Origin: a bacterium
Lineage (GTDB): Bacteria; Cyanobacteriota; Vampirovibrionia; Gastranaerophilales; Gastranaerophilaceae
DNA length: 37,427 nucleotides
Direction of reading: 5' to 3'
Assembly: GCA_017403285.1 (NCBI GenBank)
Contig: JAFQOI010000005.1
Coordinates: 1 to 37,427, forward strand
Position 1 is the stretch's first letter; the number at the start of each line of letters is the position of its first letter. Shown here piece after piece: positions 1 to 37,427 of the stretch. Under the pieces are notes generated by a model, which saw nothing but the letters and a program-made list of their open reading frames with translations, was not told the origin of the DNA and did not search any database. Position numbers and translations under genes: made by a program.

Positions 1-627
1 ATTCCGTTTCAAAAAACAGTATTTAGATGCAATATTATTCTTTTTTAAAATATATTCACGTTCTTTTAAATATTCCTTAATTGCAAGACATGCCTGATTG
101 CCTATTGGAACAATTCTCTCTTTGGAACCTTTTCCTAAACATCTAACATATTTTGAATGTAAATCAATATTGTTCAAAGGAATATCAGCCAATTCAGAAA
201 CTCTAAGTCCACAGGCATATAACAACTCAAAAACTGCTTTATCTAGCACACTCATATTTTCAGACAAAAGTTTTTTTATTTCATTAAAAGACAACACCTG
301 AGGGAGTCTTTTGGGGAGTTTTGGCTGTTCTATTGCTAATGCCGGATTATTCACAATTAATTCACTAACATTTGCCCACTTAAAAAACCCTTTTATTGAC
401 GCTATCTGTCTAGCAATGGTAAATGGCGTATAATTCTTTTCATATAAATTTTTGATATACATATTCAGATGAAGTCTTTTTATAGACTCCATCTCAAGAA
501 CAGATAAACTTTGAAGATGTGAAATGAGCGAATACAAATCTCGCCTATAGGCATCTATTGTATTTTTTGCCAAACCTCTTTCTACTTCAAGGTATTCTAA
601 GTATAAAGATAGATTTTGAAGAAGCAT
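1..627 (-). CDS. XerC/XerD-type tyrosine recombinase, C-terminus outside the window
   Basis: Reading the minus strand from the ATG at 627 gives 209 residues before the window edge; complete family members are about 300. Residues 1-90 form the SAM-like core-binding domain (start MLLQNLSLYLEYLEVERGLA). Residues 110-209 begin the catalytic domain, with ACGLRVSEL carrying the first catalytic Arg (R142) and GKGSKER the catalytic Lys (K166). The His-x-x-Arg box and the tyrosine lie beyond base 1. The family cuts and rejoins DNA, and XerC/D resolves chromosome dimers at dif. With no phage or integron genes nearby, a housekeeping Xer is most likely, though an integrase is not excluded. No Shine-Dalgarno is visible; an extended -10 box ends six bases before the ATG, so the mRNA may be leaderless. 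Confidence 0.9.
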   Translation of the reverse strand, partial: MLLQNLSLYLEYLEVERGLAKNTIDAYRRDLYSLISHLQSLSVLEMESIKRLHLNMYIKNLYEKNYTPFTIARQIASIKGFFKWANVSELIVNNPALAIEQPKLPKRLPQVLSFNEIKKLLSENMSVLDKAVFELLYACGLRVSELADIPLNNIDLHSKYVRCLGKGSKERIVPIGNQACLAIKEYLKEREYILKKNNIASKYCFLKRN

Positions 628-642
628 AAAAGAATTTTAGCA
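628..642 (-). promoter_or_regulatory. Extended -10 promoter of the Xer gene, leaderless geometry
   Basis: On the minus strand TG-C-TAAAAT is followed by exactly six bases and then the ATG at 627. That places the predicted transcription start at the A of the ATG. The box lies in the 36-base gap after the preceding gene, and no Shine-Dalgarno is present. Confidence 0.5.
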
Positions 643-663
643 TCATTTCAATAATTTGTTAAA

Positions 664-2457
664 TTATGCTCTTTTTAATTGATTTAAAGATTTGTCTTTT
701 TCCGCGATAAATCTATCAACTTGTTCTTCTATTTCTTTTTCCCTTTTTAACAAATGAGAATTGTCTACTTTAATAGAAGGAATATAACCTGTTTCTTCTT
801 TTTTAGATTTATCTCTATTAAAAATACCCAAAGCAGGAATTTCTTCGTTATTGCTCAATTGAGACACTGGTTGCATTGCTGATGGATTAGCATTAGATGC
901 AACTACATCACTTTGTTGTACTGGTGCAGCATTTTTATTAAAAATCTTTAATAAATTTGTTTCTGAACCAGTTGCTGGAGAACTGACATCTTGTCCAACA
1001 AGATTATTTTCGTTGTTTTTATTTGTATTTTCAGTTGATGTTTTTTGTTTTGCAAGATATGCTTTTGGTTCACCAAAAATCTTATGACATAATTTTGTTA
1101 CTGGCTTTTGTAATAATGGTTGTAAAACCATAAATATAACTAAGAAACGACCAAGTCCACCCATAAAGCCTTTTAATTTTCCACTTGCTTTTCCTAAAGA
1201 AGATGGATTTTTAATTGAATCTAATCCTGTATCTAAAACTGTAGCTGCTGCTTTTAATGGTTTTTCCCAGAATTTCAATTTAGCACCACTATTTTTTAAT
1301 GATTTAAATAATGTTTTTGCTTCACCTAAACTTTTACCAGCAAGTTCAGATACTTTAGAACTATCAACTCCTTTTAATAAAAGTTTTTTCTGTAAATTAG
1401 CAATTTTATAAGCTTCTTTTGTTAAGGTAGTATCTGCATTCGTTTTTTGAATTAAATCCTTTAATGCATTCCTGCCTTGAACGCTCATACCTCTATATTT
1501 ATTACCACCTAACTTATAAAGTAAGTTAACACTTGGTTGGAACAATAATAAACCTACATATTGTTCTGAAAGCACGTGCATAAACGTTGCTCTTTTTTCA
1601 CCCTTTGGTGCTTCTTTTGTTGCTTTTATTGCTTGAATAATTGAGTTTGCAGTAAATGCCAAACCAAGTAACCCGCCACCAAAAGTAACTGTATCTTTAG
1701 CTTTTAAGAAACCTTTTGAGAAAATATTTCCTAGCCCTGTTTTACCCATTTGCAAATCAGCCGCTTTTAATTTATTTCTAATTCCAGAAATATTTATCTT
1801 TTTAGGTATTAAACCGCCTTGTTCAACAGTTGTAATTCCTTTTGAAATCAATTCATCAGTAGCACCTAATAAATCTTTAACAGGGATTTTTACAGAAGTA
1901 GTAGATTCTGTTGCTATATTTTTAAGAACATCAACTGTTTCTTTTGACAACGACGAAGTTAACGATTCAGCATCTATTGATTTCAAAGCACCAATTAATT
2001 CTTGTGAAAATTTATCTGTTAAAGTACTTCCTTTTGCAAAAGATGATTTAGGAATTGCTTTATATGATTTCGTAAAATATTTTGTAAATCTGTTATTTGC
2101 AAAAAAATCAGACACTTTTTTACTAGTATCTTTAGATAATAATTTATCTAACTTTAATTTGCCAGATATCTTGTCACCCCAATTAGCCATCTTTGCAAGA
2201 ACACTAGATGTTTCATTTCCTGCAATTTTTGTTTCGATAAAACTATTAGCAAGTGCAAGAGGAGGGAGTAATAAAATGGTATTTCTCATCACATCAGGGT
2301 CGGAAGCATTACCTGCAACTGCTTTTGCTGCCGAATTACTTTCAAAATTATCTGTAACAACCTGTTTCGACTTTGAAATAGTTTCTTGAACGTTTTCTGA
2401 TTTTAATACTTGCGTTGGAATTTGCAAATCTTGATTTATACTTATACCGTTTACCAT
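664..2457 (-). CDS. Uncharacterised 597-aa protein with hydrophobic segments
   Basis: I do not recognise this family. The chosen ATG at 2457 (MVNGISINQDLQ) has AAGGGG five bases upstream; an in-frame GTG at 2463 would sit too close to that site. The N-terminal third is Ser/Lys/Thr-rich. Hydrophobic stretches are near residues 58-75 (NTILLLPPLALANSF), 255-275 (FGGGLLGLAFTANSIIQ), 298-315 and 425-445 (GGLGRFLVIFMVLQPLL). The tail is polar, with Asn/Ser-rich linkers and a charged end. There is no signal peptide or recognisable catalytic motif. The mix of Gly-containing hydrophobic helices and long polar regions would fit a membrane-inserting or secreted lineage-specific protein, but that is speculation. 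It lies upstream of the Xer gene on the same strand. Confidence 0.75.
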   Translation of the reverse strand: MVNGISINQDLQIPTQVLKSENVQETISKSKQVVTDNFESNSAAKAVAGNASDPDVMRNTILLLPPLALANSFIETKIAGNETSSVLAKMANWGDKISGKLKLDKLLSKDTSKKVSDFFANNRFTKYFTKSYKAIPKSSFAKGSTLTDKFSQELIGALKSIDAESLTSSLSKETVDVLKNIATESTTSVKIPVKDLLGATDELISKGITTVEQGGLIPKKINISGIRNKLKAADLQMGKTGLGNIFSKGFLKAKDTVTFGGGLLGLAFTANSIIQAIKATKEAPKGEKRATFMHVLSEQYVGLLLFQPSVNLLYKLGGNKYRGMSVQGRNALKDLIQKTNADTTLTKEAYKIANLQKKLLLKGVDSSKVSELAGKSLGEAKTLFKSLKNSGAKLKFWEKPLKAAATVLDTGLDSIKNPSSLGKASGKLKGFMGGLGRFLVIFMVLQPLLQKPVTKLCHKIFGEPKAYLAKQKTSTENTNKNNENNLVGQDVSSPATGSETNLLKIFNKNAAPVQQSDVVASNANPSAMQPVSQLSNNEEIPALGIFNRDKSKKEETGYIPSIKVDNSHLLKREKEIEEQVDRFIAEKDKSLNQLKRA

Positions 2458-2548
2458 GTCCACCCCTTATACAACTATTAAAACAAATAAATTATTTAAT
2501 TGCCCTAAATTTTTTATGTTTTTTTATTTATTAACAATTTTTAACAAA

Positions 2549-2580
2549 AAAGAAGAAGGGCTTTTTTGCCCTTCTTCTTT
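2549..2580 (-). terminator. Rho-independent terminator after the 245-aa gene
   Basis: A perfect 13-bp stem with a six-base loop (arms 2549-2561 and 2568-2580). On the minus strand it is followed by a T-run (2551 down to 2546), 13 bases past the stop at 2593. Confidence 0.85.
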
Positions 2581-2592
2581 ATATTTTCTTTA

Positions 2593-3330
2593 CTAACTAT
2601 CTTGGAATAGATTAAATGTTCTTTCTACGTTAGCATCTATTGCTTTTGTTGCAGATTCATATTCTTTAGTTAGTGCTTCATATTCAGTTTCAAGTCTATT
2701 CATTTCTGTATCGTACGTATTTTCGTGTCTTGATAACTTAGCCATTTCATATTGGTATTTTGTTTCTGCCGCAGCATCATCAGATGTATCAAGAACCCAT
2801 TCCATATCAGATTGAGCAATACCCATAGCAGATATTTTTCCACTTTGTGGGTCTTTCGTATCTAACATATACAAAGAACCATTCTTAAACGCATCAGAAA
2901 TGCTTTCTGCATCAGATAGATATTTAGAACCATCTCTTATCAAATATTGATTTGGATCACCAGCAACGATTGCTCTACCATTTTTAATTTGAATTATGTT
3001 TCTTCCATCTTTATCTTTTGGAATAATCCAATTACCATCTTCATCTTTCTTTAATAGAATTTCATTATTCGGAGTAACAGGAATTATCCCTTCTTCAGCC
3101 ATTGTTTCATATGTCAAATCAACATGTTCAGACACAAAAGAATCGCCATCTTCACGAACATTTATAACCAGCTTGGTATTTGTTTTCGCTTCCGTATAAT
3201 CCTTTGCAGCATCTTCTTGTAACCAAGCTAATTCATTCTGTCTTTGTGAGATATCCATTTCTTCCAGCTGAATATCACTCTGTCTGCCGACTATCATTAA
3301 AAGTCTTCCTTGTAATGATGATAAGCCCAT
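2593..3330 (-). CDS. Uncharacterised 245-aa protein with helical ends
   Basis: The product is not recognised. The start (MGLSSLQGRLLMIVGRQSDI) has TTGGAG about nine bases upstream. Residues 1-55 and 190-245 are rich in Glu, Gln, Lys and Ala with heptad-like spacing and are probably helices. The middle (about 60-180) is polar and Asp/Gly-rich (LKKDEDGNWIIPKDKDGR). No signal peptide or membrane segment is seen. The helix-insert-helix layout recalls secreted or filament-forming proteins such as flagellin-like or needle-like subunits, but no family motif supports that. It is a single-gene unit ending at a strong terminator. Confidence 0.75.
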   Translation of the reverse strand: MGLSSLQGRLLMIVGRQSDIQLEEMDISQRQNELAWLQEDAAKDYTEAKTNTKLVINVREDGDSFVSEHVDLTYETMAEEGIIPVTPNNEILLKKDEDGNWIIPKDKDGRNIIQIKNGRAIVAGDPNQYLIRDGSKYLSDAESISDAFKNGSLYMLDTKDPQSGKISAMGIAQSDMEWVLDTSDDAAAETKYQYEMAKLSRHENTYDTEMNRLETEYEALTKEYESATKAIDANVERTFNLFQDS

Positions 3331-3430
3331 TCTATTTTCTCCAATAGTTATGACACATGTATTATCTTTATCGGATTTTTTTCATAGAACTTTAATATAC
3401 AAGAAGTCTTTCTTTATATTTTGTAACATT

Positions 3431-4996
3431 CTATCTATTCTTGATATAGTCAGAAATATCAATAACTTTATTTACTTCTTCAGGAATGTAATATTCACAA
3501 GATGACCACAATAAAGTTTCTGGCAAATCAGTATAATTTGGATCTTGTACCAATTTTTGATTACAATAACCTTTAATCATATTGTTAGTGCCATCTATTT
3601 TAGGTGAAAAATACGCACAAGATTGGCAAATTTTAATTCTAAATCCATGTTGTTCAAGAATATCAGAAATGTTTTTTACAGCATCGCACATTCTAACATA
3701 ACTTTGAACTGTTTCTTGTTTTTTGTTTTTATATCTGAATACAGCTTTTTTAAATCCACCTTCAGATATCAAATCTATAGAACAAGGGAACACACTTCTT
3801 CCATTCGTAACACTTACTGGAACGGTTATTTTTTCTACATTACTCTTTTGAATTTTCTTCTTAAATTTGAATATCTTTCTAACTAAAGCCGCATCTGCAA
3901 GAACTTCAGATAAAGTAAAAAATGGACAAGATAACAAGTACAATAATGGTTTTACATATAAATGTGATCTATAGATAGAAACACCAAACGTAACGGCTAG
4001 TACAAGTGCAATCAAAACAATTAACTTCATATCAAAAACAAATGAATAATTGAATGAATACACACCAACAACTATTAACAACATAATCAAAATCAATGGA
4101 TTTGGTTTTAATAAAGAAAACAAAAATTCTGCAAATTCGATATTAGACCACATCTTGAAATTAAAACAATGTGTAAATAAATTCATTTTAAAAGAGAATG
4201 ATGGTCTTCTTACTTCATAATCAGCAGAAGAAACATAAGTCTTAATTTGTGGAACAAATATTGGAGGATAACCAACTTTTGTTAAAAGGAAAGAATATTT
4301 CAATTCTGAATTAGCATCTTTAAAATCAATACATCTAACCTTTTCGAGAACTTCGTGTCTCATTGCTAAAACATCAGAATCAATTGGAACAGCAAGCCCT
4401 AATTTTGCTCTTCCCAACTTCATAACATCAGCATTATACTCATTAACATTTGCCCAAATATTTTCGTAGAAGTCCGCATCTTCCAAGTAAACTTCACTTG
4501 AACCAACAGCTACAGAATGAGATTGAAGCGCTTCATTTACATTAAATAAAAAATCATTTTTTACTATTCTATTTGCATTTAAGAAAACGTAACCATCTAC
4601 TTTCTTAAATGACATTAGATTTTCAAGGAGCCAAGAAATTGCTTTATCTCTGCCAAATGGAGTTTCATCAGATAATCTCCATATTTTAGCCCCACCAACA
4701 AATTCTAGTTTATTTGAAGAATTATCGCTACAATTGTCTAAAATTATATGTATTTGATAATTGCCTTTTGGATAATTTTGTTTATTCAACTGTTCTAATA
4801 AATTAACAATAGTTTTTTCATTATTGTGAGAATAAATAACAACAATAATATTCTTATATTCCTTTGGCACTTCAGACGTATCTTTATCCTTAAAATTAAC
4901 TGCGCTTGCTATAACAATTACCAAGAAATATATTGTAAAAATCGCAATATATAAAAAGAAAAAAACAAATACCAACATAAATAAACTATTTAACAT
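3431..4996 (-). CDS. Membrane GT2-like glycosyltransferase with C-terminal four-Cys domain
   Basis: The 521-aa protein has an N-terminal membrane helix (residues 1-32), a GT-A fold region (about 48-290: VVIYSHNNEKTIVNLLEQL, then ILDNCSDNS for nucleotide-sugar binding) and two to three membrane helices (about 300-370). The layout resembles processive cellulose- or hyaluronan-synthase-like GT2 enzymes. The position of the DxD metal motif reads FLNANRIV (140-142), so both Asp are replaced by Asn, and no clear QxxRW box follows. The cytosolic tail carries C457-x2-C460, C478 and C500, a possible metal site that is not standard for GT2. The start is supported by GAGGTGG upstream. The fold assignment is solid; activity is doubtful. 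Confidence 0.8.
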   Translation of the reverse strand: MLNSLFMLVFVFFFLYIAIFTIYFLVIVIASAVNFKDKDTSEVPKEYKNIIVVIYSHNNEKTIVNLLEQLNKQNYPKGNYQIHIILDNCSDNSSNKLEFVGGAKIWRLSDETPFGRDKAISWLLENLMSFKKVDGYVFLNANRIVKNDFLFNVNEALQSHSVAVGSSEVYLEDADFYENIWANVNEYNADVMKLGRAKLGLAVPIDSDVLAMRHEVLEKVRCIDFKDANSELKYSFLLTKVGYPPIFVPQIKTYVSSADYEVRRPSFSFKMNLFTHCFNFKMWSNIEFAEFLFSLLKPNPLILIMLLIVVGVYSFNYSFVFDMKLIVLIALVLAVTFGVSIYRSHLYVKPLLYLLSCPFFTLSEVLADAALVRKIFKFKKKIQKSNVEKITVPVSVTNGRSVFPCSIDLISEGGFKKAVFRYKNKKQETVQSYVRMCDAVKNISDILEQHGFRIKICQSCAYFSPKIDGTNNMIKGYCNQKLVQDPNYTDLPETLLWSSCEYYIPEEVNKVIDISDYIKNR

Positions 4997-5138
4997 GCTC
5001 CACCTCTTAACATGATTTTATGAAAAAAAACATATTTTTTCCAGTTAATTAAATTAAATCAATAGATTGTAAATTTTTATTAAAATCACATTAAAAATTA
5101 TAAACATTTTTGTAAAAGTGAATTATTATAATTGTAAC

Positions 5139-5198
5139 AAATCCCCAAATCTCCTCCCAAGATTATTAAGTATTAGCTGCAGAGCAGCTTTTTTTTTT
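5139..5198 (+). ncRNA. Candidate ~60-nt small RNA with a CUCCUCCC stretch
   Basis: A TATAAT box (5127-5132) predicts transcription from about 5139, and no plus-strand gene lies upstream. The predicted transcript has an unpaired C-rich segment (CCCC at 5143-5146 and CTCCTCCC at 5151-5158). It ends in a compact terminator: a 6-bp stem AGCTGC/GCAGCT (5175-5180 and 5184-5189) and a run of T to 5198. The CUCCUCCC stretch is complementary to Shine-Dalgarno sequences. Size and layout recall cyanobacterial Yfr1, which exposes a conserved CUCCUC-type motif before its terminator, but the 5' hairpin of Yfr1 is not evident. No -35 box is convincing. Confidence 0.4.
5175..5198 (+). terminator. Intrinsic terminator of the candidate sRNA
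   Basis: A six-base-pair GC-containing stem with an AGA loop, followed directly by about ten T. It faces the plus strand with no coding gene upstream, which is why a small transcript is suspected. Confidence 0.7.
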
Positions 5199-5388
5199 GC
5201 AAAAAAATAATTCTATGAAGCAGTTACATAAAGAAGCCCAGCAAGAAAAGAATAAAACATAAGCAAAATTTTGTTTCAATATTTTTACATTTTGGTTGAA
5301 TAACAGCAAATTTTTTTTTGGTCATGATTTGAAAGACAGGCGAACGAAAAAAGTTCGACAGAGTTCGAGGAAAAATTAGGAGGTCTCA

Positions 5389-6792
5389 ATGTCAATTCAA
5401 AGAATTGCTCTTAGTGCTGCAAATTTACAGCCAAGAGCGGATTATCGTGTTCAAAAAAGCGTTCAAAATCGTAATGTATCCGATTTTAATTGTGCAGAAA
5501 TGTCATCTGCTGCAAGTTTGGCCATCAGAAACAATTATATGAGTAATATCTCTTTTAAAGGGATAAACAATGATTCAGCAAATAACACTGTTGGATTAAA
5601 AAAATCAATCAAAGACTTAGAGGACATAAAAGGGAAAAGAGCACTAGTAAGAGTAGACATCAATGTTCCACTTGATGAGAATAAAAACGTTACAGATGAC
5701 ACAAGAATTCAAGCAATTCGTCCAACCATCGATTATTTGAAAGACAAAGGTGCAAAAATTGTATTAATGGCTCACTTGGGCAGACCAAAAGGACAAAGAA
5801 ACGAAGAATACTCATTAAAACCAGTCGCAGAGTATATGTCAGACCTTTTTGGAGAAGAAGTTGTGTTTATTCCTGATATAAAAGATGCACCAGAAATGGT
5901 AGCAAATTTAAAAGAAGGACAAATCGCACTACTTGAAAACATAAGATTTTACAAAGCAGAAGAAGCAAAAAATGATGATATGACTTTTGCAAAAGAACTT
6001 GCCCAATTGGGTGATTTTTATGTAAATGATGCATTTGGAGCAGCACATAGAAACCATACTTCAACTGCAAAATTAGCAGAAGTTTTAAAGCCTGCTGTTT
6101 CTGGATTATTAATGGAAAAGGAAATTAGATGTTTATCTCAAGCACTAGAAAATCCCGAAAGACCATTCACTGCAGTTGTTGGCGGTTCAAAAGTTTCATC
6201 TAAAATCGGGGTTTTAGAAAACTTATTAGATAAAGTTGACAATTTAATAATCGGTGGCGGAATGGCATACACATTTGTTAAAGCAAATGGTGGCGAAATT
6301 GGAAATTCATTATGCGAAGACGACCAAATTGATGTAGCAAGAGCAATAATGAAAAAAGCAGAAGAAAAAGGTGTAAACTTAATTTTCGATACCGATGTAT
6401 TAGCAACTGATGATTTTTCAGGAAATGGAACAACAAAAATAGTTAAAATAGATGAAATCCCAGAAGGATTTATGGGTGTAGATTCAGGAATTGAATCAAG
6501 AGAAAAATTTGCCAATGTATTAAAATCTTCAAAAACAATTCTAATGAATGGACCTGTTGGAGTATTTGAAAATCCTAAATTTTCAAAAGGGACTCAATCC
6601 GTTCTTGCTGCCATTGTTGAAGCAACAAAAAATGGAGCAACATCTGTAATTGGTGGTGGTGATTCTGTTGCCGCTGCAAAACAATTCCAAGATGCCGATG
6701 ATTTTACACATGTTTCAACTGGTGGTGGTGCTTCATTAGAATTTATTGAAGGGAAAGTCCTCCCAGGTGTTGATGCTTTGGATGATATTTAA
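5389..6792 (+). CDS. pgk: Phosphoglycerate kinase with N-terminal extension
   Basis: Catalyses 1,3-bisphosphoglycerate + ADP to 3-phosphoglycerate + ATP in glycolysis. At 467 aa it is about 70 longer than usual. The conserved protein starts near residue 68 (LKKSIKDLEDIKGKRALVRV). Family signatures are present: VDINVPLD, HLGRPKG, NDAFGAAHR, GGSKVSSKIGVL, MNGPVGVFE and GGGDSVAA near the C-terminus. Residues 1-67 are an extra polar segment ending in NISFKGIN. AGGAGG five bases before the ATG at 5389 makes this start firm, so the extension is translated. The same tag occurs on adenylate kinase and on a small protein at 27044-27502. A strong terminator follows. Confidence 0.97.
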   Translation: MSIQRIALSAANLQPRADYRVQKSVQNRNVSDFNCAEMSSAASLAIRNNYMSNISFKGINNDSANNTVGLKKSIKDLEDIKGKRALVRVDINVPLDENKNVTDDTRIQAIRPTIDYLKDKGAKIVLMAHLGRPKGQRNEEYSLKPVAEYMSDLFGEEVVFIPDIKDAPEMVANLKEGQIALLENIRFYKAEEAKNDDMTFAKELAQLGDFYVNDAFGAAHRNHTSTAKLAEVLKPAVSGLLMEKEIRCLSQALENPERPFTAVVGGSKVSSKIGVLENLLDKVDNLIIGGGMAYTFVKANGGEIGNSLCEDDQIDVARAIMKKAEEKGVNLIFDTDVLATDDFSGNGTTKIVKIDEIPEGFMGVDSGIESREKFANVLKSSKTILMNGPVGVFENPKFSKGTQSVLAAIVEATKNGATSVIGGGDSVAAAKQFQDADDFTHVSTGGGASLEFIEGKVLPGVDALDDI

Positions 6793-6804
6793 ATATCATT
6801 CAAC

Positions 6805-6845
6805 ACAAAAAGAGAGAAGACCAAATTGGTCTTCTCTCTTTTTGT
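6805..6845. terminator. Bidirectional terminator between pgk and adk
   Basis: A nearly perfect palindrome with about 19 paired bases and a tiny loop at 6825, with A-run and T-run edges. It serves the convergent genes on both sides. Confidence 0.9.
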
Positions 6846-6857
6846 ATAAATTTAAAA

Positions 6858-7577
6858 TTAAACTAGGTCTTCTTGGATACTTTCATCAATTTGTGCTTTA
6901 ACACCTTGTATATCCTTATTAGCATCAATGTTTACAACCTTATCGCCATAATATCTCACAAGCGTATCTCTTACTCCATTATAAACATCAATTCTAGTCT
7001 TTAATTTTTCAGGAGTATCATCTGCCCTATTTTGAACTTTTGCTCTTGATAGCATTCTTTCAAGAAGTTTTTCTTCATCAACTGACAATTGAATTACTTT
7101 AATTTTTGCATTATCAGTTTGATTTAATTCATCAATCATTTCTGCTTGTTCTTCTGTTCTTGGAAATCCATCTAAAATATAGCCTTTTTTACAATCATCT
7201 TGAGAAATTCTTCCAATTAATAATTTTTGGAATAATTCAGTTGGAACAAGTTTTCCACTATTCATATATTTTGCTGCTTCGATGCCCAACTCAGTACCAT
7301 TTTTAACTTCTTCTCTTAACAAGTCACCTGTTGATATATGAGCGATATCTAACTCTTCAGCAAGTTTTTCTGCTTGTGTGCCTTTTCCACTCGCAGGTGC
7401 ACCTAAGAAAATATAAATTGTTTTTTCTTTTAATTGTGGCTTTTTATCTTCTTGTGAAACTTTTCCACTAAAAGTTACAGTATCACAAGGCATTGAAAAA
7501 GAAACTCTTTGATTTTGTTTGGTGCCAAAAGAAAAATTATTTACACCTAGATTTGCACCAATTCTTGAAATTAACAT
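6858..7577 (-). CDS. adk: Adenylate kinase with N-terminal extension
   Basis: Converts ATP + AMP to two ADP. Walker A reads GAPASGKGT (about residues 60-68). Then follow HISTGDLLR, GYILDGFPRT (AMP-binding Arg) and the short LID, without zinc-binding Cys, ending in NRADDTPE. The AGGAG site eight bases before the ATG at 7577 selects MLISRIGANLG as the start, giving 239 aa; an upstream in-frame ATG at 7622 lacks a ribosome site. Normal short-LID enzymes begin about ten residues before Walker A, so residues 1-50 are extra. They are polar and contain NNFSFG and VTFSGK, resembling the tag on the convergent pgk product. The enzyme assignment is secure; the role of the extension is unknown. Confidence 0.96.
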   Translation of the reverse strand: MLISRIGANLGVNNFSFGTKQNQRVSFSMPCDTVTFSGKVSQEDKKPQLKEKTIYIFLGAPASGKGTQAEKLAEELDIAHISTGDLLREEVKNGTELGIEAAKYMNSGKLVPTELFQKLLIGRISQDDCKKGYILDGFPRTEEQAEMIDELNQTDNAKIKVIQLSVDEEKLLERMLSRAKVQNRADDTPEKLKTRIDVYNGVRDTLVRYYGDKVVNIDANKDIQGVKAQIDESIQEDLV

Positions 7578-7790
7578 AATACACTCTCCTAAATTGTTTT
7601 CGTTTGTATAAAATTCAAACAAAAAATATCTTGCGTTTTTTACATTCTACAATGTAAAGTACAAAAAATATATAAACAATAAATTTTTATTAAGTCATAA
7701 TTTAGAATGCAATATAATTTAGGTTGTACCAATATGTCTTTATGATAATGAAACTGGTGCACATAAAGATTTTTTGTAAAATATTGTAAA

Positions 7791-7819
7791 TTGACACAAT
7801 ACTTTTTATTAAATATTTT
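7791..7819 (+). promoter_or_regulatory. Sigma-70-type promoter with overlapping direct repeats
   Basis: TTGACA (7791-7796), a 17-base spacer and TATTTT (7814-7819), predicting transcription from about 7826 into the 87-aa gene. TTGACACAAT at 7791-7800 recurs as TTGGCACAAC at 7821-7830, exactly 30 bases (about three helical turns) away, so one copy covers the -35 and the other the start site. Confidence 0.6.
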
Positions 7820-7867
7820 TTTGGCACAACTTTAATTGAATGTTGAAATAAAAGTAAGGAGTAAATT

Positions 7868-8131
7868 ATGACGATGTGTTCTTGTCCCTTAAATTCCGGT
7901 GCTACTGGGTCGCTCAATGTTTTACCTACATTTGTAAATGTTCGCTATACTGACAAAAAAACTAAAAAGGAAGATTGTGAACTTGTTAATGCAAATCAAA
8001 TTACAAGAATTAAACCAGATGTTTATGGCGGAACCATTTATTACAATACTTGTGATGATGATGGCAATATAATAGGCCGTTGCGGAACTATCACAGAAAG
8101 AAATTATAATAAATTAAATATCCGTGCATAA
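7868..8131 (+). CDS. Small uncharacterised protein, 87 aa
   Basis: Not recognised. AAGGAG lies seven bases before the ATG and a consensus promoter lies at 7791-7819, so expression is credible. The N-terminus has two Cys (MTMCSCPLNSG). The body alternates hydrophobic and polar residues (FVNVRYTDKK, CELVNANQITRIKP, GGTIYYNTCDDDG) in a way typical of a small all-beta domain, and two further Cys lie in the second half. There is no signal peptide or membrane helix. The layout loosely resembles short FlbD-like beta proteins, but no diagnostic residue allows that call. Confidence 0.7.
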   Translation: MTMCSCPLNSGATGSLNVLPTFVNVRYTDKKTKKEDCELVNANQITRIKPDVYGGTIYYNTCDDDGNIIGRCGTITERNYNKLNIRA

Positions 8132-8237
8132 CAAATAAACTTTTTGACAAAAACAGAAAGTTTTCAGTGAATTTCAAAATACATAATCGTTAAAACCAAT
8201 TTCTGTATTTACGAATATTTAAGAAAGCAAAGAAAAA

Positions 8238-8495
8238 ATGATATCACAAATAACTAATAGACACGATGCGTTTATAAAAAATCTTCAACATGCATCAAGA
8301 TCTGAAGGAAAAAAGCGCAAAGAAAAGAAAGCCCAAAGAATACAAACAGATAACAATATAGATAAACAACCACAAAGCGACGATTTTCATGCCAATTACG
8401 AGCAGTCCCCAAAAGATGTTTATCTTGAGGAATATTATAGAACATTGGGACAAAGGCTATCTATAATGAATAGAATAAAAGAGACAGAAGAGTAA
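8238..8495 (+). CDS. Small uncharacterised basic protein, 85 aa
   Basis: Not recognised. It is hydrophilic, with a Lys/Arg-rich stretch at residues 24-35 (EGKKRKEKKAQRIQ) and an acidic, Tyr-containing C-terminal helix (YLEEYYRTLGQRLSIMNRIK). The ribosome site is weak (AAGAAAG). It follows the 87-aa gene by 106 bases on the same strand and ends at a shared terminator. The gene is probable from position and length; function is unknown. Confidence 0.5.
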   Translation: MISQITNRHDAFIKNLQHASRSEGKKRKEKKAQRIQTDNNIDKQPQSDDFHANYEQSPKDVYLEEYYRTLGQRLSIMNRIKETEE

Positions 8496-8527
8496 ATTTA
8501 TATTTTGCATTTTAAAATACAAAATAT

Positions 8528-8557
8528 AAAAAGAGATGACATCAATCATCTCTTTTT
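8528..8557. terminator. Bidirectional terminator between the 85-aa gene and tRNA-Arg
   Basis: The stem AGAGATGA/TCATCTCT extends into flanking A and T runs, with a six-base loop. It can end plus-strand transcripts from 8238-8495 and minus-strand tRNA transcripts. Confidence 0.8.
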
Positions 8558-8559
8558 TA

Positions 8560-8636
8560 TGGCGTGCCTGGAGGGATTCGAACCCCCGACCTTTTGGTTC
8601 GTAGCCAAACACTCTATCCAGCTGAGCTACAGGCAC
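8560..8636 (-). tRNA. tRNA-Arg (anticodon ACG), CCA encoded
   Basis: The minus strand folds as a full cloverleaf. The acceptor stem is GTGCCTG/CAGGCAC, the D-arm contains AGCTCAGCTGGATAGAG, the anticodon stem TTTGG/CCAAA holds loop CTACGAA (anticodon ACG), and the T-arm contains GGTTCGAATCC. Discriminator G is followed by genomically encoded CCA (8562-8560). The wobble A of ACG is normally deaminated to inosine to read CGU, CGC and CGA. Confidence 0.97.
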
Positions 8637-8660
8637 ATATGTATTTCTGTTATCTTGTTT

Positions 8661-8691
8661 ATTATAATACACCATAAATTTGCTTTTACAA
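8661..8691 (-). promoter_or_regulatory. Probable promoter of tRNA-Arg
   Basis: On the minus strand TTGTAA is followed, 16 bases later, by TATTAT overlapping TATAAT. The distance to the tRNA 5' end at 8636 is about 25 bases. Confidence 0.45.
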
Positions 8692-8763
8692 GATTTTTTT
8701 ACACTTCATAAATTTTTTATATATAATTTATTACAGTATTACAAAAAATGGATTTTTGTTTTG

Positions 8764-9606
8764 ATGAAAAAGGTTAGTATAATACTACCAACATTCAATG
8801 GAGAAAAGTACATTGAAGAATCCATTAACAGTATTTTGCACCAGACATACAAAAACTGGGAACTAATAATTGTTAATGATGCCTCCAATGACAATACTCA
8901 AGATATTATCAACAAATTTGCGGAACAAAGTTTCAAAATAACAGTAATACAAAACGACAAAAACCTAAAACTTCCTGCAAGTTTAAATATAGGATTTAAA
9001 AAAGCAACAGGCGAATATTTCACTTGGACTTCAGATGACAATATATATAAAGAAAATGCTATAGAAAAAATGGTGAAATATTTAGACGAAAATCAAGAAA
9101 TTGATTTAGTCTCTTTTAACACCGACATCATAAACGAAAAAGGGGAAACGGAACGACAACTCAACGAAATATATGAAAACAGGAATACTTTACAACTAAC
9201 ACAGGGCTGTAATATTGGTGCTTGTTTTATGTACAGAAAAGAAATCGCGCAAGTTGTTGGACTTTATGACGAAACTATGTTTTATGCTGAAGACTATGAT
9301 TTCTGGTGTCGCATTGCTTTAAAGGGGAAAATCGCATATTCTGATGAAAATCTATACAAATACAGAATACATCCAAATAGTTTATCATCAACAAAAGTCC
9401 CTCAAATATGCGAAAAAATAAGAGAGATAAGACATTTATACACACAGGCTATTATGACAAAATTAAAACTATCAAAGAAAGAACAAGTAAACAGGCTATT
9501 AGATTTTTATTATAACGAAACTAGAGATTTCGAATGGTATAAAATGGCTAAAAACACTAGCAAACTTCATTGTTATTTATATAAAATAAAAAAGTTTTTT
9601 AAATAA
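8764..9606 (+). CDS. GT2 family glycosyltransferase
   Basis: A soluble inverting GT-A glycosyltransferase of 280 aa. Residues 1-100 carry the nucleotide-sugar half: VSIILPTFNGEKYIEESINSI, VNDASNDNTQDI, and the metal-binding motif TSDDN. The acceptor half contains NIGACFMYRKE and the catalytic-base region EDYDFWCRIALKG. The C-terminal tail is Lys-rich and may touch the membrane. The acceptor cannot be told from sequence; glycans of lipopolysaccharide or capsule type are usual. The ATG at 8764 fits the family start, but no Shine-Dalgarno is seen. The 3' end overlaps the convergent dltX-like gene by eight bases. Confidence 0.9.
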   Translation: MKKVSIILPTFNGEKYIEESINSILHQTYKNWELIIVNDASNDNTQDIINKFAEQSFKITVIQNDKNLKLPASLNIGFKKATGEYFTWTSDDNIYKENAIEKMVKYLDENQEIDLVSFNTDIINEKGETERQLNEIYENRNTLQLTQGCNIGACFMYRKEIAQVVGLYDETMFYAEDYDFWCRIALKGKIAYSDENLYKYRIHPNSLSSTKVPQICEKIREIRHLYTQAIMTKLKLSKKEQVNRLLDFYYNETRDFEWYKMAKNTSKLHCYLYKIKKFFK

Positions 9607-9745
9607 CCATTTCATATATAAATTGACCATTTCCTTCAAAGTAGATACAAATCAAAATCAACATTATCGCATATATTAGCACCTCAATATATGCGCCAAA
9701 TCTATTATGTACAATATTTTTTAACCTTTTTAATTTTTCAACCAT
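9599..9745 (-). CDS. dltX: DltX-like membrane microprotein, 48 aa
   Basis: A short gene at the end of the dlt-like operon. It reads MVEKLKRLKNIVHNRFGAYI, then one membrane helix (about residues 19-36, VLIYAIMLILICIYF), then EGNGQFIYEMVI. A basic N-terminus, one helix and a C-terminal FIY motif after a Gly match DltX, whose end is usually FIYNEF. In Gram-positive dlt systems DltX is needed for D-alanylation, and its terminal Tyr has been proposed as an acyl carrier; here that would be Y44. GGAGG lies about ten bases upstream and the ATG overlaps the dltD-like 3' end by 16 bases, so translational coupling is likely. In Gram-positive operons dltX usually comes first; here it is last. Identification rests on motif, size and context. 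Confidence 0.75.
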   Translation of the reverse strand: MVEKLKRLKNIVHNRFGAYIEVLIYAIMLILICIYFEGNGQFIYEMVI

Positions 9746-10614
9746 GGTTCAATTACCTCCGTTAATACATGAGAACCATATTCATAATTAAAATGACCTT
9801 GATCGTTATAACATTCTTTATCAAATTTACCAGACAAATCAAGAAAATCTATTCCGTTTTTAGCAGAATAATCTTTTATATATTCATAGGTTTGAATTGT
9901 TGGTTCTAATGGTTTTACACTTGGATTTGGCGGTATCCAAACAAAACGCAACCTTATACTATTCTTTTTACAATAAGAAGTTATTTTATTTAATGCAGAC
10001 ATATTCTTCTTCAAGTCTTCAAATTTGATTTTATATAAGAATTGCGCTCTTTCACTATTTAGCTTATCTTCTAATTCCTGTTGACTTAAAGACCCAAAAT
10101 ACAGTTCTCTACGTTGATTTTTAAATGGTCTATTTAATTTATTATCATTAAATAAATATGTAAATATAGTATTTCTTATAAGCAATTGAAGTCTATCTCT
10201 TTGAAAATAAGAAAATGGCTCATACCATTTTCTACGCCAAGGATTTGTTGGATCAGCAGCAAAATCATCATACATAGACAAAGCGGAATTAAATGCAATA
10301 ACAAGTTCTGAGCCTATTTGAATTTCTTTTGTATTAATCATACTCCACAAATCAGTTATAAGCCCACAATTTATACCTGCATTTATATAGCCACTATCAC
10401 TTTCTTCTGCTCTAAAAGATGAAATAGTAACAGAATTTCCAAAAAATACTTTATCCCAAACTTTTTCAGGATTATCTCTTCTAACTATTTCATAACTATT
10501 TAAAAAGACTTGCCCACTAGATAAAAAATATGGGGTCATAACTTTTTCTAGGATTTTATCCATAATCAAAAAAGTACTCATTATTAATATAAATATAAAA
10601 AGACTTTTCTTCAT
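9730..10614 (-). CDS. dltD: DltD-like SGNH acyltransferase/hydrolase
   Basis: A 294-aa protein with one N-terminal anchor (residues 4-22, SLFIFILIMSTFLIMDKI) and an extracytoplasmic SGNH-fold domain. The block I nucleophile is in FFGNSVTISSFR (S61); DltD normally reads GSS. The closing dyad is D271-x-x-H274 in NDQGHFNYEYGSH. DltD is the outer-face component that finishes D-alanyl transfer to teichoic acid. Here the acceptor must differ if the cell is Gram-negative, as the TolC-type protein suggests. The ATG overlaps the dltB-like stop by four bases, showing coupling. The catalytic Ser, Asp and His all appear intact, unlike in the partner acyltransferase. At 294 aa it is shorter than firmicute DltD (about 400). 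Confidence 0.8.
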   Translation of the reverse strand: MKKSLFIFILIMSTFLIMDKILEKVMTPYFLSSGQVFLNSYEIVRRDNPEKVWDKVFFGNSVTISSFRAEESDSGYINAGINCGLITDLWSMINTKEIQIGSELVIAFNSALSMYDDFAADPTNPWRRKWYEPFSYFQRDRLQLLIRNTIFTYLFNDNKLNRPFKNQRRELYFGSLSQQELEDKLNSERAQFLYKIKFEDLKKNMSALNKITSYCKKNSIRLRFVWIPPNPSVKPLEPTIQTYEYIKDYSAKNGIDFLDLSGKFDKECYNDQGHFNYEYGSHVLTEVIEPWLKN

Positions 10615-11756
10615 GGTAAAAATCCTTTCAATACAGAAACAACTTGCGTTTCATTCAAGAAAAATGTTATTGCCCCTATAGAGAAAAGGAAAGCAATAAT
10701 AAAACATCTTAAACAATAAACAAATTTGCTATGTGCATTTTTATTAAATGTCGTTTTAGAAATCAAGTTTTCAATTGCAATGAGGATACCCAAATAAATA
10801 CCACGAGAAATATCAAGTAAAGTAAATCCACGCCAAGCGCCCATTAAAAATAGTATTGTAAAAGCAACAAGCGCCATTTGATACTTATTTAGTCTTTTAT
10901 CTGCAATAGAAACAAAAACATGTTCTCTTAGCCAATCACCTAACGTAATATGCCATCTATGCCAGAATTGTGTAAATGTTGCCGATTTAATCGGCTTGTC
11001 AAAGTTTTCAGGAACTTTTATCCCAACAAAAGTACCCGTTGCAATTGCCATATCAGAATATCCAGAAAAGTCAACGTGTAAAAGAGCATAACATACAAAA
11101 ACAATCATAAAGCTTATACCAAAATTACCAGTTTGAGGAAGCAAATAATGCAACAACCACAACAGCCAAGGCATAATAACTAACTTCTTAAATAAACCTA
11201 CAACAAACCTTTTTCCGCACCAAAGCGCTTTATCCATATCAGGATATTGCGGATTTTCATAGCAAGCCATAAAATCTCTATATCTAAATATTGGACCTGC
11301 CGTTATTACAGGAAAGAACAGCAAAAAATTTGCATAAGGTATAAAGTTTATATGTTTTTTTCCATAGTAGACATAAAACAATGCATCTATTGCTTTTAAC
11401 ATATTAAATGCGAAACCAATCAATACGATAAAATGAGGCAAAACATCAGTAAATTTTGTCATTCTCATATATATTAGTGGCAGAATACACAATATACAGA
11501 AAACAACAAACAAATATTTTCTACATTTTTCAATTTTTTCCAAAATCAAAACAAACAAATAAGTAATGACTGTATATATAACATAAAATAGGGCAAGGCT
11601 CTTTGATACATACCCCAACAAAAACAAGTCAAAAACAATCAGATACGGAGCAAGATTAAAAGAATTAAACTTCTTTTTTAATATTATCCCTGAAAGAGTA
11701 TAAAGAATAGAAAAGGCAAGTATGATAAATAATGTATCTATCTTTATATACCACAT
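10611..11756 (-). CDS. dltB: DltB-like MBOAT membrane protein lacking the catalytic His
   Basis: A 381-aa membrane protein with about ten to eleven helices and MBOAT hallmarks: FFPVITAGPIFRYRDF (about 147-162), HVDFSGYSDMAIATG (227-241), PENFDKPIKS and FWHRWHITLGDWLREHVF (264-281), keeping H269. The family's second, catalytic His sits in MGxWHG. Here the site reads MGAWRG with R309, codon CGT at 10832-10830, and the following YGxxHG region reads RGIYLG. DltB passes the acyl group from DltC across the membrane. The family and pathway assignment is firm from fold and neighbours, but the usual His-based chemistry should be missing. It follows the dltC-like gene by two bases. Confidence 0.88.
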   Translation of the reverse strand: MWYIKIDTLFIILAFSILYTLSGIILKKKFNSFNLAPYLIVFDLFLLGYVSKSLALFYVIYTVITYLFVLILEKIEKCRKYLFVVFCILCILPLIYMRMTKFTDVLPHFIVLIGFAFNMLKAIDALFYVYYGKKHINFIPYANFLLFFPVITAGPIFRYRDFMACYENPQYPDMDKALWCGKRFVVGLFKKLVIMPWLLWLLHYLLPQTGNFGISFMIVFVCYALLHVDFSGYSDMAIATGTFVGIKVPENFDKPIKSATFTQFWHRWHITLGDWLREHVFVSIADKRLNKYQMALVAFTILFLMGAWRGFTLLDISRGIYLGILIAIENLISKTTFNKNAHSKFVYCLRCFIIAFLFSIGAITFFLNETQVVSVLKGFLP

Positions 11757-11758
11757 TG

Positions 11759-12019
11759 TTATGCCCTATTCTTTAATTTTTCTGAGACTAATATAGCTAT
11801 ATTATTTATCGTTTGCAAATTATGCATTAGAATATCTTCTTTTGTTATTTTTATATTAAAGTTTTCCTCAATAAAAAATACAACAGACATTGAATCCATA
11901 GAATCCAAATAGCCATACTTATATAAATTTAAATCATCATTAAAGTCTGTATCATTAGACTGTATTTTAGACTTATTAATTATATAGTTCCTAATATCAT
12001 CTTTTATTTTATCAGGCAT
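11759..12019 (-). CDS. dltC: DltC-like acyl carrier protein
   Basis: An 86-aa acidic carrier protein. The phosphopantetheine attachment serine is S40 in YGYLDSMDSM, followed by the usual hydrophobic helix (SVVFFIEENFNIKIT). It is charged as a thioester by the DltA-like ligase encoded immediately upstream, whose stop it overlaps by eight bases, and serves the DltB-like membrane protein downstream. Family members are about 80 aa. A carrier for another amino acid remains possible, given the altered ligase pocket. Confidence 0.9.
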   Translation of the reverse strand: MPDKIKDDIRNYIINKSKIQSNDTDFNDDLNLYKYGYLDSMDSMSVVFFIEENFNIKITKEDILMHNLQTINNIAILVSEKLKNRA

Positions 12020-13541
12020 TCTTTACCTCTTGTTTTCTTTTATCAAATTCTAATTTTAATTTAACTCTATCCATTTTTCCATTTGCTTTATAGAAAAGTT
12101 TTTTCATTGGAACCAAATGTGAAGGAAGCATAAAAGATGGAATATAATCCCTCAATTTAACATTGAAAGGATGAAGAGAAAATTCTTTATCTGTTTCAAT
12201 AAACAATATAATTTCTTCTTTTTCTGCTTCATAAACTGCTGCAGCATTAATAACTCCATCTATATTCATTGCTGCGTGTTCTATTTCACCAAGTTCTATG
12301 CGGTGCCCATGTTTTTTAATTTGAAAATCTTTTCTTGTACGAAAACAAAGTTCACCATACTCATTTATATAAGCATTATCACCAGTTTTATAAATTATTT
12401 CTTTTTCATTCAATGGATTAACAACAAATGCTTTTTTAGAATTTTCGGGATTATTCCAATATTTATTTGAAACAGTTGTTCCTGCCAAACAAAGTTCACC
12501 TTCTTCACCTATTCTAGCAAGAGTCCCATCTTCTTTAAACAAATACATTTTGAGATAATCCGAACACATGCCAGTAGGCAAAGAATCACTATCTTGAAAT
12601 TCTCTTTCAATGTCATAAAAACAGATAAATGATGTTTCAGAAGTACCATAAATATTTGTAAATTTAACATCAGGAAATTTATTTCTCCATATATTTAATT
12701 GTCTATTAGGCATTATTTCACCGGAGAACATAACATTTGTCAAATGAGGCAATTCAATATTATTAAGCGCACCTGAATTTGCAATATTAATAAGAACAGA
12801 TGGTACAGAAAACATAGAATTAACTTCTTTTTCTTTTATATATTCCAATAATTGATATGCATGCATTAAAAGAACATCTGGAACTATTAATAATTTAGCA
12901 CCGGCATATATTGAATAATACACATCTAAATTAGACATTTCATAATAAAATGGAGTTATACTTGCAATTGTTATATCAGAGTTAAAATGATACTTTTTAT
13001 CAACAAAGTCGACCCACTCTTTTATTCCTTTATCTGGCCTAATCGCCCCTTTTGGAATGCCAGTAGATCCTGAAGTATAAATTATATATGCATTATCCTC
13101 TTTCTTTATTTCAGATATAGTTTTATCTATTAGTTCCTTATCTTCTTCAACAGATAACAACTCCTCATATATCTTTACATCAACATTATCAAAAGATAAG
13201 TCTTTAAGAGATTCAAAAAGGTCTTTATCAGTAATAAAAACACAAGGTTTTAAACTATCTATAATTTTTTGAAGTCTATAAACAGGCATGTTTATATCAA
13301 TTGGAACATATGGTCTTGAACTATAACGAGCGCCCATAAATGAAGTAAGAGTTTTGTAATTTTTACCCAAAAAAATTACAACAGGACAATCATCATATTT
13401 TGACGTTAAAAGGTTTGTCGCTATTTTTCTAGATAAATCCCTATATTCTCTATATGTAATAGAATACTTTATATCTTCAATTGCGATTTTATCTGGAAAT
13501 TTATTGGCTGCTCTTTCTAATAACCATACAGCGGAATTCAT
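12012..13541 (-). CDS. dltA: DltA-like amino acid:carrier protein ligase
   Basis: An ANL-superfamily adenylation enzyme of 509 aa, the usual DltA length. Core motifs are complete: YTSGSTGIPKG (155-165), YGTSET (298-303), YKTGD (384-388), DFQIKKHGHRIELGEIE (405-421) and the catalytic Lys in NGKMDR (K489). DltA activates D-alanine as AMP ester and loads DltC. Two pocket positions differ: the motif usually reading FDxS is YEMS (E201), and the Cys normally in FCGE is Ser in FSGE (S273). In DltA these positions contact the amino group and methyl of D-alanine, so another substrate is possible. The start ATG follows the upstream stop directly (TAAATG). Confidence 0.88.
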   Translation of the reverse strand: MNSAVWLLERAANKFPDKIAIEDIKYSITYREYRDLSRKIATNLLTSKYDDCPVVIFLGKNYKTLTSFMGARYSSRPYVPIDINMPVYRLQKIIDSLKPCVFITDKDLFESLKDLSFDNVDVKIYEELLSVEEDKELIDKTISEIKKEDNAYIIYTSGSTGIPKGAIRPDKGIKEWVDFVDKKYHFNSDITIASITPFYYEMSNLDVYYSIYAGAKLLIVPDVLLMHAYQLLEYIKEKEVNSMFSVPSVLINIANSGALNNIELPHLTNVMFSGEIMPNRQLNIWRNKFPDVKFTNIYGTSETSFICFYDIEREFQDSDSLPTGMCSDYLKMYLFKEDGTLARIGEEGELCLAGTTVSNKYWNNPENSKKAFVVNPLNEKEIIYKTGDNAYINEYGELCFRTRKDFQIKKHGHRIELGEIEHAAMNIDGVINAAAVYEAEKEEIILFIETDKEFSLHPFNVKLRDYIPSFMLPSHLVPMKKLFYKANGKMDRVKLKLEFDKRKQEVKNA

Positions 13542-16500
13542 TTAACCTTGTTCTCCAAATACTATGTTTAATCTTTCTCTTGAACCAAATTTAGTAAAAG
13601 TTGTTATTCCATCTTTATATTCCGCTTTCCAATCAGAACTATCTGTTCCAGCAAATCCAGTGACAGATGCTTGCATCATTCCATCATCTAAGAACAACAA
13701 ACTAACACCTTTTTCATTAACCCTTATTTTAGCAGGAATATTAACTCTTATCAAATGCGGGTTATCTTTATTTTTATCAATAAATACGCTAACTTTTTTA
13801 TCAAGTCCAACATAAAGATTATTATCCTTTTTTCTCCAAACTGAAGAATCAGTAGAAACAACATCTTTTAAATTATGAGAAAATTCTATTTTAATTCCAG
13901 CAGCAGACTGTGCATTTTTGTCATACAAAGGGAACTTATTATCTTCTATATCTGGCGTTATCTCAATAACATTTCCGTTGACATTCAAATTAACCTTTAA
14001 ATTATATGCAGCAGCAATTGCCTTCATCATTTGGTCTTCTTTCACAAAATTATATTCAAATTTTTTTCTGTATTTTTCAAGATTATTCATAATTTGAATA
14101 GACAAATCCTTATTACGGTCATCAGGATGATGATAATTTAGCACCGGATAAGCATATTTCATTGCCACATTTACATTGTCTCTACTACAAGGTAACATTC
14201 CACCAGAACAAGGTATTGCCGATTGGACATTTTGAACAAGAATTGTTCTTTTTCCTTCATCAACGATAAAGAACGGATTTACTACCGCTGTTTCAGCAGC
14301 AATCCAGTTTGCGAATGCATGTTCTTTTGATTCAAAGAAAGACTCCCACAAAACTCCTTCATTAAACAATGTTCTATAAGAATCTTTTTCTGACAACCTT
14401 GTAACTGGTCCACCATGTTGATTAACACCAATCTTTCCTTTTATTCCAAAATACTTTAATGCATTAAAATGAGTTCTGATTTCATACTTTTCCCGTTCTT
14501 TTGAAGCATACCAACCAGAAAAATAATGCATTCCAAGATAGTAATTTTTTGATTTAGCGAAATCCATTTGTTCTTTATATTGATTTCTATAAGGGAAATA
14601 CACAGAATCAATTGGATATGGAAGGTCTATATCTTCATAGCCGACAACAACATCTAATTTTCCGTCTTTATTTATGTCTATAAGTCTTGGATTAGAAAAC
14701 AAACCAAATTTAAGATTGTTGTTTCCTTTTATATTCATTTCTTTTGTTTGAATATATCCCTCAAAACTGTACTCACCTGTTTTACTTCCTTTTAGTTTGG
14801 CAATATATCCATCTTGTGTGCCTAATATTACATCAGGATATCCATCTTTATTATAATCAACAACAAAAGGAGAAAGATATTTACCAAAATTCAAATCTGC
14901 ACATTGTCTTGACAATGCACGCATTTTATTATGCGAATAAATTAATCGTTTGCCTTCTTTTTCACCATAATAAATTAAAATAACACCACTATCAGAACCA
15001 ACAACAATATCCATAGTTCCATCTGCATTCAAATCCCCAATAGAAGGGAACGAACAACCTTGTATATCTGTTTTAATCAACAATTCTTTTTGTGCGAAAC
15101 TAAAATTCCCAAGCCCTTTAAAATAGTATATATTCCCATTTTTAGAACCAGAGATAATATCTAAAACATCATCTCCATCAACATCCAATAATTGTGGCGC
15201 AGAAAACTCTTCAACCGAAGCATCAAGTGGTTTTAACCGTTCCATAACCAATCTGCCGTCTTTTCCAGTAAATCCAAGATTTTTGAAATAATAAATTTTA
15301 CCATCAGAACTTCCAGTAAAAGCATCAAGCAAACCATCTTTATCATAATCAATAAAATGAGGATAAAATAGTGTTCTATTATTAATGTCAGAGGTAATAC
15401 CACTAGGCGTATTTTCCTTTGTTTTTAATTGAATCCATTTATCATCACTGGCAATATATGTCCCACCTCCAAATGGGTTTTCATATAAATTAATGTTGTA
15501 AGTTAAATCTTTTCGATTTTTAGCCTCATTTAAAATATATGCGGCAGTTTCTGTTCTTGTATTCCAAGTAAGAGCATTTCTTACCAAAGAAAATGAAGGG
15601 ATTTGATTATTTTCTTCAACAAGTTCTCCAAAATTTTTTAAACCATTTTCTTTAATCCCAGGAATATTTTCATAATGTAATGACCAACCCATAATTGGTG
15701 ATGCGTATGAACCAAAAACTCTTTGTATAGAAAAGCCATATATTTGCTTTGACACATAAGAAGCAAAGTATCCATATAACATTTGATTAAAACTTGCAGT
15801 TGTATTAGAAAAAGGTCCTTGTTCTTGTTTTGACTCTTTCAAAGAGAAAGAACTTTTAGAAAACTTGTTAGGCAATAAAGGATTTGTATAAAAAACCCTA
15901 CCTTTGCCATACTTATTTATTGTGTATATGGCTTGCCCTTTTGACTCTGCTAACACCTCTGCACTACTTGGAACAACGGCCATACCATAATCTTGTTTAA
16001 ACAAAAAATCTTTACTGGTATAGTCTTTATAAAATATAGAAAAATCTAAAATAAGTTCTTGAATTTGTCGAAACTCAATGTCAAACTTAGGGATATTTAT
16101 CTTGATAGGCGCAGATACTATTTTCTTATAATCCTTTGCGCCGATAAAATCTTTTGGGAAAATATCATATAAATTATTTGCAACAAAAACATATCCGCCT
16201 TTTTCAACAAATGAAATTATTTTTTCAATTAGTTTAGGATTATTATTTTTTTTAAGACTTTCATCTAAATATAAAACATCAAAATTATCAAAAGAAGGTA
16301 CGTCTTTTAAAAGGTTTATATTTGAAACATTTAAACCAATTGTTGTTGACTGCTTTAAATATTCTATCGTAGTTTCTGCCGTATAATTATCTTCATCCTC
16401 AATATGTAGAACAGCAGTATTTATATAATAACCATCACGACTTTTAACATATGAAACAACGTCATTAAATGACATTGTTTCATTTACTTTTATATTTCTA

Positions 16501-16595
16501 CATATATCTTGTTTCTTATTTAAAACATTAAAAGAAACACCACCAACAGTAATAAGAAATACAAGTATTAAAGTGAACAACTTTTTGTTTTTCAT
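13542..16595 (-). CDS. Anchored extracytoplasmic protein: FG-GAP/VCBS repeats in a deacetylase-like fold
   Basis: A 1017-aa protein whose ATG at 16595 (MKNKKLFTLILVFLITVGG) has AAGGG upstream and gives a signal or anchor helix at residues 4-25. Residues about 50-270 look like a flavodoxin/GATase-like alpha-beta domain (TAVLHIEDEDNY, VLYLDES, FVEKGGYVFVANN). Residues about 415-650 hold five Ca-binding repeats of D-x-D/N-x-D-G form (DYDKDGLLD, DVDGDDVLD, DLNADGTMD, DYNKDGYPD, DINKDGKLD). The flanks (WSLHYENIPGIKENG before, and GVNQHGGPVTRLS and NYHHPDD after) suggest a polysaccharide-deacetylase-like barrel interrupted by the repeats; this is an inference. It abuts the dltA-like gene, so a role on the same surface polymer is likely. 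Confidence 0.75.
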   Translation of the reverse strand: MKNKKLFTLILVFLITVGGVSFNVLNKKQDICRNIKVNETMSFNDVVSYVKSRDGYYINTAVLHIEDEDNYTAETTIEYLKQSTTIGLNVSNINLLKDVPSFDNFDVLYLDESLKKNNNPKLIEKIISFVEKGGYVFVANNLYDIFPKDFIGAKDYKKIVSAPIKINIPKFDIEFRQIQELILDFSIFYKDYTSKDFLFKQDYGMAVVPSSAEVLAESKGQAIYTINKYGKGRVFYTNPLLPNKFSKSSFSLKESKQEQGPFSNTTASFNQMLYGYFASYVSKQIYGFSIQRVFGSYASPIMGWSLHYENIPGIKENGLKNFGELVEENNQIPSFSLVRNALTWNTRTETAAYILNEAKNRKDLTYNINLYENPFGGGTYIASDDKWIQLKTKENTPSGITSDINNRTLFYPHFIDYDKDGLLDAFTGSSDGKIYYFKNLGFTGKDGRLVMERLKPLDASVEEFSAPQLLDVDGDDVLDIISGSKNGNIYYFKGLGNFSFAQKELLIKTDIQGCSFPSIGDLNADGTMDIVVGSDSGVILIYYGEKEGKRLIYSHNKMRALSRQCADLNFGKYLSPFVVDYNKDGYPDVILGTQDGYIAKLKGSKTGEYSFEGYIQTKEMNIKGNNNLKFGLFSNPRLIDINKDGKLDVVVGYEDIDLPYPIDSVYFPYRNQYKEQMDFAKSKNYYLGMHYFSGWYASKEREKYEIRTHFNALKYFGIKGKIGVNQHGGPVTRLSEKDSYRTLFNEGVLWESFFESKEHAFANWIAAETAVVNPFFIVDEGKRTILVQNVQSAIPCSGGMLPCSRDNVNVAMKYAYPVLNYHHPDDRNKDLSIQIMNNLEKYRKKFEYNFVKEDQMMKAIAAAYNLKVNLNVNGNVIEITPDIEDNKFPLYDKNAQSAAGIKIEFSHNLKDVVSTDSSVWRKKDNNLYVGLDKKVSVFIDKNKDNPHLIRVNIPAKIRVNEKGVSLLFLDDGMMQASVTGFAGTDSSDWKAEYKDGITTFTKFGSRERLNIVFGEQG

Positions 16596-16652
16596 TAAAC
16601 TACCCTTTTTAATATACAATTTATTTTACTTCAAAAGGGATAATAACAAAAG

Positions 16653-17678
16653 TTATTCAAGGCTCTTCATATATACTTCTTCAATTAAAACAACAACTGT
16701 TGCTGCTATTGCTGGCGCAAAAACAACACCAATTAATCCCATATATTTTGCTGCAATAAATAAAAACAAATATATCAATAACGGATGTAAGTCCAAAAAC
16801 TTACTAAACACATAAGGTCTTACAAAATTATTCTCTACAAGTTGTGCAATAGCAAATATTATTGCAGTAAAAATCAAAATAACAGGACCTGATTTGTATA
16901 GAACAATCATACAAATTATAAAAGCAAGTGCAGGACCTACAACAGGAATAATATCAAGAACAGCAGTAATAAGACCTAAAACAATTGCATATTCACTTCT
17001 AATAATTAACAATCCAACTGTAACAATCAAACCAACACTAGCCATTGTAACCAATTGAGCAATAATATATCCACCACTTCTTTCCGCAATAGAAGATAAA
17101 ACTTGCGCAGTCTTTTTTCTCATTGGCACAGGGAACAATCTTAAAAAAGTATTTTTAACTTTTTCTCTATCTATCATAAAGTAATAAATTATAAGTATGG
17201 ATATTATGAAATAAACAAGAGCAGTCCCAATGTTTACCCCTGCATTATATATATCAGCAACAATCTTTGAAGTTGTCCCTGAAACAGAAGAAATAAGCCC
17301 ATTAATATCAATTTTATCAAGTGTTGCTTGATTAATAAAAGGAATAGAATATAAAAACTCTTTTATATTGTCTATAGACTGTGGTAATGACAGTGCAAAC
17401 GTTTTAATTTGATTCCCACTAATTATGACAACTGAAATAAAAAATGATAAAAAAATGAATAAAGAACCAAAAAGAACTATTGAACAAGCTGTCTTTCTTG
17501 AGAATTTTACCATCAATTTCTTAACCATTGGTTCTAATGAACAAGCTATTACAAAAGATGCAAAAAACATAATAGCAACGTCAGATATTTTAAATATAAA
17601 TATGATAAAAAGAATCGCCAAAATAAAGAATATGATGTTCTTTGCGGTTATATATTTAGGAAAGATATTTTCAAACAT
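16653..17678 (-). CDS. AI-2E family transporter
   Basis: A 341-aa membrane protein with seven to eight helices and the PF01594 pattern: paired N-terminal helices (IIFFILAILFIIFIFKI, VAIMFFASFVIACSLEP), a charged periplasmic loop (about 90-145), the core AERSGGYIIAQLVT and the signature LDIIPVVGPALA, then LVENNFVRPYVFSK. Members export small molecules or act as Na+/H+ antiporters; the autoinducer-2 link holds only for a few. AAGGAG precedes the ATG. It lies 57 bases upstream of the anchored repeat protein and may start the dlt-like operon. The substrate is unknown. Confidence 0.88.
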   Translation of the reverse strand: MFENIFPKYITAKNIIFFILAILFIIFIFKISDVAIMFFASFVIACSLEPMVKKLMVKFSRKTACSIVLFGSLFIFLSFFISVVIISGNQIKTFALSLPQSIDNIKEFLYSIPFINQATLDKIDINGLISSVSGTTSKIVADIYNAGVNIGTALVYFIISILIIYYFMIDREKVKNTFLRLFPVPMRKKTAQVLSSIAERSGGYIIAQLVTMASVGLIVTVGLLIIRSEYAIVLGLITAVLDIIPVVGPALAFIICMIVLYKSGPVILIFTAIIFAIAQLVENNFVRPYVFSKFLDLHPLLIYLFLFIAAKYMGLIGVVFAPAIAATVVVLIEEVYMKSLE

Positions 17679-17713
17679 TTAAAACTCCTTATCCATTAAA
17701 ATTTTATCACGTT

Positions 17714-17722
17714 TTTATAGCA
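17714..17722 (-). promoter_or_regulatory. Extended -10 element ahead of the AI-2E/dlt-like block
   Basis: TG-C-TATAAA on the minus strand, about 35 bases before the ATG at 17678, leaving a short leader with a normal AAGGAG site. It is the best visible promoter for the whole block. No consensus -35 is seen. Confidence 0.4.
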
Positions 17723-17789
17723 ATAGGATATACAAATGTGTCGAAATGTTTCAATTTTATTTTTTTTATGTACACTTTTTTATGTTTTT

Positions 17790-17795
17790 TATAAT
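17790..17795 (+). promoter_or_regulatory. -10 box of the binding-protein/TolC fusion
   Basis: A perfect TATAAT about 55 bases before the ATG at 17851. No clear -35 is present. Confidence 0.4.
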
Positions 17796-17821
17796 CTTAG
17801 TAGAAGTTTTGGAACAAAAAA

Positions 17822-17838
17822 ATATAACCTAGTTATAT
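17822..17838 (+). promoter_or_regulatory. 17-bp palindrome in the fusion gene leader
   Basis: The perfect inverted repeat ATATAAC-CTA-GTTATAT lies between the -10 box and the GGGAGGG ribosome site. It could be a repressor operator or an RNA hairpin near the ribosome site. Confidence 0.4.
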
Positions 17839-17850
17839 GGGAGGGAAAAA

Positions 17851-20277
17851 ATGAAAAAGATTTTGACCGCACTGCTGGCTATATTAATAATGTTTTCGTT
17901 ATGTAATATAGAAGCAATAGCGATTACTGAATCAAAGAAAGCAGACGCTACTAAAGCAACAAAAAATGCAAAAACAATTGAACTCGCGTTTGTATTCGAC
18001 GGACCATCAGACAAAAACACAGAAGTATTGAAGATATTTCAAAAAACAATTGCAAAATCATTATTGCCGGACTTCAAAGCATCATTTCCAGAAGATTTAA
18101 TTTTTACCGGCGACTGGACAGAAGAAGGAGCTAATAAAGTTTCTGATAAAGCTTTGGCTTCAAGAGCAAAAATGGTTATTTCTTTAGGTTACATGTCTAG
18201 TAACCACTATTCTTCAATGCCAAACAAAACAAAAAAAGTTGTAACAATTGATCAATATGGATTAAGAGATTTTGGTGACAATTTCTTCAATCCAATACAA
18301 CAAACTGCAAATGACTTTGTTACATTCCAAAAACTTGCACCACAAATCCAAAAAACTGCTATCTTGATGAACGAAAGTTATTACAGAACTAACAAAGATT
18401 GGTCATCAAGAATTTCGAGTAAATTGCAAGAAAAAGGATGTTCTTTGGACTTTGTTGTAATTCCGGTAAACTCAAATGTAGAAGAGTCTTTAGCAAAATT
18501 ACCTGAAGATGTTGACTCTGTATTTGTTACACCATTGTATAACTTATCTACAGAACAAAGAAGAGAGTTATATCAAAAAATTAACGAAAGAAAACTTCCT
18601 TCTTTCTCATCAGTAGGAAGAGAAGATGTTGATTTAGGTGCTATGTTAGGTACATCTACATTTGATGTAGACAAAAAATTAGCAGAAGCAACTTCATTTA
18701 ATATCCATGGCGTTTTATACGGAAATGTAGTAAAAGAAGAAAAAATACCATTCTATGATGAAAAAGTAATTTTCTACAACTCAGATTCTGGAGAAGCAAT
18801 AGGTTACATGCCTCCATTGAGACTTTTAAATAATGCTGTAACTATCACACACAAAGAATTACCAGCATATGATTTAGGCTCACTTATAAACGCATTAGAT
18901 GAAAACAACTTGCACATCGAACGAAAGAAATATCTTGTATCTGCTGCTAGAAGATCACTCGCTGGTGCTTATGCAAAATATTTACCTACATTCAGAATGG
19001 ATTTTGGTTATCAAAAATATAACGATGACTACGCAAAATCGTATTCAGATGTTCCATTACACGTTGGTTTGTTCACTATGGCAATTGATCAGGTTATTTA
19101 TTCTCCTGACTTAGTAACAAACATCATTGTAAAACACAAAAAATTGAAATTTGATAAGGCAGAAGCAGCACTTACAAAGGCAAATATGGAATTCCAAGTT
19201 GCTAACTTATATGTAGAGGCATTAATGCTTGAAAACGTTATCAAAGTTCAAGAGGAATATGTAAAAGAAACAAAAGAAAACTTTGCAATTGCCAGAGTTA
19301 GAGAAAAAACAGGCAAATGTGGCTATGAAGAAGTTCTTCAATGGGCTGGTGAAGTTAGTGAAGCTGAAAAAAAATTGTTAGAAATTAAGGCTGAATACAG
19401 CAACATTAAAATTCATATCAGCAATCTTTTAAACCAAGACCAAAAATTGGATTTCGTATTCAAGCCATTAACAGCACACGATCCAAGTTTCTTTACATCT
19501 GATATAAACATTATCGACCACGTAAGAACACCTGAAAAACTTAATCAATTCACAGAAATGCTTGTTGAAAAAGTAATTTTCTTGTCACCAGAAACAACAA
19601 AACTAAAAGCAGCAATTGCAATGAAAAAGGCAGAAATTGCAAACTACGCACAAAAATTCATATTGCCAAGTGCTAAAATTTCTTTTGAATATGGTTCACA
19701 ATTTGATAGAAACTTACCATACGAAAACATTGGTCACCTACAGATGAGAGAAACATACTATGGAACTGGTGGAATGATGGGTTCACCTTGGTTGAACTTA
19801 GACAAAACATCAGGCAGAATTTTAGTTGCTGCACAATGGAAACCTATTGAAGGCGGACAAAAAATTGCTGAAATTGCAAGAGCAAAAGCAGAACTTGATG
19901 AACTTAAAAAATATATGGAACAAGTTCACATAGACTTAGAAATGAATGTTCGTTCAGTTATTAACCGTGCAATTGCAAAATATTTCACAATTGAAAAATC
20001 TTACAAATCAATGTTCGCTCAAGTAGAAAACTATCAAACAGTTAAACAAAAATATCTTCTTGGACAAGTTCCAGTAAGCCAACTTCATGATGCTCAAGGA
20101 CTGTACTTAGTTGCTAAATTGGATGCTTTAAACTCTCAATATAATTTCTTTAAAGAATTACTTTGGGTACAAAGGGGCTTATTGGTTGTCAACTGGGCTA
20201 ATGCTGATGAAGATGCCAAGAATTGGATTAAATCAATTCCGGAAATATTACCAGCAGAAGCAGACTTTACTCTATAG
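17851..20277 (+). CDS. Fusion of ABC substrate-binding-like domain and TolC-like outer-membrane protein
   Basis: An 808-aa exported protein. Residues 1-26 are a signal peptide (MKKILTALLAILIMFSLCNI). Residues about 45-330 resemble a periplasmic binding fold of the ABC_sub_bind type: IELAFVFDGPSD, AKMVISLGYMSS, KTAILMNESYYR, VDSVFVTPLYN. Residues about 350-790 resemble an outer-membrane efflux protein: long helices with repeated Ala/Glu/Leu patterns (KANMEFQVANLYVEALMLE, then IAEIARAKAELDELKKYM) and the half-repeat KQKYLLGQVPVSQLHDAQ typical of TolC. TolC-type trimers form export ducts. I know of no standard architecture joining these two domains. The GGGAGGG ribosome site is strong, and transcription ends at 20301-20326. 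Confidence 0.8.
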   Translation: MKKILTALLAILIMFSLCNIEAIAITESKKADATKATKNAKTIELAFVFDGPSDKNTEVLKIFQKTIAKSLLPDFKASFPEDLIFTGDWTEEGANKVSDKALASRAKMVISLGYMSSNHYSSMPNKTKKVVTIDQYGLRDFGDNFFNPIQQTANDFVTFQKLAPQIQKTAILMNESYYRTNKDWSSRISSKLQEKGCSLDFVVIPVNSNVEESLAKLPEDVDSVFVTPLYNLSTEQRRELYQKINERKLPSFSSVGREDVDLGAMLGTSTFDVDKKLAEATSFNIHGVLYGNVVKEEKIPFYDEKVIFYNSDSGEAIGYMPPLRLLNNAVTITHKELPAYDLGSLINALDENNLHIERKKYLVSAARRSLAGAYAKYLPTFRMDFGYQKYNDDYAKSYSDVPLHVGLFTMAIDQVIYSPDLVTNIIVKHKKLKFDKAEAALTKANMEFQVANLYVEALMLENVIKVQEEYVKETKENFAIARVREKTGKCGYEEVLQWAGEVSEAEKKLLEIKAEYSNIKIHISNLLNQDQKLDFVFKPLTAHDPSFFTSDINIIDHVRTPEKLNQFTEMLVEKVIFLSPETTKLKAAIAMKKAEIANYAQKFILPSAKISFEYGSQFDRNLPYENIGHLQMRETYYGTGGMMGSPWLNLDKTSGRILVAAQWKPIEGGQKIAEIARAKAELDELKKYMEQVHIDLEMNVRSVINRAIAKYFTIEKSYKSMFAQVENYQTVKQKYLLGQVPVSQLHDAQGLYLVAKLDALNSQYNFFKELLWVQRGLLVVNWANADEDAKNWIKSIPEILPAEADFTL

Positions 20278-20300
20278 TAAAAACCTGAGTATATAAAAAA

Positions 20301-20326
20301 GGCCGATAGAAATATCGGTCTTTTTT
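20301..20326 (+). terminator. Terminator after the TolC fusion
   Basis: An 8-bp stem (20301-20308 with 20313-20320, including one G-T pair) capped by a GAAA tetraloop and followed by six T. Confidence 0.85.
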
Positions 20327-20328
20327 AA

Positions 20329-20343
20329 TGCTATAATAAACAT
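20329..20343 (+). promoter_or_regulatory. Extended -10 promoter of coaE, leaderless geometry
   Basis: TG-C-TATAAT (hexamer 20332-20337) is followed by six bases and then the ATG at 20344. It starts three bases after the preceding terminator T-run, so coaE must have its own promoter here. Confidence 0.6.
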
Positions 20344-20937
20344 ATGATTAAAGTAGCAATTACAGGGAATATAGCAAGTGGCAAATCTTGCGTTGAAGAA
20401 TATCTAAAACAATTAGGCTATAAACTTGTAGATGCCGATAAAATCAACCATGAAATTTTAAATACAGATAAAACTACAATTAAAAAAATAATACAAATTT
20501 TTGATGAATATGATATTACAGATGAAAATAACAGTATATCTAGAGAAAAACTAGGAAAGATTGTTTTCGACAATAAAGAAAAATTAAAAGAACTCGAAAG
20601 TATTTTACATAAAGAAATTTCAAATAAGATTAATGCATTTTTTGAAGAAAACAAAAAAGAAAAAATTGTTTTTGTTTCTGCTGCTTTGCTTTTTGAAAGC
20701 GGATTTTATAAAGATTACGACAAAGTGATTTTTGTTTCTGCAAAAGAGGAAATAAGATTAAAAAGACTTATTACTAGAAACAACTACACTATTGAATATG
20801 CAAAAAAACGAATATCATCTCAAGACGCTGAAGAACAGAAAATAAAAAAGTCAGACTTTGTTATAGAAAACAATTCTGACTTACAATCTTTAAAAAAGCA
20901 AGTTGAAATTATTCTTGAAAAACTTATTCAATCTTAA
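20344..20937 (+). CDS. coaE: Dephospho-CoA kinase
   Basis: Phosphorylates the 3'-OH of dephospho-CoA, the last step of CoA synthesis. The 197-aa length is normal. The P-loop is GNIASGKS (residues 8-15), followed by LVDADKINHEIL with the conserved DAD, the LLFESGF motif (about 118-124) and a LID-type RLKRLITRN segment. No Shine-Dalgarno is present. The ATG lies where transcription from the extended -10 should start, so the message is probably leaderless. The 3' end overlaps the convergent GH57 gene by 14 bases. Confidence 0.95.
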   Translation: MIKVAITGNIASGKSCVEEYLKQLGYKLVDADKINHEILNTDKTTIKKIIQIFDEYDITDENNSISREKLGKIVFDNKEKLKELESILHKEISNKINAFFEENKKEKIVFVSAALLFESGFYKDYDKVIFVSAKEEIRLKRLITRNNYTIEYAKKRISSQDAEEQKIKKSDFVIENNSDLQSLKKQVEIILEKLIQS

Positions 20938-23446
20938 TTTTTTCTGCCGTCAATTTTAAAATTGAAGACTTATAAAAACCAGTATCTATATTTAAATATT
21001 CGCCCAAAACAAGAATTGAGAATAGAAAATTACGAATTTCCTCAACGCTTTGTTCAGTGTGAAGTGCATTATCTAAAAGCGCATTAAATTTCGTATATAT
21101 TTTACTAAAATACATATTTTGCGCTTCTGCTATATCTACTTTTAGTCCTAACTTATTCACACACTCAAACAATTTAAGAATTTTATCTAAATGATGCGAC
21201 TCAAAATTTCTAACCAAAGTATAAACTGCATACTGAATTTGTTTAGAAAACATTTCACTTGTTGGTTTTTTATCAATTTCCGTCTGGAATAATTCCGCTT
21301 CTTTATTAATTTCAAACGCTTTTTGAACTATATCTTCATCAATAATATTAACAGCATCTTTAAATAAATCATTAAACTCATTAGAAAGAGTATATTGAGC
21401 TGCTAGTTTATATTCTAATGGTACCGCAATACCAAGTTCTATTAATTCAAGAATAAAACTCTTACCTTCAAGATAAACATCTCTATAGTTATTTGAAAAA
21501 CCGCTCAATTTGTCTTTAAGAACGCTAAGAAGAATCTTACTTCTATCTTCAATTAAAATATCCTTAAGCGTATAATATTTTTTCCCAAAAGTATTATCTA
21601 ATGCTCTAATAAGTTCTGTAATTGGCTCATTATTATACGTTTTAATAAGTGAATCAATAATATCACGAATGTTTTCTGCTTCATCATAACTTTTTATAGC
21701 ACAATGAAAATCTCCTTCTGGGAATTGAAGAACTGAAAAAAAGAAATCAAATTTTTCAAGTGTTATTTTTGACTCTACCTCAATTCTACCAGCAGAAAAA
21801 GCCGTTGCACCTTTTGAAACATACTTATAATAACGTCTTTTAATGTTATAACAATACAAATCTGAATTTTCTTCAAAAATATCGTGCATAGATGAACTAG
21901 CCCATAGTGCAGCAATTTGTTTTATTGAAACACTAGATGGTTTCACAAATCTTTCATACACATCTTTACCAGTGCCAAAACCATTAATATTACTTTGAGC
22001 ACGAGACAATATCTTAAGGAAATCTGACTCTAAATCTTTTGAAGTAAACGTTTTAGCAAGTTGAATTGCTCTCGCCGCATATTTCATAATTTGAGTTGTT
22101 TCAATACCAGAAATTTCAGAGAAGAACCAACCACAACTTGTATACATAAGCATTGCGTGTCTTTGAATTTCCATTAATTTTATTGCTTTAATCAACTCTC
22201 CTTTTTCAAGTGTATGAGTTTGATTTGCTTCAATAAACTTATTTATAGTTGTTTTACATCTATCTAAAACAACATTAATGTATTCATTTCTAGCCTTCCA
22301 AATGTCTTTAAAATAGAGCGTTCCATTTTCTTCCAAAACTTTAATAAGTTCATCACGAAGATAATCCAATGCTTCACGAAGTGGTTTTCTCCATTTTTGA
22401 TTCCAACCATGTCCACCACCTGTAGAACAGCCACAATCATCCATCCATCTACCAACACCATGAGAGCAACTCCAAGCAGAAACTGGCTTTATATCAACTT
22501 CATATTGAACACCTTCTTGTTCTAGATAATTAGCATAATTTGTAATTTCAAATCCAGCATCTTTTGCTTTTATTTTTAATATGTAAGAAAGAGCCATATC
22601 TCCAAATTTAGTGTGGTGACCATAACTTTCACCATCTGTTGCGATATGGACAAGTTGATTATAATTACGCTGATTAGAAACACCATCTTTTAATCTTGAA
22701 ATAAACTTATTTCCATCGGTCAATAACTCGTCAAAAGCAACCGATTTAGAAATAGAACCATCATAGAAGAACAAATCAATATATTTTGATTTATCAGATT
22801 TAATGAAATATCTATAAGCCCTTGCGGGGTCAATATTTCCCCAACTAACATCAGACCAATTTTCTGTATTTAATTTTCTAACCGCTTTTGCCTGATGTGG
22901 AGAAAGCACCGTAAATTTTATACCACAATCAGCAAGAACCTCGAGTGTTTCTGCATCACAAGCCGTTTCAGCAAGCCACATACCTTCAGGTTTTCTTCCA
23001 AAACGATATTCAAAATCTTTAATACCCCATAAAACCTGAGTATATTTATCACGTTTATTGGCAAGTGGCATAATTATATGGTTATAAACCTGTGCCATTG
23101 CATTTCCGTGACCATTATTTCTATTTGCACTTTCAACATCTGCCTTGATAATACGCTCATAAGAATAGGGACTGTATTTTTCCATCCAAGATAAAAGTGT
23201 TGGGCCAAAGTTAAAACTGATATAAGAATAGTTGTTCACAATATCAAGGATTTTATTCCCTTGTGTAACGATTTTAGAAACAGAATTTGGCGTATAACAC
23301 TCCTTTGCCACCCTCTCGTTCCAATCGTGACAAGGATTAGCACTATCTTGAATTTCTATTGTATCAAGCCAAGGATTTTCTCTAGGCGGTTGATAAAAAT
23401 GCCCATGTATCGTTAAATATATCTTTTTATTTTGCTTCACAACCAT
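20924..23446 (-). CDS. Glycoside hydrolase family 57 protein with DUF3536-like region
   Basis: An 840-aa cytosolic protein without a signal peptide. The N-terminal GH57 signature is HGHFYQPPRENPW, followed by the catalytic nucleophile region GMWLAETACD (Glu near residue 159) and the second acidic region THIATDGESYGHH (as VHIATDGESYG). The C-terminal half matches the long helical region of GH57/DUF3536 enzymes in cyanobacteria and other bacteria. GH57 members act on alpha-glucans (alpha-amylase, branching enzyme or 4-alpha-glucanotransferase); which one cannot be told here. The start is uncertain: ATG at 23446 touches the GGAG site, whereas GTG at 23440 has ideal spacing from it. Confidence 0.88.
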   Translation of the reverse strand: MVVKQNKKIYLTIHGHFYQPPRENPWLDTIEIQDSANPCHDWNERVAKECYTPNSVSKIVTQGNKILDIVNNYSYISFNFGPTLLSWMEKYSPYSYERIIKADVESANRNNGHGNAMAQVYNHIIMPLANKRDKYTQVLWGIKDFEYRFGRKPEGMWLAETACDAETLEVLADCGIKFTVLSPHQAKAVRKLNTENWSDVSWGNIDPARAYRYFIKSDKSKYIDLFFYDGSISKSVAFDELLTDGNKFISRLKDGVSNQRNYNQLVHIATDGESYGHHTKFGDMALSYILKIKAKDAGFEITNYANYLEQEGVQYEVDIKPVSAWSCSHGVGRWMDDCGCSTGGGHGWNQKWRKPLREALDYLRDELIKVLEENGTLYFKDIWKARNEYINVVLDRCKTTINKFIEANQTHTLEKGELIKAIKLMEIQRHAMLMYTSCGWFFSEISGIETTQIMKYAARAIQLAKTFTSKDLESDFLKILSRAQSNINGFGTGKDVYERFVKPSSVSIKQIAALWASSSMHDIFEENSDLYCYNIKRRYYKYVSKGATAFSAGRIEVESKITLEKFDFFFSVLQFPEGDFHCAIKSYDEAENIRDIIDSLIKTYNNEPITELIRALDNTFGKKYYTLKDILIEDRSKILLSVLKDKLSGFSNNYRDVYLEGKSFILELIELGIAVPLEYKLAAQYTLSNEFNDLFKDAVNIIDEDIVQKAFEINKEAELFQTEIDKKPTSEMFSKQIQYAVYTLVRNFESHHLDKILKLFECVNKLGLKVDIAEAQNMYFSKIYTKFNALLDNALHTEQSVEEIRNFLFSILVLGEYLNIDTGFYKSSILKLTAEKIKIE

Positions 23447-23455
23447 CTCCGAACT

Positions 23456-23971
23456 TTAATTCTTTTTCTCACTCTTTGTTTCTAAAACAGTAAATACTTT
23501 CGCATCTACCCATGGATCACCCAATGCATTAGAAAAAACAGTTCCTGTTATTTTTATTTTATCACCTTGCTCAATATCTACGTGTTTTTCTGCTTCTGTC
23601 CTTTTTATAAATATTTTCATTTCAGAAAGTGGAATAACATGATCAACGACATCAGTGCGTGCAATAAGAACACCGATATATTCATTGCTTGAACGAAGAG
23701 CAGGATTATAATCCAAACCCAATGAAGAAAATGCTACAAAATCCGCCTCAAAAGTTATATTTTTATTCAAATAAAATGCTGGATTATCAACAACCTTAAC
23801 CGGATCAACTTTTATCCCAGTTGGCACTGTCGCAACAGTTGTAGTTTTTGCCTTTGATGATTGAGCTTTTACACTTGCGACTGATGCAGCATAAGAACTA
23901 TTGAGACTAACAATCATCATCATGACAACTAATGCAATTATTTTTTTATATTGTTTAAGTGTTTTTTTCAT
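23456..23971 (-). CDS. Exported OB-fold-like protein, 171 aa
   Basis: The start MKKTLKQYKKIIALVVMMMI has AAAGG upstream and begins a signal peptide, with likely cleavage near SSYAAS (residues 27-32). An Ala/Thr/Lys-rich linker follows. The domain from about residue 60 (VDPVKVVDNPAFYLNKNITF, then GDKIKITGTVFSNALGDPWVDAK) has the pattern of a periplasmic OB-fold: opening of a residue-spacing module, alternating strands and the closing GxPWVxAK. Such domains bind small ligands or nucleic acid, but no ligand can be assigned. It lies nine bases upstream of the GH57 gene on the same strand and is probably co-transcribed. Confidence 0.7.
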   Translation of the reverse strand: MKKTLKQYKKIIALVVMMMIVSLNSSYAASVASVKAQSSKAKTTTVATVPTGIKVDPVKVVDNPAFYLNKNITFEADFVAFSSLGLDYNPALRSSNEYIGVLIARTDVVDHVIPLSEMKIFIKRTEAEKHVDIEQGDKIKITGTVFSNALGDPWVDAKVFTVLETKSEKKN

Positions 23972-24252
23972 AATAAAACCTTTGCTAAAGATACACATAT
24001 ATTTTAGCATATTTTTTAAAAAAAATAATCTATACATCAAGGTAGAGAAAGAAATTACACACAAAAAAGTGTAGATTGAAACCAATTTTTACCGAACTAA
24101 TTATAATAAAATTTCTTTCGCAACCCCGAAAAAAGTGTTCGTCTGTTTCAATCTACATTTATACTATAACTTAATTTTTAGACCTTTTCACTGCTCTATG
24201 GAATAAATTTTTTTTCATTTAATAATGAATAATTACTACTACTTAAGCATTA
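23972..24252. repeat. Non-coding gap with crossing inverted repeats
   Basis: A 281-base gap without a gene. The 13-bp arms TGTAGATTGAAAC (24070-24082) and GTTTCAATCTACA (24145-24157) are perfect inverse copies. A second pair, GAAAGAAATT (24047-24056) and AATTTCTTTC (24110-24119), crosses the first, so the two stems would be alternative folds or a pseudoknot. CGAAC (24093-24097) and GTTCG (24137-24141) add a third pair. It lies upstream of the OB-fold gene on its sense strand. Confidence 0.6.
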
Positions 24253-25335
24253 CTAAACAGAAAGGATATTATCTTTTACGATATTTCCCATTTCAGAACA
24301 AGAAACAGCATTCATTCCTTTCTGCATTATATCCTGTGTTCTATAACCATCTTTTAGCGTTTTTCTTACGGCATTAACAATAGCATCATGTTCTTCATCC
24401 ATATTAAATGAATATTTAAGCATCATTGCAGCAGACAAGATAGTTGCAATAGGATTAACAACATCTTTTCCTTTTAAATCCGGAGCACTACCATGTATTG
24501 GCTCATACATTGCAAGTTTAGTATCTGACAATGATGCGCTTGGCAAAAGTCCCAATGAACCTGACAACATTGATGCCTCGTCAGATAAAATATCACCAAA
24601 AATATTTCCAGTTAATAAAACATCAAATTGTTTTGGATTTCTTATTATTTGCATAGCAGCATTGTCAACATACATATATGAAAGTTCTACCGCTGGATAT
24701 TCTTTTGAAACTTCAGTTACAACTTCTCTCCATAATCTTGAAACATCCAAAACATTTGACTTATCAACAGAACAAAGTTTTTTATTCCTTTGCATAGCAA
24801 CCTTAAAAGCGACATGAGCAATACGTTTTATTTCACTTTCAAAATAACACATATTATTATAGCCAAATTTTTCACCATTTTTAATCTCAATACCTTTTGG
24901 AGTGCCAAAATATACATCTCCAGTGAGTTCTCTAACAATCATAATGTCAGTACCAGAAACAAACTCTTCCTTTAATGGAGAAAGTGAAGTTAATTCTGGG
25001 TAAACTGTTGCGGGTCTAAGATTTGCAAACAAATTAAGTTCTTTACGTATACCTAAAAGTGCTCTTTCAGGTCTAACTTCTGGCGCTAAAGTATCATACT
25101 TCCAGTCACCGACTGCTCCCAAAAGTACCGCGTCTGATTTTTTTGCTATATCCAATGTAACATCTGGCAATGGAGTATTATATTCATCATAAGCACATCC
25201 ACCAATAAGTGCAGGTTGAAAATTAAAATCATAAGAATATTTATTTCCAATGGCTTTCAAAACCTTTACCGCTTCATCTGTTACTTCTTTTCCAGTACCA
25301 TCACCGGCTAATAATGCAATGTTAAATGTTTTCAT
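24253..25335 (-). CDS. leuB: 3-isopropylmalate dehydrogenase
   Basis: Oxidatively decarboxylates 3-isopropylmalate in leucine synthesis, using NAD+ and Mg2+ or Mn2+. The 360-aa length is typical. Signatures are [11 protein letters not shown] at the N-terminus, [20 protein letters not shown], the metal-binding [14 protein letters not shown] and EPIHGSAPD. The ATG at 25335 has GGAG upstream; longer in-frame starts have none. No leuA, leuC or leuD is adjacent, so the pathway genes are dispersed or incomplete. It is divergent from the MFS gene, 54 bases away. Confidence 0.95.
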
Positions 25336-25389
25336 ATTTTCATCTCCGTTATAGAATAATATTATCATAAAATACGGTTCGAATAGTTC

Positions 25390-26592
25390 ATGAATTTATA
25401 TAGAGCACTAAAATACAGAAATTGCAGATTATTTTTTCCAGGACTTTTACTCTCACAAATTGGAATATGGTATCAAAATATAGCAATTAGTTGGATTGTA
25501 CTAGGGATAACAAAATCAGCATTATTAACTGGAACAATTACATTCTTAAACACATTACCATTATTTGTAATAACACCCATTGCAGGAGTAATTACAGATA
25601 AATATGATAAACAAAAATTATTATTTGTAATTCAAGTTTTATTCGCATTGCAAGCCCTATTTCTAACGATATTTGCCTTACTTGGACACTTAAATCTCTT
25701 AAGCATTGTTATTCTTGGATTTTTGTTAAATTCAATAATTGCAATAGATACACCTTTAAGACAATCTATTTTTGCAAGCCTTGTTGATGATAAAAAAGAC
25801 CTTACAAATGCAATCGCATTAAATTCTGCCTGCTTTAATGCGGCAAGACTTATTGGACCCGCTGCGGCTGGACTTATTTTATATTCTTATGGCGCAACAA
25901 ATTGCTTTCTTATCAATTTTATACTTGTTATTCCTGCCATAATATTAATATCAATGTTAAGTATAAAAGCAGAAACACAATATTCTCCGTTTAAAGAACA
26001 ATCGATAATAGAAGGTCTAAAAACAGGACTAAAATATGTAAAACAAAATAAAACGATATTAAACATATTAATATCTCTCATATTTATCAGTTTAATTGGA
26101 ATGACCTATCCGCTTTTATTATCAATTTACACAAAGAATTATCTTAATTTAGATTCAAATATTTTAGGACTTTTAATGGCCTCCACAGGGTTTGGGGCAT
26201 TGTGTTCTTCTTTTATCCTCGCATCAAAAAGAAGTTTAAAAGGACTAAAAAACGTAATGACGCTAGGTATACTTGTTTTTGGACTAAGTTTTATTTGCCT
26301 TAGTTTTGCCAAAACACAACTCCTTGCAATGTTATTTTCTTTTTTTCTTGGTTCAGGAATGACAGCAAGTATAACTGGGATAAATACAATATTGCAATCA
26401 TTAGTTGAAGATAACAAAAGAGGAAGATTAATGAGCCTATATGCTATTTGTTATCTTGGTTCAAGTTCATTAAGCAATCTACTTGCAGGTAGCACTTCAG
26501 AATATTTTGGGATAACAAAAACGTTTATTATTTTTGGACTTATTTTGTCAACAATATCATATATAGTATTCAGAAAATTAAGACGATTATAA
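25390..26592 (+). CDS. MFS transporter, EntS/MFS_3-like exporter
   Basis: A 400-aa protein with about twelve membrane helices, ending in a short basic tail. It starts [18 protein letters not shown], then [20 protein letters not shown], the loop-2/3 signature [13 protein letters not shown] and the central [20 protein letters not shown], a pattern typical of the PF05977 exporters related to EntS. The substrate is not predictable. No Shine-Dalgarno is visible; TAAAAT (25368-25373) may be the -10, giving a very short leader. Confidence 0.88.
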
Positions 26593-26608
26593 AATCTCTA
26601 ATATCGAA

Positions 26609-26632
26609 AAAGCGCCCCATAAGGAGCGCTTT
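26609..26632. terminator. Bidirectional terminator between the MFS and helical-repeat genes
   Basis: The stem AAAGCGC/GCGCTTT plus an inner CC/GG pair with one mismatch and an ATAA loop, with A-rich and T-rich edges, between convergent genes. Confidence 0.75.
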
Positions 26633-26659
26633 ATATATATATAAGATTTCACATATCAT

Positions 26660-27025
26660 TTATGAAAATGTCATTAATGCTCTTACTGAACGAGCAGTAT
26701 TTTTTACATCTTCTTCAGAATGTAATTTGATTGTATCATCAAGAATTTTTATTGCTTCACCCTTATCTTTTAATGATAAAAGTTCGTTAATTGCTGTCAT
26801 TGCAACTCTGGCACTTAAGTCATTAATGCCTTTTCCTTGATGAATAAGAACAACACGAAGAGATTCATGAGTATTTTTTCTAATTAGTGCTTGCGCAGTT
26901 AATTCCCTGATTTCATCATCTGGACAATTTGTTCCAAGTTCTGTCAAAAGTTCAATAGCAGCATCACTGTCTTTGTGTTGACCGAGTGCTTGAATAATAT
27001 TTTTTATTTTTGCATTATTTTCCAT
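26660..27025 (-). CDS. HEAT-like helical-repeat protein, 121 aa
   Basis: All-helical, with repeated patterns such as SDAAIELLTELGTNCPDDEI followed by RELTAQALIRK and LSARVAMTAINELLSLKDKG, resembling two to three HEAT/PBS-type repeats. Such proteins are scaffolds and have no catalytic site. AGGAAT precedes the ATG. It lies 18 bases downstream of the tagged small gene on the same strand and is probably co-transcribed with it. Confidence 0.7.
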   Translation of the reverse strand: MENNAKIKNIIQALGQHKDSDAAIELLTELGTNCPDDEIRELTAQALIRKNTHESLRVVLIHQGKGINDLSARVAMTAINELLSLKDKGEAIKILDDTIKLHSEEDVKNTARSVRALMTFS

Positions 27026-27043
27026 AATTCCTATCCCCTTTTA

Positions 27044-27502
27044 CTATGCTAATTGTCCAATACCTTGCCACATTGCTTTCAGTTCATCAACTGATTTTGT
27101 TGAAAGGTTTTTAACGCTATATTGTCTATCAGGGAATAAACGATTTGCTATTCCTGACATATCAAATGATATTTCAGTACTACCAATTCTATCTAATTTT
27201 TCGATTACATCTGCTGTAAATTTTTTACCGAAAGAAACGATATTATTCATTCTTGTTTTAAATGCTTCATTAAAACTATTTATGCCACCGACAACAGCGC
27301 TTGCAAATAGTTTTCCTCTTTGCATAACGCTGACTTTTTCAGCCGCTTTTTTTGCGCTTTGAAATACGTCTGCTTGAATTACATTTCCTTTGAAGCTAAC
27401 GCCAAATGGATTTGTTGATAATTTATTAGTATTTGCTGTATTTTGTTGTGTATTTGCTTGCAATGCTTTAGTTGTGTGTAAACTAATTCTCCCCAGTTGC
27501 AT
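27044..27502 (-). CDS. Uncharacterised 152-aa protein with SFKG N-terminal tag
   Basis: Not recognised. Residues 1-33 are polar and Asn/Thr/Gln-rich, followed by GVSFKGN (about 34-40), the same motif as in the extended pgk product and close to that in adk. The remainder is helical and amphipathic (VFQSAKKAAEKVSVMQRGKL, FNEAFKTRMNNIVSF) with no membrane helix. AAAGG is about twelve bases before the ATG. It is the third tagged protein in this window. Confidence 0.7.
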   Translation of the reverse strand: MQLGRISLHTTKALQANTQQNTANTNKLSTNPFGVSFKGNVIQADVFQSAKKAAEKVSVMQRGKLFASAVVGGINSFNEAFKTRMNNIVSFGKKFTADVIEKLDRIGSTEISFDMSGIANRLFPDRQYSVKNLSTKSVDELKAMWQGIGQLA

Positions 27503-27750
27503 AATATAATAATCCTTTCTATTTTTTATTTCGTTTGTACAAATAAACTATCACATTTTATTCCTATTAATATCATTCTTTTAGTGTAAAAAATAATTAG
27601 AGATTGAAAGTATATACAAATTAAATACACCTTTTAGAGGAGTTATTTTATAATTTTTTGTTAAGAAACTTCACAAATGAAAAAATACCCTAAAGTTTAC
27701 ACAAAAGTATGCCGAAAATATTAGAGAAAGAAAAAGTAAAGAGGAAGCGT

Positions 27751-27855
27751 ATGCAAGAATTAAACGTAGCTATAGCTGAAAATCTTGGTGTTTTATTAAT
27801 GGGATTTGAAGATGAAGTTGTAAGAGGACTTCTTGAATATTTAAAAATGGAATAG
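27751..27855 (+). CDS. Candidate microprotein, 34 aa
   Basis: MQELNVAIAENLGVLLMGFE followed by DEVVRGLLEYLKME. GAGG lies six bases before the ATG at 27751. An in-frame ATG at 27709 would add 14 basic residues but has no ribosome site. The peptide would be one acidic amphipathic helix. A 9-bp inverted repeat (AATAGATTA/TAATCTATT) starts at the stop codon. Nothing else occupies the 377-base interval between the flanking genes. Translation is plausible but unproven. Confidence 0.45.
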   Translation: MQELNVAIAENLGVLLMGFEDEVVRGLLEYLKME

Positions 27856-27879
27856 ATTATTATATAATCTATTCCTAGT

Positions 27880-28506
27880 TTAGTTTAAGTAAGTGTTATA
27901 TTTCTTTTCATCCTTAATAGACGTTTTTGGTCCGTGACCAGGGTACACCACTGTATCATCATTAAGAGTCAAGAGTTTTGTTTTGATAGAGTTGATAAGT
28001 AGATCATAGTTTCCATCATGGAAATCAGTTCTACCAATTGAGCGTTGAAAAAGAGCATCACCAGAGAACAATTTTCCATCAACGTAATAACTTAAACTTC
28101 CGGATGAATGTCCTGGAGTATGGAAGATTTGTATTCTGTGACGCCCTATGTATAACTCAGAATCTTCATCAATGAAGGCAGAAGGAGTTATAGGCTTTAC
28201 ATCTACATCAAAACCCCACATAGCCATTTCCACATCAATATGGTCAACATGAAGCATATCTTTTTTATGCATATATATAGGTATTTCAGGAAATTCTTTT
28301 TGAAATGCCACTTCACCATATAAATGGTCAAAATGACCATGAGTATTCAAAATGAATTTAAGTTTATAACCAAGCGTATCTATATCATTTTTCATTGCCT
28401 TATAATCACCGCCAAGGTCAATAACAACTGCCTCTTTAGAATCTTCATCCAATAGTAAATATGTGTTTATTCCTAAAAAACCGGTATTATAAATTTTTAA
28501 TTCCAT
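27880..28506 (-). CDS. Metallo-beta-lactamase-fold hydrolase, glyoxalase II-like
   Basis: A 208-aa soluble hydrolase. Metal ligands are in THGHFDHL, HTPGHSSGS, FSGDALFQ and YPGHGP, the order of the GloB-like/YcbL family. This family hydrolyses thioesters such as S-lactoylglutathione or related compounds; the exact substrate is unknown. The ATG at 28506 has GAGGTG six bases upstream; the GTG at 28515 lies inside that site. It is divergent from rnhC, with 48 bases between the starts. Confidence 0.92.
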   Translation of the reverse strand: MELKIYNTGFLGINTYLLLDEDSKEAVVIDLGGDYKAMKNDIDTLGYKLKFILNTHGHFDHLYGEVAFQKEFPEIPIYMHKKDMLHVDHIDVEMAMWGFDVDVKPITPSAFIDEDSELYIGRHRIQIFHTPGHSSGSLSYYVDGKLFSGDALFQRSIGRTDFHDGNYDLLINSIKTKLLTLNDDTVVYPGHGPKTSIKDEKKYNTYLN

Positions 28507-28539
28507 TTGCTTCACCTCAAGGAAATTATATCATATGCA

Positions 28540-28554
28540 TGTTATATTAGAAGA
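28540..28554 (+). promoter_or_regulatory. Extended -10 promoter of rnhC, leaderless geometry
   Basis: TG-T-TATATT (hexamer 28543-28548) is followed by six bases and then the ATG at 28555, the same spacing as at coaE and the Xer gene. Confidence 0.5.
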
Positions 28555-29430
28555 ATGAACACATATTCTACAAAAATCACATCACTTCAAGCAAATAAAA
28601 TAAAAGAGATTATAGAAAAATATAATGCTTCTTTTGATGTCATACAATATTCAAACTGGAGAGCAAAAACAACATCTTTTCAAGCGACTTATTACACTAG
28701 TGGAAAGCTTTTAGTTCAAGGAAAAGATATTTCTAAAATTGCAGCAGAAATTGATAGCGTCATTGGAATAAAAAGAGTCGAAGAAGCAACAATAGAAATA
28801 GAATATGAAAAATACATAGGAACTGATGAATCTGGAAAAGGTGATTTTTTTGGTCCATTGGTTATCGCAGGCGTGCAAACATCAAAAGAAAACAAACAAC
28901 GATTTATTGAACTTGGAATAAAAGATAGTAAAAAACTTGATGATAAAAAGATAAAGCAACTTGCTGCAATAATTAAAGCAAACGCTGTACACTCTGTTGT
29001 TGTTATAACGCCACAAAAATACAATGAACTATACGCCAAATTTAACAATCTAAATAAACTACTAGCGTGGGGACATGCCCGTGCAATTGAAAACATTTTA
29101 GAAAAATCACCCTGTGATTATGCGCTAGCTGATAAATTTGGTGACGAATCATTAATAAGAAATGCATTAATGCAAAAAGGACAAAAAATAACATTAAAAC
29201 AGATGGTACGAGCAGAAGCGGATATTGCCGTTGCGGCAGCATCAATATTAGCAAGAGCAGAATTTGTAAAAAGAATGGATGAAATGGCTGCAAAATATGA
29301 ATTAAACTTTTCCAAAGGTGCTTCAGACAAAGTTATTTCCCAAGCGAAAATTTTTAGTGAGAAATACTCAAAAGACAGACTTAACGAAGTTGCAAAACTG
29401 CATTTCAAAACCGCACAAAGTATTATCTAA
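28555..29430 (+). CDS. rnhC: Ribonuclease HIII
   Basis: Cleaves RNA in RNA-DNA hybrids. The 291-aa protein has an N-terminal TBP-like substrate-binding domain (residues 1-80, with the family's SNWRAKTTSFQATYYTSGKL pattern) and a catalytic domain starting IGTDESGKGDFFGPLV, which holds the first Asp-Glu pair. Further acidic residues are in KDSKKLDD and ADKFGDE, and MVRAEADIAVAAASILARA closes the core. RNase HIII is most familiar from Firmicutes and is rarer in cyanobacteria. No Shine-Dalgarno is present; the start is probably leaderless. Confidence 0.93.
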   Translation: MNTYSTKITSLQANKIKEIIEKYNASFDVIQYSNWRAKTTSFQATYYTSGKLLVQGKDISKIAAEIDSVIGIKRVEEATIEIEYEKYIGTDESGKGDFFGPLVIAGVQTSKENKQRFIELGIKDSKKLDDKKIKQLAAIIKANAVHSVVVITPQKYNELYAKFNNLNKLLAWGHARAIENILEKSPCDYALADKFGDESLIRNALMQKGQKITLKQMVRAEADIAVAAASILARAEFVKRMDEMAAKYELNFSKGASDKVISQAKIFSEKYSKDRLNEVAKLHFKTAQSII

Positions 29431-29447
29431 AACAAATAGGTGTAAAA

Positions 29448-30317
29448 ATGAAAAAGATAGAAAAAATTGTATTAATAATTATAATAAACGTTTTTGTATT
29501 ATGTGCACTCTTTTTAATAACAGAAGGTTTTTTTTATCTCAAAGAATTTCCATTAAATAAAAAACATTTTAAAATTGAGGATATAAAATTCAAATTTAGA
29601 CACAATGGATTAGAATACAAAAAACCACCAATCCTGATATATGGCTGTTCATATGGCTATGGAGCAGGACTAAACGACAAAGAACATATTGGATACATCT
29701 TATCGAAACAAACAAAAAGACCGGTGTATAATTTTTCTCTTGAAGCAAGAGGGATGCAACATGCACTATATATTATAAAAAATCAAGAAATAATAAATCC
29801 AAAACCAGAATATGCTATATATATCTACATTGATGACCATATAAGAAGACTTTATATGACTTGTATGAAAATAGATCCATTTTACCATTTAGAATATGAA
29901 GAAAAAGATGGAATATTGCAACAAAAAAATGACAAATTAGCACCAATAAAAAATACATTAATTTATAAACATATTATATCAGATTTAATATATCCAAATA
30001 CAAGCCAACAAAAGCGATTTGAACTATTAAAACTCTACCTAAAGGAAATGAAAAGAGAATTAAATGACAAATATCCAAATATAAAATTTGTTTTCTTAAT
30101 CTATAATAAAAATTATAAATTAGATAACATTAGCAATTTAAAATTCACAGATAAAATGCTAGAAGAAATCAAACGATTAGATATTGATGTTGTTGATTTA
30201 GAAGACTTTTTTGGAAATAAATTATACGAAGATAAATATCGTTATGTAGGGCATCATCCATCCACACAAGCTTGGCAAGAAATTGTACCAAAACTTATTG
30301 AATTTGAAAGAATATAG
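29448..30317 (+). CDS. Membrane-anchored SGNH-hydrolase-like protein
   Basis: A 289-aa protein with an N-terminal membrane helix (residues 7-28) and a domain with SGNH features: nucleophile block LIYGCSYGYGAG, a second block NFSLEARGMQH and the C-terminal GHHPSTQAW holding the catalytic His. The Asp normally three residues before that His is not obvious (VGHH). The family includes esterases and O-acyltransferase partners acting on glycans. AGGTG precedes the ATG; it lies 17 bases after rnhC and is probably co-transcribed. It ends at a strong terminator. Confidence 0.7.
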   Translation: MKKIEKIVLIIIINVFVLCALFLITEGFFYLKEFPLNKKHFKIEDIKFKFRHNGLEYKKPPILIYGCSYGYGAGLNDKEHIGYILSKQTKRPVYNFSLEARGMQHALYIIKNQEIINPKPEYAIYIYIDDHIRRLYMTCMKIDPFYHLEYEEKDGILQQKNDKLAPIKNTLIYKHIISDLIYPNTSQQKRFELLKLYLKEMKRELNDKYPNIKFVFLIYNKNYKLDNISNLKFTDKMLEEIKRLDIDVVDLEDFFGNKLYEDKYRYVGHHPSTQAWQEIVPKLIEFERI

Positions 30318-30341
30318 TTAATAAAAAAATACAAAAAGAAT

Positions 30342-30375
30342 AAAAAACCAGATGAAATATTCATCTGGTTTTTTT
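30342..30375. terminator. Bidirectional terminator
   Basis: The stem CCAGATGA/TCATCTGG, extended by A and T runs on both sides, between two convergent genes. Confidence 0.9.
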
Positions 30376-30381
30376 AGTATT

Positions 30382-33162
30382 TTATTTTGTTTCCACTGTG
30401 CCACCAAATTTTTCTAATAACATCGGCAAATATTTTTCCTCTTTTCTAGTACTTAGAGAACGGAAATATTCTGTAAAGTTACTTGGGTTTCCACCACTTG
30501 CCCAAAGCAATGCAGCAATAAAGTTATCTGAATTTTCAAATTCGTTCGCATTATTCATAATTTTCTTAAATGCAGATTCTCCAGGAGAACCATATGCTTT
30601 TTCCCAACCAGAAGAATTTGCTTTATCCTCGTATATAGATTTATAATCAAAACCAGAATTTGATATCATTTTTGTAAACAATGTATTTAATTCTTGAGTT
30701 TCTTCCTTTCCACTATATCTTTCTTGGAATAATCTTGCAAAGTCTGGGAATTCTGCATTTAATAATCTTATTTCTTCTTGAGAAGCATTAGAATACATTG
30801 AATAAATCATGTCAGTCACAGCATTTTGAGGACTTGTTTCAAAATCTGGATCATCACCTATTGGTGAGAAGACGAAATCTTCAGTAGTTTGTCCAGTAAT
30901 TTCTCTATAATTATTATTCATTTCTATAACTGTAGCAATATCGTTCGTTTCGTTGTATGTACGAGTCAACAAATCTGCATAACTACTATTGAAGAAAGAT
31001 CCATAATTTGTAAACAAATCTCCAACTTTCATACCATTTACTTCTTGAGCATATATTTGTGAAATTAAGTTTAACGCCTCATCTGCTGGTATTTCTTCAT
31101 TTCTTAAAATTTCATTTACCATTGCTTCATATTCGGTTGAAATTTGCCATTGATCAAGAACAACACCATCCACATTCATACTTTCTGTTAGTCCTGTAAT
31201 TTGAGCCAAATAATCTTGACCGACTTCAGATGTAACACCAGTTTCAGTTATATCATCTTCTAGTTCTGGATTATCATCCATTTCCATTAATGCTGTCAAC
31301 GCAGCATAGGTTTCTATATGAGCATCTACCCAGCTCATAGCTCTTGTTGGGTCACTAAAGAGATCTTCCAATTGTTTTTTAATCGCACTTGCAATCGTTT
31401 CATCAGTTGCAAAATTTGCTACAAATTCTTCTCCATTACCATATTTTTCAATTACAGAAGAAAGAGTTGACGTAGCCAAAGCAGTTATATCAACATCTTC
31501 TGGTATTTTTCCAGTATCTTGAAGTTCTTTTGCAAGCATTTCAACTTGATCAGGTGCGAATACACCCTCTTTGCTAGTTGCATATTTAGAATAGGTTCTA
31601 TCTTCACCATTTTCATCTTTAAGTGGGTCAACAGAATATACCTCTGTTGATGGATTGCCCTGCGCTGGAACATTGGTGTGAATAATTTTTATTTCTCCAC
31701 CATCATTTACAACTCTGAAATGATCTTTTGTTCCATCTTCATTCACTTTTGAGAAACAATTTGAACCTTCCGATTGCATTTCATCAAAATTAAAATCGCC
31801 ACCAATATATTCTTTCAAATATTCTTTTTCTTCTTCTGGATCTAAAGTTACAGAATTAGATGATAACAATGCATCATTAGCAGCAGAGGTTTCAGCACTA
31901 AGCGCAGTATTTTCAAAAGAACCTAATCTTTCAATTCCTTCTTCTTTTGTCACCAATACATTTTCCGCTTCAGAAATTGCAGTATCATATTCAGCAAGAT
32001 TTAATTGCAATTGTGCTATATTTGCTTCAAAAGGAGCAGTAACTTCAGACAATTGTGTTCTTGCTGTTTCTAATTCAGTTAAAGCAGTTTGTGCTTGCTG
32101 TGAAAGTCTATTATATGCTTCGCTTGATTCTTGTAATGTAACCAAGGCATCTGCTATTTTTGTATCAAGTTCTTCAGATTCTTGTTCTAAAACATTGAGC
32201 GCATTTTCTGCCTCACCTAATTGCTGTTCATATAAAGAAAGCTGGTCTTGTGCCTGTTTTTCTTGTTCTTCGAGGGCACTTACCTGATTTTCCCACTCTT
32301 GAATTGCTTGCGCATATTTTACTTCATCAACTACTGTTTCACCATCTTCGTTTTCGCTTTGGAATGATGATTCACTTGGTTTTTCTGATTTAACAACACT
32401 TAATTGTGATGAAATAGCACTTAATGTTACTTTTTGATTTTCAACAGCAGAAGTTAAATCTGAAATAACTGTTTTCTGATTATCAATTTCAGACAATTTT
32501 GCATCTTTTTCACCTTTTAAATCAACAAAATTTTGTGCTGCTTCACTTTCATCATTTTTTGCCACTTCTTCTGCTTGATTAAGCGCTGTTTGATATTTTT
32601 CTTGAGCGGTATCAACAGCTTGCTGTTTTTCTGCCTTTGCAGTTTCCATTTGAGTTCTTTGTTCTGCAATTTGATCAGAGATGGAAGCTCTTTCACCACG
32701 AAGAGATTCAACATCTTGCCCCATCAAATCAGCAACTTTTACGGGAGAAGCAACTGTAGCAGCGCCATTTTGCAGCGCAACTGGTCTTTTAACTTCTCTA
32801 TTTTTATATTCATCACTATTAGCATAGTTATTACTTGAAGTAGCCGTTTGACTTGCTATTTGCGCAGCTTCTTCGCTATTTTCTACGACATCAGCATAAG
32901 AAACGCTTTCTCCATCGCCGTCTAAACTAGCAAATGCATCAAAGGAATCCTGATATGCCGCTTCAATATCAGAATAATCTATATTGTTCGTTTCACAATG
33001 TTCTTTCAATAAATCTTCAAAGACATTTTTATCAATATTTCCGTCTTTAACTTTCTGATCATTATCATTCATATCCGCTTCTTCAAGCAATTTAGTATAT
33101 TCAGTATAAGTTATACCTAAATTTTGTTTTAAATAATTAAAACTCATGATATTATCAGACAT
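30382..33162 (-). CDS. Large acidic coiled-coil protein with EF-hand-like loops
   Basis: A 926-aa protein with no signal peptide or membrane helix. Near the N-terminus, DMNDNDQKVKDGNIDKNVFE and FASLDGDGESVSYADVVE look like two degenerate EF-hand loops. Residues about 150-415 form a long coiled coil with many Gln/Glu/Ala heptads. The C-terminal half is a helical globular region rich in Asp, Glu and Asn. AAGGAG lies six bases before the second of two adjacent ATG codons (33162), which is preferred. I do not recognise the family. A structural, surface or secreted role is possible. Confidence 0.75.
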   Translation of the reverse strand: MSDNIMSFNYLKQNLGITYTEYTKLLEEADMNDNDQKVKDGNIDKNVFEDLLKEHCETNNIDYSDIEAAYQDSFDAFASLDGDGESVSYADVVENSEEAAQIASQTATSSNNYANSDEYKNREVKRPVALQNGAATVASPVKVADLMGQDVESLRGERASISDQIAEQRTQMETAKAEKQQAVDTAQEKYQTALNQAEEVAKNDESEAAQNFVDLKGEKDAKLSEIDNQKTVISDLTSAVENQKVTLSAISSQLSVVKSEKPSESSFQSENEDGETVVDEVKYAQAIQEWENQVSALEEQEKQAQDQLSLYEQQLGEAENALNVLEQESEELDTKIADALVTLQESSEAYNRLSQQAQTALTELETARTQLSEVTAPFEANIAQLQLNLAEYDTAISEAENVLVTKEEGIERLGSFENTALSAETSAANDALLSSNSVTLDPEEEKEYLKEYIGGDFNFDEMQSEGSNCFSKVNEDGTKDHFRVVNDGGEIKIIHTNVPAQGNPSTEVYSVDPLKDENGEDRTYSKYATSKEGVFAPDQVEMLAKELQDTGKIPEDVDITALATSTLSSVIEKYGNGEEFVANFATDETIASAIKKQLEDLFSDPTRAMSWVDAHIETYAALTALMEMDDNPELEDDITETGVTSEVGQDYLAQITGLTESMNVDGVVLDQWQISTEYEAMVNEILRNEEIPADEALNLISQIYAQEVNGMKVGDLFTNYGSFFNSSYADLLTRTYNETNDIATVIEMNNNYREITGQTTEDFVFSPIGDDPDFETSPQNAVTDMIYSMYSNASQEEIRLLNAEFPDFARLFQERYSGKEETQELNTLFTKMISNSGFDYKSIYEDKANSSGWEKAYGSPGESAFKKIMNNANEFENSDNFIAALLWASGGNPSNFTEYFRSLSTRKEEKYLPMLLEKFGGTVETK

Positions 33163-33333
33163 CATAGACTCCTTTTCTATACACTCGGAAGTCCATCGAC
33201 CTCTTTTATAAATAACTTTAAATTTTTTATTTATTTGTAAAAAAATTGTTACAAAAAAATATTATAAATACTAAAGAATAAAATCACTATAAATAATCTT
33301 TAATTTAAATATCAATTTAACTTTGAGCTGAGA

Positions 33334-33537
33334 TTACTTATTTAATACACTAATAACAATTTGCTTCATAATATCCATTTCTTCAGGCTTACTTTCAGCA
33401 ATCAGAATTGTCAAAGCAAACAAAGCACTGGAATCTATTATTGGAAAATTATTTTTATAAAGCATATTATTTTTATCTAAAAAGTACAAGAAACAACTTG
33501 CGGCAATGCGTTTGTTTCCATCAGTTAAAAAAATCAT
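33334..33537 (-). pseudogene. C-terminal remnant of a Fic/RhuM-type protein
   Basis: The 67 residues contain FLTDGNKRIAASCFLYFLDK, matching the end of the Fic active loop (HPFxDGNKR) and the following helix. The tail (ALFALTILIAESKPEEMDIM) resembles the C-terminus of RhuM-type Fic proteins. The loop His and the whole upstream domain are absent; the bases before it (33538-33640) give no recognisable Fic sequence in one frame. The catalytic His is missing, so AMP-transfer activity is not expected. It sits next to the helicase cassette boundary. Confidence 0.6.
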
Positions 33538-33646
33538 TAAATAGGATAATAAATTAACTTGAAGACAAGATTTGTAAAATAGCAGCTTTAGAATGTTATG
33601 TTGCCTTTTTGAAGAAATCCCTCTGCTTTTCCAACAATTAAAAACT

Positions 33647-33674
33647 TTTAAACACCTTTAAAACAGGAGTTAAC
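33647..33674 (+). repeat. Left flanking TTTAAAC repeat of the helicase cassette
   Basis: TTTAAACACC followed by TTTAAAAC and GTTAAC. It matches the sequence at 36354-36382 at about 21 of 28 positions, including the first nine bases. It lies 36 bases before the helicase ATG. Confidence 0.5.
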
Positions 33675-33692
33675 GTTTCTTTATTTGGTTTG

Positions 33693-33701
33693 TGCTATTC
33701 T
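33693..33701 (+). promoter_or_regulatory. Extended -10 promoter of the helicase gene
   Basis: TG-C-TATTCT is followed by nine bases and then the ATG at 33711, predicting a leader of only two to three bases. No Shine-Dalgarno is present. Confidence 0.4.
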
Positions 33702-33710
33702 AAATATACA

Positions 33711-36353
33711 ATGGAAGATAAAAAAATTTTCGTTAAAGGTGTTGATAGAACAAATGATGTTATAAGATGCGAGTATACTCGTAATTTTTACTACATAACA
33801 TTTAAAGACGGAAAAAGATTTCCATATAAGTGCCGAGACATAAAAATTGTCAAAATTGATAAAGAACAACTAGAGATAAATAATAAATTTCAATATTTTA
33901 GAGATTTGGCGAATGAAATTGGTTTAATTATACATAATGAAAAAGGCGAATCTATAAACATTCTTGCAAACAACTATCAAAAAATTAAAGAAGTCTCAAA
34001 AGATTCTATTTTGTATAATTATTTAATTCAAAAACTTCCTCTTGAAGAACCAAAGAAAAAAGACACTTTTGGAGCTTTCTTTCGAATAATAAAATCAAAA
34101 AATGATAAACTAGAAGATACAACTATTTATCCTTTTGGATTTAATATCAGTCAAAATAAAGCAACAGAAAATGCGATTAAAAACAAGCTTTCAATAATTG
34201 AAGGACCTCCGGGAACAGGAAAAACTCAAACGATATTGAATATTATTGCCAATGCAATAATGCACGATGAAACAGTTGCAGTAGTGTCTAGTAATAATTC
34301 AGCAACAAAAAACATTATTGATAAGCTTAAAAAATATGATGTTGATTTTATTGCTGCTTATCTAGGAAATAATCAGAATAAACAAGAATTTATTGATTCG
34401 CAATTACCTTTGCCAGATATAAAGAAATGGGAATTAGAAAAAGAGGAAATTGAATACACTTATAAGGAAATAAGATCACGATATCAATCGCTAAAAAATA
34501 TGTTATCTTTGCAAAATGAATTATCGGCATTGAAGCAAAAAATTTCTGCATTAGAAATAGAGCAAACACATTATCAAAAATACGTGGAAGAATTTGATAT
34601 TCAAGAAATTCCTGAAGAAATTAGCAAAATAAAATCTTGGGAAAAAGCTTTGGAATTAAGTTTGATATTTGAATCCGAGGCTGAAGAATTAAGTAAACAG
34701 AACCCAATTATTGAAATAATTAAAAGAATCATTGAATTTTTAAGGATAAAAAAGTTTAATAGAACGATTGCTCAAGAACTGTTAAATAAATATTCGAAAG
34801 ATTATTTAATAGCAATTTCTCAACAAAAATTTTATGAAATTCAAATAAGCGAGCTAAGTAAATCTTTAAAAAGCATTTCAAAAGAGTTGGATAGTTATAA
34901 TTTTAAAAAGAAAATGTCTGAATATTCCGAATTGAGTGCTAAAATTTTTAAAGCAAAACTTGCTGAAAAATATTCAAAGAGCTCTAGAAATATTTGGACA
35001 TTAGGTGATTTGCAAACAAAAGCAGATGACTTTATTGAAGATTATCCAATAATATTAAGTACAACCTACTCGCTGAGAAATTGCCTATCAACATCAGTAA
35101 TGTACGATTATGTTATTGTTGATGAAGCATCGCAAGTTGATTTATGTACTGGAGCAATAGCTTTATCTTGTGCTAAAAAAGCAGTAATTGTTGGCGATTT
35201 AAAACAATTACCAAATGTTGTAGATTCTAAAAATGCTAAAATTTCTGACAATATTTTTAAGAACTATAAGCTAGCAGAACACTATCACTACAAGAATAAT
35301 TGTTTATTATCTTCTATTTCTAAAATCTTTTCACAAGCACCAAAAACACTTTTAAGAGAACATTATAGATGTCACCCAATGATTATAGAATTTTGTAATA
35401 AGAAATTTTATAACAATGAATTAATCATTCTAAGCGACAATAAATCAGATAGAAAACCTTTAATGGTATATAAAACGATAGCAGGCAATTTGGCAATTAA
35501 TAACCTGAATCAAAGACAAATAGATGTTATTAAAGAAGAAATAATTCCTAATGAAAACCTATGTATAACCGATGATTCATTGGGTATAGTAACGCCATAC
35601 CGAAATCAAACTAATGCTCTACAAAATCAATTTAAGGGAACTGGCGTGAAAGCTGATACAGTAGATAAATTTCAAGGACAAGAAAATAAAGTTATAATTC
35701 TCTCAACTGTTGATAACGAAATTAAAGATTTTACGGATAACCCTAATCGATTAAATGTTGCTGTATCAAGAGCAATAGAACAGTTGATTGTAGTCGTTAA
35801 TGGTAATGAGACACAGAAAGATTCTAATATTTTAGACCTAGTAAAATATATTGAATATAATAATTGCGAAATAAAAGAAAGCAAATTATTCTCTGTATTT
35901 GATTATCTATATGAATGTTATGCTGAACAAAGAAAATTATTCCTAAAAAAATGTAAAAGAATTTCTCAATATGATAGTGAAAATTTATTCTATAATGTCT
36001 TATCAGAAGTTTTGACTAATAAATATCAAAATGAATATGGTGTTGCTATTCATATTCCTTTAAACAGGATAATAAAAGATTTTAGTATTCTTGATAAAAA
36101 AGAAGTTAAGTTTGCACAAAATGAATGGAGCCATGTTGATTTCTTAATTTATAACAAGCTGAATAAAACCCCTGTTTTAGCTATCGAAGTTGATGGCGCA
36201 ACTTATCACAAAGCTGATTCAAGGCAAGCTATGCGAGACAAGCTTAAAAATGTTATTTTTGAAAAATATTCATTGCCTTTAATAAGATTTAGCACAAAAG
36301 ACAATGTCACTAGCAAAAGCGTTTCAGAAAAAATAATAGAACACTTGCATTAA
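33711..36353 (+). CDS. SF1 helicase fused to a C-terminal DUF2726-like nuclease
   Basis: An 880-aa protein. Helicase motifs in order are Walker A GPPGTGKT (165-172), a long coiled-coil insert (about 235-415), Walker B VDEASQVD (470-477), GDLKQLP, REHYRCHP, VTPYRNQ, DKFQGQENKVI and NVAVSRA (about 680-686), as in Upf1/DNA2-like AAA_11/AAA_12 enzymes. Residues about 760-880 resemble a PD-(D/E)xK nuclease of the DUF2726 type: HVDFLIYNK, then IEVDGATYH (E826-x-D828) and RDKLKNVIFEKYSLPLIRF. Helicase-nuclease fusions of this kind are frequent in phage-defence regions, but I cannot match a named system. Related repeats flank it and no partner gene is adjacent. Confidence 0.88.
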   Translation: MEDKKIFVKGVDRTNDVIRCEYTRNFYYITFKDGKRFPYKCRDIKIVKIDKEQLEINNKFQYFRDLANEIGLIIHNEKGESINILANNYQKIKEVSKDSILYNYLIQKLPLEEPKKKDTFGAFFRIIKSKNDKLEDTTIYPFGFNISQNKATENAIKNKLSIIEGPPGTGKTQTILNIIANAIMHDETVAVVSSNNSATKNIIDKLKKYDVDFIAAYLGNNQNKQEFIDSQLPLPDIKKWELEKEEIEYTYKEIRSRYQSLKNMLSLQNELSALKQKISALEIEQTHYQKYVEEFDIQEIPEEISKIKSWEKALELSLIFESEAEELSKQNPIIEIIKRIIEFLRIKKFNRTIAQELLNKYSKDYLIAISQQKFYEIQISELSKSLKSISKELDSYNFKKKMSEYSELSAKIFKAKLAEKYSKSSRNIWTLGDLQTKADDFIEDYPIILSTTYSLRNCLSTSVMYDYVIVDEASQVDLCTGAIALSCAKKAVIVGDLKQLPNVVDSKNAKISDNIFKNYKLAEHYHYKNNCLLSSISKIFSQAPKTLLREHYRCHPMIIEFCNKKFYNNELIILSDNKSDRKPLMVYKTIAGNLAINNLNQRQIDVIKEEIIPNENLCITDDSLGIVTPYRNQTNALQNQFKGTGVKADTVDKFQGQENKVIILSTVDNEIKDFTDNPNRLNVAVSRAIEQLIVVVNGNETQKDSNILDLVKYIEYNNCEIKESKLFSVFDYLYECYAEQRKLFLKKCKRISQYDSENLFYNVLSEVLTNKYQNEYGVAIHIPLNRIIKDFSILDKKEVKFAQNEWSHVDFLIYNKLNKTPVLAIEVDGATYHKADSRQAMRDKLKNVIFEKYSLPLIRFSTKDNVTSKSVSEKIIEHLH

Positions 36354-36415
36354 TTTAAACACTTTTTAAACGAGTTTTAAACAGATTTTAAATGCCTTTT
36401 AAAAGATATTTAAAA
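36354..36415 (+). repeat. Array of six TTTAAA boxes with exact 11-bp spacing
   Basis: TTTAAA begins at 36354, 36365, 36376, 36387, 36398 and 36409. The first three boxes are TTTAAAC. All lie on one DNA face and begin just after the helicase stop. The last two also form arms of the terminator hairpin. Confidence 0.7.
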
Positions 36416-36423
36416 GGCATTTT
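36390..36423 (+). terminator. Hairpin after the helicase gene
   Basis: The perfect stem AAATGCCTTTTAAA with its complement, with a five-base loop (36404-36408), followed by a short T-run. It may also act for the opposite strand. Confidence 0.7.
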
Positions 36424-36514
36424 GGTTCGTTTGCCCTTTCCCACTTTACTTTCTCTTACTTTTGAGTGATGTATGTTACCTTCTTGCATTTATCGTTATT
36501 TTGCTGAATAATTC

Positions 36515-37427
36515 TTAGGCGTGATTTAATTTAGCACTTTCTTTTACCAATTCTTTATACAATTCGTATCCGCCCAAAAAAGAATAAACATTATTGAACC
36601 CTTTTTGAGCTAATATTCTTGACGCACAATAGCTTGTATAGCCTGTATTACAAGATAAAATCACTTTTTTATCTCTAGGAATTTCATCAAGCCTTTCTCT
36701 AATTTCAGCGATAGGAATATTTATAGCACCATCAATTGTACCCATTTTATAAATCATATTAGGTCGAACATCAATAACAACCGCACCTTTCAAATCTTCA
36801 AAATAAGCAGGCTTAACAAGCCCTTTTAATATATTATCAGCACTCATTCCTAAAATATTTACAGGGTCTTTTGCACTAGAATACGGCGGAGCATAGCACA
36901 ATTCAGCGTCAATCATATCTTGCACAGTTCCATTATTTCGCATAATTGTTGCAATTACATCGACTCTTTTTTCAACTCCGCTTTCGCCAATTCCTTGAAT
37001 ACCTAAGATTTTACCGTCATTAGAGAATAATAATTTATACAAAATCATATCTGAATTAGGGTAATATCCGGCATGAGAGCGACCGTAAACGTAAATTTTC
37101 CAGTAAGGAATTTCTTTTTGTTTTAACTGCTTCTCGTTATTTCCGCTACTTGCAACAGTTAAGTCAAAAATCTTTACGACACTTGTACCTTGGGTGTTTT
37201 TATAAGTCGAATTAAATCCACAAATATTATCTGCAACAATTCGACCTTGACGATTAGCAGGCCCCGCAAGAGGTAAAAGAGTGTTTTGTCCGCTTACAAA
37301 ATCTTTCGCTTCAATATTATCACCCGCAGCATAAATAAACTCGTTTGAAGTTTTTAAATACTCATCAACAATAATCCCTCGATTTGTTTCTAATCCTGCT
37401 TTGCGTGCTAAATCGGTTTCAGGTTTA
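36515..37427 (-). CDS. CoA-disulfide-reductase-like flavoprotein with rhodanese domain, N-terminus outside the window
   Basis: The reading frame is open from the right window edge to the stop at 36515 (303 residues). The visible part starts in the C-terminal portion of the FAD domain (GIIVDEYLKTSNEFIYAAGD, the second FAD-binding motif), then GPANRQGRIVADNI and the dimerisation domain (VKIFDLTVASSG, LYKLLFSNDGKILGIQGIG). The last about 90 residues form a rhodanese domain (VVIDVRPN, ILSCNTGYTSY). The rhodanese loop Cys is present, but the usual loop Arg is Thr. Such proteins reduce CoA disulfides, polysulfide or O2 with NAD(P)H. The redox-active N-terminal Cys lies outside the window. Confidence 0.9.
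   Translation of the reverse strand, partial: KPETDLARKAGLETNRGIIVDEYLKTSNEFIYAAGDNIEAKDFVSGQNTLLPLAGPANRQGRIVADNICGFNSTYKNTQGTSVVKIFDLTVASSGNNEKQLKQKEIPYWKIYVYGRSHAGYYPNSDMILYKLLFSNDGKILGIQGIGESGVEKRVDVIATIMRNNGTVQDMIDAELCYAPPYSSAKDPVNILGMSADNILKGLVKPAYFEDLKGAVVIDVRPNMIYKMGTIDGAINIPIAEIRERLDEIPRDKKVILSCNTGYTSYCASRILAQKGFNNVYSFLGGYELYKELVKESAKLNHA

Follow-up and report, generated by a model that had tools for sequence, protein, structure and literature searches.

A dlt-like operon with non-canonical components in two Gastranaerophilales species

The window analyzed here, a 37,427-nucleotide stretch from the genome of a Gastranaerophilales bacterium, a gut relative of the cyanobacteria, holds on its minus strand a six-gene dlt-like operon that extends, according to the open reading frame calls, from position 16595 to 9599. 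Behind the gene for a surface-anchored FG-GAP protein, its components follow the order A-C-B-D-X, which the earlier note had pointed out in this stretch and which is repeated in a second species of the same genus (L048). The features of the locus are the following.

16653..17678, minus strand: AI-2E-type permease (Pfam E = 3e-49), directly upstream of the operon with a 57-base gap
13542..16595, minus strand: FG-GAP protein, 1017 aa, with an N-terminal transmembrane anchor and central FG-GAP repeats
12012..13541, minus strand: DltA-like adenylation ligase (AMP-forming), 509 aa, with an AMP-binding profile match
11759..12019, minus strand: DltC-like acyl carrier protein, 86 aa, with a PP-binding profile match and a Ser in the context YLDSM
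10611..11756, minus strand: DltB-like MBOAT, 381 aa, matching TIGR04091 and PDB 6bug
9730..10614, minus strand: weakly SGNH-like protein at the DltD position, 294 aa, with an N-terminal anchor and the motifs FGNSVT and DQGHFN
9599..9745, minus strand: DltX-like membrane microprotein, 48 aa, with a ribosome-binding site, one transmembrane segment and the C-terminus GQFIYEMVI

The genes for A and C overlap by 8 bases, those for B and D by 4 and those for D and X by 16, while the FG-GAP gene abuts A and two bases separate C from B; these coordinates agree exactly with the previous description of five linked Dlt-like genes following a large anchored protein. Beyond the microprotein lies a GT2 gene on the opposite strand. 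At the other end, the AI-2E permease, which is probably co-transcribed with the operon, is the same neighbor in the second species; its gene also occurs in congeners that lack the operon. Promoter and terminator scans at the operon returned matches at chance level only.

The second species presents the same gene order and the same three overlaps, with operon proteins 59-77% identical to those encoded here and synonymous sites that are most likely saturated, and the recurrence of the block, overlaps included, indicates that the operon is real and constrained. Its distribution is narrow. These two were the only carriers among the 382 genomes of the class that were searched, and the FG-GAP protein was present in 2 of 240. 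The comparison with related genomes put forward in the earlier note found the operon in one congeneric species and in none of the other 39 congeners searched. A broader search of genome contigs returned only the second species, together with AlgI-type MBOATs, and a search of viral contigs with the MBOAT and FG-GAP proteins yielded no further carrier. Nor did searches of 398, 395 and 388 genomes from three other phyla, which had no positive control and leave absence elsewhere unproven. An empty insertion site was looked for and not found, the AI-2E gene having different neighbors in congeners.

Profile searches confirmed the MBOAT, AMP-binding, PP-binding and FG-GAP assignments (Pfam/NCBIfam), whereas the proteins previously described as DltD- and DltX-like matched no Dlt profile, and these two names rest here on position, motifs and architecture. 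All five Dlt-like proteins fall under the curated Dlt cut-offs, which canonical controls pass for DltA to DltD and DltX; in terms of family membership, a complete dlt operon is not supported. Judged by sequence, the locus has the layout of a Dlt system but is mostly made up of non-standard components.

The MBOAT is the component closest to the canonical pathway. Its sole NCBIfam match is TIGR04091 (DltB; E = 3e-48, 165 bits, with 147 bits for its orthologue in the second species and a cut-off of 375), it matches PDB 6bug (E = 2e-30), and in the inferred tree it groups with DltB rather than with AlgI or PatA (UFBoot 98), the only operon protein to group with its true Dlt counterpart. The protein ends in KGFLP at 381 aa and, like DltB, lacks a fused C-terminal shuttle tail, whereas most of the remaining MBOATs of the class carry a fused FIYFxF motif at their end. 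The FxY motif sits instead on a separate polypeptide, the microprotein. The latter, preceded by the ribosome-binding site CGGAGGT, is 67% identical to its counterpart in the same place in the second species. Over its last 24 codons the two differ by 12 nucleotides and a single amino acid, where 8.7 amino-acid differences were expected and none of 20,000 simulations gave fewer than 4, which, together with the ribosome-binding site and transmembrane segment, argues that the reading frame is more than a chance occurrence. The microprotein did not match the DltX profile PF12459 at E-values up to 10 (controls, 57 bits). Its FIYEMV sequence, identical in both species, keeps the Phe and Tyr at positions 1 and 3 of the FxYxxF motif that acts as an acyl-Tyr shuttle in DltX and PatA (PMC12148441), with Val instead of Phe at position 6, making Tyr44 a putative acyl-shuttle residue.

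The protein at the DltD position did not match PF04914 or TIGR04092, to which the canonical control scored 419 and 483 bits, and hhalign against canonical DltD returned 0.3%. Its orthologue in the second species weakly matches an SGNH/GDSL family (NF047474, E = 2.7e-4), and the protein itself shows weak similarity to 3p94 (E = 0.0097) and to proteins encoded next to MBOATs (hhalign E = 3.7e-5 over 55 columns). Ser61, in FG[NS]SVT, and DQGH are conserved in both species; an AlphaFold model from a two-sequence alignment reached a mean pLDDT of 41.6. The protein appears to be a different, SGNH-like protein and not DltD, the SGNH assignment being weak. The FG-GAP protein (FG-GAP_3, E = 6e-20, three stretches) has a hydrophobic N-terminus and a 63% identical orthologue in the same place in the second species, and a comparable AlphaFold model reached a mean pLDDT of 31.3, both models being too poor for use. 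It had been described as deacetylase-like, a label that Pfam, NCBIfam and PDB sequence searches did not support, and a polysaccharide-deacetylase domain was rejected for lack of any profile match. The protein is a possible partner or acceptor of the system.

The host envelope bears on the nature of the acceptor. LpxC is encoded in both carrier genomes, lipid A genes have been published for the Gastranaerophilales (PMC4040986), and a TagF-type wall teichoic acid polymerase (PF04464) was not found in either of these incomplete metagenome-assembled genomes. Together, LpxC and the lack of a TagF-type polymerase support a diderm host that makes no wall teichoic acid, and hence probably an acceptor other than that polymer, in line with the two-membrane envelope and the different acceptor proposed earlier.

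We favor, with a probability of roughly 0.58, a reading in which the operon encodes a carrier-fed transmembrane acyl-transfer machine that has the Dlt architecture, is built from non-canonical parts and operates in an LPS-type diderm. The linkage of carrier and ligase genes is what would be expected of a carrier-fed MBOAT. From the gene content, order, conservation, motifs, relationships and envelope genes observed here, we infer each biochemical step, substrate and acceptor as follows. The ligase, which has an AMP-binding match (E = 3e-53) and intact A-domain catalytic motifs, would activate a small acid, probably one with an amino group and likely other than D-alanine, before loading it onto the phosphopantetheine arm of the carrier (PP-binding, E = 2.5e-6), in which the context of the modified Ser is conserved by alignment. 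The MBOAT would pick up the thioester on the cytoplasmic side and move its acyl group to the outer side, onto Tyr44 of the microprotein, using His269 and Arg309 where the usual enzyme has a His/His pair. From the microprotein the group would go to the SGNH-like protein, at Ser61, and this protein would esterify an acceptor in the periplasm or at the surface, for which a polysaccharide and the co-encoded FG-GAP protein are possible candidates.

Against this reading stand the Arg of the MBOAT, the Val at the sixth position of the shuttle motif, the weak SGNH assignment and the occurrence of the system in only two genomes. In both species Arg309 replaces the invariant His336, as seen in the family alignment and in the alignment to 6bug; this His is kept in 38 of the 38 other MBOATs of the 40-sequence alignment and is required in DltB and PatA (PMC12148441), and its replacement may abolish transfer. 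An assembly error was rejected, since the genome of the second species carries the Arg too. The MBOAT might then be a dead pseudoenzyme, a scaffold or regulator in an operon not devoted to transmembrane acyl transfer, as has been proposed for the mammalian HHATL, where Leu takes the place of the invariant His and which is considered a non-acyltransferase regulator; a His-to-Leu change in Gup1 likewise leads to loss of the phenotype (PMC5831804). HHATL is the only other MBOAT encountered in this analysis in which the invariant His has been replaced. It is, however, eukaryotic and has no carrier, ligase or shuttle partner. The present operon retains His269 (DltB His289), the Ser of the carrier, the Tyr of the shuttle and the A-domain motifs, and its MBOAT, with 77% identity between species, is better conserved than any of the other five proteins, an unusual trait in a protein free to drift once its function is lost. 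We consider this explanation improbable, though the strongest of the alternatives. It is a tentative proposal, less likely than not, that the MBOAT is active in acyl-Tyr formation, with Arg and the remaining His replacing the invariant His and Arg, for example, stabilizing the shuttle Tyr as a phenolate, and that it moves a non-D-alanyl aminoacyl group from the carrier protein to a surface acceptor of a kind never described in Melainabacteria.

Ordinary D-alanylation, in which a diverged but functional Dlt system would place D-alanine on LPS or another surface polymer, as proposed for Dickeya dlt and Bordetella dra, has the shared architecture in its favor, as well as reports of D-alanine-type modification of Gram-negative surfaces (PMC3544676, PMC4448142) and a ligase whose best NCBIfam subfamily is DltA (PRK04813, E = 7e-83), yet under the cut-off. 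The ligase also scores 273 bits against TIGR01734 (240 in the second species), for a cut-off of 559.85 and a canonical control at 716. It is, however, only 24-27% identical to canonical DltA, against 37% to a non-Dlt ligase of its own genome, and groups with a non-Dlt ligase family outside canonical DltA. Its 10-residue pocket, EMLFMSIFIK, identical in both carriers, differs at 9 of 10 positions from that of D-alanine-activating DltA (DLM[VI]LCTVAK), including Glu for Asp where the amino group is bound and Ser for Cys; the pocket positions were mapped by motif, following the general layout of A-domains. With the Arg in the DltB-like MBOAT, these differences render D-alanylation rather unlikely, and the system is probably not a D-alanine system. 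The carrier scores 25 bits against the dltC model TIGR01688 (cut-off 52).

A small aminoacyl-carrier biosynthetic pathway of the ornithine-lipid or natural-product type, served by the ligase and the carrier, whose product the MBOAT-SGNH pair would O-acylate, could be suspected from the carrier's closest NCBIfam family (OlsHI carrier, 42 bits; cut-off 130) and from the location of the closest ligases in carrier/SDR clusters, but is very unlikely in an operon that contains no other biosynthetic enzyme and ends at the microprotein, next to a GT2 gene on the opposite strand.

The locus shares with dltXABCD, the teichoic acid D-alanylation system of the Bacillota, a ligase, a carrier, a tail-less MBOAT, an anchored protein at the SGNH position and a one-transmembrane FIY microprotein. 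It differs in gene order, in parts that score below the models or do not match them, in the ligase pocket, in the change of His336 to Arg, in an SGNH-like protein that is not DltD, and in a diderm host in which no TagF-type polymerase was found in either incomplete genome. With Dickeya dadantii dltBAC/pbpG and Bordetella pertussis dra it has in common, as judged from published descriptions, Dlt-type genes in an LPS-bearing cell (PMC3544676, PMC4448142); Dlt-like systems in Gram-negatives are already known. In the literature cited here, only the Dlt pathway combines acylation fed by a carrier protein with a shuttle on a separate microprotein. A version with other parts and a replaced MBOAT His, in an LPS-bearing gut lineage lacking a TagF-type polymerase, would show that the Dlt layout serves more generally to export activated (amino)acids, and would put to the test whether an MBOAT can do without this His. 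The PatA/PatB and AlgI/AlgJ-X systems relay the acyl group from MBOAT to shuttle Tyr to SGNH protein (PMC12148441), and the SGNH-like protein is weakly similar to proteins encoded beside such MBOATs. These, however, have a fused C-terminal motif and use acyl-CoA with neither carrier nor ligase, whereas here the tail-less MBOAT is accompanied by both.

The operon resides in a metagenome-assembled genome of 2.23 Mb from the order Gastranaerophilales (completeness 96.7%, contamination 3.4%). The overlaps of 8, 4 and 16 bases described in the earlier note were confirmed from ORF coordinates; the FG-GAP gene abuts the ligase gene, and 2 bases separate the carrier and MBOAT genes.

Operon features, from the ORF content of the window
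16595 to 9599, minus strand: six-gene block
First gene, minus strand: FG-GAP protein of 1017 aa, anchored in the membrane at its N-terminus and containing FG-GAP repeats
Second to sixth genes, minus strand: AMP-forming ligase, carrier protein, MBOAT, anchored SGNH-like protein and 48-aa membrane microprotein

A syntenic record (CALUUK010000004.1) from a second carrier species of the genus contains the same six-gene block, with identical 8/4/16 overlaps and the same flanking genes (TolC-type and AI-2E genes border one end, GT2 and tRNA-Arg(ACG) the opposite end). Identity between the two species is 62-63% for the FG-GAP protein, 71% for the ligase, 59% for the carrier, 77% for the MBOAT, 73-76% for the SGNH-like protein and 67% for the microprotein. 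Third codon positions hold most nucleotide differences between the two operons, and in the last 24 codons of the microprotein 12 nucleotide changes produce a single amino-acid change; 12 randomly placed changes (20,000 trials) produced a mean of 8.7 and a minimum of 4. Together with the conserved block, these results demonstrate that the operon genes, microprotein included, are under protein-level constraint.

Judging by its domain matches, the TolC-type gene of the window (17851-20277) looks like a fusion, with residues 156-328 matching substrate-binding protein model NF041285 (E=1.9e-4) before the outer membrane efflux domain. The same reading frame is broken into two ORFs in the second species (L048, its operon-bearing locus, 1226-3636), possibly through a frameshift or assembly error. 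The tRNA-Arg(ACG) gene adjoins the GT2 gene in both carriers (window 8560-8636, L048 12882-12958); gene content beyond it differs, with phage-like genes in L048, which suggests that this site is an integration hot spot.

The earlier note had proposed a complete dlt operon. The arrangement of parts upholds this proposal, but family membership does not, since all components fell below the curated Dlt models or were unmatched, with a canonical Enterococcus operon and a separate DltX control as positive controls. Scores were 273 for the ligase against DltA (cut-off 560), 165 for the MBOAT against DltB (cut-off 375) and 25 for the carrier against DltC (cut-off 52); neither the DltD models (PF04914/TIGR04092) nor the DltX model (PF12459) matched any operon protein. 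On the inferred tree, the MBOAT has a long branch and clusters with canonical DltB, apart from the AlgI/PatA-type proteins (UFBoot 98). The ligase shares 24-27% identity with canonical DltA, versus 37% with another ligase in the same genome (locus L050); in an unrooted 12-sequence tree it falls on the same side as the L050 ligase and a Paenibacillus ligase, with UFBoot 100 for the branch separating off canonical DltA. The nearest NCBIfam model to the carrier is the OlsHI carrier, likewise below cut-off. The SGNH-like protein showed no relation to DltD (hhalign, 0.3%), and weakly matches GDSL/SGNH proteins and proteins encoded beside AlgI-type MBOATs.

Next to its ligase, the L050 cluster (1136-6503) encodes an SDR as well as two carrier proteins, and a similarly composed cluster lies on a Paenibacillus megaplasmid (L061, 4855-10643). 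A lone dltB adjoins a bactofencin-type bacteriocin gene on a Ligilactobacillus murinus plasmid (L089, 3926-5113), where it probably serves immunity.

The carrier retains the Ser of the LDSM motif. Of the shuttle motif FxYxxF, the microprotein preserves F-x-Y but has Val at the sixth position, in both species. The ligase pocket (ten standard A-domain positions) reads EMLFMSIFIK in both species, versus DLM[VI]LCTVAK in canonical DltA: the amino-binding position is still acidic but Glu, Cys is replaced by Ser and much of the rest is bulkier. The inferred substrate would be a small acid that bears an amino group but is not D-Ala.

Alignment of the MBOAT to Streptococcus thermophilus DltB (6bug) with phmmer equates His269 with His289 and Arg309 with His336, a residue termed invariant (PMC11035591) and whose PatA equivalent is required (PMC12148441). 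The column contains His in 38 of 40 aligned MBOATs and Arg solely in the two orthologues from this operon; a larger, partly redundant set agrees. The sole precedent met for a replaced His is mammalian HHATL, regarded as a non-enzyme (PMC5831804), with Leu there rather than Arg. The MBOAT may achieve catalysis in another way, or it may be a pseudoenzyme.

The way in which the ligase, the carrier, an MBOAT lacking the tail, the FxY microprotein and the anchored SGNH-like protein are combined favors, with moderate confidence (0.58), a carrier-fed acyl relay across the membrane. The FG-GAP protein, the first operon gene and found only together with the operon, may be the acceptor or bind it. The diderm host without wall teichoic acid envisaged earlier is supported by LpxC in both carriers and two further congeners, by the failure to find PF04464 (TagF-type glycerophosphate polymerase) in either carrier genome and by published lipid A genes in Gastranaerophilales, in a survey cautioning that sequence alone cannot settle envelope type (PMC4040986). 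Dlt-like genes in Gram-negative bacteria are not new, since Dickeya dadantii dltB mutants lose polymyxin resistance (PMC3544676) and the Bordetella pertussis dra locus, as cited in PMC4448142, puts D-Ala on an outer membrane component. What this operon adds is a new lineage, parts of mixed origin, a conserved FG-GAP partner and the replacement of His by Arg.

The system is rare. Orthologues of the ligase occur in 2 of 41 congeners (a third genome has 33-38% paralogues only), and across the class the FG-GAP protein was found in 2 of 240 genomes and the DltB-type MBOAT in 2 of 382; the remaining Gastranaerophilales matches are mostly MBOATs of 465-520 aa with a fused FIYFxF-type tail. Searches of three other phyla returned no match of comparable score to the operon proteins. 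The AI-2E gene is present in congeners without the operon, which was presumably acquired once in the genus.

Several unrelated proteins, phosphoglycerate kinase and adenylate kinase among them, carry an N-terminal extension with a short motif resembling (V/I)(S/T)F(K/S)G (variants ISFKG, VTFSG and VSFKG), which could be a lineage-specific sorting tag.

Genes with the (V/I)(S/T)F(K/S)G-like extension
Window: 5389-6792, 6858-7622 and 27044-27502
L049, a further locus: 13406-16399
L050, the second-ligase locus: 11060-12073
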